From Synechococcales cyanobacterium S06 (GTDB lineage Bacteria; Cyanobacteriota; Cyanobacteriia; Cyanobacteriales; JAABRE01), in NCBI GenBank assembly GCA_011391125.1, contig JAABRE010000037.1:1-48847 (forward strand): a stretch of 48,847 nucleotides of DNA. The letters are read 5' to 3'. This document shows, one piece after another, positions 1 through 48,847 of the stretch. The first letter of the stretch is position 1. Every line of letters starts with the position of its first letter. The position numbers were made by a program, and so were the translations under genes. Below the pieces are notes generated by a model. The model ran no database searches. It saw only the letters and a list, made by a program, of their open reading frames with translations, and was not told where the DNA came from.

Positions 1-80
1 GTTTTAGATTAAGATTTAATTTAATTTCAGGTATCTATAATTATGAAATTAATCACGAATATCAATTCATAAGAAAAAAA

Positions 81-99
81 TAGTTTCGCAAGAGGTCTA
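81..99. repeat. Terminal inverted repeat of a mobile element (edge copy)
   Basis: These 19 bases are the exact reverse complement of 46941-46959, which is the left end of a complete small MITE-like element in this window. The sequence here reads tagtttcgcaagaggtcta, with TA at the outer edge. No matching left end lies in bases 1-80, so the window seems to begin inside an element or an element remnant. Host sequence in frame with the RTX gene starts directly after it. Confidence 0.6.
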
Positions 100-167
100 T
101 TGATAGCCTTAATTCAAGCAACCCTCCTGCTTTAAGTGCTAGTTTAAAAGCAGTTAACCCAAGCGCT

Positions 168-1622
168 TTGCTATCCCAAGAAACCGAATCTAACCCCTTA
201 ACTAATATTCTCAATGGTACTTTAGGTGGTGATTCAATTAGTTTAGGAGCGGTGGATTTAGGCGCAAATGGAAATGCAGGTAACGACAAAATAGTTGGCA
301 ATAACCTCCCTAATATTCTCGATGGTGGTGATGGAAACGATACTATTTTTGGTCATGGTGGTGATGATACTATTATTACAGGTACTGGTCAAAATCGTAT
401 TGACGGTGGAGATGGAATTGATACCGTTATCTATGCAGATAAATTGTTAGAAAATAGTAATCTTCAAAAAGTAGGTAAAGTAATTACCATTGATAAGACA
501 GATGTTTTAACAAATGTAGAATTTATCGAATTTTCAGATCAAAGAATAAGTACGGAAAACTTGCAACCTGTACCGATTCTAAAAGGAAATAACCTGACTA
601 TAATCGAAGGTGATTCATCAAATGCGATCGCCCAATTGACCTTAGAACTTTCATTTTCAGCACCACAGGACATCTATCTTTCATATACTACAATAAATGA
701 AACAGCTAAGGCTGGAGAAGATTATTTAGCTTCATCAGGACAAATTATTATTCCTAGTGGTAAAAGTAGTGCACAGATTGAAATCGAAATAATTGGTGAT
801 AGGAAATATGAATCAGATGAAGTATTAGCTGTAAAATTTTCTCAGTTATCAGGAGCTACATTTGAAAACAATGAAACGGAATATAATTTAGTTATTGACA
901 TAGAAAATGACGATATTTTTGAACATACAGCACCTTCAACAATAGGAATTAATAATATTACAGTTACCAAAAATGCTCAGAATAGTATTGTAAATCTTTT
1001 TGCAGCTTTTGAAGATGCAGAAGACAGCGATACAACACTGACTTATTCCCTTGAAAGTAATACGAATAGTAACTTATTTGAAAGTGTAGTTATTGATAAA
1101 GTTAGTGGCAATTTAACATTAGATTATGCTAAGAATAATATGGGAAAAGCCGAGCTTACAGTTCGTGCTACAGATAGTGAAAATGAATTTGTTGAGACAA
1201 CTTTTACCGTCTCAGTAATTGCTAGTAGTAATGGGGATGATCTTCTTAATGGTAATAATGGTAACGATTATCTTGATGGCGGAAATGGTAAAAATAGAAT
1301 ATTTGGATTAGGAGGAAACGATACCCTTATTGGTGGTAACGGTAAAGATTTGTTAGAAGGAGGTGATGGAAATGATATTCTTAAGGGTGGTAATGGCGAC
1401 GATATTTTCGTACTAGGAGTAGGAAAAGGAACAGATATAATCGAAGATTTTAAAAAGAACGATCACCTTGGTTTAACTAATAGTTTAAGTTTCGGAAAAT
1501 TGACCATGGCACAAGAAAATAATAATACAGTAGTTAGTGTAACTGAAAGTGGAGAAATTTTAGCAAAATTAATAAATATTAATTATCATTCCTTGGGAAT
1601 AAAAGATTGTATCTCAATTTAG
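168..1622 (+). CDS. RTX / Calx-beta / cadherin-like calcium-binding protein, probably 5'-truncated
   Basis: Secreted or surface Ca-binding protein of the hemolysin-type repeat class. Order by residue: RTX nonapeptides (GGDGNDTIFGHGGDD) at about 35-75, a Calx-beta domain at about 140-245 (ending NLVIDIENDD), a cadherin-like domain at about 255-350, a second RTX block at about 352-415 (GGNGKDLLEGGDGNDILKGG), and a C-terminal part of the kind found after RTX repeats in type I-secreted proteins. No ATG is available: the listed start is a TTG, and the frame is open without a start back to position 84, directly beside the mobile-element end at 81-99. The predicted product also has no N-terminal adhesin or enzyme region. 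I infer that this is the 3' part of a longer gene cut by an insertion. Family is clear; expression and completeness are doubtful. Confidence 0.75.
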   Translation: MLSQETESNPLTNILNGTLGGDSISLGAVDLGANGNAGNDKIVGNNLPNILDGGDGNDTIFGHGGDDTIITGTGQNRIDGGDGIDTVIYADKLLENSNLQKVGKVITIDKTDVLTNVEFIEFSDQRISTENLQPVPILKGNNLTIIEGDSSNAIAQLTLELSFSAPQDIYLSYTTINETAKAGEDYLASSGQIIIPSGKSSAQIEIEIIGDRKYESDEVLAVKFSQLSGATFENNETEYNLVIDIENDDIFEHTAPSTIGINNITVTKNAQNSIVNLFAAFEDAEDSDTTLTYSLESNTNSNLFESVVIDKVSGNLTLDYAKNNMGKAELTVRATDSENEFVETTFTVSVIASSNGDDLLNGNNGNDYLDGGNGKNRIFGLGGNDTLIGGNGKDLLEGGDGNDILKGGNGDDIFVLGVGKGTDIIEDFKKNDHLGLTNSLSFGKLTMAQENNNTVVSVTESGEILAKLININYHSLGIKDCISI

Positions 1623-1715
1623 CCGACCAATATCCAAAAATCAAATATAAAAAGCTGAATTTAACAACCTTCTTAGCGTGAAAAAACCAAAGACTAAACA
1701 GCCCACAGATCAACC

Positions 1716-1743
1716 CCTTTGCGTCTTTGCGCCTTTGCGTGAG
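1716..1743. repeat. Tandem CTTTGCG repeat
   Basis: Degenerate tandem copies of CTTTGCG/CCTTTGCGT lie between the convergent RTX and iminopeptidase genes. From memory, the same motif is scattered in intergenic regions of many cyanobacteria; its function is unknown. Confidence 0.5.
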
Positions 1744-1746
1744 AAA

Positions 1747-2694
1747 TCAAAAACGACCAAACTTATCCGTAGCATCCAAAAGACAAGTCCTGATTCCTGG
1801 TTCATTCATGGAATGTCCAGCATCAGGCACAACCATCAACTCCGCTTCCGGCCAAGCTTGATGTAAGTCCCAAGCGCTAACCATGGGACAAACCACATCG
1901 TAGCGTCCTTGAACAATAACACAGGGTAAATGGCGAATTTGGTGAACATTGTCTAATAACTGATTTTCCGAAGTAAAAAAGCCTTTATTGACGAAATAAT
2001 GACATTCAATGCGCGCAAAAGCTTCTGCAAATTCATCCTCTCCAAAATGGGACATCGTTTCTGTGGAGGGGAAAAGTTTACTGGTGCTTCCTTCCCACAC
2101 AGACCAAGCTTTAGCAGCTTCTAGGCGAATTTTGTCATTTTTGCTGGTTAAACGCTTGTAATAGGCAGAAATCAGGTCATGGCGTTCATTTTCAGGGATG
2201 GGGTGCAGGTACTTTTCCCAAGCGTCGGGGAAAATGTAGCTTGTACCTTCTTGATAAAACCAGCGTAGTTCTTTTTGTCTTAGCAGGAATATTCCCCGTA
2301 AAATCAAACCTTTGCAGCGATCTGGGTGGGTTTCACTGTATGCTAAAGCTAGGGTACTTCCCCAACTTCCGCCGAATACGACCCATTTGTCAATGTTTAA
2401 ATGTTGTCGTAATTTTTCGATGTCGCTGACTAAATTCCAGGTGGTATTTTCTTTCAATTCGGCGTAGGGGGTACTTTTGCCGCAACCTCGTTGGTCAAAT
2501 ATAACAATGCGCCAAATTTGGGGATCAAAATATTGCCGATAAGTTGGAGTAATTCCTCCACCGGGACCACCGTGTAAAAAGATGACGGGTTTTCCTTGGG
2601 GATTTCCTGACTCTTCAAAATAAATTGTATGCAAGTCGGAAACCTGCAAATAACCATTATTGTAGGGTCTAATTGGTGGATATAATTCTCGCAT
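1747..2694 (-). CDS. pip: Proline iminopeptidase (alpha/beta hydrolase, family S33)
   Basis: Cytoplasmic serine peptidase that removes N-terminal proline from peptides. At 315 residues it has the usual length. Visible features: the oxyanion-hole motif HGGPGGG at about 41-47, the FDQRGCGKS motif, the nucleophile elbow GGSWGS with Ser110, the acid in GRYDVVCP and the catalytic histidine in DAGHSMNEPG. The start is an ATG, giving MRELYPPIRPYNNGYLQV, the standard N-terminus of this family. It is divergent from the NAD(P)H dehydrogenase gene with 58 bp between the two starts, so both promoters must sit in that short gap. Substrate assignment rests on family similarity. Confidence 0.92.
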   Translation of the reverse strand: MRELYPPIRPYNNGYLQVSDLHTIYFEESGNPQGKPVIFLHGGPGGGITPTYRQYFDPQIWRIVIFDQRGCGKSTPYAELKENTTWNLVSDIEKLRQHLNIDKWVVFGGSWGSTLALAYSETHPDRCKGLILRGIFLLRQKELRWFYQEGTSYIFPDAWEKYLHPIPENERHDLISAYYKRLTSKNDKIRLEAAKAWSVWEGSTSKLFPSTETMSHFGEDEFAEAFARIECHYFVNKGFFTSENQLLDNVHQIRHLPCVIVQGRYDVVCPMVSAWDLHQAWPEAELMVVPDAGHSMNEPGIRTCLLDATDKFGRF

Positions 2695-2752
2695 TTTTTT
2701 TCCTATAATTGCTATCCTTAAAACAGTATATTATGTCAGGTGCAATTTTTTT

Positions 2753-3925
2753 ATGAGTGATTTAACTAAACGTATTTGTCTTCTTGGTGGTGGTTTTGCT
2801 GGGTTATATACTGCTCTTCGTTTAAATGAGTTACCTTGGCAAAACGATAGTAAAACTGAAATTATTTTAGTCGATCAGGGCGATCGTTTTTTGTTTTCTC
2901 CTTTATTATATGAGTTAGTTACTGGTGAAATGCAATCTTGGGAAATTGCTCCTCCTTTTAGCGAACTTTTAGCTAATACTTCGGTACAATTTCGCCAACA
3001 GAAAGTAACTGGAATTGATCTTAACAATAGGGAGATCAAATTAGAAAATCTGGAGTCTTTAAATTACGATAAATTGGTAATTTCTACGGGGAGTAAAACC
3101 AGTAAGGAAACGATTAAAGGTGGTCAAAAATATGGCTTAACTTTTAGAAGTTTAAATGATGCTTATTTATTGCGGGAAAAATTAAGAAATTTGGAAAATT
3201 CTGGTCAAGAAAAAATCAGAGTTGCTATTATTGGTGGTGGTTATAGTGGTGTAGAAATTGCCTGTAAGTTAGCAGATAGATTAGGAGAAAAAGGGCGAAT
3301 TAGAATTATTGAAAAAGGCGCAAAAATCTTAAAACAATCTCCTACTTTTAACCAAGAATCTGCGCAAAAGGCCTTAGAAATTAGAAAAATTTGGTTAGAT
3401 TTTGAAACCGAAGTGACGGAGATTACTCAAGATAGTATTTCCCTCCTTTATAAAGGAGAAGAAGATACAATTCCGGTGGATTTGGTAATAATAACTGTGG
3501 GGAATCAAATATCAGATTTAATTAGCGATTTACCTTTAACAAATAATGACAAAGGTCAACTAAAAATTAATGACAATTTACAAGTATTAGATAATCGTAA
3601 CATTTATGCGATCGGTGATGTGGCCGAAGCTAAAGATGAAACTGGAAAAATGTTACCTCCGACTGCTCAAACTGCCATTCAACAAGCGGATTATTGCGCC
3701 TGGAATATTTGGGCAAGCTTAAATAAACGCCCTTTATTGCCGTTTAAATATCAACCTTTAGGAGAGATGATTACATTAGGAAAAGATAATGCAACTTTAA
3801 CAGGTTTAGGGTTAGAAATTGAAGGTATACCTGGTTATTTAACCCGTCGTTTAGTCTATTTATATCGTCTTCCTACTTGGGAACATAAATTCAAAGTAGC
3901 CCTAAATTGGATTATTAACAATTGA
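2753..3925 (+). CDS. ndbB: Type II NAD(P)H dehydrogenase, NdbB-like
   Basis: FAD-dependent oxidoreductase passing electrons from NAD(P)H to a quinone without proton pumping. It has an N-terminal FAD-binding fold (LLGGGFAGLYTALRL, about residues 10-24), a second nucleotide-binding fold (IIGGGYSGVEIACKLADRL, about 158-176) and the C-terminal FAD contact AIGDVAEA. Its 390 residues match the short cyanobacterial NdbB (Synechocystis slr1743, about 400 aa) rather than NdbA or NdbC (over 500 aa). NdbB is reported to act as demethylphylloquinone reductase in phylloquinone synthesis. The start ATG directly follows a T-run with no clear ribosome site. NDH-2 membership is firm; the NdbB subtype rests on length and general similarity. 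Confidence 0.85.
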   Translation: MSDLTKRICLLGGGFAGLYTALRLNELPWQNDSKTEIILVDQGDRFLFSPLLYELVTGEMQSWEIAPPFSELLANTSVQFRQQKVTGIDLNNREIKLENLESLNYDKLVISTGSKTSKETIKGGQKYGLTFRSLNDAYLLREKLRNLENSGQEKIRVAIIGGGYSGVEIACKLADRLGEKGRIRIIEKGAKILKQSPTFNQESAQKALEIRKIWLDFETEVTEITQDSISLLYKGEEDTIPVDLVIITVGNQISDLISDLPLTNNDKGQLKINDNLQVLDNRNIYAIGDVAEAKDETGKMLPPTAQTAIQQADYCAWNIWASLNKRPLLPFKYQPLGEMITLGKDNATLTGLGLEIEGIPGYLTRRLVYLYRLPTWEHKFKVALNWIINN

Positions 3926-3970
3926 TAATTGACAATTATTAATGCTACAAAATTAATTAGGAGTAACAAA

Positions 3971-4318
3971 ATGACAACTCAACGTTGGACAGATGAAATG
4001 CTTGATAAATTGGCTTCTACTGTTAGTGAAACAGGACAACAAATCAAAGAAATGCAAGGTACGATGAAGGAAATGCAGGGTAGTATTGGGGAACTACGCG
4101 ATAGTGTTGAGGAAGTACGCGATAGTGTTGATGGTTTAAGGGTGACTTCCCAAGCATTATTCCAATTTGTATCTCAACATCAAAAAACCATCGAGGTTAT
4201 TCAAGAAGAACAGGAATTAATGAAACAACGTCAACAAGAAAGCGATCAAAGATTTAATACTTTACTCGAAGAAGTAAGGTTTTTAATCAGAGGAATTAAA
4301 CCGGATGATAATCAATAA
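3971..4318 (+). CDS. Small coiled-coil protein
   Basis: A 115-residue, highly charged protein that I cannot name. Residues about 10-55 carry short internal repeats (KEMQGTMKEMQG, then two RDSVEEVRDSV-type units) with heptad spacing. They are followed by a second helical stretch rich in Gln and Glu, so a long coiled coil is likely. There is no signal peptide or membrane segment. I chose ATG 3971 over the upstream TTG at 3929 because an AGGAG ribosome site lies at about 3959-3963 and the TTG falls just after the ndbB stop. Similar small coiled-coil genes are widespread in cyanobacteria, often near Uma2-type genes; function is unknown. Confidence 0.75.
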   Translation: MTTQRWTDEMLDKLASTVSETGQQIKEMQGTMKEMQGSIGELRDSVEEVRDSVDGLRVTSQALFQFVSQHQKTIEVIQEEQELMKQRQQESDQRFNTLLEEVRFLIRGIKPDDNQ

Positions 4319-4339
4319 AATTAAATCAATAACAAAAAG

Positions 4340-5014
4340 ATGAAACCAAAAGTTATATTTTTAGATGCAGTGGGTACTTTATTTGGAGTTAAGGGAAGTG
4401 TGGGGGAAAATTACAGTAAAATTGCCTCGAACTTTGGGGTAAATATTGCTCCTGAAATTTTAGATCAGGCTTTTTTTAAGTGTTTTAAAAATGCTCCCCC
4501 TTTGGCTTTTTCACAGGTGGAAATTCAGGACATTCCCCAGTTAGAATATGATTGGTGGAAAACTTTGGCTATAATTACTTTTACCGAAGCAAAAGTCCTA
4601 GACCAATTGACGGATTTTGACGCTTTTTTTGCGGAACTTTATCACTATTTTGCGACCGAAAAACCTTGGTTTATTTATGATGATGTTATTCCTACTTTAG
4701 AATTTTGGCAAAAACAACATATACAATTAGCCATTATTTCTAATTTTGATACTCGCATTCATCAAGTCCTGAAATTACTCAATTTAGAACAGTTTTTTAG
4801 TAGTATTACTATATCTTCTGTCACCGGATTTGCTAAACCAAATAAGCAAATTTTTGTAAAGGCCTTGACAGAAAATGACTGTTTACCCTCCCAAACGTGG
4901 CATATTGGAGATAGTTATACGGAAGATTATCAGGGAGCTTTATCTGTCGGTATTAAAGCCTTTTTAGTAAAACGTCCTGAGCAATCTTTGGCACAAATAG
5001 CAAATTTAAGTTAA
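4340..5014 (+). CDS. HAD-superfamily hydrolase (subfamily IA, REG-2/HDHD3-like)
   Basis: Predicted cytosolic phosphatase of 224 residues, a normal length. The four HAD motifs are visible: motif I IFLDAVGTLF (nucleophile Asp near residue 9), motif II AIISNFD, motif III Lys in GFAKPNKQIF, and motif IV IGDSYTEDYQGAL with the acidic pair. Motif I reads D-A-V-G-T, with Val where many HAD phosphatases have a second Asp. That is typical of REG-2-like members and may lower phosphatase activity. The gene lies 21 bp after the coiled-coil gene and 28 bp before the Hpt gene, so co-transcription is plausible. The substrate is unknown. Confidence 0.85.
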   Translation: MKPKVIFLDAVGTLFGVKGSVGENYSKIASNFGVNIAPEILDQAFFKCFKNAPPLAFSQVEIQDIPQLEYDWWKTLAIITFTEAKVLDQLTDFDAFFAELYHYFATEKPWFIYDDVIPTLEFWQKQHIQLAIISNFDTRIHQVLKLLNLEQFFSSITISSVTGFAKPNKQIFVKALTENDCLPSQTWHIGDSYTEDYQGALSVGIKAFLVKRPEQSLAQIANLS

Positions 5015-5042
5015 TTTTATTAGTAAATTAGAGGTTAAAATT

Positions 5043-5981
5043 ATGGATGCTGCTGCACAAAAGAAAATCTTAGGTTATTTTATTGAAGAAGCAAAGGAAC
5101 ATTTAGAAACCCTTGAAGAAGGCATTTTGGACTTGGCTCAAGTTGCCAAAGATACGGAAATGGTTAATGAGTTATTCCGTGCTGCTCACTCCATCAAGGG
5201 TGGTTCGGCTATGTTGGGTTATACTGGGATTCAGAAAACTTCTCACCGTCTTGAAGATGCTTTCAAAATTTTTAAGGATGAAAATGAAAATAAGGGTCAG
5301 ATTGTTCCGGTGGATCAAACTTTGGAAACCTTATTTTTTGAAACCTATGACGTTCTTAAACATTTGATTGACCAATTAGCCACGCCCGAGGGTTTACAAC
5401 CTGATGATGCTGATCGAATTTATCAGCAATCAGAACCCACCTTTCTGAAATTGCAAAAATATCTTGATTCTTTACTCGGTGGTCCTCCGGTTTCGGAAGA
5501 AGAAATGGCTGCTTTGTCGCCAAGTTCACCGTCTACTAAACCTGCAACGAAAAAACAACCCCAAGTTAGCTTTGTTGATCAGGCTACCTCCCTCTTAAAA
5601 CAAATGTTGGCTCTTTTTAAACAAAAACCTAGTCCCGAAAATCGCCAACAATTGGGGAATTTGTGTACAGATTTGGCTAAATTAGAACCAAAACAGGAAC
5701 ATTGGCAAACTTTGCTGAAAACTTCCCAAAAGGCGATCGCCAATCCGAAATATCCCTATCAACTTCTTGCTCCGGTGATCATTAAAGAATTAAAACAAGG
5801 TATCGACTTAATAGTCCTCAAAAAATCAGATCAAATTGCCCCTAGTAGTGGTTTAGAAACATTGGCTACAGCTTCACTACCTCAAATTTTGATTACTGTT
5901 GATCCCGAAGCCGCGGCCACTGCTTTAAAAGGTGCTTTCAACAAAAACCAACTATCAACATTAGTTCAACTTTTGCGCTAA
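5043..5981 (+). CDS. Hpt (histidine phosphotransfer) domain protein
   Basis: Phosphorelay protein of 312 residues with an N-terminal Hpt domain at about 1-125. The phospho-accepting His49 sits in AAHSIKGGSAMLGY, the CheA/P1-type signature. A Pro/Ser/Lys linker at about 165-190 leads to a C-terminal helical region that I do not recognise. There is no kinase, receiver or membrane segment, so it must receive phosphate from another protein. It could serve a CheA-like system such as pilus taxis, or a hybrid-kinase relay. No partner kinase or receiver is encoded in this window. An AGAGG ribosome site lies just upstream of the ATG. Confidence 0.85.
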   Translation: MDAAAQKKILGYFIEEAKEHLETLEEGILDLAQVAKDTEMVNELFRAAHSIKGGSAMLGYTGIQKTSHRLEDAFKIFKDENENKGQIVPVDQTLETLFFETYDVLKHLIDQLATPEGLQPDDADRIYQQSEPTFLKLQKYLDSLLGGPPVSEEEMAALSPSSPSTKPATKKQPQVSFVDQATSLLKQMLALFKQKPSPENRQQLGNLCTDLAKLEPKQEHWQTLLKTSQKAIANPKYPYQLLAPVIIKELKQGIDLIVLKKSDQIAPSSGLETLATASLPQILITVDPEAAATALKGAFNKNQLSTLVQLLR

Positions 5982-6012
5982 CATACCCGGGGCGATCGCC
6001 CAATATCATAAA

Positions 6013-6035
6013 TCCGTACTTTTGTCAAGTACGGA
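6013..6035. terminator. Perfect 9-bp stem hairpin downstream of the Hpt gene
   Basis: TCCGTACTT, five-base loop TTGTC, then AAGTACGGA. The stem is perfect. It lies between the Hpt stop (5981) and the next start (6078). No T-run follows, so it is either a weak terminator or an mRNA-stabilising or regulatory hairpin. Confidence 0.4.
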
Positions 6036-6077
6036 TAACCGTAACAAAAGTCAGGCACTTTGCTAGGAGTATCAAAA

Positions 6078-6734
6078 ATGTTAACTCAAGAAAAAATAAA
6101 TAGCGATCTGATCGAGGAAAAGGATTCTCAATCAATGACTTTAGATGAGTTTTTTGAATGGTATCCCGATGGTTATGGTCGCTTTGAATTACATAAGGGA
6201 GTTATTATTAAAATGCAACCGACAGGAACTCACGAACAAGTAGCTGGTTTTTTGGCCATGGAATTAAGTTATGAAATTAAACGTCTGAATTTGCCGTTTT
6301 TTATCCCTCGACAAGGACTAATTAAGGCCCTTAATTGTGATCAATCAGCTTATATTCCCGATGTGATGGTCTTAGATGCTAATTTTCTGAGCAATGAATC
6401 AATGTGGAAAAATCGCTCAACTATCACCCAAGGTAGAAGTATTAAATTGGCCATAGAAGTAGTCAGCACCAATTGGCAAGATGATTATTTGATGAAATTA
6501 TGGGAATATGAAAAATTGGGAATCTGTGAATATTGGATTGTGGATTATTTAGGTTTAGGTGGCCGTCGCTACATTGGCAATCCTAAACAACCCACAATTT
6601 CCGTTTATTCTTTAGCCGATGATGAATATACTGTTAATTTATTTACAGGTCAAGATGTCCTGCGATCGCCCTCTTTCCCCGAACTCACTTTAACTGCTGA
6701 ACAAATTTTCAAAACAGGCAACGATCTCCCTTAG
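6078..6734 (+). CDS. Uma2 family (DUF820) PD-(D/E)XK nuclease-like protein
   Basis: A 218-residue member of the very abundant cyanobacterial Uma2/DUF820 family, whose fold is restriction-endonuclease-like. Recognisable signatures: WYPDGYGRFELHKGVI, IPDVMVLD (acidic residue of the nuclease-like core), LAIEVVS followed by W..DY and KLWEYEKLGICEYWIVD. ATG 6078 is preferred over a TTG at 6060 because TAGGAG at 6064-6069 gives proper spacing. Most members have no proven function; they multiply within genomes and are often linked to mobile DNA. It converges with the methyltransferase gene that follows. Confidence 0.85.
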   Translation: MLTQEKINSDLIEEKDSQSMTLDEFFEWYPDGYGRFELHKGVIIKMQPTGTHEQVAGFLAMELSYEIKRLNLPFFIPRQGLIKALNCDQSAYIPDVMVLDANFLSNESMWKNRSTITQGRSIKLAIEVVSTNWQDDYLMKLWEYEKLGICEYWIVDYLGLGGRRYIGNPKQPTISVYSLADDEYTVNLFTGQDVLRSPSFPELTLTAEQIFKTGNDLP

Positions 6735-6764
6735 CACAAAATATGGATTTTGTCAAGGGGAAAT

Positions 6765-6784
6765 AACCCTAATTTTTGAGGGTT
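6765..6784. terminator. Weak hairpin between convergent genes
   Basis: AACCCT, eight-base T-rich loop, AGGGTT. It lies in the 55-bp gap between the convergent Uma2 and methyltransferase genes, so it could act in both directions. The stem is only 6 bp and no clear T-run follows. Confidence 0.3.
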
Positions 6785-6789
6785 GATCT

Positions 6790-7758
6790 TCAAGATTTTT
6801 CCATAATCATAAATAAAGCATCACTGGTCAAAGCTTGTTCTCTAGCAGCACGCCATGTTGCTTCAAGCCACCAACGATCTTCGCCCTCAAGTAAATCTGG
6901 ATTAGCACCCTGGGGTTTGTTAAAATGAATCCAATGAAAATAATTGAATATACCGTAACGTTGATAGCCGTATAGGTTAATTTTGGCCTGGGAATCGGCT
7001 TGGCGAGCTACCGTTTCAAGGGAATGGCGATTAAAATAGGAAATGTGTTCTATCATATAATTCCGGTCTCGGAAAGCGGGGGATAAGGACATTAATTCAT
7101 CATCCCCATTCGGCACTTCAACACAAACAAGACCAGTATTGGGTTTTACTAATTGACAAGCTAAACCGAGAAAGGGGATGGGATTCGGAACGTGTTCTAA
7201 AACGTGCCACATTGTCACTATGTCATAAGTCCCCTGATATTTCGCCACAAAATCTTCATTTAACAATTCCGTCACAAAATCTGGTACAGGATGAGATTCA
7301 CCAGCTTCGGAAAGATATTTTTGGCCCATTTCTGCTCTTTTGGAACTGGGTTCTAGGACTTTGACATCAAAATTGGGGTATTGGCGTTTGACTTCTGAAC
7401 CGAAAAACCCATAACCTCCGCCAATATCCAAAATACGCAAAGGTTCAGCACTGGAAATTTGCTCAAGAGCAATCCCTCTCTGTTGAAAACGCTTTAATCG
7501 GCGTTTTGCGTCAATCCAGCTATGTTCTACTATTTTCTCGATTGGTGTACCATAATCATGAACCACGAAGTTTACTTGTTCATCTTCATTGTAATAATCA
7601 ATGCTATACATGGGTGGATTTAGCTGAAAATGTCCACAATTGCGACAACGCACTACCTGCAATACCCCATGGCGATCGCCTTTAACGGAATGCTGCACAA
7701 TGGAGGGTAAGGAATTTTCGCCACATAAAATACATGAAAAATCTGTAGATGTCTGCAT
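6790..7758 (-). CDS. Class I SAM-dependent methyltransferase with N-terminal zinc ribbon
   Basis: A 322-residue methyltransferase likely to act on a sugar or nucleotide-sugar of the surface-glycan locus. The N-terminus has two CxxC pairs (CILCGE at about 9-14 and CRNCGH at about 38-43), a zinc-ribbon arrangement common in sugar methyltransferases. SAM motif I is LRILDIGGGYGFFG at about 108-121, followed by IVTMWHVLEHVPNP, the Methyltransf_23 signature. AGGAG lies about 6 bases before the ATG. It is the last gene of the minus-strand glycan locus. Its first 15 codons and upstream DNA are duplicated at 9829-9872, so it was formerly adjacent to the cytidylyltransferase gene and is now separated from it by toxin-antitoxin modules. 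The substrate is unknown. Confidence 0.85.
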   Translation of the reverse strand: MQTSTDFSCILCGENSLPSIVQHSVKGDRHGVLQVVRCRNCGHFQLNPPMYSIDYYNEDEQVNFVVHDYGTPIEKIVEHSWIDAKRRLKRFQQRGIALEQISSAEPLRILDIGGGYGFFGSEVKRQYPNFDVKVLEPSSKRAEMGQKYLSEAGESHPVPDFVTELLNEDFVAKYQGTYDIVTMWHVLEHVPNPIPFLGLACQLVKPNTGLVCVEVPNGDDELMSLSPAFRDRNYMIEHISYFNRHSLETVARQADSQAKINLYGYQRYGIFNYFHWIHFNKPQGANPDLLEGEDRWWLEATWRAAREQALTSDALFMIMEKS

Positions 7759-7890
7759 CTTAGTCTCCTAGAATCAATGATTTTGGTTGTCGATTTCTTT
7801 AGATATAGCATTGGCGATCACAAAATCAATGGGATCGTTAATATCAATCGCTTCTATCTTTGTGACGGGAATCAGAAAAGGGCGATCGCC
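7715..7890. repeat. Direct repeat, copy 1 (methyltransferase 5' end plus cytidylyltransferase 3' end)
   Basis: A 176-bp segment repeated at 9829-10004 with three visible mismatches (near 7833, 7860 and 7867 in this copy). On the minus strand it contains the last codons of a NeuA-like gene, the 29-bp spacer, and the first codons of the methyltransferase. Its right edge is the HIP1 decamer GGCGATCGCC (7881-7890). Confidence 0.92.
7774..7890 (-). pseudogene. 3' fragment of a NeuA-like cytidylyltransferase gene
   Basis: Within repeat copy 1, the minus strand encodes the C-terminal end of the cytidylyltransferase that is intact at 9888-10547 (the part matching IPVTKIEAIDINEPIDF and the following residues, ending EIDNQNH). 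It has no start and no upstream coding part. Homology ends at the HIP1 site at 7881-7890, beyond which unrelated intergenic DNA begins. Confidence 0.85.
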
Positions 7891-7951
7891 GGGGGAGGTA
7901 ACTATGGTTAACGGTTTTTTGCCTAACTCACCCTACGAACTAAACATTTCT

Positions 7952-8368
7952 TTAACAGACATTCAATAAAAATTCATCGGGTTTGATGATCTTAATTTCT
8001 CGAAAGGGATTTAATACTAATAGATCATTATCTCCTGTAATTATATATTGAGCGGAACCTGCAATTGCTAATTCTAAGTATTTATTATCTTTGGGATCTC
8101 GACAATCAGTAATTTTTTCTAAGATATTGTTTATGGGAGTTATAGTTTGATATAAATCCCTTAAAAATTGTTCACGTTTTTCTAGCTGAATATAACGGTT
8201 AAATTTAGGTCTAGCGATCACATTTTCTAATTCTGTCCAAACGGGAAAAGACATTAATATTTCTCCTGTGTCTTGAGCTTTTTGTAAGGCCAAATCTGGT
8301 TTGCTATGGGGAAAAAGTAAAGCACTGATAATAATATTAACATCAATAACTATTCTAAGATTAGTCAT
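7952..8368 (-). CDS. PIN-domain toxin (putative ribonuclease, PIN family TA component)
   Basis: A 138-residue predicted RNase toxin. PIN-domain acidic residues are visible: Asp in RIVIDVNIIISALL (about 8), Glu in WTELENVIARPKF, and Asp residues in DCRDPKDNKYLELA and ITGDNDLL. This matches the PIN toxin group often annotated as 'putative toxin-antitoxin system toxin component, PIN family'. Its start overlaps the stop of the upstream antitoxin gene by 8 bp, the usual translational coupling of antitoxin first, toxin second. It sits in the DNA bracketed by the 176-bp repeat, so it was probably acquired with that rearrangement. Confidence 0.88.
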   Translation of the reverse strand: MTNLRIVIDVNIIISALLFPHSKPDLALQKAQDTGEILMSFPVWTELENVIARPKFNRYIQLEKREQFLRDLYQTITPINNILEKITDCRDPKDNKYLELAIAGSAQYIITGDNDLLVLNPFREIKIIKPDEFLLNVC

Positions 8369-8606
8369 CTTCGTTTAGTATATCCTCCAATATTTCAGGA
8401 GTTAAACCTCGTGCTTGGGCTTTTTGGCCTATTTCAGCCATCGTTTGTCTTAATTGTTGGATCGCAGTTTTTTGATCGGTGGTTATAGGTTGCAAAAAGA
8501 AGGTAATTTTGTTGACAATTTCCTGTTTTCTTTCGTCATTAGCTTGATTATAAGCGGATGCTATGCTTAAAGGTACTTTAATGGTTATTTCTTGTAATTG
8601 AGTCAT
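8361..8606 (-). CDS. Antitoxin partner of the PIN toxin
   Basis: An 81-residue acidic-ended protein (C-terminus EILEDILNEDD) directly upstream of and overlapping the PIN toxin. Its N-terminus ITIKVPLSIASAYNQAND resembles the beta-strand/helix start of ribbon-helix-helix-like antitoxins in cyanobacteria. DNA binding is expected from the family but no diagnostic residue proves it. Position, size and overlap make the antitoxin role likely. Confidence 0.78.
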   Translation of the reverse strand: MTQLQEITIKVPLSIASAYNQANDERKQEIVNKITFFLQPITTDQKTAIQQLRQTMAEIGQKAQARGLTPEILEDILNEDD

Positions 8607-8696
8607 GGTGTCACCTTCTTCTTATTTATCTACTGCTATTTTAATACCTTGATTGTTATAGTAATTTCAAATAAAAATTAAACAAAAGTTTTTAGT

Positions 8697-8746
8697 TTGT
8701 TGTTGGACTTTAGTCCTAAGAAGCGCTAAAGCGCAACTACGAACCT
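8697..8746. repeat. REP-like palindromic element
   Basis: Two nested small palindromes, GGACTTTAGTCC and then GCGCTAAAGCGC, follow TTGTTGTT and precede AACTACGAACC. A related hairpin built on GCGCTTTAGCGC lies at 31324-31366. This is a dispersed cyanobacterial intergenic repeat type. Here it lies in the 220-bp gap between the two TA modules; nothing else is seen in that gap. Confidence 0.6.
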
Positions 8747-8826
8747 ATTTTTCAACTGTTTTAATCTTAATTGGAATCACTATATATATCCCAAGGTTAG
8801 TTGGGGTATGTAACAGTATGTTAAAA

Positions 8827-9267
8827 TCAGAAACCATACTCATTGGCCAGATAAGAAATTAAAGTTTCAGTAGTCCATGTGGGTAAACCACAACCCAAAA
8901 AATCTCTGTCCGAAGTCCAAATTCCAGCTTTGAGGAATAAAGCTAAGGCGACCGTAGGCCAGTCATTTGGGTCACGAGGGATGCGAGCGAGTGCTATAGT
9001 TTTGTATGGTTCGTAAAATTCATCTGGTATTAAAGAAATATTCATTTCGGCGAGAGCAAAAGCATCATCTAATAACTTGTACCCAATTTCTGAGGAAAAA
9101 ACTTTTTTTTCAATCATGATAGTGATTCTTTTATTTAATTCATAACCGGCTTCCTCCCATGCTTTCTCTGCAATATAGAGTTTCCAAGCAGGATGAATAA
9201 TCAATTCCCTTCCACGCTGGCGTATAAGTTCAGCTACTAGGATATTAGCATCAATAACTAAATCCAT
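8827..9267 (-). CDS. PIN-domain toxin, second module
   Basis: A 146-residue PIN protein of a different subfamily from the one at 7952. The acidic set is visible: Asp in DLVIDANILVAELI (about 6), Glu in EEAGYEL, and Asp residues in PRDPNDWPTVALAL and TSDRDF. Predicted RNase acting in the cytoplasm. It begins 1 bp after the upstream antitoxin stop, so the pair is one operon. The two toxins are too unlike each other to be a recent tandem duplication. Cellular target unknown. Confidence 0.88.
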   Translation of the reverse strand: MDLVIDANILVAELIRQRGRELIIHPAWKLYIAEKAWEEAGYELNKRITIMIEKKVFSSEIGYKLLDDAFALAEMNISLIPDEFYEPYKTIALARIPRDPNDWPTVALALFLKAGIWTSDRDFLGCGLPTWTTETLISYLANEYGF

Positions 9268-9268
9268 T

Positions 9269-9520
9269 TCACTCTTCCTCTTTTACTGATAAATCTAAGG
9301 CTTTGCTTAGTGCTTCCTCAGAAAGTCCACTTTCAGCTAAAGCTGTAATAACAGTCTCCGACAAGCGTTGAAATGCTTGTTCTACTTCCTCTTGATTTGA
9401 TTCTTGAATCGGAATATAAAATCCCACTAATTTTTCATGTTTTTTAATGGCGATAATCTCACTACTAGCTAGATAATGAGATGCTTTGTCTCTAAACTCT
9501 CGTACCCCTATACTTTTCAT
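9269..9520 (-). CDS. Phd/YefM-type antitoxin
   Basis: An 83-residue antitoxin. The N-terminus MKSIGVREFRDKASHYL followed by IAIKKHEKLVGFYIPI is the classic Phd/YefM DNA-binding fold. The acidic C-terminal half (about 45-83) is the expected toxin-neutralising helix. The operator-like inverted repeat at 9522-9558 begins just 1 bp upstream of the ATG, consistent with autoregulation by the antitoxin-toxin complex. Confidence 0.85.
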   Translation of the reverse strand: MKSIGVREFRDKASHYLASSEIIAIKKHEKLVGFYIPIQESNQEEVEQAFQRLSETVITALAESGLSEEALSKALDLSVKEEE

Positions 9521-9521
9521 A

Positions 9522-9558
9522 AGCTATAATATGACCACTCTGTGACCACATTATAGCT
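9522..9558. promoter_or_regulatory. Candidate TA autoregulatory operator/promoter
   Basis: Inverted repeat AGCTATAATATG (9522-9533) / CACATTATAGCT (9547-9558), 11 of 12 positions matching. Overlapping it is a direct repeat TGACCAC (9532-9538 and 9543-9549). The arms contain TATAAT-like -10 sequences. Immediately upstream of the Phd-type antitoxin, this is the expected position for a repressor-binding site. Confidence 0.65.
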
Positions 9559-9682
9559 GATTATTTGTATTCTTGGTAATCACAAATTTTAGATTTAATA
9601 ATTTGTCGCTCAAAAAAAAACAAAATCAAGTACAGATTGCTGTTTTTCTGAAGTTAATGAGCGTTTTTGAGTAATAAGGGTT

Positions 9683-9828
9683 TTATATGTTGTTATTTTC
9701 ATTAAGCCACTTTTCTGTTTTTATTAAATCTTCTTCTGTGTGAACATCAAAGCATCCTTCCACAATTATCGGTTTAATAATATTACCGAGGAAAGTCCAA
9801 GGTTTTTGTCCGTCAGAATTAATAACAT
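9683..9828 (-). pseudogene. 3' remnant of a sugar-nucleotidyltransferase-like gene
   Basis: The minus strand encodes about 48 residues ending FDVHTEEDLIKTEKWL plus a short tail. This resembles the C-terminus of cytidylyl/nucleotidyltransferases (compare EAIDINEPIDF in the intact gene). No start is present: homology to the duplicated methyltransferase 5' end begins exactly at 9829, so the 5' part of this gene has been lost at the junction. The open frame runs through the junction but its N-terminal part is an out-of-frame reading of the repeat. Confidence 0.6.
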
Positions 9829-10004
9829 TTTTCGCCACATAAAATACATGAAAAATCTGTAGATGTCTGCATCTTAGTCTCCTAGAATCAATGATTTTGG
9901 TTGTCGATTTCTTTAGATATAGCATTGGCGATCACAAAATCAATGGGCTCGTTAATATCAATCGCTTCTATCTTAGTGACAGGAATCAGAAAAGGGCGAT
10001 CGCC
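9829..10004. repeat. Direct repeat, copy 2 (methyltransferase 5' fragment plus cytidylyltransferase 3' end)
   Basis: Second copy of the 176-bp segment at 7715-7890, offset 2114 bp. Here the cytidylyltransferase part is continuous with the whole gene. The methyltransferase part (ATG at 9872) is a dead fragment of 14 native codons that stops after three more. Confidence 0.92.
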
Positions 10005-10547
10005 CACCCGACGATTCTGATTGAGTAAAATATCTCGGGTATAAATATATAAACCAGTTGTTTCAGAGTACATTGGTTTCATATCTTGAGTACGCGGAAT
10101 AGAACTAGGATCGTAATTAAAAGGTTTGTGATTAAACCAGAAGAAATCTTGGTGTGGAAGCACTGTTAAGGCCGAATCATAATTTTCACCGACTACCTTC
10201 TTTATTCCTAATTCAACGCTATCCGAAGATAAAAATGGCACAGTGGCATTGGCTAGTACATAAATATCGGCTGGAACATCATGGGCGAATGCCAACATAA
10301 CCTCATTAATTAGAGTGTCTGAGCGATCAAGTTCTGTACTACGTGAGAGATATTTAACCTTTTCGGGAAGATACCGGCAGATCGAATCATCGCTACAATA
10401 AGCATAGATATCATCTAATCCTTTAGTATTAATTAATGTCTCAAAGATATAGGATAGTAACGGACGTCCATTGTCAAATAACTTGGTATTTTTATGGGGA
10501 AGACGTTCGTTATTCAACTTTAGGGGAACATAAGCAACAACTTTCAT
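9888..10547 (-). CDS. neuA: Acylneuraminate (CMP-sialate) cytidylyltransferase-like protein
   Basis: A 219-residue enzyme of the CMP-sialic acid synthetase family, expected to activate a nonulosonic acid with CTP. The N-terminal nucleotide-binding motif is VPLKLNNERLPHKNTKLF, a variant of the usual PARGGSKRIPGKN. The middle has ANATVPFLSSDSVELGI (the P-T-P segment of the family), and the end has EAIDINEPIDFVIANAI, the typical IDI(D/N)xPxD closing motif. It starts 22 bp after the NeuB-fusion gene, so synthesis and activation are co-transcribed. The sugar could be sialic, legionaminic, pseudaminic or another keto-acid; the sequence does not settle this. The gene symbol is by family only. Confidence 0.82.
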   Translation of the reverse strand: MKVVAYVPLKLNNERLPHKNTKLFDNGRPLLSYIFETLINTKGLDDIYAYCSDDSICRYLPEKVKYLSRSTELDRSDTLINEVMLAFAHDVPADIYVLANATVPFLSSDSVELGIKKVVGENYDSALTVLPHQDFFWFNHKPFNYDPSSIPRTQDMKPMYSETTGLYIYTRDILLNQNRRVGDRPFLIPVTKIEAIDINEPIDFVIANAISKEIDNQNH

Positions 10548-10569
10548 CGGTTAGATACCTCAAAATAGA

Positions 10570-12099
10570 TCATTTAAAATATTTATGGTGTTCACTTTTG
10601 TTAATTTGTTTAATTTCGCTACCTACAATCAACTCAGTTTCGCGTATATTATCAATATAGTCAACAAAAGCTGAAGTTGTCAAATCCACCGCTACCGCAT
10701 CAAAATGCGCCCATTCAGTGTTACCCAATTTAACGTGTTTTTCCAACATTTTAGCACCCGCTGCCACCGCTAAAGCCGAGGCTTTCCAACCATGATCGTG
10801 ACTAGAATAACCCGGCACAATTTGCGGATATTTTTGGGATAAATCATGGTAGTGACGTACTACACCAATATGACAATCGTGAAGTGGGGTAGGATAGGCC
10901 GAATTACATTGAAGTAAGTATAACTTTTCACAGGCCTTAAAGTTTTCTAAAATAAAATCCTCATAAAACTTGCTAGTCATCCCCGTCGAAAGCACAATAT
11001 TACCCGTATAATTCTTGGCCACCATGGTCAGATAATCCCGGTGTTCAGAAATAGTAGAAGGCAACTTAATTAACTCTGGATTAAGATCGGCCATAAAATA
11101 AAAAGAAGGTTCATCTAACACCGAAGCAAACCAACCAATTCCTATTTCTTGACAAAGGCGATCGACAAATTCAAAGTCTTCCTTAGATAACTCCAATTGA
11201 TAGCGATAATCAGCAAAAGTTTTGCCAAAAGGTGATTTATAGGGTGATTCCAACTGCTCCTGACTGTAAAAAGTCCCCACATCACGCTTTTGAAGCTTGA
11301 TATAATCTGCACCGGCCGCATGAGAAGCTCGAATCATTCTTTCTAAGCGAACTCGATCGCCAAAATGATTAGTGGTTAACTCGGCAATAATAGCAACTTG
11401 GCCAACATGAACATTATCATAATAAGTTTTGGCTAAAGAGGTATTTAATTCCGTGGTAGTAAGAGCGCTAAAGCTTTTTCTACCAACGTGTTTAACTTCC
11501 AAATCGCTGTCACGGAGAAAATAAAGGACATTGAGCAAATAAAACTCCTGCATCGAAACCCTTAGGGAGCCTTCTTCGTGATCTTCCGTGGCATAATCTT
11601 GACCTAATTGCTGACTGTGACCAAGGGAAAGGTCAAAATCAAAACCTACCATATAAACAGTCTGCTTACGACCACGAATACGGGCTATTTCCTTGGCAAT
11701 TTTCAACCCTGACATAAAGAGCATATCTTCAATGACGAAATCGTCTCCCATGAAGCGTTGCATCATCAATTCCGAAGAAGATTGACTTAATTTTATATAG
11801 GGAGCGATAAATTGGGGTTTGTCGCCGAATAAATATGTTCTCGGAGTCAAATAAAGCCTTGCTCGACAACCCTTGTCGGTTAAAGCCTTGGCGACCCAAT
11901 CACTGTGAAAAATAGTGATGTCAACAGGTGCAATGCGTTCAGCATCATTAATCCCAATCAGTAATGAACCTTTAAAAACCTCTGGTTTTATCTCGTCAAT
12001 ACTTGGTCCCTTACCGAGAATAAAAATCGTATCGCTAGTATAAGTAGCAGCTATATTTTCAATTTCGGTCGCTAAACTATTTAAAACTAAAACGCTCAT
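10570..12099 (-). CDS. Fusion: GT42/DUF115-like domain + NeuB-type sialic acid synthase
   Basis: A 509-residue two-domain protein. Residues about 20-215 resemble sialyltransferase GT42 / DUF115-type nucleotide-sugar domains: FILGKGPSIDEI (compare GNGPSL in GT42), LIGINDAE, a central SGLKIAKEIARIRGRKQTVYMVGFDFD. Residues about 233-495 form a NeuB-type barrel that condenses phosphoenolpyruvate with a 2-acetamido sugar: IIAELTTNHFGD, GADYIKLQKRDV, NIVLSTGMTS, LLQCNSAYPTPLHD, GYSSHDHGWKASALAVAAGAKMLEKHVKL. The C-terminal SAF (antifreeze-like) domain normal in NeuB is absent; only about 15 residues follow. ATGA overlap with the upstream phosphatase gene indicates translational coupling. A single polypeptide would join synthesis to a transferase-like domain. 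The NeuB assignment is firm; the N-terminal activity is inferred. Confidence 0.85.
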   Translation of the reverse strand: MSVLVLNSLATEIENIAATYTSDTIFILGKGPSIDEIKPEVFKGSLLIGINDAERIAPVDITIFHSDWVAKALTDKGCRARLYLTPRTYLFGDKPQFIAPYIKLSQSSSELMMQRFMGDDFVIEDMLFMSGLKIAKEIARIRGRKQTVYMVGFDFDLSLGHSQQLGQDYATEDHEEGSLRVSMQEFYLLNVLYFLRDSDLEVKHVGRKSFSALTTTELNTSLAKTYYDNVHVGQVAIIAELTTNHFGDRVRLERMIRASHAAGADYIKLQKRDVGTFYSQEQLESPYKSPFGKTFADYRYQLELSKEDFEFVDRLCQEIGIGWFASVLDEPSFYFMADLNPELIKLPSTISEHRDYLTMVAKNYTGNIVLSTGMTSKFYEDFILENFKACEKLYLLQCNSAYPTPLHDCHIGVVRHYHDLSQKYPQIVPGYSSHDHGWKASALAVAAGAKMLEKHVKLGNTEWAHFDAVAVDLTTSAFVDYIDNIRETELIVGSEIKQINKSEHHKYFK

Positions 12100-12812
12100 T
12101 TAGTCTCCTCAATATTGTTTAAATTGTAAACATGACGAATATCAACCCGATATTTTTGAGTTGGATCAAGCAATTGTCCTTGATATGGTTCATCATTTAA
12201 CAAAATTTGACAACCATGTTCAGAAGCCAACATAATACCGGGTAATAAATCCCAGACATAGGCCCCTTTAGGATTAATAAACCGAGCAAAAGAACCACGA
12301 ATCACATTAAACAAATTATAAACCGCACATCCGGTAACACGATATTCGATCGCCTCCTTGATACCTTTGGCAATCAAATCATTATAGGAAGAAGAAAACC
12401 CCGTAATGCGAGAAAATCGAGGTTTAATCTGATCACCTGTTTTAATACATTCTTGGAGTTCAGGCATTAATAACATACTAGCGAGGTGTTCTTGACCATG
12501 CCACAAACTCAGAGAAACTCCCCACTCCTTTAAACCAGAGCAGAAATTTTCTGTACCGTCAATGGGATCAAGAATGGCTAAATATCCTGTATTTTCAGAC
12601 CAAGCAAAATCAAAAGACTCCTCACCAATAAACCTCAGATTCGGAATTTGAGTGGTCAAATATTTTTTGATGATATTTTCCATTAACACATCAGCAGTGG
12701 TAACAGGACTACCATCTGGTTTATAGGTAATCTCATAACGTTGAGCCAACATTTGGCTAAGGGAGTCATAAACTAGGTTTTCGCAGTTTTTGATAAGTTC
12801 GATGGGGTTCAT
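12096..12812 (-). CDS. Inositol monophosphatase-family phosphatase
   Basis: A 238-residue Mg-dependent phosphatase of the IMPase/CysQ/FBPase superfamily. Metal-site motifs are visible: FIGEESFDF (Glu of the first metal site), ILDPIDGTENF (DPxDGT signature) and YVWDLLPGIMLASEHGC (second signature). In a nonulosonate operon a phosphatase of this type could remove the phosphate of a sugar-9-phosphate or a 3'-phosphonucleotide, but a housekeeping role is equally possible. The stop overlaps the next start by 4 bp (ATGA). It begins 36 bp after the GT29-like gene. Confidence 0.85.
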   Translation of the reverse strand: MNPIELIKNCENLVYDSLSQMLAQRYEITYKPDGSPVTTADVLMENIIKKYLTTQIPNLRFIGEESFDFAWSENTGYLAILDPIDGTENFCSGLKEWGVSLSLWHGQEHLASMLLMPELQECIKTGDQIKPRFSRITGFSSSYNDLIAKGIKEAIEYRVTGCAVYNLFNVIRGSFARFINPKGAYVWDLLPGIMLASEHGCQILLNDEPYQGQLLDPTQKYRVDIRHVYNLNNIEETK

Positions 12813-12848
12813 AAAATCTGATTTTTAAAATTAGTAATTGTCCAAGTT

Positions 12849-15398
12849 TCAGTTATTGTTTTGGTTATTTTTGTCTAGTATCTCCTTAATCATATTTAAG
12901 ATAACATCGGGAGCAATGCTATAACTGGTGTGAGAACCACTTTTGTTTTTTGGATTTGGTATATCTACAATGTGTTCAGAAGGTACGGTGCGACGTTGAT
13001 AATGAATTTGAGTATCAGAACCTTTCAAAAAAGAACGACCGATATGTGCGACTCCTGGTTTTCTGGCAAAGCGATCTACATACATGGAGCCAGTGGAATT
13101 ATTAGCAATAAAGACATCAATAATAGTTGCCAAAGCTAATTTTCTAATGGCGTCAGCACCTACTAGATTAAAAGTTCTGGCATCCTTGGGTAATAATTCT
13201 ATAATCTTATTTACTACAGCCTTATCCTTGGTGATTTCTACAATATCTTGAGCAAGAGGATGTAAAGGACTAGTCCAACCATCAAATACTACTCCCAGAT
13301 GAGGATACATTTTCGCCAATTCCGTAATAATTTTTGCACCACCTTCAACTTGTTCTCGCCAAGTTCTTTTTTGACCAGTAATACCAAACCACAGCAAGGG
13401 ATAGCATTCTTGAGCCATTTTGACTTCCAGTAAGATTTCTGGACTCACTAATTGGTCAGCTTTAGTTAAAATGAGATCACTGATTTCCTCATGGAAAATT
13501 ATATTGTTTTGATCACCACCATTACTTCCGATATGAAGATAAAATAGATTCTTATTTTCGCAATTGTTACGAATAAAAGCTGGATTTTTTATATATTCAT
13601 CACAAGAAGCATCGAAAATAGTTTTAATGGAGAAAAAATCTTCTCCTTGATAAAGATAAATAGCCGGAATTTTTGTGATCAAATTTTTTTTAAAGAGAAA
13701 ATAAACACCGAGGCAGACATCATAATAAAAATGATAGGGACGATGTGAAGATGCTAAGATTCCAGCAAATTTATTACGGGAGGATTTGATAATATAATCG
13801 AGAACAAAAGTAAAATGGCCACACAAGTTCACCATAAACTGATAGATTTGTTGATCGCAGATATGATGATTTCTAAAAATAAAGTCTCGACAGGGAAAAT
13901 AGATGGCATCTGCTGAGGTAATCCATTGGAAAATAAAAAAAGTTTCTCCAGATGGACAGATAAATCGTAACGCTGTTATATTAGTCAAAACCTGAAAACT
14001 CTGATTACAGATGGCGGATCCTAGTCCAAACGGATTAACTATACTGCATAAATCATTATTTAAGGCGGATTCTACTAAATCAGCACAAAAATCATTTTTA
14101 CTGATTTGGGCAAAAAAAGATTTCAAAAAATCTTTTTCCTTTTCTTTAAAACAGGGAGAGTTTAATGCTTTTTTTAGATCGTTTTTAACGATGATCGGCT
14201 TTTTATAGAGATGTTTAGCAATCAAGTTTGGCTCTAACTTTTGTAGTTCCTTAGCATCATTGAGAGAGATTTTTTCAATTCTATTGTCAATAAAATTATG
14301 CCATGCTTTAATTGCTCTTATTTGAGTAGATTCTCTGGGGAGCATTTCAATGGTTAGCCAATGGTGGCTAACTTCATTAATAGAGATAAAAAGTTCTATT
14401 TTTTTGCTAAATTCTATCTCAAAGTTAAAACCACATTTAGTAAAGGGGGAGTTGAGAGGATTAATATTAAGTTTCTTTTTTACAACATCCGGTCTTTCAA
14501 TTGATAAAATACCTTCTTTTTCATAATCTGATGTTTTAGCAATAATCTTAATAGTCACATCATCTTGTTTGGGAAGTACCCAACCAGCGACAATAATTGA
14601 TTCTTTACTCGTGTTTTGTTGCGTGATTAATTGCTGATTTTGTTTAGGATAGTCTAACCAGCAAGCAGTGAGCAGATTACTCAGATTTTTATTGTTTATT
14701 TTAGTGACATTGATTTGAAAAGTATCCGTATTTGAATCGGAATTTATTTTTGGTTCATAGGTAATTAAATCCATCCGCTCTAAAATTTGATTGAAAATCT
14801 CTATTTCAGTTGTTAAAGGTAGATGAAAATTATCATAAGTTTTTGTTAGTTGTTCCCATTCTTTATTATCCTTGTAAAAATGCATCTCCCCATCTTGTCT
14901 GGGGAATCTTTCCATACCAAAAACAGATATTTTTTTAATACCTATTTCGGGTGCAATTAAATACAATAAAACAGCTAGCCCCGATCTGACTGGTTTTAAG
15001 CTTTGTTGGCTGTAGTTTGTGCCTAGTATGTTATCTATTATTGTAAAGGCAATTCCGTGAATACTAAATTTTAAAACAATCAGATCATTTTTATTAGCGA
15101 GTTTATCCTGATTGATCGGCTTTGTTATTATAATGGAATCTTCTTTGAGATGATCAAAAAAAGACTCATGCTCTTCTTGCATTTGTAAAAGTACAAATCT
15201 TAGGGTTGTTTTTTGCCCCGTATGGATTTCTAATCCATTAAGTTCAGCAGTATTAAAACGAATGACGACATCATGGCTATCTATATAATCCCCATTCTTA
15301 TATTCTAGTAATATAGGAGAGTTACCGACCACAGCTACAGACTTTCCTGAACAAATTTTTTTAAGATATTCACAAAACTCTAATTCATCTATTAGCAT
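12849..15398 (-). CDS. GT29 sialyltransferase-like fusion with accessory and C-terminal glycosyltransferase-like domains
   Basis: An 849-residue protein. Residues 18-70 (VAVVGNSPILLEYKNG, then IDSHDVVIRFNTA and GQKTTLRF) match the large sialylmotif of GT29 sialyltransferases. Residues about 138-178 (SGLAVLLYLIAPEIGIKKIS, then FGMERF and MHFYKDN) match the small and very-small motifs, with a histidine in the expected place. Residues about 265-360 form a beta-rich module (VAGWVLPKQDD, RPDVVKKKLN, GFNFEIEF) that also occurs in the TPR-glycosyltransferase protein upstream. The C-terminal third (about 600-849; WFGITGQKRTWREQ, FDGWTSPLHP, NNSTGSMYVDRFARKPGVAHIG) looks like a GT-B type glycosyltransferase, though I cannot name the family. 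No signal peptide or membrane anchor. A sialyl-type transferase fits the adjacent NeuB and NeuA genes. The GT29 call is motif-based. Confidence 0.72.
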   Translation of the reverse strand: MLIDELEFCEYLKKICSGKSVAVVGNSPILLEYKNGDYIDSHDVVIRFNTAELNGLEIHTGQKTTLRFVLLQMQEEHESFFDHLKEDSIIITKPINQDKLANKNDLIVLKFSIHGIAFTIIDNILGTNYSQQSLKPVRSGLAVLLYLIAPEIGIKKISVFGMERFPRQDGEMHFYKDNKEWEQLTKTYDNFHLPLTTEIEIFNQILERMDLITYEPKINSDSNTDTFQINVTKINNKNLSNLLTACWLDYPKQNQQLITQQNTSKESIIVAGWVLPKQDDVTIKIIAKTSDYEKEGILSIERPDVVKKKLNINPLNSPFTKCGFNFEIEFSKKIELFISINEVSHHWLTIEMLPRESTQIRAIKAWHNFIDNRIEKISLNDAKELQKLEPNLIAKHLYKKPIIVKNDLKKALNSPCFKEKEKDFLKSFFAQISKNDFCADLVESALNNDLCSIVNPFGLGSAICNQSFQVLTNITALRFICPSGETFFIFQWITSADAIYFPCRDFIFRNHHICDQQIYQFMVNLCGHFTFVLDYIIKSSRNKFAGILASSHRPYHFYYDVCLGVYFLFKKNLITKIPAIYLYQGEDFFSIKTIFDASCDEYIKNPAFIRNNCENKNLFYLHIGSNGGDQNNIIFHEEISDLILTKADQLVSPEILLEVKMAQECYPLLWFGITGQKRTWREQVEGGAKIITELAKMYPHLGVVFDGWTSPLHPLAQDIVEITKDKAVVNKIIELLPKDARTFNLVGADAIRKLALATIIDVFIANNSTGSMYVDRFARKPGVAHIGRSFLKGSDTQIHYQRRTVPSEHIVDIPNPKNKSGSHTSYSIAPDVILNMIKEILDKNNQNNN

Positions 15399-15470
15399 TT
15401 TTCTTTACCTGATAAGATGCAATTGCAAAAAAAGTTATTTTTTATAGTTTTAATCACGATGACTTTTGCC

Positions 15471-16136
15471 TTAATGACCTGATTTAACATACTTTATATA
15501 AGAGTCCTGAATAAAATTTATATAGGAGGCTAGTTGAGATTCATTACGAGTATCACCCTTAGTTCCCTCCACAATCCAAACACTAGGATAACCATTATTG
15601 ATCTTGTAATTTCCATGTTTTTCTAACTCACTCAATGCTTGGTCTTCACTCTGGCCATACTCGCAATATTTAACATTTTGATAGCCCATATTCTCAAGTA
15701 AGGCGGTGAGAAATTCCTGAGAATAAAGAAATTGATGTCCCCAGCCATGAAAAGCCCGATTGATGGCAAAAGTGGAAGAAACTTTTTTTTTCGTATTTGT
15801 CTCTGACAAATCAAAATGAGTCGAAAGTACCCATTCCACCGAGGGTGTAGATAACCGAATCACCCCACCTGGTTTAAGACTTTGCCAAGCTTGATCAAGA
15901 AAGGCGATCGCCCCTTCCAAACTTAAATGTTCTAAAAAATGTTCACCATAGACATATTCTAAATTGCTCAAATTCCAAGGTTGGGTGACATCCATGGCCA
16001 AATCTATACCGGGAAATTTTCGTATATCAACGTTCCACCAATCAGGAAGAATATTTTTCGGTCCACAGCCAACCTGAAGCTTTTTAATACCATGTTCATG
16101 TTCTGGTCCTAATCTAATCATTTCTTTTGCATTCAT
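15471..16136 (-). CDS. Class I SAM-dependent methyltransferase (Methyltransf_11-like)
   Basis: A 221-residue methyltransferase. The SAM motif is KKLQVGCGPKNILPDWWNVD, followed by LEYVYGEHFLEHLS and SLKPGGVIRLSTPS. This 'predicted SAM-dependent methyltransferase' type is common in polysaccharide loci. I chose ATG 16136 (MNAKEMIRLG) because AGGAG lies about 12-16 bases upstream. The longer reading from 16265 would overlap the preceding gene by 89 bp and add basic sequence lacking any family feature. It lies between the large glycosyltransferase and GT29-like genes on the same strand. The acceptor is unknown. Confidence 0.8.
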   Translation of the reverse strand: MNAKEMIRLGPEHEHGIKKLQVGCGPKNILPDWWNVDIRKFPGIDLAMDVTQPWNLSNLEYVYGEHFLEHLSLEGAIAFLDQAWQSLKPGGVIRLSTPSVEWVLSTHFDLSETNTKKKVSSTFAINRAFHGWGHQFLYSQEFLTALLENMGYQNVKYCEYGQSEDQALSELEKHGNYKINNGYPSVWIVEGTKGDTRNESQLASYINFIQDSYIKYVKSGH

Positions 16137-16176
16137 CAGTAAAACCTTTCTCCTGTAATCAATTAATGGCTCTGTT

Positions 16177-19100
16177 TTATGTGCTTTTTTTGTCAGGTTG
16201 CTTGTCCATTTTTTGCTGATGTAATTTTTCAATAGTCCCAAGCATTTTTTCAACACGTTTGGCAAAACTATGATTTTCTCTAATATATTGAGAAAATTTC
16301 CATCTTTTTTCCCGATGGGCCTCTTTTAAGTCCAGGGTTTCCTGCATCAGTTTAGGTAACTCGGAAGCAGAACTATAGGTAAGGATATGATCGCCAAATA
16401 CTTCGTCTAAACCTGATACTTGATCAGATACAATGGTAGCACCACAAGCGGCGGCATCAAAAAGTCGATTAGAAATAAAACCATAACGACTCATGGTGTC
16501 CCAGTGATCATTTAAGATCACATCAGCACGGGTGTAGTAACGTCGCAAAATCTCATTGGGTATATGTTCACCTTTGAGATAATCGGGGGAGATAAAGTAT
16601 TCCCAATTTGTACCATAAACATCAACCTTAATCCCAGACTCGAGGGCATCTTTGACAATTTTACGATAAACCTTGCGAGAATTACCGACAAACACCACCG
16701 AGCCAACTTCTTCTTCGCCTTCGGTGTCGGGGTAAAAAACATCAGGATCGGTGCATTGCAATAATGACTCCACGGGCACATTGATTCTTTTCTTTAAATC
16801 TTCAACGTAAGATAAAGAGGCCAGAAAAATATGGTCATATTGTTCATATTCATGGCTAGAAATCTTATCGGGATGACTAATATTCCACATTAAGTTGATA
16901 TTATAAGGTTTGGGTTTATATTCACTTAAACCACGCAAAACAAGAACCACATCATCACCATAATTTTGATAGGTATCCCATTCGGGTAAAATATCAATGC
17001 GTACCGAATGGCCTTTTCTTTCAAAAGCCCGTTTGATGGCCAAGGCAAAATGATAATCTCCCCATTCTTGGATGCCCTCCCAACGAGGAGCGCCAATTTT
17101 GATACTAAGGCGGAAAGTCGAACTCATTTTCGCTTGTAAAGACTTAAAGGCGGTATATGCCCTATGTTTATAGGTATGATGTTCATTAACAATGGTTTGT
17201 AATTTGCTCACCAGTGCGAGTCGTTTCGGTTCATTGGTTAAATATTCTCGCAAAAGTTGTTCTAAAGATTCTTGGGAATCAAATGTCGGTAGCAAACCAT
17301 CAAAGACATAGTCACTGCCCAATTTACCATTGGTAATCACTAAAGCTCCCGCACTGAGGGCATCAAAAACACGGGAATTGACGGAGCCCCATTCTTTGGT
17401 CACGATGTTAGCATCATCCACCACAATCTTGGTGGAAGCATATACTTTGGACATTTCCCGATAAGGAAGCGGACCACGGTAATATTTGTTAAATTTATCA
17501 AAGGTTTCCCAATTGTAACCATACAAAGCGAAATCAAAGGGTAAATTATCAGGTTCGAGAAAATCGACGATTTCTCGGGGTGAGTTCCAATAACTACCGG
17601 TAAAACAATAATCAGAGACAAATTCCGGTTCAAATTCAGCTTCTTGGAAACGTTGGTTATTAGTGGCAATGGGCATAAACACCACTGGTTTAGCCAATTC
17701 TTTTCCTAAATACTCAACCGCCCTTCGGGAAGAAGCCCAAATTAGATGATAGTCGCCAACCCAAGGCCTGGTAGTCAAGCGCTCAAACCAGTTTCGTATC
17801 CACATAATCTTGACTAAACTGGGTTTACAATTTTGCAATTCATTGAGATTGTAATCATCTCGCATGACGACAATTACATCTAAACTGCTCATGTCGTACC
17901 AGTTTTTATCTTTTTGAGATAAGTAAAAAACTTCCCAACCAAATTCTTCCACTAAATTTTCGCCCAATTCTAAAGCGGTAAAATAATCGCCAGCGGAAGC
18001 CTCTAAACTAGCTTCCGTCACTGCAAAACCGATGCGTAAAGGGGAACAAGTCCAGAATAACCCCTTGTCAAAGAAATCAGATAAATGACGGCGACGAACA
18101 TAATAACCAAAACGCTTTTCCATTTGTTGCTGATTATCTGACTGTCTTAAAGCAAAGGTTTTGGAGGGGTTATTAAATCTGGTTAAACCACGATGATGAA
18201 ACATGGCTAAATTGTTGGAACAAACAATGTTTTTCTTCAGTTCTCGTTGAAATGATAAACACAAGTCCACATCTTCATAGCCATAGAAGTAACCTTCATA
18301 AAAGCCGCCAACGGCCATAAATTCCTCGCGTTTACACATCATCGCGGCTCCAGTGGTACCTGGTACAAACCAAGCTGATGAATTGACTCCTAGTAAATGA
18401 GATGAATATCTAATATCAAAGGGACGAAATATTCTTTTTTGTTCATAAAAATTAAATTGAATACCTAAATGCTGTGTTGGTGGCAATGTGCGTTGATGAC
18501 TATCAATAATGTCGAGGAGTTTTACTCCCACAATACCCACGGTTTGATCTTGAGCTATGTTCACCAATTCGGGAATGATGTCCTGACAGAACATCATATC
18601 GTTATTGACGAAAAACAGCAGTGAAGCGTCGGTTTTTTGAGCCGCCAAATTATTCGACTCGGAAAAGGAATAATTACGATCTCTTGCGATAATTTTAACC
18701 GGTAAAGATTGAGACCAAAATTCACAAATTTTGACACTTTCATCCTGGGAATTGTGGTCAACTACGATAATTTCTACATTTTTATAAGTGTTATAAGTTT
18801 GAAAAGAAGCAAATAACTGATCTAAAACAAAAGCCCCATTTAAATTCAAGATAATTAAAGCAACTTTGGGGGAGTTGCGATTAACTAATTCCGGATCTTG
18901 ATATTTATACAAATTTTGCTCAATTAAATAGAAATGCTGGTTTTGATGATAATTTAGGTGTTTTTGACCAACAGAACCCACCCCAATGTCTATGGGTGAA
19001 TTTCTCAAATCTTTATTGGTTGCTCTTAATTTGACATTTACTGAGATTTTATTTTGGAAAATCAAGCTTTTAGGAATTTCGATCACAAAACCATAGTAAC

Positions 19101-21861
19101 CATTACTACTAAATTTGCTAGCTAAATCACCTCTATATTTGTTAGCTTTACAACTACTAATAAATTCATCATTGATATAAGCATCTAAGATTAAGGTTCG
19201 ATCGGGATTATGTTTATCTCTAGCCCAACCTACAATAAAATCAGAATCTGCTTTTTCAATACAACCATCATAAAAGGGAGAATTTTCATATTTATCTTCT
19301 CTTTTTAAACTGTTATAATATTTGTTTATATTATTTGATTTTTCTTTGAGTAATCTTATTTCGGTTCGTTTTTCGTTAATTATTTTTTGCAAAGATTGCA
19401 ATTGTAAATTTTCGGGATGTCTTTTTAAAGCTTGACAACATAAAAGAGCACTTTCTGATAATTTTTCTTGCTTGATTAAAATATTTAATAAACCGATAAA
19501 GCTAAAAGGATTTTTCTGGTCTTTGATAATGGCTAATTGAAATAAATTTATAGCTTCTTCCTCTTGACCTTCTTTAAAAAGAAGAACACCTAACTTAATA
19601 TAGGCCCAAGCTTCTTCAGGATCTAAACTAATACATTTTTGATAAAGGGCAATTGCTTCTTCTATTTTGCCATCTTTTTCTAAAGCTATGCCTAAATTAA
19701 GATAAGTTTTGACAAAAGGTGGAACAATGGCGATCGCTTTCTCCCAACAATTAATCGCTTCTTGATTTTTATTATTCTCTAATAAAATTTCCCCTAAACT
19801 AACCAGTATTTCGGCGTTTTCTGGATTAATTTCTAATCCTTTGTTATCGGTTTCTCTATAGTTGGAATTTTCTTTAATTTCTTCGCGATAATTATTAAAA
19901 GCTTCTTCTAATTCCTCTTGATATTGGTGTTGTAAAGTTTGGCTTATCTTTTCTTCTATTTTGGGCAGATCAGTTTCTAATTCCTGAGCTTTACCATAGG
20001 CATTGGCAGCTTCTTCCCATTTTTCTAATTTAACTAAGGCCTCGCCTAAATTATAATAAGACCAATGAAAATTCGGGTTAATTTCGATCGCTTTTTGGAA
20101 GGAATTAGCGGCTTCTTGATAATATTTTAATTTTAAACAAGCTTCGCCCAAGTTATGATGTGACCAAGAAAATTTGGGGTTAATTGTAATAGCTTGACGT
20201 AGGCATTCAACGGCTTTTTCCCAGTTTTCTTCTTGATTAAGGTAAAGATTCCCTAAATTATGATAGCCTTGCCAATTATTAGGATCAATTTTGAGTGCTT
20301 GAAAACAACAATTAAGGGCTTCTTGAAAATCCTGTTCTTGGCTATAAATTTCACTTAGATAGATATAGGATTGAGCATCATTGGGATTTTGCTTAATTCC
20401 TTGTTGAAAACATTGTTTTGCCTCGGTTAATTTTTGCTGTTTAATCAGAATTAATCCGATTTGATGATAAGCTAAGGAAAAGTCGATTTTTAGTTGAATG
20501 GCCTGCCGATAACAATTAAAGGATTCGGTGACTTGCCCGATTTTTAAGAAACTATTACCCAGATGATAATAATCGATTGGTTTAACGGTTTCTGGTTCTA
20601 ACTTATATGCCTGATACCAACAATTAGTCGCTAATTCTTGTTGGTCAGTTTGCTCATAAACCCTGGCTAAGTTCCGATATACAGCTGCTAAGTTAGGATT
20701 AATTTCTAAGGCTTTTTTATAGGAAGATATGGCCTCGTTCCATTGTTGTTTTTGAGCGTACAGACTGCCCAAATTAGCGCAGGATTCGGCGGAATTTGTT
20801 TCTTTTAAGCTGGTTAAATTTGCCTCATCACTTACAGGTTGTTTATTTAATTGATCGCTCTTAGTTTGCCCTTGAGAGGATAGGGTTTGTTCTAAATTTT
20901 CCCCTTTTTTATTAACAGTTTCACTCGCTTTTTTTGATTGTAAGATGATCAGGTTACGATAACATTCGCTGGCCTGTTCTAATTCCCCTTGTTGCTGTAA
21001 TATTTTGGCTAATTCTTGATAAGCTTCCAGAAAATCGGGTTGATATTCGATTGCTTTACGTAAGCATAAAATGGCCGGATTTATTTGATTTTGTCTTAAT
21101 AAATAATTAGCAATTGTGTAATATTCTTCGGAACTTGTTTTTTCTGGTTCAATCAGGGAAGCTTGATAAGTTGCTTGAATTGCCGGTTCAATTTGACCAG
21201 TTTCTTTCAATATTTTGGCGATATTACGATAGACTGCGGCTAATTTTGGGTTAAAATTAACGGCTTTTTCATAATTATTTAAGGCTGCTTGCCAATCTTT
21301 TTGTTTGGCATAAATACTACCCACATTTGCATAAACTTCGGCAAAATCTGGCTTGATTTCTAAGGCTTTTTGATATAAATTTAAGGCCTGTTCATTTTGC
21401 CCTATTTGTTGCAAAGTATTACCAAATATTTTATAACCTTGGGCAAAATTAGGGTTAATTTCTAATATTTTTTGACATAAAATTATGGTTTGTTGCCAAT
21501 TTTTTTGCTGATAAAAAGATTCAGCTTGGTTAAATAATTCTTGTTCAGTACCAATTTCGGTTCTCTTTTGAGTTGTTTCTGTTACTAAAATATTTTGATT
21601 TATAATTTCTGTCTGCTTCGGTAAAGTATTAATTGTAATAGCTTGCTGATAATAATAAATTGCTTCCGTTAAATTACCTTGTTTTTTAAAAGCTTCAGCC
21701 AATTTTTGGGTTATTTGATAATTATTCGGCTCTACATTAAGTATTTGACGGTAATAGGCGATCGCCTCATCAAGTTGTCCTGTTTCTTCTAAAAATTTTC
21801 CTTGTTCAATGAAGTTTAAGATTTCTTTTTCCATGGCGATTTCTGGATTAGAGTTAGACAT
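16177..21861 (-). CDS. Giant TPR protein with three glycosyltransferase domains (GT2 and two CgeB-like)
   Basis: A 1894-residue cytoplasmic polyprotein. About 1-830: more than 15 TPR units (typical AIxxYxxALxIxPxxAxxYxNLG spacing). About 865-970: the beta-rich VGWARD module shared with the GT29-like protein. About 997-1240: a GT2 (GT-A fold) domain with VALIILNLNGAFVLDQLFAS, IIVVDHNSQD and FFVNNDMMF as the metal-binding DxD equivalent, then VPGTTGAAMMCKREEF and GYEDVDLCL. About 1275-1560 and about 1583-1880: two CgeB/GT-B type transferases, each with a SRVFDALSAGALVITNG or NRLFDAAACGATIVSDQ motif. Three catalytic modules on one chain suggest processive building of a glycan. First gene of the minus-strand glycan locus. 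Modules are clear; sugar and acceptor are not known. Confidence 0.88.
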   Translation of the reverse strand: MSNSNPEIAMEKEILNFIEQGKFLEETGQLDEAIAYYRQILNVEPNNYQITQKLAEAFKKQGNLTEAIYYYQQAITINTLPKQTEIINQNILVTETTQKRTEIGTEQELFNQAESFYQQKNWQQTIILCQKILEINPNFAQGYKIFGNTLQQIGQNEQALNLYQKALEIKPDFAEVYANVGSIYAKQKDWQAALNNYEKAVNFNPKLAAVYRNIAKILKETGQIEPAIQATYQASLIEPEKTSSEEYYTIANYLLRQNQINPAILCLRKAIEYQPDFLEAYQELAKILQQQGELEQASECYRNLIILQSKKASETVNKKGENLEQTLSSQGQTKSDQLNKQPVSDEANLTSLKETNSAESCANLGSLYAQKQQWNEAISSYKKALEINPNLAAVYRNLARVYEQTDQQELATNCWYQAYKLEPETVKPIDYYHLGNSFLKIGQVTESFNCYRQAIQLKIDFSLAYHQIGLILIKQQKLTEAKQCFQQGIKQNPNDAQSYIYLSEIYSQEQDFQEALNCCFQALKIDPNNWQGYHNLGNLYLNQEENWEKAVECLRQAITINPKFSWSHHNLGEACLKLKYYQEAANSFQKAIEINPNFHWSYYNLGEALVKLEKWEEAANAYGKAQELETDLPKIEEKISQTLQHQYQEELEEAFNNYREEIKENSNYRETDNKGLEINPENAEILVSLGEILLENNKNQEAINCWEKAIAIVPPFVKTYLNLGIALEKDGKIEEAIALYQKCISLDPEEAWAYIKLGVLLFKEGQEEEAINLFQLAIIKDQKNPFSFIGLLNILIKQEKLSESALLCCQALKRHPENLQLQSLQKIINEKRTEIRLLKEKSNNINKYYNSLKREDKYENSPFYDGCIEKADSDFIVGWARDKHNPDRTLILDAYINDEFISSCKANKYRGDLASKFSSNGYYGFVIEIPKSLIFQNKISVNVKLRATNKDLRNSPIDIGVGSVGQKHLNYHQNQHFYLIEQNLYKYQDPELVNRNSPKVALIILNLNGAFVLDQLFASFQTYNTYKNVEIIVVDHNSQDESVKICEFWSQSLPVKIIARDRNYSFSESNNLAAQKTDASLLFFVNNDMMFCQDIIPELVNIAQDQTVGIVGVKLLDIIDSHQRTLPPTQHLGIQFNFYEQKRIFRPFDIRYSSHLLGVNSSAWFVPGTTGAAMMCKREEFMAVGGFYEGYFYGYEDVDLCLSFQRELKKNIVCSNNLAMFHHRGLTRFNNPSKTFALRQSDNQQQMEKRFGYYVRRRHLSDFFDKGLFWTCSPLRIGFAVTEASLEASAGDYFTALELGENLVEEFGWEVFYLSQKDKNWYDMSSLDVIVVMRDDYNLNELQNCKPSLVKIMWIRNWFERLTTRPWVGDYHLIWASSRRAVEYLGKELAKPVVFMPIATNNQRFQEAEFEPEFVSDYCFTGSYWNSPREIVDFLEPDNLPFDFALYGYNWETFDKFNKYYRGPLPYREMSKVYASTKIVVDDANIVTKEWGSVNSRVFDALSAGALVITNGKLGSDYVFDGLLPTFDSQESLEQLLREYLTNEPKRLALVSKLQTIVNEHHTYKHRAYTAFKSLQAKMSSTFRLSIKIGAPRWEGIQEWGDYHFALAIKRAFERKGHSVRIDILPEWDTYQNYGDDVVLVLRGLSEYKPKPYNINLMWNISHPDKISSHEYEQYDHIFLASLSYVEDLKKRINVPVESLLQCTDPDVFYPDTEGEEEVGSVVFVGNSRKVYRKIVKDALESGIKVDVYGTNWEYFISPDYLKGEHIPNEILRRYYTRADVILNDHWDTMSRYGFISNRLFDAAACGATIVSDQVSGLDEVFGDHILTYSSASELPKLMQETLDLKEAHREKRWKFSQYIRENHSFAKRVEKMLGTIEKLHQQKMDKQPDKKST

Positions 21862-21915
21862 CTTTTTTAGTAATTGAATTATGTTTTAAGAGCTGAATTA
21901 AATGTATGCTGAAAG

Positions 21916-22226
21916 TTAAAAGTCGGCTTTGTCAACCCAATAGGCTAAACTTACCAATAAAGCACATAAGATGGTAAGTCCTAATAATATGGCCACCAAT
22001 ACAGTAAGTCCAGCGGAATACAAAGCAAACAACATAGCGAAGTAAGGAATACTAATGAGTAAAACAACAAAAACGTATTTTTTAGCAGTCCAATCGTTGG
22101 TATCATAGCTTCCAATTTTAATACTTCCGCGACCTCGAGCAGCTTTGGGTGTTGGATCAGAGACACCTTCTGTTTTTATATACCCCCGGCCTACTTGCTT
22201 ATCTATTCCCTTTTTTTTTTTGCCAT
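21916..22226 (-). CDS. Small two-helix membrane protein; start lies in an A11 tract
   Basis: Encodes about 100 residues: a basic N-terminus, then GRGYIKTEGVSDPTPKAARG, then two membrane helices (about YVFVVLLISIPYFAMLFALY and LTVLVAILLGLTILCALLVS). I do not recognise a family. The natural-looking start is ATG at 22224-22226 (ATG GCA then A-run), but with the 11 A residues present that frame stops after eight codons. The main frame is entered only from a TTG at 22245, or if the run has 12 A residues, which would give MAKKKKGIDKQVGRG. This points to a sequencing error, transcriptional slippage or an authentic TTG start. End coordinate given for the ATG reading; the TTG form would end at 22245. 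No operon partner. Confidence 0.65.
22211..22221 (-). other. Homopolymer of 11 A (minus strand) at a gene start
   Basis: An uninterrupted T11 on the plus strand sits five codons or fewer after a candidate ATG on the minus strand. One base more would put ATG 22226 in frame with the membrane protein gene. Confidence 0.85.
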
Positions 22227-22486
22227 CAATAAAGTACCGATTCAATAATATAATTAAACAACATATAGAGTAATAACTGGCATTTATTTTATAATAAAAA
22301 GGCTTTTAAATTTAAGGAATAATTTTAAAATGTAAACATTGAATATTTTGGATTGATAATTTTTAAATTGATCTTTAAATTAAGCTAAAATAGATAATCA
22401 TACAGAGTATTTATTTCAACTTAACCGGTAAATTTCCTTGATTGAATATTATAATTTAAGTTAAATAAACTACAAGGATTAAACAA

Positions 22487-23728
22487 ATGAAAGTTATACT
22501 AAAACCACTTTTAAGTGATCTCCACTTAGATAGTAACCAAACGAATACTCAACGTCAATTATCTATTTCTGTTCAAGCTATTTCTGAATTAGAGGAAAGT
22601 CATTTACCCTTAAATTTGTGTTTAATTTTGGATCATAGTGGTTCAATGCAGGGAAAACCACTAGAAACGGTAAAAAAAGCCGCTATTTCTATCATCGAAA
22701 AATTAAGCTCCCATGACAATCTCTCGATTATTGTTTTTGATCATCGTGCCAAAGTATTATTTCCCAATCAGCTTGTAACGGATAAAATAGATATTATCAA
22801 AAGGTTGCAAATGCTAGAAGCTGATGGAGGTACAGCCATTGACGAAGGGTTAAAGGTGGGAATTCAAGAAATAGCTAAAGGAGCGAAAAATACGGTTAAA
22901 CAAATTTTCCTGTTAACTGACGGAGAAAATGAACACGGAGATAATCAACGATGTTTAAAATTATCCCAACTCGCTTCCGAATATAATATAACTTTAAATA
23001 CCCTAGGTTTTGGCGCTCATTGGAATCAAGATATTTTGGAAAAAATTGCGGATTTAGGAAGTGGTAATTTATCTTATATCGAAAAATCAGAAGATGCATT
23101 GGCTAAATTTAACCAATTATTTGATCGCATCCAATCAGTGGGTTTAACTAATGCCTATTTAAACTTAGAATTAGCGCCACAAGTACGTTTGGCAGAAATA
23201 AAACCGATCGCCCAAGTCGCTCCAGAAACGATAGAATTAAGTTATATTCAAGGGGAAAATGGTTTACAAGTGCGTTTAGGAGACCTAATGAAAGGAACTC
23301 CACGATCAATTTTAGTTAACTTATATATTGGTCAATTAACAATAGGAAATCAAACCATTGCCAAGGTACAAATTAAATATGATAACCCGTCTGAAAATCA
23401 ACAGGGTTTAATTTCCGAGAAAATCCCCGTCAATGTGGAAGTACAACCGCAATATCAGCCGCAACAGGATCAAACGGTACAAAAATCAATTTTAGCCTTA
23501 GCGAAATATCGTCAAACCCAGATTGCCGAGGCCAAATTGGCACAAGGTGACACAAAAAGCGCCGCTACGATGTTACAAACAGCGGCCAAAACGGCTTTAC
23601 AAATGGGAGATACCAGTGGAGCAACGGTCTTACAACATAGTGCTACAGTCTTACAAACACAAGGAGAATTAAGTGAAATCGAGAAAAAACGCACTCGTAT
23701 TGCTTCTAAAACAATTATTTCTAATTAA
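22487..23728 (+). CDS. VWA (von Willebrand factor type A) domain protein
   Basis: A 413-residue protein whose VWA domain spans about 40-225. The MIDAS metal site is complete: DHSGS at 49-53, Thr in DGGTAIDEG, Asp in LLTDGENEHGD. A beta-rich region follows (about 230-325). The C-terminal helices (about 340-413: QIAEAKLAQGDTKSAATMLQ) are typical of bacterial VWA proteins related to YfbK/batA-like and cyanobacterial 'VWA domain-containing protein'. No signal peptide or membrane helix, so it is probably a cytosolic scaffold. It stands alone, 241 bp from the divergent membrane-protein gene; I see nothing recognisable in that AT-rich gap. It is followed by a good hairpin. Confidence 0.85.
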   Translation: MKVILKPLLSDLHLDSNQTNTQRQLSISVQAISELEESHLPLNLCLILDHSGSMQGKPLETVKKAAISIIEKLSSHDNLSIIVFDHRAKVLFPNQLVTDKIDIIKRLQMLEADGGTAIDEGLKVGIQEIAKGAKNTVKQIFLLTDGENEHGDNQRCLKLSQLASEYNITLNTLGFGAHWNQDILEKIADLGSGNLSYIEKSEDALAKFNQLFDRIQSVGLTNAYLNLELAPQVRLAEIKPIAQVAPETIELSYIQGENGLQVRLGDLMKGTPRSILVNLYIGQLTIGNQTIAKVQIKYDNPSENQQGLISEKIPVNVEVQPQYQPQQDQTVQKSILALAKYRQTQIAEAKLAQGDTKSAATMLQTAAKTALQMGDTSGATVLQHSATVLQTQGELSEIEKKRTRIASKTIISN

Positions 23729-23731
23729 AAA

Positions 23732-23754
23732 TAAAGTGGGTATTTCCCACTTTA
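23732..23754 (+). terminator. Hairpin terminator after the VWA gene
   Basis: TAAAGTGGG, five-base loop TATTT, CCCACTTTA: a perfect 9-bp stem 3 bp after the stop codon. An A-rich 5' side and AAAA after the stem fit a rho-independent-like terminator, though the T-run is short. Confidence 0.6.
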
Positions 23755-23759
23755 AAAGA

Positions 23760-24036
23760 TATAGCAATCCTAGATAAGTTGTATTATTTTAAATTCTTAA
23801 AACCTTACTGTAGAGACCGGTACGACGGCCACGTCTCTACCACAACCTATTTAGGATGGCGTTGCATAGTTGCGAGATGATTTGATATTTATTCTCAATG
23901 TAGGGGTAGGTCTTGTGCCTACCCTGTCCCTACCCGATCAGGGTTTCGGGGGGCCACCATGTAGGGGTAGGTCTTGTGCCTACCCTGCCCCTACAATTTC
24001 ATCTTAGAGTTATGCAACGCCTTTAGGATTGCTATA
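23760..24036. repeat. 277-bp MITE-like element with nested inverted repeats
   Basis: This fills the 315-bp gap between the VWA and clpC genes. Outer terminal repeats TATAGCAATCCT (23760-23771) and AGGATTGCTATA (24025-24036) are exact inverses. Inside is a second pair, GGCGTTGCATA (23858-23868) and TATGCAACGCC (24011-24021). A hairpin pair GTAGAGAC...GTCTCTAC lies at about 23810-23841. A 34-bp hairpin-forming unit, built on GTAGGGGTAGG and CCTACCCTG, occurs twice as direct repeats (23900-23933 and 23961-23994). No coding frame; probably a non-autonomous element with another inserted in it. Confidence 0.75.
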
Positions 24037-24043
24037 AATTTAA

Positions 24044-26512
24044 TTAGTCTCCAGCCTTGACTAAAACGGGTTGTTTTTTCTCAGCACTGCTAACAATTAC
24101 CTTGTTATCTTCACCAATATCCACTAAAGCTGTGTCTCCATCGCCCACACGACCAGTGAGGATTTCCTCAGCAAGCACATCTTCTAAAAGACGCATAATT
24201 GCGCGACGGAGAGGTCTTGCACCGTAGGCAGGATTGTAGCCTTCTTCTACTAAGCGTTCCTTAAATTTATCGGTAACTTGGAGGGTAATTTTCTGTTCAG
24301 TAAGACGTTTAAAGACTTCTTTGAGCAGAATTTCGGAGATTTCCTTGACTTCCTCTTTGTTAAGTTGACGGAAGACAATAATTTCATCCAAACGATTGAG
24401 AAATTCAGGACGGAAATATTGCTTCAATTCCTCATTAACTAAGGAACGAATGCGGTTATAGGTAGATTCGGCGGCATCTTCAGCAAACTCAAAACCCAAA
24501 CCTCCGCCTCCTTTTTCAATGACTTTTGAACCGATGTTAGAAGTCATGATCAGGAGTGTATTTTTAAAGTCAACGGTGCGTCCTTTGGCGTCGGTTAAAC
24601 GACCATCTTCTAAAATTTGCAGCAGCATATTGAAGATGTCAGGGTGTGCTTTTTCGATTTCGTCGAACAGAACCACGGTATAAGGACGACGACGCACTGC
24701 TTCGGTAAGTTGACCACCTTCGTTATAACCCACATAACCAGGAGGTGAACCGATTAATTTGGAAACGGTGTGACGTTCCATATATTCGGACATATCCAAG
24801 CGAATCATCGCGTCTTCTGAACCGAAGAAATAGGTGGCCAGTGCTTTGGTTAACTCGGTTTTACCCACTCCGGTAGGTCCAGAGAAGATGAAACTGGCAA
24901 TGGGACGATTAGGATTTTTCAGTCCAACTCTAGCCCGACGGATGGCACGAGAAACGGCTTTTACGGCTTCTTCTTGACCGATAATCCGTTGATGGAGGGT
25001 ATCTTCCATGTGCATGAGTTTTTCGGATTCGCTTTCGGTAATCTTGTTAACGGGAACACCGGTCCAAGAAGAGACAATGTGGGCTATTTCTTCTGAGTCA
25101 ACTACCGCATCAATTTGTCCCGAATTTTTCACTTTAGCCGAGGCCAGATTGCGAATTTCGGTTTTGATTTCCATTTCCCGATCGCGGAATTGACCTGCTT
25201 TGTCAAAGTCCTGGGACCTGACTGCTTCATCTTTTTGTTTGAGAACTTGACGTAATTCCTTGTCTAATTCCTTCGCTTCGGGAGGTAATTGGGAATTCAT
25301 TAAACGCACCCGAGAACCAGCTTCGTCAATCAAGTCGATCGCCTTGTCAGGTAAGAAGCGATCGGAAATATAGCGATCTGAAAGCTGGGCTGCGGCGATT
25401 AAAGCTTCATCTAAGATTTTCAGTTTGTGGTGTTGTTCATAACGTTCCCGCAAACCGTAGAGAATTTCGATGGTTTCTTCTACCGAAGGTTCACCGACCA
25501 TCACGGGTTGAAAACGACGTTCTAAAGCAGCGTCACGTTCAATATGCTTGCGGTATTCATCCAAAGTGGTTGCACCGATACATTGAAGTTCCCCTCTGGC
25601 CAAAGCTGGTTTGAGGATATTCGCTGCATCGATCGCCCCTTCAGCAGCACCAGCACCAATTAAAGTGTGTACCTCATCAATAACCAGGACGACGTTGCCA
25701 GCTTGGCGAATTTCATCCATAATTTTTTTAAGACGTTCCTCAAATTCGCCGCGATATTTAGTACCGGCCACCAATAAACCAATGTCGAGGGTGACAACGC
25801 GTTTGTCTTCGAGAATATCGGGAATATCGTTGTTAGCGATACGTTGGGCGAGACCTTCGGCAATGGCTGTTTTACCAACGCCCGGTTCACCGATTAAAAC
25901 GGGGTTATTTTTGGTACGACGACCGAGAATTTGAATAACGCGTTCAATTTCCTTAGCACGGCCGACCACGGGGTCTAACTTACCTTCAGCTGCTAAAATA
26001 GTTAAATTCGAGCCAAATTCATCCAAAGTCGGGGTTTTATTGCGTCCAGAGGAGACATTACCAGCTCCAACTTCGGCAGTTTCACCCAGCATTCTGATTA
26101 CTTGGGTACGAACTTTAGAGAGGTCAACACCGAGGTTTTCCAGGACTCTAGCGGCAACACCTTCACCTTCGCGAATTAAACCGAGAAGTAGGTGTTCTGT
26201 ACCAATATAATTGTGGCCCAGTTGGCGCGCTTCTTCGAGGGAAAGTTCCAAAACCCTTTTCGCTCTAGGAGTAAAGGGAATTTCCACTGCGACAAAACCT
26301 GAACCACGACCGATAATTTTTTCAACTTCAATGCGAGCATCCTTGAGGTTTACACCCATGGACTTGAGGACTTTGGCTGCTACGCCCGTGCCTTCACCAA
26401 TCAACCCTAAGAGGATTTGTTCAGTCCCGACAAAGTTATGTCCGAGACGACGGGCCTCTTCTTGGGCTAACATAATCACTTTTATAGCCTTTTCTGTAAA
26501 GCGTTCAAACAT
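24044..26512 (-). CDS. clpC: ClpC-type ATP-dependent Clp protease ATPase subunit
   Basis: HSP100 unfoldase that feeds substrates to ClpP/ClpR in the cytosol; essential in most cyanobacteria and close to chloroplast ClpC. At 822 residues it is full length. Residues 1-150 hold the duplicated Clp-N repeat ([16 protein letters not shown] and [16 protein letters not shown]). The first AAA+ domain has [15 protein letters not shown] and [13 protein letters not shown] UvrB/UvrC-like middle segment (about 425-460) carries [16 protein letters not shown]. The second AAA+ domain has [15 protein letters not shown] and [14 protein letters not shown] ClpP-binding loop is expected between these and the C-terminal D2-small domain. 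Monocistronic; upstream repeats at 26745-26823. Confidence 0.97.
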
Positions 26513-26936
26513 AATTTTTAATCACCTGCTGGTTATCGCTGTTGACATTCCCACTTCTAATTAAATTGTAATTAATTTTGTGAGATTCTTGTTTGGTGGG
26601 TTTGTTCTACCTAAAAATGGTAGTTTTCAGGCTAGAACTAATCACCAAAAACAAGTATTGGTTAAGGATCGATGGGCTGTTAAACAGCAGACCGATAAAA
26701 CTATATTTCAAAATGTTAACTTAAAGTTGATTCTAGCATAGTCTCAGTTATCAGTTAACAGTTAACAGTTATCAGTTATCAGTTATCAGTTAACAGTTAT
26801 CAGTTAACAGTTATCAGTTAACAGCTAAGAGCTGTTTGAGAATTTTCAGTTATGTTGCGTTAGTTTGGTTGCTCTTGTTTGTATCTAAGGAGACAATTTT
26901 TCAGTGAAATCTTGGCTTTTATTAATTAATCATAAA
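26513..26936. other. Intergenic region upstream of clpC
   Basis: This 424-bp gap holds the clpC promoter region (not individually resolvable by eye) and an array of GTTAACAGTTATCA-type tandem units. No open frame with coding character and no RNA gene is visible. Confidence 0.5.
26745..26823. repeat. Short tandem repeats of CAGTTATCAGTTAA type
   Basis: About eight 10-base units alternating CAGTTATCAG and TTAACAGTTA. The same family recurs at 44829-44873 in the other orientation. Such arrays are dispersed in cyanobacterial genomes. No unique spacers, so not CRISPR. Confidence 0.75.
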
Positions 26937-29900
26937 TTAATTTTGTTGACAATATTTATATTTAAAGTCGGATTCGGGAAAAATGAGCGGGTTTTTGTCT
27001 AATTTCGCTTGTTGCTCTTCGCTTTCAATAATAAGAGGAATCCAGGAACTAATAATATTATCACTACTTAAAAAATCCCCAGGTTGCGCAGCTAAACCAC
27101 CTTTTCCTAAATCATAAAAAGCGATACTACCTTGACCTCCCGTTTGACATCCTTGGGCAATTTCTACTTCTGCTGGTATTTCTGGTAAATTGCTTAATCC
27201 GTCGGTGGGGTCAACATTTAAGCGGGTAATTTGAATAAGTCCTTTTAATCCTAATGCTGAACTAGCCGTTATATCACTTAAAAAAGTTAATTCTTCTCGG
27301 GGTTGAATGCCAAAAATTGATTCGGTGGTAATGAAAATTTGCCCACCTTTACCTGTAAAAGCATTCGCTGTAATGTCATTATCATCTTGATAAAAACTAA
27401 AGATATTACGAGCAGAAATCTCAATATTACCGCCATTTCCTGCTGTTTCTTGATTACCGGCTGTTGTCGAGATTTTACTCCCATTATTTAATGTTAATAA
27501 ATCAGTAACTGTGAGTTTAATATTACCTCCGTTTCCACTGGTGGTTTCTGCGGAAATTTTACCTTTATTTAACCCTAAATCTTCGGTGGAAATAGTAACA
27601 TTTCCTCCCTCTCCTGTTCCCTTGCTATCTACCGCAATAACTCCCTCATTGTTAATAACTAAATTTTGGGTAGTCAGATTAATATTGCCGCTGTTACCTT
27701 GAGAAATTTCCGTTGTATTCGCCAAAATTCCTGTATTTGAGCCTGTTACAAGGGTTTTTTGGGCGATCGCCAAATTAATATCTCCAGCTTGTCCTTCTCC
27801 ATTGGTGTTCGCGGAAATTTGCACGCCATCACTAAGATTTAGGTTTTTGCTAGTAATATTAATCGCTCCAGCGTTACCATTTCCTGATGTTTCGACGGCG
27901 ATTTTTCCTAATCCTTGAATGTCCAAATTTTCTGGCGCAGTAATTGTTATATTCCCACCGTCTCCTGTGGCAGTAGTTGAAGCTGAAATAAAGCCATTTT
28001 TTGTAAAATTAATGTCAAGATTAGGGTTATTTTCTTGGGGATTAATGGTTAAGTTTCCTGCCGGAGTTTGTCCTTGAGTTTCAGCGAAAATACCCAATTT
28101 TCCTGAGATATTTAGATTATTTGCGTTCAGATTAATACTACCTCCTCCCGCTAAATTGGTTGAAGTCGCCGTCGCTGTGGCGCTAAGTTGCGCATTTTCA
28201 CCAATCGTGAGGCGATCGGTGGTAACATTGATGTTTCCGGGCTGTCCGGCGGCGGAGGTTTCCACGGTTAATCGACTATCTTTACCAATGTTAACGAGTT
28301 GAGGAGAGTTAATGGTAATACTACCAGCGTTACCTTCACCCAGGGTAAAAGCTTCCATTCCAGCACCCGAACCAATCTGGAGATTCGGGGTATTGACGTT
28401 AATGTCGCCGGCATTGCCTTTATTGAAAGTAAAAGCTACTATTCCACCTATTGGTCGGGTCAAAAGTCCACCAAAATTATAAGAGAAAGTGCCCGAGATA
28501 GAGACTTTGTCCGTAGCGGTAATATCGATTCCCCCCGCATTGCCAAGATTATGGGTACTAGCAGTAATAAGTGAGCCGTCTTGAAGATTTAAACTAGAAG
28601 TATTAATGACTATCCCCTTACTGTCACCCGTATTGAATGCTTCAGCCGCTATGTGAGTACCTCCACCCCTGAGAGTGATACCATTAGTAGCACTAATGTC
28701 TATCTGCCCTGACTTTCCTGAAGTATTAGTACCCGCAGTAATACGTGCTGCGTCTTGAAGAGTTAAAGTAGAAGTATCAATGACAATATTTCCAGCATCG
28801 GCAACTCCTCCAAACGTTTGAGTATTTATATAAGTGCCATGGCCTAGAGAATTTGCACCTGAGAGAAAAATGCCCTCATGAGCGGTAATCTTGATATCCC
28901 CCGCTCCATCTGCTTGAGAAGTATAGTTACTGGCATCAATAACGCCTCCGTTTTTAAGAGTTAAAGTAGAGGTATCAATCACAATTCCCCCAGCCTTGCC
29001 TACTGCTCCATTCACTACCCGACTTACGATAACACCGTAAGGAACTAGCCCATCGACAATGATACCATCAGAAGCAGCAATCTTGATCTGTCCCGCATTT
29101 CCTTGCCCGGAGGTATTCACCCCAATAACTCCGGCTTTTTCCATAGTTAAAGTAGAGGTATCAATGACTATATCTCCCCCATTTCCCTGACCTTCATACT
29201 CGACATTATTAAAAATAGGACTCTCTTGGATGAGGGTTGCATCAGCTATATTGATTTTTATATCGCCAGATTGGGCAGTGGGGCTACCTAAATCTGAATC
29301 TATACCCGCAATAACTTCGCTAAGTTTTCCTAAAATATTCAGGTTTTGCCCCTCAATGGTAATACTTCCTCCACCTCCGCCAATTGACTTGATTTTGGAA
29401 TTCAAGATATTCACATCCCCTCTGGTCAGATTAGCCGGCAATTGAGGTTCTATGCCATTTGTCAGGGTGAGATTACCGTTGGCTTTTAAACCACCTAGAT
29501 AAATATTGCTCCCAGGGGAAATAATGTTACCACCATCAATGTTTATATTGCCGCCAATTAGGGCGAGGGTTTTCCCCTCAGCTGCTCTTAAAAAGTAGGG
29601 ATTAGGCGCGAGTGCTTTTAAAATTAGGTTATATAATCCACTACTATAAGTACCTGTACTAACCCAACCGTTTAGGGGCGAATTAGCACCGCTTCCTGGT
29701 ACTTCAAATTGACCGTTGGTAAAAATCGGACCCTCAGCACTCAAGGGATTATTATCCCAACTGGAGATTCCTAAATAGTAGATACCAGATTGGTTTACTG
29801 GAGGAACAGTTGATTGTCCTCCTCCCTGACTGTCGTCATTGGCACTAATTCCTAAACCTTGACTATCAAATAAAAATAGCTGGGTGTCAACAGCACTTCC

Positions 29901-31268
29901 ACCTACGGTTGTGGGTTTAATTTCCGTTCCTTCAAGCAGGTAAATTTGATATAAATCGACATCGTTTAGGTCGGATAATTCTCCCAAGATACGATCAGGA
30001 AGTTGGCTATTTTTATCGTTAATTATTTGATAATCATCTAATAGTTGACCCGCATCGCCATTTTCCCGACTTTCATTCAACTTAATTTTCCCGGTTTGTA
30101 CCACAATATCTCCCGCATTTTCCTTAACCTCTAAACCGCTGGGTATATTAATAGTTAATAAGGAGGGAAGATCGGGGTTACTGGCACTAAATTTATAATC
30201 ATTTTCAAACAAAATACTATCAGCAGTGGTGGCTAAAAATGACCCGTTTAAGTCTAATTTTGCCTCCGATCCAAATAGTAAGCTATTAGGATTAAGTAAG
30301 TATAAATTAGCAGTTCCTAATATTCCCAATGTTCCCCTAATTTCCGAAGTATTTGCTCCCGTAACTCGACTAAAAATATTGTCAATTCCGGCAGGATTAG
30401 CAAAGTAAACTCCTCGGCCAGATTCCACATTAAATTCAAGAAAACTATGGAATAAATTAGCTCCTCTTTCTGCTCCCCCAATTACTTTGTCATTATTCGG
30501 GTCAATCGCTTCTATTTCGGTGTTTTCAGCGCCTAATGTGGTATCAGGTTGTAAACGTGGATTAACGGTTTTACTTGTTAAATTTAAGGTCGTTTCTGAG
30601 GGATAAATCTGTATATTTGCCGCCGTTAAATTGCCTTCATTAATAACTTTATTGCCCGCTAAAGTGACATTTTTACTATTAGTAAGAGTTAAATCAGCTT
30701 GATTGGTAATTATGCCCTCACTACCTTCTAATTTAATCCCCATGGGCGCGTTTGTATTAATGGTTAATAACGGGGGAATTTGGGGATTCGTAGCGCTAAA
30801 TTCTGCACCATTTGGTAAGATAAAACCATTACCACTATTTGCTACAAAAGAACCGGTTAAATCTAAGTTGGCATTGGGACCAAATAAAATACCATTGGGA
30901 TTAACAAAATATAAATTAGCGTTACCTAAAACCCCTAAAGTGCCTAAAATTTGAGTAAGATTATCCCCGGTAACTCGACTAAAAATATTAATCACATCCG
31001 TGGGATTAGTAAAATAAACGGCGTTATTATTGTTAACATTAAACTCTAAAAAACTATGAAATAAATTTGTTCCTCTTAATGCTCCTCCTTCGATATTTTG
31101 TAAGTTGTCATTAATTTGTTTAACTACTGAAGTTTCATTTCCCAAGGTTGTATCAGGGGTAATTTGAGCTTGAACTACCTGGGTATTAATACTAAATAAA
31201 ATACTAAAACTAAGCAAGTTTAAGTATTTTTGATGATTTATTTTAAGATTTTGTGAAAGTTTAATCAT
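26937..31268 (-). CDS. FHA-type two-partner-secretion exoprotein with two tandem TPS domains
   Basis: A large secreted adhesin/exoprotein of 1443 residues. Signal peptide at 1-35 (cleavage after VQA). Residues about 36-185: filamentous-hemagglutinin TPS domain (GGALRGTNLFHSF, VNPNGILFGPNA). Residues about 235-375: a second TPS domain (GGAERGANLFHSF, LNPNSLLFGSEA). Residues about 405-550: a PPC-like domain (VDLYQIYLLEGTEI, DTQLFLFDSQG, GIYYLGISSW). About 560-1330: parallel beta-helix repeats rich in G-N-I-x-I-T. C-terminus: CQTGGQGSIAFYDLGKGGLAAQPGD, a conserved cyanobacterial ending. Export by the ShlB/FhaC-type transporter at 40656 is expected. Divergent from the DUF928 gene. Confidence 0.9.
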   Translation of the reverse strand: MIKLSQNLKINHQKYLNLLSFSILFSINTQVVQAQITPDTTLGNETSVVKQINDNLQNIEGGALRGTNLFHSFLEFNVNNNNAVYFTNPTDVINIFSRVTGDNLTQILGTLGVLGNANLYFVNPNGILFGPNANLDLTGSFVANSGNGFILPNGAEFSATNPQIPPLLTINTNAPMGIKLEGSEGIITNQADLTLTNSKNVTLAGNKVINEGNLTAANIQIYPSETTLNLTSKTVNPRLQPDTTLGAENTEIEAIDPNNDKVIGGAERGANLFHSFLEFNVESGRGVYFANPAGIDNIFSRVTGANTSEIRGTLGILGTANLYLLNPNSLLFGSEAKLDLNGSFLATTADSILFENDYKFSASNPDLPSLLTINIPSGLEVKENAGDIVVQTGKIKLNESRENGDAGQLLDDYQIINDKNSQLPDRILGELSDLNDVDLYQIYLLEGTEIKPTTVGGSAVDTQLFLFDSQGLGISANDDSQGGGQSTVPPVNQSGIYYLGISSWDNNPLSAEGPIFTNGQFEVPGSGANSPLNGWVSTGTYSSGLYNLILKALAPNPYFLRAAEGKTLALIGGNINIDGGNIISPGSNIYLGGLKANGNLTLTNGIEPQLPANLTRGDVNILNSKIKSIGGGGGSITIEGQNLNILGKLSEVIAGIDSDLGSPTAQSGDIKINIADATLIQESPIFNNVEYEGQGNGGDIVIDTSTLTMEKAGVIGVNTSGQGNAGQIKIAASDGIIVDGLVPYGVIVSRVVNGAVGKAGGIVIDTSTLTLKNGGVIDASNYTSQADGAGDIKITAHEGIFLSGANSLGHGTYINTQTFGGVADAGNIVIDTSTLTLQDAARITAGTNTSGKSGQIDISATNGITLRGGGTHIAAEAFNTGDSKGIVINTSSLNLQDGSLITASTHNLGNAGGIDITATDKVSISGTFSYNFGGLLTRPIGGIVAFTFNKGNAGDINVNTPNLQIGSGAGMEAFTLGEGNAGSITINSPQLVNIGKDSRLTVETSAAGQPGNINVTTDRLTIGENAQLSATATATSTNLAGGGSINLNANNLNISGKLGIFAETQGQTPAGNLTINPQENNPNLDINFTKNGFISASTTATGDGGNITITAPENLDIQGLGKIAVETSGNGNAGAINITSKNLNLSDGVQISANTNGEGQAGDINLAIAQKTLVTGSNTGILANTTEISQGNSGNINLTTQNLVINNEGVIAVDSKGTGEGGNVTISTEDLGLNKGKISAETTSGNGGNIKLTVTDLLTLNNGSKISTTAGNQETAGNGGNIEISARNIFSFYQDDNDITANAFTGKGGQIFITTESIFGIQPREELTFLSDITASSALGLKGLIQITRLNVDPTDGLSNLPEIPAEVEIAQGCQTGGQGSIAFYDLGKGGLAAQPGDFLSSDNIISSWIPLIIESEEQQAKLDKNPLIFPESDFKYKYCQQN

Positions 31269-31323
31269 GATTATATTTGGAGAATTAAATTGGATATTTT
31301 TACTATAATTTTGAAGATGGTTT

Positions 31324-31366
31324 GTTGTTGCGCTTTAGCGCACTCTTAGCGCTAAAGCGCAACAAC
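31324..31366. repeat. Perfect 18-bp hairpin in the FHA/DUF928 divergent promoter region
   Basis: GTTGTTGCGCTTTAGCGC (31324-31341), seven-base loop ACTCTTA, exact inverse at 31349-31366. Related to the REP-like repeat at 8697-8746. It sits centrally in the 220-bp gap between two divergent starts, so it may affect either gene as a terminator or binding site. Confidence 0.75.
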
Positions 31367-31488
31367 GAGCCTTTTACATTTATACAATTAATCCCAATTA
31401 TTAGCTAATTTTGGCTAATTTATTAAATAATTTTCCCATAAATGTTATAAAATTTAACTATTATTTTTTTAATAAACCTAATTTTATT

Positions 31489-32283
31489 ATGTCTATTAAA
31501 CTTCAATTAATTAAGTTTATACCCTTGTGTTTAATTACTTTGTTATATAACCAATTAGCTGTTAATGCTCAGTTGTCAAATACAGAATCGGTCTCGTCAA
31601 ATTCCAGTAAACCGAATACTCAACCTAAATTACCAACACCTCCCCCAAGAGGTACTCCTACTGGAAATAAGACCCCCGGAGCTACTCGTAATGACCAAAT
31701 TTGGTGCAAAGAGACAAGTCAACCTTTGACTGCTTTAGTTGCTAACAATGGTAAGGATTTTACCCTCTCTGATTATCCTACTTTTTGGTTTTATATTCCC
31801 TATCAATCTGAAGATATTAAATATCTGGAATTTGCCCTTAAAGATGGACAAAATTCGACGACAATTTATCGCACTGCTATTAAATTGGAAGCTAATTCTG
31901 GGATTATTAATGTTACTATTCCTGACGAAAAAAAATATGCTTTAGAAGTAGGAAAAAATTATAGTTGGAACTTACTTTTATCTTGTCAAGGTAACGAAAC
32001 TTATGAAGCTGATCTTGTGGTTAATGGTTGGATTCAAAAATTAGCAATTACTCCGGAATTACCAGATCAATTAACTCAATTATCTGAACAAGAACTTAAG
32101 CAATTTTATTTAGATAAGAATCTTTGGTCTGATGCTATTAATAAAGTCGCCCAACAATATTATAATAATCCTAATGATGAGCAAATAAAAGCAGATTGGT
32201 TTCGGGTTTTAGAAATTATAAATCAGTCAGTTTTGAGTCAAAAAGATTTAGTTGGTTCAGTTTTATTGTCCCCTGATTTATAA
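31489..32283 (+). CDS. DUF928 family secreted protein
   Basis: A 264-residue exported protein of the cyanobacterial DUF928 family. Signal peptide at about 1-28 (MSIKLQLIKFIPLCLITLL, cleavage near VNAQ), a Pro/Gly-rich linker (PTPPPRGTPTGNKTPGATR), then the core: TALVANNGKDFTLSDYPTFW, FALKDGQNSTTIYRTAIKL, SWNLLLSC, DLVVNGWIQKL. ATG 31489 was chosen over 31411 because it begins the hydrophobic signal sequence. The family has no known activity, but in cyanobacteria it commonly lies beside FHA/TPS and CHAT genes. Likely periplasmic and part of the TPS island. Confidence 0.82.
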   Translation: MSIKLQLIKFIPLCLITLLYNQLAVNAQLSNTESVSSNSSKPNTQPKLPTPPPRGTPTGNKTPGATRNDQIWCKETSQPLTALVANNGKDFTLSDYPTFWFYIPYQSEDIKYLEFALKDGQNSTTIYRTAIKLEANSGIINVTIPDEKKYALEVGKNYSWNLLLSCQGNETYEADLVVNGWIQKLAITPELPDQLTQLSEQELKQFYLDKNLWSDAINKVAQQYYNNPNDEQIKADWFRVLEIINQSVLSQKDLVGSVLLSPDL

Positions 32284-32375
32284 TAGACATCTGGTAAAAA
32301 TTAAAGATGCTTCGTCTGAATCCCTTGTAGAGACGTAGCATGCTACGTCTCTACATTACATGGGGTTGATGTCTA
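32284..32375. repeat. 92-bp MITE-like element containing a 30-bp perfect palindrome
   Basis: Ends TAGACATC (32284-32291) and GATGTCTA (32368-32375) are exact inverses. Centred inside is an uninterrupted palindrome at 32326-32355, whose half is TGTAGAGACGTAGCA. It lies 1 bp after the DUF928 stop and just before the sigma-like gene, so it may also act as terminator. Confidence 0.7.
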
Positions 32376-32406
32376 ATAGATTTTATAATTTATAACCGAT
32401 TTTTTA

Positions 32407-33618
32407 ATGATGCTTTCTCGTGAGACAATAAACGAAGTATTTTCGACTTTTATTCAATTTTCTGATGATAATTTTAGTAACTGGTTAACTGAACCACGAC
32501 TAAAAAGAAATATGGAATTTCATAAGAAAAAAGAGTCTGAAAATCAGAAATCAGAACGTTTTTGGAGTTTATTTTGGTATCAAAAATGGCGGGATCAAAC
32601 TGATATTTTAGCTAAAAATCATTTGTTAGCTTATTTACAGGAATCTTGTTATTGGACTTCTCAAAAAACTGTGAGTCTGTTCCCTAATTTACCATATAAA
32701 TTATCCGATTGTTTTCAAATGGCGATCGCCGAAATTGATCAAGTTTTACAAAATTATAATCCTAATTATGGTTTCTCTTTATCTAATTATGCCAGTTTAG
32801 TATTTAAAAGTATTATTAATAATACGGTTAGGCAAAAATTAGAAATTGATATTTGTACAGATTGGGGTTTGTTACGCAAAGTTAGTAAAAAACGTTTAAT
32901 TGCTAGTTTAGAAAATGCCAATTATGCTCCAGAAAAGATAACTTATTATTGTTTAATTTGGACTTGTTTTAAAAATATTTATATTCCTAAACAACAGAAA
33001 TTAACTCAAAAATTATCAGTACCCAGTGAAGCTATTTTACAAAAAATAATTGTAGCTTATCAAACCGAACTTATTAATTATCCTAGTTTATCACAAAAAG
33101 AAGCACATCAACTTACACCAAAAATTGTCAAAAAATCTTTACAAGAATGTGCTAATTTAATTCGTCAATATTTATATCCTCAAACTATTTCTTTAAATAT
33201 TACCCCAATGGGACAAGATTCAGGAGAATTATTAGAACTTATTAATAATCAGGAAAAATCTCCTCTTGAATACCTTATTAGGGAAGAAGAAATAAGTTTA
33301 AGGGAAGAAAAAAAAGCTCAAATAAATAAGATATTACTTGAATCTCTTAATAAAATTAATCCGGAAGTACAAACTCTTTTTAAAATGTATTATCAAGAAA
33401 ATTTAACTCAAGAAAAAATAGCTGAAAAATTAGATACTAAACAATATAATATCTCTCGAAGAATTGCGAAAGGACGAGAAATATTACTTAGAGATTTATT
33501 AATCTGGACTAAAAATAGTTTCAATCTAACTATTAATACGGAAATAATTAAAGAAATGAGTGTGGTTTTAGAGGAATGGTTAAATATATATTATCAAAAT
33601 ATAGCACTTTCCGATTAA
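32407..33618 (+). CDS. Divergent sigma-70-like RNA polymerase factor
   Basis: A 403-residue basic protein. The clear part is C-terminal: ESLNKINPEVQTLFKMYYQE followed by LTQEKIAEKLDTKQYNISRRI at about 320-365, a region-4-like helix-turn-helix for -35 binding. Upstream, about 100-300 is a degenerate helical region that could correspond to sigma regions 2-3 (FSLSNYASLVFKSIINNTVRQ). Proteins of this kind are annotated as sigma-70 family in cyanobacteria, next to DUF1822 and CHAT genes; whether they direct transcription is unproven. The last residues and stop codon (positions 33600-33619) lie in a MITE end that recurs at 42742-42761, so the natural C-terminus may be altered. Confidence 0.68.
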   Translation: MMLSRETINEVFSTFIQFSDDNFSNWLTEPRLKRNMEFHKKKESENQKSERFWSLFWYQKWRDQTDILAKNHLLAYLQESCYWTSQKTVSLFPNLPYKLSDCFQMAIAEIDQVLQNYNPNYGFSLSNYASLVFKSIINNTVRQKLEIDICTDWGLLRKVSKKRLIASLENANYAPEKITYYCLIWTCFKNIYIPKQQKLTQKLSVPSEAILQKIIVAYQTELINYPSLSQKEAHQLTPKIVKKSLQECANLIRQYLYPQTISLNITPMGQDSGELLELINNQEKSPLEYLIREEEISLREEKKAQINKILLESLNKINPEVQTLFKMYYQENLTQEKIAEKLDTKQYNISRRIAKGREILLRDLLIWTKNSFNLTINTEIIKEMSVVLEEWLNIYYQNIALSD

Positions 33619-33647
33619 ATGTTATCTACCCCTCACCCCCCTACCCA
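33600..33647. repeat. MITE end overlapping the sigma-like gene 3' end
   Basis: TATAGCACTTTCCGATTAAA at 33600-33619 matches the inverse of 42742-42761 at 19 of 20 positions. Similarity continues through the C-rich stretch CTACCCCTCACCCCCCTACC. The stop codon of the sigma-like gene is inside it. No second end is seen nearby; the sequence runs into another repeat at 33666. Confidence 0.7.
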
Positions 33648-33665
33648 CCACCAACCAAAGCAGGG

Positions 33666-33838
33666 CTGTTTCAAAGTCGAGATCAAAATTTGAAGACCCT
33701 CACCCCCAACCCCTCATCCCAAAGGGAGAGGGGAGCATATTTACTAATATTTAAAACCTGTTTTTTAAGTATTAGGAAAAAGGTATTTAAACTAATAGTA
33801 GGCAAGGGTTTCAAAAATAGCAATTTTTACTTTGAAAC
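33666..33838. repeat. 173-bp MITE, copy A
   Basis: Bounded by GTTTCAAAGT and ACTTTGAAAC (10-bp terminal inverted repeats). Repeated at 35171-35343 with only about five mismatches, and as a partial copy at 48576-48638. With the preceding MITE end it fills the gap 33619-34013, where no gene is credible. Confidence 0.88.
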
Positions 33839-34013
33839 GGTTTCCCTGCTCATCCCAAAGGGAGAGGGGGAAAAAAGAGGCAAAATGTCAAAGAAACGAT
33901 ACAATTCACTAAACATCAATACACCTAATTAAATGTTTTATTCTGCAAATGCATAAATTAAAAAAAACAAATCTATCTAAAAATATGAACAAGATTTAAA
34001 AGGAGAAAAACCA

Positions 34014-35138
34014 ATGTCATTATTATTTGCACAACCAACTCAATTATATTTGGACATCCAATCATATAATCAACACAAATACTGGCAAGAAAGTCAAGAA
34101 ATGACTCATTCTGTGTGGAAATATTATCTTAATCGTCTGTTTCTGGATAGTTTTTTGATATATTTAAAAGACGAATATTCTCGACAACCTCAAATCTGGA
34201 AAAATGATAAACTTGAACAAATTTGGGCATTGGTAGATGGTACAGCCATTATTATTAATAATAAGCGATTTGTTTTATTAGCCACAGAAATAATAGATGA
34301 TGATGAAGTTACTATTCCCCAAGAATGGATTGATATTCCTAGTTGGGTAGCAGATTATTATTTAATAGCACAAATTAATCCTGATCAGCAATGGATTCGA
34401 GTTAAAGGTTATACAACTCATGGGAAAATTAAAACTCAAGGAACTTATAATGAACAGGAAAGATTATATCATTTAGATGGAGATAAAATAAGCGAAGATT
34501 TAAGTATTTTATGGTTATCACAAGAATTTTGTCCTGAAGAAATTACCAGAACAGAAGTTCAGTCTTTACCGAATTTAGCAGTAAAACAAGCGGAAAATTT
34601 GATTATAGATTTAGCAAATTTAGAGCTTATTTCTCCTCGTTTAACAATACCTTTTAGTTTATGGGGTGCTTTATTAGAAAATAATGATTGGCGAAATCAA
34701 TTATTTCAATTACGTGAAGGATTAACAATTAAATTAAGCGATTGGTTTAATAATTTATTTGATAATTTTTGGGAAACACCAGAAAATTTGAATTTACAAT
34801 TTAGTGTTTCAAGAAATGTAACTGAATCGACGATTAAACGAGCTAAATTAATTAATTTAGGTGATGAAACTGTTATTTTAGTTTTTGAAATTAGTCAGGA
34901 AAAGTCCTCAAAATTTAGTGTTAGTATTCACTTATATCCTTGCCAAAAGAATCGTTATTTACCTCCCAATGTTAGCCTTACTTTATTAACTCTTTCTGAG
35001 CGGATTTTAAAATCAATTCAAGCAGAAAACCAAGACAATTATATTGCGATTAATAAGTTTAAGGCTCCGACTCAGTTTATTTTTAAGGTAAAAATACAGC
35101 TGGAATCTTTAACTAAGACAGAGCAATTTATGCTTTAA
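34014..35138 (+). CDS. DUF1822 family protein
   Basis: A 374-residue cytosolic protein of the cyanobacterial DUF1822 family. Recognisable segments: SVWKYYLNRLFLDSFLIYLK near the start, WALVDGTAIIINNKRFVLLA, and PSWVADYYLIAQINPDQQW, a beta-rich region that is the family hallmark. The C-terminal half (LVFEISQEKSSKFSVSIHLY) is also beta-rich. AGGAG lies 10-14 bases before the ATG. DUF1822 genes typically stand between a sigma-like gene and a CHAT gene in cyanobacteria, as here. No enzymatic motif is visible and the function is unknown. It is framed by two nearly identical MITE copies in the same orientation. Confidence 0.85.
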   Translation: MSLLFAQPTQLYLDIQSYNQHKYWQESQEMTHSVWKYYLNRLFLDSFLIYLKDEYSRQPQIWKNDKLEQIWALVDGTAIIINNKRFVLLATEIIDDDEVTIPQEWIDIPSWVADYYLIAQINPDQQWIRVKGYTTHGKIKTQGTYNEQERLYHLDGDKISEDLSILWLSQEFCPEEITRTEVQSLPNLAVKQAENLIIDLANLELISPRLTIPFSLWGALLENNDWRNQLFQLREGLTIKLSDWFNNLFDNFWETPENLNLQFSVSRNVTESTIKRAKLINLGDETVILVFEISQEKSSKFSVSIHLYPCQKNRYLPPNVSLTLLTLSERILKSIQAENQDNYIAINKFKAPTQFIFKVKIQLESLTKTEQFML

Positions 35139-35170
35139 ATATTATACACCCCCTCTCTTTAGTAGGGAAA

Positions 35171-35343
35171 CTGTTTCAAAGTCGAGATCAAAATTTGAAG
35201 ACCCTCACCCCCAACCCCTCATCCCAAAGGGAGAGGGGAGCATATTTCCTAATATTTAAAACCTGTTTTTTAAGTATTAGGAAAAAGGTATTTAAACTCA
35301 TATTAGGCAAGGCTTTCAAAAATAGCAATTTTTACTTTGAAAC
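35171..35343. repeat. 173-bp MITE, copy B
   Basis: Direct-orientation copy of 33666-33838, offset 1505 bp, with the same GTTTCAAAGT / ACTTTGAAAC ends. It occupies most of the 274-bp gap before the CHAT-CHASE2 gene. Open frames crossing it are repeat-derived. Confidence 0.88.
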
Positions 35344-35412
35344 CGCCCTGCTCTCCCTAGGGGTGAGGGAGAAAAGAGGTGCAAAATTTTTAATAAAAAT
35401 ATAGGGTTAACA

Positions 35413-37752
35413 ATGCTTTTAATACTTTTTAAATTAGGAACAGGAAATTTCCAGAGCGGTTTTTCTGAATTGAAACTTCAGTTATGGGAAAAAAATATCT
35501 CAATTCCCATACAATTAGGAGCTAATTTATCGGCCAATTTAAAATTAAGTGAACTTTATCAACGTTGGCAAAATTTATATCGGGCAATTTCTAAAATTAA
35601 CATTAATCGTAACCATAATTTTGACATTGAATTTGATGAAGATGATATTACCAAAGTATCCGATCAAGAATTTCAACAAATATCTGAACAGTTAAAATAT
35701 GAGTTAAATTTGTGGTTAAATTCTCCTGTTTTTGCTTCTTTGGAAGCTAAATTACGCTCTTTTCTTAATCTTACTGATGAAATTCGTTTTGTCATTGAAA
35801 CTGAAGCAGAAGAATTACGTCGTTTTCCTTGGCATTTATGGGATTTTTTTGATGATTATCAGGGAGCCGAAATTGCTTTAAGTCCTTCTGAATATGGCCG
35901 AATTAATACCATTAGTAAACATAGTAATAAGGTGAGAATTTTAGCCATTTTAGGGAATAGTAACGGTATTAATCTTGAGGAGGATAAATTATTTTTAAAT
36001 ACGTTACCCGATACAGAACTTATTTTTTTAATTGAACCTTCTCGTAGTCAATTAAATGAGTTTTTATGGGATGAAAATGGCTGGGATATTCTCTTTTTTG
36101 CTGGCCATAGTTGGAGTGAAAATAATTCTCAAACTGGTTATTTGGCAATTAATTCCCAAGATAATCTTACTATTCCTCAGTTAAAAAATGCCTTAAAAAA
36201 TGCCATTAATAATGGTTTAAAGTTAGCGATTTTTAATTGTTGCGATGGTTTAGGTTTAGCTAAACAATTAGCATCTTTACATATTCCGCAAATGATTGTG
36301 ATGCGATTTGATGTGCCTGATTTAGTCGCCCAGAAATTTTTAAAACACTTTTTACAAGGTTTTAGTAATGGTAAATCTTTTTATCTAGCTGTTAGGGAAG
36401 CTAGGGAAAAATTACAAGGATTAGAAGATCAGTTTCCCTGTGCTAGTTGGTTGCCTGTTATTTCTCAAAATCCGACACAAATTCCGCCTAATTGGACAAG
36501 TTTAACTCATAAATTCTCGAAAAAACCTTCTCAATACTTGAAATTAAGTAGGGTATTAACTATTAGTTTAATTATTAGTTTATTAGTAATGGGAATCCGT
36601 TGGTTAGGCTTTTTTCAAAGTTTAGAGTTAACAACTTTCGATTATTTTATGGGTCATAAACCGACTCAATCTGCTGATTCTCGTTTATTAATTATTGGTG
36701 CAGATGAAGATGATATTAATATTAATAATTATGGTTATCCTTTACCAGATCAAGTTTTATTACAGCTTTTACAACAATTACAATCTTATCAACCAAGGGC
36801 GATCGCCATTGATATTTTTCGAGATCAACCTACTGGTTTTAATAATAGTAAAGATTATCAAAAATTAACCGCATATTTAAAAGAAAATCCCAATATTATC
36901 ACTGTTTGTAATCTGGGCAATAAGCTTAATCAAAGTGTCGCTCCACCTCAAAATCTTCCCAGAGAACAAATAGGTTACGCTGATTTATATGATGATTCTG
37001 CTTTAAATAATAATCAAGATGACACCATTCGCCGTTATTTATTAACCCATAATGCTGATACTTTAACAACTCCTTCTCGTTGTCAAACGGATTATTCTTT
37101 AGCTTGGCATTTGGCTTATAAATATTTAATCAATCAAGGAATAAATGTCGAAACAGTAGGAGATAATTGGCAATTTGGCGCCGTAATTTTTAAACCTTTA
37201 GAAAAGAGAAGTGGTGGTTATCAAAAATTAGATGCTGGAGGTAATCAATTATTAATTAATTATCGTAATACCTCTCAAATTTCTCAACAGTTAACCATCA
37301 AAAATGTGTTAGAAGAAAAACTGTTTTTTAATCCGAATTTGGTCAAAGATAAAATAGTTTTGATTGGTATTACTGCTGATAGTGTGCCGGATTTACATGA
37401 TACACCTTTGGGCGAAATTCGAGGTATTTATATTCACGCTCAAGTTGTCAGTCAAATTCTTGATGCTGTGGAAACCCAAGGGAAAAATCTGCTCTGGTGG
37501 TTTCCCCAATGGGGTGATTTATTATTTATTAGTTTTTGGGGGCTGACTGGCGGATTAATTCAGGGCAATTTTCAGCGACGAATCTATCAATTTGGGGCCG
37601 TTAGTTTAGCGGTTTTAATATTATTTGGTGGCAGTTGGTGGAGTTTTACTCAAGAGTTATGGTTGCCATTAATTCCCGCTAATTCGGCGTTATTATGTTC
37701 TGTTATTTTAGTGGAAATGAAAAAAAATATTATTTATTTGCCTAAAGAATAA
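35413..37752 (+). CDS. CHAT-CHASE2 membrane protein
   Basis: A 779-residue protein joining a caspase-like peptidase to an extracytoplasmic sensor. About 1-150: helical region. About 170-355: CHAT domain with catalytic-type His232 in FFAGHSW and Cys276/277 in FNCCDGLGLA. About 378-398: a membrane helix (LTISLIISLLVMGIRWLGFF). About 400-695: CHASE2 domain (ELTTFDYFMGHKP, LLIIGADEDDININNYGYPL, DKIVLIGITADSVPDLHDTP, GIYIHAQVVSQIL). About 700-775: further membrane helices. Topology suggests a periplasmic CHASE2 sensor controlling a cytosolic CHAT peptidase. Next to DUF1822 and sigma-like genes on the same strand, it probably forms one operon with them. Confidence 0.9.
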   Translation: MLLILFKLGTGNFQSGFSELKLQLWEKNISIPIQLGANLSANLKLSELYQRWQNLYRAISKININRNHNFDIEFDEDDITKVSDQEFQQISEQLKYELNLWLNSPVFASLEAKLRSFLNLTDEIRFVIETEAEELRRFPWHLWDFFDDYQGAEIALSPSEYGRINTISKHSNKVRILAILGNSNGINLEEDKLFLNTLPDTELIFLIEPSRSQLNEFLWDENGWDILFFAGHSWSENNSQTGYLAINSQDNLTIPQLKNALKNAINNGLKLAIFNCCDGLGLAKQLASLHIPQMIVMRFDVPDLVAQKFLKHFLQGFSNGKSFYLAVREAREKLQGLEDQFPCASWLPVISQNPTQIPPNWTSLTHKFSKKPSQYLKLSRVLTISLIISLLVMGIRWLGFFQSLELTTFDYFMGHKPTQSADSRLLIIGADEDDININNYGYPLPDQVLLQLLQQLQSYQPRAIAIDIFRDQPTGFNNSKDYQKLTAYLKENPNIITVCNLGNKLNQSVAPPQNLPREQIGYADLYDDSALNNNQDDTIRRYLLTHNADTLTTPSRCQTDYSLAWHLAYKYLINQGINVETVGDNWQFGAVIFKPLEKRSGGYQKLDAGGNQLLINYRNTSQISQQLTIKNVLEEKLFFNPNLVKDKIVLIGITADSVPDLHDTPLGEIRGIYIHAQVVSQILDAVETQGKNLLWWFPQWGDLLFISFWGLTGGLIQGNFQRRIYQFGAVSLAVLILFGGSWWSFTQELWLPLIPANSALLCSVILVEMKKNIIYLPKE

Positions 37753-37815
37753 TCGGTTCATAATTAAATTTTTCAGCTTTGTACCTCACTCAAAAAAGGT
37801 CTTATTTTCCCTGAT

Positions 37816-40608
37816 TTACTGCCAATTACCCACTAAAACATAAGCTCCCCAATCATAAGGTTCATTTTGATATTTTTCCCCATTAATCTCTTTATAAATA
37901 AGGGCTTTTTGTGCTTGATGTAATGCTTCAGCTTTGCTTAAACCTCGATTCAAATTTTCATAAAATTGGCTAATTAAAGGGAGAGTATATTCATCACTAA
38001 CTCGCCATAAACTAGCCAATGTGCTTTGTGCTCCTGCTCTAATTGCTAAACCTGCTAATCCTAAAGTAGCACGATTATCCCCTGATGCTGTTTGACAAGC
38101 ACTTAAAATTAATAGATCGATCGCCTTATTTTTTCCCTCATTTCTTGACCTTAATAAATTATTAATATCATTCTGTCTTAATAACTTTCCATAAGCTAAT
38201 AAATAGGTTTGTTGGGGATCTGAACTGAAATTTCCATGGGTTGCTAAGTGTAAAATTGAATAATCTCCTTGGGTTAATTTTTGCTGCAATGATTCTTGCG
38301 TAAACTGTTCATTGATAAGAGTTTCCGTGGTTGCTAATTGTTTAATTTCATCTAATTCAGCTTCCGTATTAAGGGAGGAAAATTTTATTTCTTCTACTTC
38401 TAAAGCTTTACTAATAGCTGCTCCTAAGACTTTTACTTGTTGAAAAGAATCCTGTAAATTTAATAATTGAGAAGTAGGTAAAAGGGCTAAAGCATAATTT
38501 TTTTCTACTAAATATTCTTGGTTTTCACTATCATATAAAACTGCCATTGGGACATTACGCAATACTCCATCTAAAACAAATATTAAACTATCTATTTCTG
38601 AAGATTTTTCTAAAGAATTTATCACCGGTTGAATTAGCCATTGATATATTTTAGTGGAGTTTTCTCGTAATATTTCAGGATTACGTCTGGCGATCGCCTT
38701 TCTTAATTTTTCTACGGTTTCTTCCACCTCAATTCGACTTACTTGATTAACTTGATATTGTAAAGGTTGATTGGGTAATTTATAAATCACATCCAAACTA
38801 TTTTCTAACATTATAGGATAAATAAAAACAGCAGTACCTAACTGATTAAAAGTTTCGGAATTACTGGTTAATGTACCTAAATCACAATTCAAGAAATTTT
38901 CCAATTCTGCTAACTGTAAAGAATCAATTAAATTAACTGCTGATTCCAAGGTTTCTTGACTAGGAATATCACCTTCAGCAGTTAAAAGTAACTTAACTAA
39001 TTGACGATAAACTGGTTCGACATTATCACGAAAAGAAAACTGTACATCCGCAGTAATTCCTAATAAATCACTGCGGACTTTTTGCAGGGATTTAACAGCA
39101 TTTTGATAGGAAGATATGGCCTCAAAATTTCGGTTTTTACGAGCATAAATTCTACCTAATTGCCATTGCCACTGATAAGCTATACTAGGAAAATTACTAG
39201 GTTGTGCAGCTAATAAAGCTTGCTCTGTAAAGTTTTGAGCCTTTATTAATAATTTAGAATTATCAGGATTATCTAAACTTAAATACTCATAAAAACTCCC
39301 CAGATTACCATTAGCATAAGATAAGGAACGCTGATCTTGTAAATTTTCGGCTTCTCTTTTTATTTGAAGTAGAATTTTCTCAATTTCAGCTTGTTGATTC
39401 ACGTCTGAATTATTGGTTAAGGCTAATTTATTTTGAGATTTTAAGGCGAAAAAACTGGGATTTTTACTATTAATATTAGTAGCAATTTTTTCGGTTTCTA
39501 AACAAGATAAATGTCTAGCAAAATTAAGTTTTGCATAAATATTAGCTTGACTGGGAACTAATTTAGTTAAGTCGATGGTTGAGAATATTTGTTCTGCTTC
39601 CTTGAGTTTAGCTGATTCAACCAATAAATTAAATAAATTTATTTTTGCTTTTAAAATGTCAGTTGATTCTGCATTAAGATTAATAACTTCTTGATAACTA
39701 TTTTCCGCTTTTTGATAATAGTTTTGAGCGGAATTTGTTCCCGAATTAATTTGACATTCCCAAGGTAATTTCTCATAAGAATGAGAAATCGACGAGCGAT
39801 TAGCTTCTATTTTACCTAAAGACCAGTAAGTATTTCCTAAACTTAATAAACTGGAATTTATCTCTTTTTTAGAGTTAATTTGTTTAGCTAATTCTAAGCT
39901 TTTTTGTAATAATTTTTCCGACTCATTTGACTTTCCGATCGCTGGCAATACTTCTGCTAAACTTTGTAATCCTTGAATTTGAATTGGTAAAGAATTTTGA
40001 GCTAAATCTTCTTGAATTTGCCTTACTAGATTAGTAGATTGTTCATAATTTCCTAATATTTGTAAAGCTTTGACTCGATTAATTTTATTACTAATAACCC
40101 CTTGATTATTATTTAATATTTGAAAGATATCTTCCGCTTTTTGCCAATTTTCTAAAGCTAAATATGTCTCTCCTTTTTGAAATAATAAACGGCCATAAAT
40201 ATTTAAAGTAGAAGCAATAATATTTTGTTCTTGTTTCGTAAAATTAGTAATCTTAGTTTCAGGATTATAAGCTAATAAAGCTAAACTTTTGGCGATCGCA
40301 TCTTCAGCTTTTTCCCAGTTTCCTAACTGTTGATAACCTAAAGATAAATTACTTAAAATAATTGCTTGTTTAAGTTTATCTTTTTGCTCATCAAAAATAA
40401 CAAGTGCTTGTTCTAAATCAGTAATTGAAGCCTGAAATTGACCTAAATCATAGTATTTTTTACCACTTTCAACTAATTCATTAGCTCCATTTTGTACTGA
40501 TTGAACTGATTGATTTTGAGTATTAACAGCTAAGACAGAAGTCTCAACAACTAAAATACCGATACAAAAAAAAATTAATAAACGCCAATATCTTTTAAAT
40601 AAGTTCAT
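37816..40608 (-). CDS. TPR-CHAT protein, secreted or membrane-anchored
   Basis: A 930-residue protein. Residues 1-27 are a signal peptide or anchor (LLIFFCIGILVVETSVLAV). About 40-520 contains many TPR units (ELVESGKKYYDLGQFQASIT, LSNLSLGYQQLGNWEKAEDA). The C-terminal CHAT domain (about 630-930) has the His motif DYSILHLATHGNF and the Cys motif LLILSACQTASGD followed by GLAGLAIRAGAQSTLASLWRV, the classic pattern of active CHAT peptidases. It is divergent from the TPS transporter gene with 47 bp between starts. This pairing is common in cyanobacterial FHA loci. It may process or regulate the exported protein, or act in a cell-death or conflict response. Substrate unknown. Confidence 0.9.
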   Translation of the reverse strand: MNLFKRYWRLLIFFCIGILVVETSVLAVNTQNQSVQSVQNGANELVESGKKYYDLGQFQASITDLEQALVIFDEQKDKLKQAIILSNLSLGYQQLGNWEKAEDAIAKSLALLAYNPETKITNFTKQEQNIIASTLNIYGRLLFQKGETYLALENWQKAEDIFQILNNNQGVISNKINRVKALQILGNYEQSTNLVRQIQEDLAQNSLPIQIQGLQSLAEVLPAIGKSNESEKLLQKSLELAKQINSKKEINSSLLSLGNTYWSLGKIEANRSSISHSYEKLPWECQINSGTNSAQNYYQKAENSYQEVINLNAESTDILKAKINLFNLLVESAKLKEAEQIFSTIDLTKLVPSQANIYAKLNFARHLSCLETEKIATNINSKNPSFFALKSQNKLALTNNSDVNQQAEIEKILLQIKREAENLQDQRSLSYANGNLGSFYEYLSLDNPDNSKLLIKAQNFTEQALLAAQPSNFPSIAYQWQWQLGRIYARKNRNFEAISSYQNAVKSLQKVRSDLLGITADVQFSFRDNVEPVYRQLVKLLLTAEGDIPSQETLESAVNLIDSLQLAELENFLNCDLGTLTSNSETFNQLGTAVFIYPIMLENSLDVIYKLPNQPLQYQVNQVSRIEVEETVEKLRKAIARRNPEILRENSTKIYQWLIQPVINSLEKSSEIDSLIFVLDGVLRNVPMAVLYDSENQEYLVEKNYALALLPTSQLLNLQDSFQQVKVLGAAISKALEVEEIKFSSLNTEAELDEIKQLATTETLINEQFTQESLQQKLTQGDYSILHLATHGNFSSDPQQTYLLAYGKLLRQNDINNLLRSRNEGKNKAIDLLILSACQTASGDNRATLGLAGLAIRAGAQSTLASLWRVSDEYTLPLISQFYENLNRGLSKAEALHQAQKALIYKEINGEKYQNEPYDWGAYVLVGNWQ

Positions 40609-40655
40609 AGATTAAAGTACAATTATAAAGTTTATATTCAGATCATTTTTATCTT

Positions 40656-42416
40656 ATGTTTAAATTTAGTATATGTCAGTTTAGCGGACTTTTGATAATT
40701 TCTTTGAGCAATATTTTCATCGCTACCCCAACCTTAGCACAAAGGGAATTAGAACCTACAAATATTAATCCCTTACAAGATTTAATACCCCCTCAACAAC
40801 CACCAAGCTTACCAGAGCAACCATTACCAACACCTAATGAAGAAATATTACTAACTCCTCCATCTGTGAATCCCATTCCCGAAATTCCCGAAACCACAAA
40901 AACTATTACCGTCACTGAATTTGAGTTTACAGGAAATACAGTTTTTTCTACTGCTGAATTAGAAAGTCAAGTAACTGCTAATTTAACAAATAAACCGCTT
41001 AATTTAACCCAATTATTGCAAGTTTCTAATGATATTGCTAAATTATATTCCGAAGCAGGATACACCACATCAGGAGCCGTAATTTCTATTCCTGAAATCA
41101 CTCAAAATGAAGGCCAAGGAATAGTCAGAATCGAAGTAATAGAAGGTACATTAGCAGAAATAAATGTTACCCCCATAAATGAATCAGAAAGATTAAAACC
41201 CAACTATATTCGATCTCGAATTGCGGTAAGAGTTGGTAAACCACTTAATATTATTAAACTCCAAGAAGCCTTACAATTATTACAATTAGAACCAATTATA
41301 AAAGTTGTTTCTGCTCAATTAATAGATGGAACTAAACCAGGTACAAGTATTCTTAATGTCCAATATGCTACAGATAAAACTTTTAAATTAGAGGCCTTAT
41401 TAGATAATTATAAATCCCCAAGTGTAGGCACTTTTAGCCGTGGTTTAGCAATAGAAGAAAGTAATTTTTTAGGATTAGCTGATACAATTAGAGCCGAATA
41501 TTATAATACTGATGGCAGTAATAATTTTGAAACATCTTATTCAATTCCCTTTAATCCTTACAACGGTAATGTTAAATTTAGTTTTCGTACAATTAACAGT
41601 AAAGTTATTACCCCAGAATTTGAACAATTTAATATTAAATCAGATTATCAACAATACAAATTAACGATACGTCAACCAATTTATCAAACTCCAGAAACCG
41701 AAATTAGTTTAGGTCTAACATTTGATCGACAAGAAAATAGTGGGTCAATTGATGGGCAAAAATTTCCCTTATCTCCAGGAGCAAATCTACAAGGAAATAC
41801 CGAAATCTCAACCGTAAGATTTTTTCAAGAATGGTTAAAACGTAACGACAAAGAAATAATTGCAGCTAGTTCTTCTTTTAATTTTGGAATTAATGCTTTT
41901 GGTGTGACAGAAGCTTTTGATAAAACAGTTAATTCCCATGCTCCTAATAGTAATTATTTTATGTGGCAAGGACAAGTTCAATATGTGCATTTATTCGCTC
42001 CAGATACTTTGATTTTAGCCAGAGCTAATCTTCAATTAAGTGATCAGACAATGCTACCTTTAGAGAAATTTGTATTAGGTGGTTTTGGGACAATTAGAGG
42101 TTATTCTCAAAATTATCGTTTAACAGATAACGGTCTAATTGTTACAGTTGAAGGACGTTTACCAATATTGAGAAACCCTCAAAAGGACATGGTTTTACAA
42201 TTAATTCCTTTTCTCGATTTTGGCACTGGTTGGAATAATAGTACACCGGTTTTAACACCGAATACTTTAGCTTCCATCGGCCTTGGATTATCCTTTAAAT
42301 ATAGTGATATTATCAATATTCGTTTAGATTATGGTATTCCTTTAACTGAAGTTAAAGATAGTGGTAATACTTGGCAAGAAAATGGACTTACTTTTTCCGT
42401 CGTTATTACTCCTTGA
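40656..42416 (+). CDS. ShlB/FhaC/HecB-type two-partner-secretion outer-membrane transporter
   Basis: TpsB of 586 residues that exports a TpsA protein through the outer membrane. Signal peptide at 1-28 (IFIATPTLAQ), a proline-rich linker at about 40-80, a POTRA_2 domain at about 85-160 (VTEFEFTGNTVFSTAELESQ, SEAGYTTSGAVISIPEIT), a second POTRA-like part, then a 16-strand barrel from about 245. Barrel signatures: FVLGGFGTIRGYSQNYR (the VRGY-type loop that plugs the pore), and the ending IRLDYGIPLTEV. The final residue series ends FSVVITP rather than the usual Phe. The likely cargo is the FHA-type protein at 26937, 9 kb away on the other strand. Confidence 0.92.
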   Translation: MFKFSICQFSGLLIISLSNIFIATPTLAQRELEPTNINPLQDLIPPQQPPSLPEQPLPTPNEEILLTPPSVNPIPEIPETTKTITVTEFEFTGNTVFSTAELESQVTANLTNKPLNLTQLLQVSNDIAKLYSEAGYTTSGAVISIPEITQNEGQGIVRIEVIEGTLAEINVTPINESERLKPNYIRSRIAVRVGKPLNIIKLQEALQLLQLEPIIKVVSAQLIDGTKPGTSILNVQYATDKTFKLEALLDNYKSPSVGTFSRGLAIEESNFLGLADTIRAEYYNTDGSNNFETSYSIPFNPYNGNVKFSFRTINSKVITPEFEQFNIKSDYQQYKLTIRQPIYQTPETEISLGLTFDRQENSGSIDGQKFPLSPGANLQGNTEISTVRFFQEWLKRNDKEIIAASSSFNFGINAFGVTEAFDKTVNSHAPNSNYFMWQGQVQYVHLFAPDTLILARANLQLSDQTMLPLEKFVLGGFGTIRGYSQNYRLTDNGLIVTVEGRLPILRNPQKDMVLQLIPFLDFGTGWNNSTPVLTPNTLASIGLGLSFKYSDIINIRLDYGIPLTEVKDSGNTWQENGLTFSVVITP

Positions 42417-42795
42417 TCATAACTTGACTTATTTTTTTATATTTCTAATTAGGTTTTTTAAAACTAAGACAAAATTAGGGAACTATTTACTCAGAAAAAC
42501 AGAGTTTTGAACACAAAATTACTAATTGATAGAGTGAACAATTTTGGATAAGCTATTACCCATTTAAACTGGACTTTTGTAGCGGGCAATATGCCTGCAC
42601 TCCAAGACTTACACGTTTTTGTTTGCGTCTAGCAATTTAAATGATTAACAGCTTATTATAGCATTTTCAGTTGACATTTTGCCTCTCTTTCCCCCCTCTC
42701 CCATTGGGATGAGGGGGTAGGGGGGTGAGGGGTATCTCACTTTTAATCAGAAAGTGCTATATCTCAATATTTAAAGATTGTTCACTGCTCCATGA
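42417..42795. other. Intergenic region with a MITE
   Basis: This 379-bp gap separates the convergent TPS transporter and rimI genes. It contains a 105-bp MITE at 42657-42761; the rest is AT-rich, with no open frame or RNA gene that I recognise. Confidence 0.5.
42657..42761. repeat. 105-bp MITE with TATAGCA ends
   Basis: Left end TATAGCATTTTCAG and right end TTTAATCAGAAAGTGCTATA are imperfect inverses. The interior has complementary C-rich and G-rich tracts. Its right half matches 33600-33647 inverted. Confidence 0.75.
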
Positions 42796-43338
42796 TTAAT
42801 ATAGCCAATTATGCTGCCCTATTTTGCAGATTATTTGTTCTCGCCAATGGGTTAAGTTTTGTTGAAATTCGGGGTAATGTAATTGAGAGCGCCACAAAAT
42901 CAACGCATCTTCCCCTGTTTGAGGATAATAGTTTTTGCGTCGGCCAGCGATTTTAAAACCAAATTTTTCGTAGAGGGCAATGGCGACTTGATTTCCTGCC
43001 CCAACTTCTAAGGTTGCTCTTTCTAAGCCCCTTTTCACCGCATTTTCAAGTAAACTGAGTAATAATAACTGCCCTAAACCTTGGCCTTGATAATCAGGGT
43101 GTACTAATAAGATGGTAATGTGTGCTTCTTCTAGGATTGACCATAAACACCCATAACCAATGATCTTGTCCTCAGAATTAGGTAAAGATAAGGCTAAAAA
43201 GGAACTATTCGGACTTTCAATTTCGGTTTTATATGCGTCTTTACTCCAAATTCCACCTAAATATAGGTTATCTAGCTCAACAAGATGGGGTATTTTTTCG
43301 ATGGTCAGGTAGTTAAGGGAGATTTTTGTTAAAGTCAC
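42796..43338 (-). CDS. rimI: Ribosomal-protein-alanine N-acetyltransferase (GNAT)
   Basis: GNAT-fold acetyltransferase of 180 residues, slightly longer than the E. coli RimI (about 148). The acetyl-CoA motif is LLVHPDYQGQGLGQLLLLSL (about 75-95), with the following NQVAIALYEKFGFKIAGRRKNYY typical of RimI (the conserved Tyr-Glu-Phe-Gly-Phe element and Tyr near the end). RimI acetylates the N-terminal alanine of ribosomal protein bS18, although cyanobacterial homologues may have a wider substrate range. It is divergent from lysA with 55 bp between starts, the same neighbourhood as in other cyanobacteria. Confidence 0.88.
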   Translation of the reverse strand: MTLTKISLNYLTIEKIPHLVELDNLYLGGIWSKDAYKTEIESPNSSFLALSLPNSEDKIIGYGCLWSILEEAHITILLVHPDYQGQGLGQLLLLSLLENAVKRGLERATLEVGAGNQVAIALYEKFGFKIAGRRKNYYPQTGEDALILWRSQLHYPEFQQNLTHWREQIICKIGQHNWLY

Positions 43339-43393
43339 TAGCTTAAATTGTACACTGGAGATAATGTTTGTAATTTAAAGATACGATCTTACT

Positions 43394-44785
43394 ATGACTT
43401 TCACCCCTGTTAAACTCCCTGATTCTGGTTTAAAATATTTGCCAAAATCAGCTGATTCAGCTAGTTCGCCGAATCAGCAATTGTTACCGATTACTGCTAA
43501 GGTAAATGAACATGACCATTTAGAAATCGGTGGCACTGATGTTACTACTTTAGTTGAGCAGTACGGCTCTCCTTTGTATATTTTAGATGAAGAAACCCTC
43601 AGAACTACTTGTCGTCAATATCGGGATGGTTTTAAAAAATATTACCCCGGTGAATCTCAAGTTATTTATGCTTCCAAAGCTTGGAGTTGTGTCGCTGTTT
43701 GTAGTATTATCGCCAGTGAAGGTTTAGGTTTTGATGTGGTTTCCGGTGGTGAAGTTTATACGACTTTAAAAGCTGGTGTAACTGGTAACAAAATGTATCT
43801 TCATGGTAATAATAAATCCGCTTCAGAATTACTTTTTGCGGCTCAAAATAACTGTACAATTATCATTGATAGTTGGTTAGATTTGGAAAATTTGGTAAGT
43901 TTAGCTGACCAAATTCAAGAGTTACCAATTAGGATCATGTTACGGTTAACTCCTGGGATTGAATGTCATACCCATGATTATATTAAAACTGGACATTTAG
44001 ACAGTAAATTCGGTTTTGATCCTAACCAAATTGAAGCGGTTTTTGCTTTTGTTAGTAAACAATCTTGTTTCAATTGTATTGGTCTTCATGCCCATATCGG
44101 TTCACAAATCTTTGAACGCCAACCCCATCAAGATATTGCTGAGGTTTTAGTTCAATGGGCGGTCAGAGCTTCTGAATATGGCTTAAACATTGAAGAATTA
44201 AATATCGGTGGTGGTTTAGGTATTTGTTATACTGAAGCAGATGATCCACCGAGTATTGATGAATGGGTTAAAGCAGTCTCAGAAGCTATGGTAAAAGCTT
44301 GTCAATCGGCTAATATAGCTTTACCAAAATTACTCGCTGAACCAGGGCGATCGCTGATTGGTTCTTCTTGTGTAACAGCTTATACCATCGGTAGTCGTAA
44401 AGTTGTCCCCGAAATTCGCACTTATCTGTCTGTGGATGGTGGAATGTCTGACAATCCTAGACCGATTACCTATCAATCTGTTTATCGTACAGTGGTAGCT
44501 AACCGGATGTCAGCACCTTTAGAAGAAACCATCACCATAGCTGGCAAACATTGTGAATCCGGCGATGTCTTGATTAAAGATGCTGAGTTGCCACATACTG
44601 AAACTGGAGATATTCTGGTAGTAATGGCCACAGGAGCTTACAATTACAGCATGGCTTCTAATTATAATCGCATTGGCCGCCCAGCCGCGGTGGTAGTCAA
44701 AGACGCAGAGGCCAATTTAATTTTGCGTCGGGAAACTTACGAGGATTTATTACGTCAGGATTGTCTCCCGGAAAGACTAAGATAG
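43394..44785 (+). CDS. lysA: Diaminopimelate decarboxylase
   Basis: PLP-dependent decarboxylase converting meso-diaminopimelate to L-lysine, the last step of lysine synthesis; cytosolic. At 463 residues it carries a cyanobacterial N-terminal extension of about 30. The PLP lysine is Lys95 in IYASKAWSCVA. Other signatures are GLHAHIGSQIF, NIGGGLGICY, LLAEPGRSLIG and CESGDVL (catalytic Cys), ending with ATGAYNYSMASNYNR. It is upstream of cdaA and uppS on the same strand, linked through a gap of about 105 bp that contains tandem repeats. Confidence 0.95.
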   Translation: MTFTPVKLPDSGLKYLPKSADSASSPNQQLLPITAKVNEHDHLEIGGTDVTTLVEQYGSPLYILDEETLRTTCRQYRDGFKKYYPGESQVIYASKAWSCVAVCSIIASEGLGFDVVSGGEVYTTLKAGVTGNKMYLHGNNKSASELLFAAQNNCTIIIDSWLDLENLVSLADQIQELPIRIMLRLTPGIECHTHDYIKTGHLDSKFGFDPNQIEAVFAFVSKQSCFNCIGLHAHIGSQIFERQPHQDIAEVLVQWAVRASEYGLNIEELNIGGGLGICYTEADDPPSIDEWVKAVSEAMVKACQSANIALPKLLAEPGRSLIGSSCVTAYTIGSRKVVPEIRTYLSVDGGMSDNPRPITYQSVYRTVVANRMSAPLEETITIAGKHCESGDVLIKDAELPHTETGDILVVMATGAYNYSMASNYNRIGRPAAVVVKDAEANLILRRETYEDLLRQDCLPERLR

Positions 44786-44828
44786 TTGACAGTTAATTAA
44801 TAACTGAAATTTGATCCTTGATCACGAT

Positions 44829-44873
44829 TAACTGATAACTGATAACTGATAACTGATAACCGATAACTGTTAA
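44829..44873. repeat. Tandem AACTGAT-type repeats
   Basis: About four and a half units of TAACTGATAACTGA in the gap between lysA and cdaA. Same family as 26745-26823, in inverse orientation. Confidence 0.75.
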
Positions 44874-44890
44874 TTGGGAAAAGATGAATT

Positions 44891-45862
44891 ATGAATTATA
44901 TTAAGGAACAAATTTACAATTCATTATTCACTTTTTCCCAATTACAAAACCCAAATATTTTAGTTGTCAAATTTAGTTCGTTACCTATTTGGTTAATTAA
45001 TATTTTAGATATTGGATTAGTTGTAATTCTTGTTTATTTAGTTTTAGTAGTTATGGGACAAGGTCCCACTTTATGGGCCATTAGAGGTTTTATTTTCCTC
45101 ATGGTTAGTGCCGTAATTACTAAAAAAATAGGTTTAGTTTTATTAAGTTTTATTTTAGAAAAGCTAGTTTTAGGTTCATCGGTTGTCTTAGCAATAATTT
45201 TTCAATCCCAATTGCGTCGTTTTTTGGAACTCTTAGGAAAAGGGGATTTAAGGGAATTATTAAAGCCTTCTAAAGGTTCAAATTCTAATTCTGCGACGGT
45301 AATTGAGGAAATTGTCGATGCGGTAAAAGAACTTTCTCAAAATCGTACTGGAGCCTTAATGGTATTAGAAATATCGGGAAATCTTGATGAACAAGATTTT
45401 ATTAATCCTGGTGTACCAATTAATGCTGAAATTTCTAAAGAATTACTGCAAACTATTTTTCAAACTTCCACTCCTTTACACGATGGAGCAGTTTTTATTC
45501 GTGATTCTTCCATTATTTCTGCTGCCGTGATTTTACCCCTTTCTGAACAAACTACTTCCCGAAAATTAGGTACTCGTCATCGCGCTGCTATGGGTATTAC
45601 CGAAAGAATTAATAATTGTATTTGTGTGGTAGTTTCTGAAGAAACCGGCTCAATTTCTTTGGCTAATCGAGGTAAATTAGATCGTCCTTTAACTAGTAGT
45701 AAACTAAAGGAATTATTGGAACAAAAATTAACTCCTTCCCTTCCTCGCGAATCAGTTACTCCTAAATTGGGTCGCCTTAGTCGTACAATAGGTTTAGCTT
45801 GGAAAATTTTAGTTAAAAATATATTTAATCTGCCCTCCTTTTTTTCTAAACACAGAAAATGA
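44891..45862 (+). CDS. cdaA: Diadenylate cyclase (c-di-AMP synthase, CdaA/DacA type)
   Basis: Membrane protein making cyclic di-AMP from two ATP. Three hydrophobic helices are seen at about 30-110 ([48 protein letters not shown]), followed by a DisA_N domain at about 125-275. The active-site motifs are complete: [10 protein letters not shown] (DGA) and [10 protein letters not shown] (RHR). At 323 residues it is longer than Bacillus CdaA (273), with additional residues at both ends. The gene has a GGGAAAAG-type ribosome site and its stop overlaps the uppS start by 4 bp (ATGA), so the two are translated together. In cyanobacteria c-di-AMP governs K+/osmotic balance and day-night responses. Confidence 0.95.
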
Positions 45863-46605
45863 ACTCTTTAACTGCTTTACAACAATTGCCCGCTAATTTA
45901 GACAAACATCGTCTTCCTAATCATGTTGCCGTGATTATGGATGGCAATGGCCGTTGGGCTAAAAATCGCACACTACCTAGAATCATGGGTCATCAACGGG
46001 GAGTAGATACTCTCAAGGATTTGCTACGTTGTTGTCAAGATTGGGGTATTCCTGCTTTGACGGTTTATGCTTTTTCCACCGAAAATTGGGGCAGACCAGA
46101 AGAAGAAGTCAAATTTTTAATGACTTTATTTGAAAGAGTTTTGCGTCGTGAACTTGATGAAATGATGACAGAAAATGTGCGCATTCGTTTTATTGGTAAT
46201 TTAAACAGTCTTCCTCAATCTCTGCAAGATGAAATTAGTTATTCCATGGACAAAACGGCCACAAATTCGGGAATTAACTTTAGTGTAGCGACGAATTATG
46301 GAGGCCGACAGGAGATTATTAATGCTTGCCAAAAAATTGCGGATCAGGTTAAACAAGGTTTAATTAATGTTAATGAAATTAATGAAAAATTATTTGAATC
46401 TTATCTTTATACTAGCGGTATTCCTAACCCTGATTTATTAATTAGAACCAGTGGAGAAATGCGTTTAAGTAATTTTTTACTTTGGCAAATGGCTTATGCT
46501 GAAATTTATGTCACGCAAACTTTATGGCCAGATTTTGATCGCACTGAGTTTCAAAAAGCTTTGTTAGATTATCAGCAACGAAACCGCCGTTTTGGTAAAC
46601 TTTAA
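45859..46605 (+). CDS. uppS: Isoprenyl (undecaprenyl-type) diphosphate synthase
   Basis: cis-Prenyltransferase of 248 residues that elongates farnesyl diphosphate with isopentenyl diphosphate to the lipid carrier for peptidoglycan and polysaccharide export. Signatures: [16 protein letters not shown] with catalytic Asp28, [24 protein letters not shown], and [20 protein letters not shown] followed by [13 protein letters not shown]. It overlaps cdaA by 4 bp; the cdaA-uppS order is widely conserved in cyanobacteria. Confidence 0.96.
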
Positions 46606-46638
46606 TTAGTAATCGAGAGGAAAATATAACACTAATAT

Positions 46639-46819
46639 TATGACAAAACATGATAAATTTTCTCAATTAACACAAAATTTTAGCAAGAAAAAATGGATCA
46701 ACTTAAGTCGGAATTAACTCTTTATGAATTACCACAAAAGATCAAACTTAAATATCCTGAATTTAAGCAGGAAAATCTCCTTGAAAATATTAATAAATTA
46801 GGTCATTTCAGTTATTAAT
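46639..46819 (+). pseudogene. Possible frameshifted gene remnant
   Basis: ATG 46639, with GAGAGG upstream, opens a 25-codon frame (MTKHDKFSQLTQNFSKKKWI...). A 41-codon frame overlaps it (ATG 46694; ELTLYELPQKIKLKYPEFKQ, ending LGHFSY). Both have coding-like, lysine-rich composition, and together they look like one small gene split by a frameshift. I do not recognise the family. They could equally be chance frames. Confidence 0.25.
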
Positions 46820-46940
46820 TATCAGTTATCAGTAGGGATTAACGGCCGTTAACCCTTACACAACCTTAAGTAAACTTGAAACCTTATTTTTATTGGTCAA
46901 ATAAGGGAAGGAATAGGAGGAGAATTAGATATTAATATAT

Positions 46941-47045
46941 TAGACCTCTTGCGAAACTAAGAATAAAATCAATTTTCCTCTCATAAGCGTCAATTTCTTT
47001 ACCTATTACCTATTACCTATTACCTGACTTGGTGCAAGAAGTCTA
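46941..47045. repeat. 105-bp MITE with TAGACCTCTTGC ends
   Basis: Left end tagacctcttgcgaaacta (46941-46959); right end GCAAGAAGTCTA (47034-47045) is its imperfect inverse over 12 bases. TA lies at each outer edge, which suggests a TA target as used by IS630/Tc1-type transposases. The left end is the exact inverse of 81-99. The interior carries about 3.5 copies of ACCTATT (47001-47025). Confidence 0.75.
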
Positions 47046-47071
47046 TTGATAATTGCCATGATTTCGTAACT

Positions 47072-48460
47072 TTATAATTGCGAATTCTTAATTGGTAAAT
47101 AAGGTTTAATTAATCTAAATAATTCTTTGGCTATGTGATAAACAGCAGGTACAGAAACCGCATTTCCAAACTGTTTTTTAGCGATATTTTCGTTAGAATG
47201 AATTTTAAACCAATTAGGAAAACCTTGCAATTTACAAGCATCTTTGGCCGTAATCGGTTTAAATTTATTTTGCTGATAAATTTCTTTAATAAATTTACTT
47301 TTATACTCATTGGGATTATCACCAATTATTGATTTTGTCGCAATAAAATCCTTAGCTCCCGTTGCAGTTAAAGTTGGAATTATCGCAGAATTAGGTAAGA
47401 AAATTCGGTAAATACCATTAATACCAGACATATTTTTTGAGTTCACAAATTCATATTTATTATCAGTTTGACGCAGAATATTTTTATTCATTAATTCAGA
47501 GATTTCTGATAGTTTTAAATCGGGGATTAACTCCTGTAAATCATCAAAAGATAAGGGATTACCGTCTTTTTCGCCATACTTTTTACGTCGTCTATTTTTT
47601 AACAAAGTTAAACAAATTAATTTTTCCTTTTCTGTTGTGTCAATTAAATCCCAAGAATGGATTGTTGTATGACCATTTCTTAAGTCAGAAAATGTAAAAA
47701 AATCATTTAATTCATCATCTTTTTGAAAGCGATTTCGAGATGCGGGAATTTTACCATTAAACAGAATATCTGCACTTAATTTAAGCTTTTCTATGGGTTC
47801 ATAATCTTTAAGTTCATCAATAATATCTAATAATTTAGTCTGATGTTTAAGAGGTTGAGGAAATTTATATTCTTGACAATTTTCTAAGTCATTTCTAATA
47901 CCTACGATAAAAACTCTTTCCCTACTTTGAGGAACTCCAAAATCATAAGAATTAATAATTTGCCATTTAACACAATAATTAATTTGCTTAAATTGAGTTA
48001 ATAAATATTCAAAACTATCACGATTTGTTGGACTAGCCAAACCTCGTACATTTTCAAAAATAAAACCTAAAGGCCTATTATTATTTAATAACCGCAAAAC
48101 ATCAAACCAAAGTTTACCTCTAGGATCATCAAATCCTTTTAATTTACCTGCTACTGACCAAGATTGACAAGGTACACCACCCACTAAAATATCTAGATTT
48201 GCCGGAAGACTATTTATCTTAGTTATATCACCCAATTCTAACTCATCTTGATTAGGAAAGTTGATAAAATTTTGGCGATATATTTTAATTGCTTCGGAGT
48301 CAATTTCTGAATAACCTAAACATTTTCCTCCTAAGTCTTCTAAGGGTATTCTAAAACCTCCTATTCCTGCAAATAAATCCACAAAAGTGAACTTAAATTG
48401 CTCAAATATTAACTGAGTTGGTGTAAATAATTCTAATTGTAATAGAGCAGTTTGTTTCAT
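47072..48460 (-). CDS. C5-cytosine DNA methyltransferase
   Basis: A 462-residue enzyme methylating cytosine C5 in a specific DNA site. Motif I: FTFVDLFAGIGGFR. Motif IV: GGVPCQSWS with catalytic Cys98. Motif VI: FIFENVRGL. Motif VIII: VPQSRERVFIVGIR. Then a target-recognition region of about 130 residues (about 235-365, including NRRRKKYGEKDGNPLSFDDL). Motif IX: IPTLTATGAKDF. Motif X: KKQFGNAVSVPAVYHIAKEL. All catalytic motifs are intact. No restriction endonuclease or specificity gene lies within the window on the left; whatever lies right of 48847 is unseen. The recognition site cannot be read from sequence. Confidence 0.94.
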   Translation of the reverse strand: MKQTALLQLELFTPTQLIFEQFKFTFVDLFAGIGGFRIPLEDLGGKCLGYSEIDSEAIKIYRQNFINFPNQDELELGDITKINSLPANLDILVGGVPCQSWSVAGKLKGFDDPRGKLWFDVLRLLNNNRPLGFIFENVRGLASPTNRDSFEYLLTQFKQINYCVKWQIINSYDFGVPQSRERVFIVGIRNDLENCQEYKFPQPLKHQTKLLDIIDELKDYEPIEKLKLSADILFNGKIPASRNRFQKDDELNDFFTFSDLRNGHTTIHSWDLIDTTEKEKLICLTLLKNRRRKKYGEKDGNPLSFDDLQELIPDLKLSEISELMNKNILRQTDNKYEFVNSKNMSGINGIYRIFLPNSAIIPTLTATGAKDFIATKSIIGDNPNEYKSKFIKEIYQQNKFKPITAKDACKLQGFPNWFKIHSNENIAKKQFGNAVSVPAVYHIAKELFRLIKPYLPIKNSQL

Positions 48461-48847
48461 AAATTTATTTACCTCATTAACTAATTTATCTTTATTTTAT
48501 CAGATTTCTAGATCATTAAATTTAGTTAACAATTAACAATTGTTAATTGTTATATACTCCCTCACCCCCCCAGGGCTGTTTCAAAGTCGAGAGCAAAATT
48601 TGAAGACCCTCACCCCCAACCTCTCATCCCAAAGGGAGCAGGGTGTTTTCATTCTCAAAATTTAAACGAAAGAAAGAGCAAAACTTTTATCTTTATTAGC
48701 TCTTTTTTCGATTTTTAAACGATCAACATTATTAATTATTTGTCATCTGCTATTATTTACTAATTTTTGACAGCAAAAACACTCCTATTGCCTTTATTAC
48801 AATAAGATTTACTCTTTTTTTCAATTTTTTTCTGCCTTTTTCTTGAA
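48461..48847. other. Terminal intergenic stretch
   Basis: AT-rich, with a small palindrome-like stretch (AACAATTAACAATTGTTAATTGTT near 48528-48551) and the partial MITE at 48576. No coding frame or RNA gene recognised. Confidence 0.45.
48576..48638. repeat. Partial copy of the 173-bp MITE
   Basis: About 63 bases matching the first third of 33666-33838, including GTTTCAAAGT and the C-rich tract, then unrelated sequence; no right end is present. Confidence 0.8.

Follow-up and report, generated by a model that had tools for sequence, protein, structure and literature searches.

The gene described here is related to the NeuB, PseI and SpsE synthases (PF03102; PDB 1xuu, 8h2c and 1vli), with which it shares the TIM barrel, the PEP and metal residues and the order of motifs. 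In characterised NeuBs the SAF domain is regarded as an integral part of the enzyme, since it provides a substrate-binding arginine to the active site of the partner. In NeuB, Arg314 reportedly holds ManNAc in place by its N-acetyl group (PMC6795526). In Bacteroides thetaiotaomicron and Prymnesium, CMP-Kdn is produced from Man-6-P via Kdn-9-P and Kdn by a synthase, a phosphatase and a cytidylyltransferase (PMC6200933). Kdn is also a capsule sugar in Serratia marcescens KL1/KL2, where its presence requires an unusual NeuB that carries an additional domain (PMC9000132); that domain is a sugar phosphate isomerase/epimerase (COG1082), whereas the one described here has a predicted MptE/GT42 fold. 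Sialyltransferases of family GT29 have been reported previously in bacteria (PMC5811610). A SAF-less NeuB fused to a sialyltransferase/MptE-fold domain is a variant of the known NeuB synthase family; no published account of this architecture was found in the open-access literature searched, and one may already exist elsewhere.

The fusion gene and its synthase domain

The fusion gene is located at 10570..12099 on the minus strand of the window (the whole 48,847 nt stretch of DNA analysed) and encodes 509 aa. The host genome encodes both PsaA and PsaB and so belongs to a cyanobacterium, and no NeuB-type protein other than the fusion was detected there. A preliminary description of this DNA had placed the gene at the same position, and the motifs it quoted (GKGPSIDEI, SGLKIAKE, VGFDFD, NHFGD, LSTGMTS and EKHVKL) are all present. 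Residues 1-226 (11422..12099, minus strand) form the N-terminal domain, and residues 235-509 (10573..11397, minus strand) the NeuB TIM barrel. PF03102 matched residues 255-497 with E=1.5e-42 (146 bits against a cut-off of 22) and was above its cut-off in all 36 members of the fusion family. The Pfam search gave no SAF match in the window protein or in any of 36 relatives, and a profile search gave none across the entire host genome; the same Pfam library detected SAF in two control NeuBs of the ordinary type, and the proposal that this is a NeuB without SAF is thus confirmed. The protein ends where SAF would begin, about 50 residues beyond the second metal histidine (H455), in a SEHHKY-type tail (residues 502-507; 10579..10596, minus strand) of which EHHKY is invariant in the 36 aligned members. 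The tail and the N-terminal domain both set it apart from the NeuB/PseI/SpsE enzymes, as does a distinctive GNTEWAHFDAVAVDL segment, of which GNTEWAHFDAVA is invariant in the 36 members.

Alignment of the barrel to Neisseria NeuB showed that the PEP and metal residues E240, K268, Q270, K345, S348, S371, Y402, S432, H434, E453 and H455 are invariant in the 36 members, and correspond to the PEP/Mn residues E25, K53, Q55, K129, S132, S154, Y186, S213, H215, E234 and H236 of the Neisseria enzyme. Glu134 of that enzyme is replaced by Ile, and the region of Arg314 is missing. Scores against the NCBIfam equivalogs were far below the cut-offs, both for N-acetylneuraminate synthase (TIGR03569; 128 against 400) and for pseudaminate synthase (TIGR03586; 103 against 340). 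Based on these residues, the domain would be expected to perform PEP condensation and is likely to use a different sugar. The suggestion that catalysis is altered is therefore not supported for the chemistry, as the PEP and metal residues are all invariant, but is plausible for the sugar substrate, given the lack of the SAF arginine that binds the N-acetyl group and the change of Glu134 to Ile.

Distribution and gene neighbourhood

When one genome was scanned for each species, the fusion was detected over essentially its whole length, at 51-66% identity, in 43 species genomes, which is a lower bound as exact query peptides were used. The hosts are alpha-, beta- and gammaproteobacteria, a Deinococcales MAG and Actinobacteria. 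The two domains are preserved over their full extent in all 43, so the fusion is neither a sequencing artefact nor a chance event, and its full-length presence in these genomes and in enteric capsule loci rules out an artefact of two adjacent genes. One of the 43 copies, that of Nesterenkonia pannonica (L040), is frameshifted or broken. Of 291 genomes from the class of the host, only the host's own had the full fusion and the others matched the NeuB part only, and the cyanobacterium has therefore probably acquired the gene horizontally from other bacteria. A phage or viral origin was considered and rejected, as neither the phage collection nor the viral contigs contained a full-length relative.

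In a tree of the barrel sequences only, with long branches for several of its rows and an arbitrary root, the fusions form one clade (100/100) on a long branch, with the window protein placed among proteobacterial and Deinococcales members. The clade branches next to one of the two principal groups that lack SAF, and absence of SAF is thus not confined to it. In alpha- and gammaproteobacteria and in cyanobacteria, most of the best-scoring unfused homologues have lengths of 283-318 aa and no SAF; NeuB alone was found by Pfam in the three that were tested, and the solved Leptospira NeuB (PDB 6ncs; 290 aa) is also SAF-less and without extra length. A QKR motif after the catalytic Lys is common to the fusion and most of the unfused genes detected, which often adjoin a cytidylyltransferase but do not have the N-terminal domain. 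Many cyanobacterial NeuBs (L048-L067) lie inside open frames of ~750-770 aa with extra sequence on both sides.

The neighbours of the fusion in the window are on the same strand (minus). Upstream, and overlapping it by 4 nt (12096-12099), is an inositol-monophosphatase-family phosphatase (IMPase; 12096..12812; PF00459, E=4e-20) with GEES, DPIDGT and WD motifs, and 22 nt downstream is a CMP-ulosonate cytidylyltransferase-like gene (9888..10547; PF02348, E=1.6e-9). An 849-aa protein (12849..15398) has an N-terminal GT29 sialyltransferase domain (PF00777, E=1.3e-13; PDB matches to ST3Gal and ST8SiaIII). Its long C-terminal region has no Pfam match, and related proteins are found near the fusion in two other loci (L018 and L020). 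A methyltransferase (6790..7758) is an optional member of the cassette, with genes 52-60% identical to it near the fusion in four other loci (L011, L014, L016 and L019). Upstream of the cassette region, 16177-21861 encodes a 1,894-aa protein that, judged by eye from the sequence, is TPR-like and has glycosyltransferase-like parts.

In the relatives, the IMPase gene is directly upstream of the fusion in 32 of 43, or in 34 when the whole of the fetched flank is considered, and a cytidylyltransferase is nearby in ~31; nine Nesterenkonia/Garicola loci have no IMPase nearby. In all 32 relatives with an adjacent IMPase, its stop codon lies inside the fusion frame near the GKG codons (4 nt past GKG in 22), giving overlaps of ~55-105 nt in a different frame (e.g. 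L002:8001-8089). The conservation of the first ~28 residues of the fusion may therefore be partly due to double coding. The overlap is just 1-4 nt in the window and in the enteric loci inspected; a DNA duplication behind the short overlap in the window was rejected, as its score was that expected by chance. The neighbour survey found neither amino-sugar genes nor an aldose-phosphate isomerase conserved beside the fusion. Asticcacaulis and Aquabacterium have polysialyltransferase-like genes close to it (PF07388 was tested in L015, and L002, L038 and L039 have genes of the same cluster), and other hosts have TPR/MptE-like proteins (tested in L021, with the same cluster in L037 and L043).

Fourteen of 5,426 complete E. 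coli genomes (~0.3%) have a DNA match to the fusion, and two enterobacterial plasmids (one from Enterobacter) and one E. coli chromosome carry it at ~45% identity. The enteric loci inspected (L165-L168) are ABC-transporter-type capsule loci with rhamnose genes, and in both E. coli and Enterobacter they retain the trio of fusion, IMPase and cytidylyltransferase. A CatB-type O-acetyltransferase is encoded as well in two of the E. coli loci inspected. No assignment was found for the capsule sugar of the E. coli loci that carry the cassette.

Proposed pathway and product

On balance, it is slightly more likely than not that the fusion is a two-domain enzyme of a compact cassette whose product, formed by a phosphorylated route, is a CMP-activated 3-deoxy-ulosonic acid destined for a surface glycan. 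The SAF-less NeuB domain would condense a phosphorylated aldose, supplied by central metabolism, with PEP to give a 3-deoxy-ulosonate phosphate, for which the leading candidate substrate is mannose-6-phosphate, yielding Kdn-9-phosphate. The IMPase-family neighbour would then remove the phosphate, and the cytidylyltransferase would convert the free sugar to a CMP-sugar, perhaps CMP-Kdn. This would be consumed by sialyltransferase-type enzymes; in the window the 849-aa GT29 protein is the likely user, and in other hosts polysialyltransferase-like or MptE-like proteins or capsule glycosyltransferases may take its place.

A parallel module with different parts is present in two other gammaproteobacterial genomes (L153 and L154), where a SAF-less NeuB is followed by a cytidylyltransferase and then an MptE-like gene. 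The L153 cytidylyltransferase is fused to a HAD phosphatase according to Pfam, and the L154 gene has a similar length and start. This suggests that a phosphatase step is part of the pathway, and that the fusion joined two genes that were once adjacent. Two other SAF-less NeuB loci (L158 and L163) have no obvious phosphatase among the ORFs listed, and the link between absence of SAF and a phosphorylated substrate is correlative. No characterised Kdn-9-phosphate synthase is known to lack SAF.

Kdn is the leading candidate for the product by analogy, since a gene set of synthase, phosphatase and cytidylyltransferase, with no conserved amino-sugar genes, matches the CMP-Kdn route, and since the Serratia capsule Kdn also depends on an atypical NeuB fusion. 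The cassette differs from the Bacteroides and Prymnesium pathway in having an IMPase-family phosphatase and a SAF-less, fused synthase; the Bacteroides phosphatase is presumably of the HAD type. There is a considerable chance, although it falls short of probable, that the product is instead Kdo, a longer sugar or another ulosonic acid. In cyanobacteria, the SAF-less NeuBs of L046/L164 and L047 adjoin a SIS-domain isomerase (tested by Pfam in L164) and a HAD-type phosphatase, suggesting that other phosphorylated aldoses may serve as substrates in this branch. Against this, the fusion has no conserved aldose-phosphate isomerase beside it, so its substrate should be a common metabolite.

Predicted fold and possible role of the N-terminal domain

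The AF2 models, which used alignments of 35-36 related sequences, gave a pLDDT of 89.4 for the N-terminal domain modelled alone and a single confident two-domain arrangement for the full fusion (pTM 0.86). The top Foldseek match of the domain model in the PDB was Cst-II (E=1e-3, prob 1.00). On structural re-alignment the model matched archaeal HPPK/MptE (8sd5) with Z 10.5, Cst-I and thiamine pyrophosphokinase each with 9.7, Cst-II with 9.3, ST8SiaIII with 9.1, SteA with 8.9 and a Pasteurella sialyltransferase with 7.7, and the bulk of the remaining folds with ≤4.9, scores within 1 Z of each other being tied. Comparison with MptE-like proteins by hhalign gave Prob 66 with P 5.5e-5, as against Prob 0.1 when the sequences were shuffled or reversed as controls, and among 159 frames the best matches of the domain profile outside the family were the MptE-like proteins of L153 and L154 (E 3e-4 and 1e-3). 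By its predicted fold the domain is a member of the MptE/HPPK-GT42-GT29 superfamily, and these matches suggest an origin in an MptE-like gene such as those that lie beside SAF-less NeuBs in other bacteria.

Membership of a known sequence family was not supported. Nothing credible in Pfam matched residues 1-226 of the window protein and 35 relatives, and neither PF06002 (CST-I) nor PF01973 (MptE-like/DUF115) matched any of the 36 members. There was no significant match to PDB sequences, no profile-level similarity to the neighbouring GT29 domain, and no stand-alone copy in 385 alphaproteobacterial and 149 actinobacterial-family genomes; the PF06002 search of gammaproteobacteria matched nowhere at all and is uninformative on GT42. 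The preliminary assignment to GT42/DUF115 is thus correct for the predicted fold, with profile similarity to MptE-like proteins in addition, but GT42 membership is not supported.

Across the 36 members the conserved motifs of the domain are GKGxS, NDxE, R115, E124, GFDF, Q184 and HVG, with G29, K30, G31, S33, N51, D52, E54, R115, E124, G152, D154, F155, Q184, H204 and G206 invariant, and the invariant polar residues are retained in the ~45%-identical enteric proteins. The GxGxS, Asn and GxD motifs are shared with the MptE-like/DUF115 and Maf-type flagellin transferases (PF01973), but the loop after GFDF has no conserved histidine in the fusion family. The MptE-like proteins examined do have histidines in this loop, although not in one shared column. 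GT42/Cst-II enzymes share the fold at Z 8-10 in the model, as do those of GT29, and GT42 enzymes carry their catalytic histidine in the corresponding loop. Conserved counterparts of the Cst-II histidine, arginine and tyrosines, located by residue number, were not seen in the fusion alignment. Transferase activity is therefore doubtful as judged from the residues present.

Within the favoured pathway, the most likely ligand of the domain would be the CMP-sugar or a similar nucleotide, which it would either use as an atypical transferase or bind in order to sense the product. As the presumed transferases vary by host and the domain stays fixed to the synthase, it is more likely to act in synthesis or its control than in final transfer. 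This also counts, along with the lack of conserved counterparts for the Cst-II residues in the alignment, against its being a true CMP-ulosonate glycosyltransferase, so that one chain would make the sugar and transfer the first residue to an acceptor. The fold common to GT42 and GT29, and the separate MptE-like genes of L153 and L154, speak for that reading, which is nonetheless rather improbable. More doubtful still is an uncharacterised class in which a SAF-independent aldose-phosphate synthase and a sialyltransferase/MptE-superfamily member with a different catalytic apparatus, in one chain, make and possibly transfer an unrecognised surface ulosonic acid in E. coli capsules, cyanobacteria and Actinobacteria.

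The preliminary description had raised the idea that the domain replaces SAF; on this reading it would be a non-catalytic part that caps its own or the partner's barrel and gives substrate-binding residues. SAF is missing and the domain always present in the family, the confident two-domain arrangement suggests rigid packing, and the GT42-type histidine is unconserved. As the absence of SAF is broader than the fusion, and the closest unfused NeuBs have no such domain attached, a substitute need not be invoked; furthermore, K30, S33, N51, D52, E54, R115, E124, D154, Q184 and H204 are invariant even at 45% identity, a polar set exceeding what a pure lid would need, and this role is unlikely. Very unlikely is a diphosphokinase- or kinase-like activity on the sugar substrate, from the MptE/TPK side of the superfamily: HPPK/MptE and thiamine pyrophosphokinase are among the best structural matches, the GKGxS lysine is invariant and the cassette includes a phosphatase, but those matches are tied with the sialyltransferases and a transferase is the simpler reading of the MptE-like neighbours of NeuB.

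Under the preferred reading, that of a synthase in a phosphorylated route, the cassette fusion probably helps to make an acidic surface sugar. A widespread SAF-less branch, one lineage of which is tied to a domain of sialyltransferase fold and, in most cases, to a phosphatase, provides a handle on the purpose of SAF and a way to ask which acidic sugar is made. Because a few E. coli have the cassette among their capsule genes, its product would form part of the capsule there.

Follow-up and report, generated by a model that had tools for sequence, protein, structure and literature searches.

Gene neighborhoods that combine an ECF sigma factor and a DUF1822 protein with EACC2-caspase-X proteins have been described by Kaur et al. 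(2021; PMC8195603). The latter consist of a constant N-terminal alpha+beta region and a caspase-like domain, followed by a variable C-terminal sensor X, with CHASE2 among the alternatives. Control of an ECF sigma factor by a CHAT protease is known from Craspase, the type III-E CASP system (Csx29, Csx30, and CASP-sigma), in which the TPR-CHAT protein Csx29 cleaves Csx30 and thereby relieves the inhibition of the sigma factor (Strecker et al. 2022; PMC10028731). The transmembrane protein DdvA, itself an anti-sigma factor by its PDB title (8rot and 8rw5), likewise combines a CHAT-like fold with a role in sigma control, and HetF is a cyanobacterial protein that contains CHAT. Export by two-partner secretion is represented by the pairs FhaB/FhaC and ShlA/ShlB. 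In addition, a survey of WD40 proteins recorded, in Nostoc, a CHASE2 gene in the vicinity of one for DUF928; the DUF928 protein sll1891 of Synechocystis is cited there as responsive to acid stress (PMC5587647).

The analysis concerns one island of a 4.8-Mb cyanobacterial genome; all relatives with a name belong to the cyanobacteria as well. The window, a stretch of 48,847 nucleotides, carries seven contiguous genes at positions 26937 to 42416, flanked by clpC on the left and by rimI-lysA-dacA-uppS on the right. An ORF check reproduced the coordinates of all seven, the family assignments were confirmed, and the island is free of unrelated genes, as the preliminary description had it. Its features are as follows.

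26937 to 31268, minus strand: TPS exoprotein (TpsA-like) with signal peptide and two tandem TPS/FHA N-terminal domains (PF05860, 242.6 bits in two stretches; TIGR01901, 132.5 bits)
31312 to 31378, no strand: palindromic repeat located between the divergent TPS and DUF928 genes (inverted repeat I5, arms of 30 nt, 83% complementary)
31489 to 32283, plus strand: exported DUF928 protein (PF06051, 162.8 bits) with a hydrophobic N terminus ending in AVNA
32407 to 33618, plus strand: ECF/sigma-70-like factor (TIGR02937, 81.8 bits, residues 73 to 362; PF08281, residues 309 to 358; profile matches to sigma chains)
33666 to 33838, no strand: dispersed 173-bp repeat, copy 1, between the sigma and DUF1822 genes, 98% identical to 35171 to 35343
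34014 to 35138, plus strand: DUF1822 protein (PF08852, 254.7 bits), proposed anti-sigma or adaptor substrate
35171 to 35343, no strand: dispersed 173-bp repeat, copy 2, between the DUF1822 and CHAT-CHASE2 genes, 98% identical to copy 1
35413 to 37752, plus strand: CHAT-CHASE2 membrane protein (PF12770, 55.4 bits; PF05226, 204.3 bits), with a predicted N-terminal alpha+beta region and CHAT (His232, Cys277), then transmembrane segment and CHASE2
37816 to 40608, minus strand: TPR-CHAT protein with signal peptide and His791/Cys838 (PF12770, 187.6 bits; TPR matches)
40656 to 42416, plus strand: TpsB outer membrane transporter with POTRA and ShlB barrel (ShlB/FhaC PF03865, 98.6 bits; PF08479, 50 bits)

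The most likely start of the DUF928 gene is the ATG at 31489 and not the TTG at 31411 assigned earlier, and this choice restores its signal peptide. The two copies of the 173-bp repeat widen the gaps on either side of the DUF1822 gene; in most relatives, there is almost no space between these genes, or they overlap. An ORF of 118 aa at positions 33576 to 33932 overlaps this repeat and was judged spurious. The 47-bp divergent gap proposed as a shared promoter of the TPR-CHAT and TpsB genes is present (40609 to 40655) but is not conserved, since related loci with an adjacent TpsB gene, L146, L171, and L177 among them, carry the TPS, TpsB, and TPR-CHAT genes on one strand. No known structured RNA was found in the island, and a scan of 18 proteins encoded within it or next to it detected no cas gene.

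The core of the island has two features of the EACC2-caspase systems: a protein with a caspase-like domain and a variable C-terminal sensor is encoded next to an ECF sigma factor and DUF1822. In the CHAT-CHASE2 protein, residues 2 to 117 are predicted to form three strands followed by three helices, in a model with a pLDDT of 53.9. Given the poor quality of the whole model, only its CHAT part was used for VIA comparison. It adopts a caspase fold, with Z scores of 16.3 to SAVED-CHAT, 13.6 to DdvA over 165 residues, 11.8 to metacaspase, and 11.2 to Csx29. Classification as HetF was rejected at 15.5 bits against a cutoff of 1200. What sets the island apart from the neighborhoods of Kaur et al. 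are DUF928, two-partner secretion, and the exported TPR-CHAT protein, which are not mentioned there. Their account also calls DUF1822 a TPR protein, whereas Pfam finds no TPR in the DUF1822 protein of the island, and its model (below) is of the alpha/beta and beta-sandwich type.

Both CHAT domains are predicted cysteine peptidases, judged by their sequences. The His and Cys residues reported previously are intact in all aligned relatives that cover both positions, namely, in 54/54 for H232/C277 of the CHAT-CHASE2 protein and in 30/30 for H791/C838 of TPR-CHAT, which rules out degenerate active sites in the orthologues. Hydropathy places transmembrane segments at residues 377 to 395 and 727 to 767 of the CHAT-CHASE2 protein, on either side of CHASE2. 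Because one segment precedes CHASE2 and others follow it, the N-terminal CHAT domain is most likely cytosolic, alongside the sigma factor and DUF1822. N-terminal export signals are present in DUF928, TPR-CHAT, and TpsB; the TPS protein has a leader of the TPS type at its start. The earlier distinction between one CHAT protein in the membrane with CHASE2 and another that is exported or anchored agrees with the domain matches, the transmembrane segments, and the signal peptide of TPR-CHAT. The CHASE2-linked CHAT would most likely act in the cytosol and the TPR-linked CHAT after export, in separate compartments. They are therefore unlikely to share substrates, in contrast to the initial description, which treats them together.

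To test whether the genes cluster more often than by chance, CHAT-CHASE2 was used as an anchor. One high-scoring match was taken from each of 40 genomes representing 14 families, up to 20 kb around each was fetched, and profiles made from the proteins of the island were used to look for neighbors. As controls, we used 40 stretches of 20 kb chosen arbitrarily in eight complete genomes, of which seven also belong to the 40-genome sample. DUF1822 was found at 35/40 anchored loci and at none of the control regions. One-sided Fisher tests, whose P values overstate independence because related genomes recur among the 40, gave 6e-16 for DUF928 (33/40 versus 0/40), 2e-7 for TPR-CHAT (23/40 versus 2/40), 0.03 for TpsB (5/40 versus 0/40), 0.01 for the modest excess of TPS (12/40 versus 3/40), and 5e-4 for the full set of DUF1822, DUF928, TPR-CHAT, and TPS or TpsB (10/40 versus 0/40). 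When loci were read against family labels, linkage to DUF928 was seen in 11 of 14 families and the full set in approximately 6. The loci most similar to the island were L146, L171, L177, L144, L145, L137, and L110. Chance clustering is ruled out by the control regions, and the linkage that the preliminary description proposed to check by neighborhood statistics is conserved. Because the gene set recurs in many cyanobacteria, it looks like a real, if still putative, surface-signaling system. TPS genes are common, with up to 44 per genome. At some loci, RTX proteins or type I exporters (C39-ABC/HlyD) are encoded instead, so that the theme of exported proteins is kept.

The sigma factor of the island exceeds the TIGR02937 cutoff of 42.9 bits, its regions 2 and 4 are separated by a long insert, and it contains no membrane segment. 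For 95 of 101 DUF1822 genes, the next gene upstream on the same strand encodes a sigma factor, and the two frequently overlap or are separated by just a few bases. Among these 95 are 71 long forms similar to that of the island and 24 short ECF-like forms; 5 of 9 short upstream ORFs that were scanned match sigma models directly, the others being assigned by profile. A sigma gene immediately upstream of its partner on the same strand is the typical layout of sigma/anti-sigma pairs, and the adjacency in 95/101 cases gives sigma-DUF1822 the same appearance. On this basis we propose DUF1822 as a putative anti-sigma factor. No sigma-DUF1822 fusion was found among the 101 cases. The predicted DUF1822 model, of good confidence (pLDDT of 84.7), comprises an N-terminal alpha/beta part and a C-terminal beta-sandwich, and the protein lacks a membrane segment. 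Foldseek returned no PDB match at an E value of <1e-3. The best VIA Z score was 7.6 for the C-terminal beta-sandwich, and the N-terminal part reached 6.9 to Holliday-junction resolvases, each within a range of common arrangements. A likeness to the anti-sigma sensor RsgI4 (Z score of 6.8) falls on the same beta-sandwich and was not counted as evidence. No relation to the Csx30 chain was detected by sequence, nor to a known anti-sigma fold by structure. A two-box word search of the seven upstream regions of the island, which has low power, found no shared promoter motif above shuffled sequences, and the conservation in alignments of Nostoc upstream regions was explained by relatedness alone.

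The connection between CHAT and two-partner secretion is more direct elsewhere. The same genome contains two single reading frames of approximately 1,620 aa with a TPS secretion domain at the start and a complete CHAT domain at the end; one of them has a VWA domain in between and TpsB next door. In ten further genomes, all 22 of the listed homologous CHAT matches share frame length, contig, and strand with a nearby TPS domain, which indicates that TPS-CHAT fusions are widespread. No other observation argues as strongly that the exported TPR-CHAT of the island may work together with its TPS exoprotein. As in FhaB/FhaC and ShlA/ShlB, the island encodes a TPS domain exoprotein and a POTRA-barrel TpsB, but here TPS is linked to a CHAT peptidase domain and at other loci it is fused to one. 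The sensory part also appears to be changeable. Relatives of CHAT-CHASE2 carry STAND-WD40 or NB-ARC in place of CHASE2. The genome also has a second sigma-DUF1822 pair, which adjoins a CHAT-ANF_receptor gene, and another TPS gene, which adjoins genes for a CHASE2-cyclase and DUF928. These swaps suggest an exchange of sensors and outputs around DUF928, TPS, and CHASE2, which tend to be kept as a group.

We tentatively read the island as a two-compartment, protease-gated sigma factor system for the cell surface, an explanation that we hold to be quite possible although somewhat short of probable. The periplasmic CHASE2 domain of the inner membrane protein would sense a putative signal, probably with exported DUF928 as a partner, and would activate the cytosolic CHAT peptidase in the N-terminal part of the same protein. 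This peptidase would cleave cytosolic DUF1822, which would otherwise hold the ECF-type sigma factor. Once released, the sigma factor would turn on a presumed regulon that encodes exported proteins. The second CHAT protein would work outside the cytoplasm, with the TPS exoprotein exported by TpsB either as its candidate substrate or as its partner. Cleavage of DUF1822 to free the sigma factor is suggested by the gene layout, the compartments, and the active sites, not by homology between DUF1822 and Csx30. As in Craspase, a CHAT protease, a protein with a proposed inhibitor role, and an ECF sigma factor are encoded together. However, the island has no CRISPR effector or RNA trigger, its sensor is a membrane CHASE2 domain, and no relation between DUF1822 and Csx30 is detectable. 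It may work like Craspase but is not a member of that family, because the CRISPR parts are absent. It also differs from DdvA, by its PDB title a transmembrane anti-sigma factor, in that CHAT-CHASE2 and DUF1822 are separate proteins. Of the surface-contact or envelope-stress sensing system suggested at the outset, the conserved gene set and the intact CHAT sites are supported. So is its surface or envelope theme, given the exported TPS, DUF928, and TPR-CHAT proteins and the RTX or type I export genes near some loci. A joint action of the two CHAT proteins, which most likely lie in separate compartments, is improbable.

The order of events in the cytoplasm could be different. In EACC2-type self-processing, CHAT would cut itself or the sigma factor, DUF1822 would be a scaffold rather than an anti-sigma factor, and the outcome would be conflict or stress signaling as outlined by Kaur et al., who propose autopeptidase activation coupled to an ECF sigma factor (PMC8195603). 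The occurrence of sigma-DUF1822 pairs beside CHAT-STAND-WD40 proteins, which are typical of conflict systems, agrees with this. We nevertheless consider it unlikely: DUF1822 follows the sigma gene as anti-sigma partners do, the characterized CHAT-sigma system hits the inhibitor and not the sigma factor (PMC10028731), and the absence of a PADLOC match beyond a generic TPR model speaks against a conflict role and led us to reject a defense system label. It is similarly doubtful that the secreted proteins are the input, with exported TPS and TPR-CHAT reporting surface contact or processing to CHASE2, directly or via DUF928, and the sigma factor controlling unrelated genes elsewhere. The TPS-DUF928 arrangement beside CHASE2-cyclase, a different output, would fit such a role. 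So would the behavior of DUF928 at 66 loci anchored on sigma-DUF1822, where it accompanies CHAT-CHASE2 in 15/15 cases and is found in 0/51 without it, a pattern that we also count in favor of the main reading. Yet a physical link of TPS, DUF928, and CHASE2 is an assumption, and TPS is absent from the fetched stretch at 28/40 CHAT-CHASE2 loci.

The same 66 loci show that TPS is not an obligate output, because many sigma-DUF1822 pairs have no TPS, DUF928, or CHAT-CHASE2 gene nearby, and CHAT-CHASE2 is missing at 51 of these loci. One could go further and regard sigma-DUF1822-CHAT-CHASE2-DUF928 as the whole system and assign TPS, TpsB, and TPR-CHAT to a separate, independent module for secretion that frequently ends up in the same variable region. 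A TPS-TpsB-TPR-CHAT group without the sigma module does exist in this genome (L236), and gene order differs strongly between genomes. The excess of TPR-CHAT over the control regions within the same 20 kb and the recurrence of the full set across families make such independence rather improbable. Even under our preferred two-compartment reading, a stronger statement calls for caution. That caspase-like proteases on both sides of the inner membrane serve one widespread surface-signaling pathway of cyanobacteria, one with a membrane sensor freeing an ECF sigma factor by cutting DUF1822 and a secreted one linked or fused to TPS, is conceivable but for now unlikely.

The whole combination had been presented as undescribed. 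This does not hold for the core of sigma factor, DUF1822, and CHAT-CHASE2, which is known (PMC8195603). What is new is the linkage of this core to DUF928, TPS/TpsB, and the exported TPR-CHAT, together with the TPS-CHAT fusions in single secreted proteins. Our literature search, largely of papers accessible without subscription, found no report of CHAT with CHASE2 or of CHAT with two-partner secretion in cyanobacteria, and no description of TPS-CHAT fusions.

The demonstrated control of an ECF sigma factor by a CHAT protease comes from a rare CRISPR system. If our reading is true, cyanobacteria would commonly use the same logic in a chromosomal signaling device, with several copies per genome and interchangeable sensors. 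DUF1822 and DUF928 would gain testable functions, and caspase-like proteases would be displayed at the cell surface on two-partner secretion proteins. Such a system would bear on the long-standing question of what roles bacterial caspase homologues play outside cell death.

Two copies of a dispersed 173-bp repeat, 98% identical to each other, flank the DUF1822 gene of the island, one inserted on each side, and the 118-aa ORF at window position 33576 is spurious because the repeat lies there. The divergent gap between the TPS exoprotein and DUF928 genes holds a palindromic repeat, and a further palindrome was noticed upstream of the sigma gene. Two coding sequences lie just outside the island.

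Window 16177-21861, TPR-glycosyltransferase protein, 1,894 aa
Window 22487-23728, VWA protein
Window 31312-31378, palindromic repeat (GTTGTTGCGCTTTAGCGC...)
Window 33666-33838 and 35171-35343, 173-bp repeat copies

Elsewhere in the same genome, related components were found in other arrangements.

L234:3859-8742 (contig C101), TPS-CHAT fusion
L235:6198-11054 (contig C137), TPS-CHAT fusion
L237:6882-12239 (contig C168), second sigma-DUF1822 pair with adjoining CHAT protein
L238:4900-10480 (contig C78), adjoining TPS exoprotein, CHASE2-adenylate/guanylate cyclase and DUF928

Both fusions are single proteins carrying the TPS secretion domain at the N-terminus and an intact CHAT domain at the C-terminus, and all homologous CHAT matches listed (22 of 22, in ten genomes besides this one) were TPS-CHAT fusions. 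One of the two fusions in this genome also includes a VWA domain, as does the protein at window 22487-23728.

The CHAT protein at L237 ends in a C-terminal sensor of the periplasmic-binding/ANF_receptor type. Sigma-DUF1822 loci at L104, L110 and L135, and at L084, L086, L088-L090, L093 and L094, have as neighbours either RTX proteins of the calcium-binding type or genes for export by C39-ABC and HlyD. The exported partners at L238 are those of the island, but cyclic-nucleotide output replaces CHAT-sigma.
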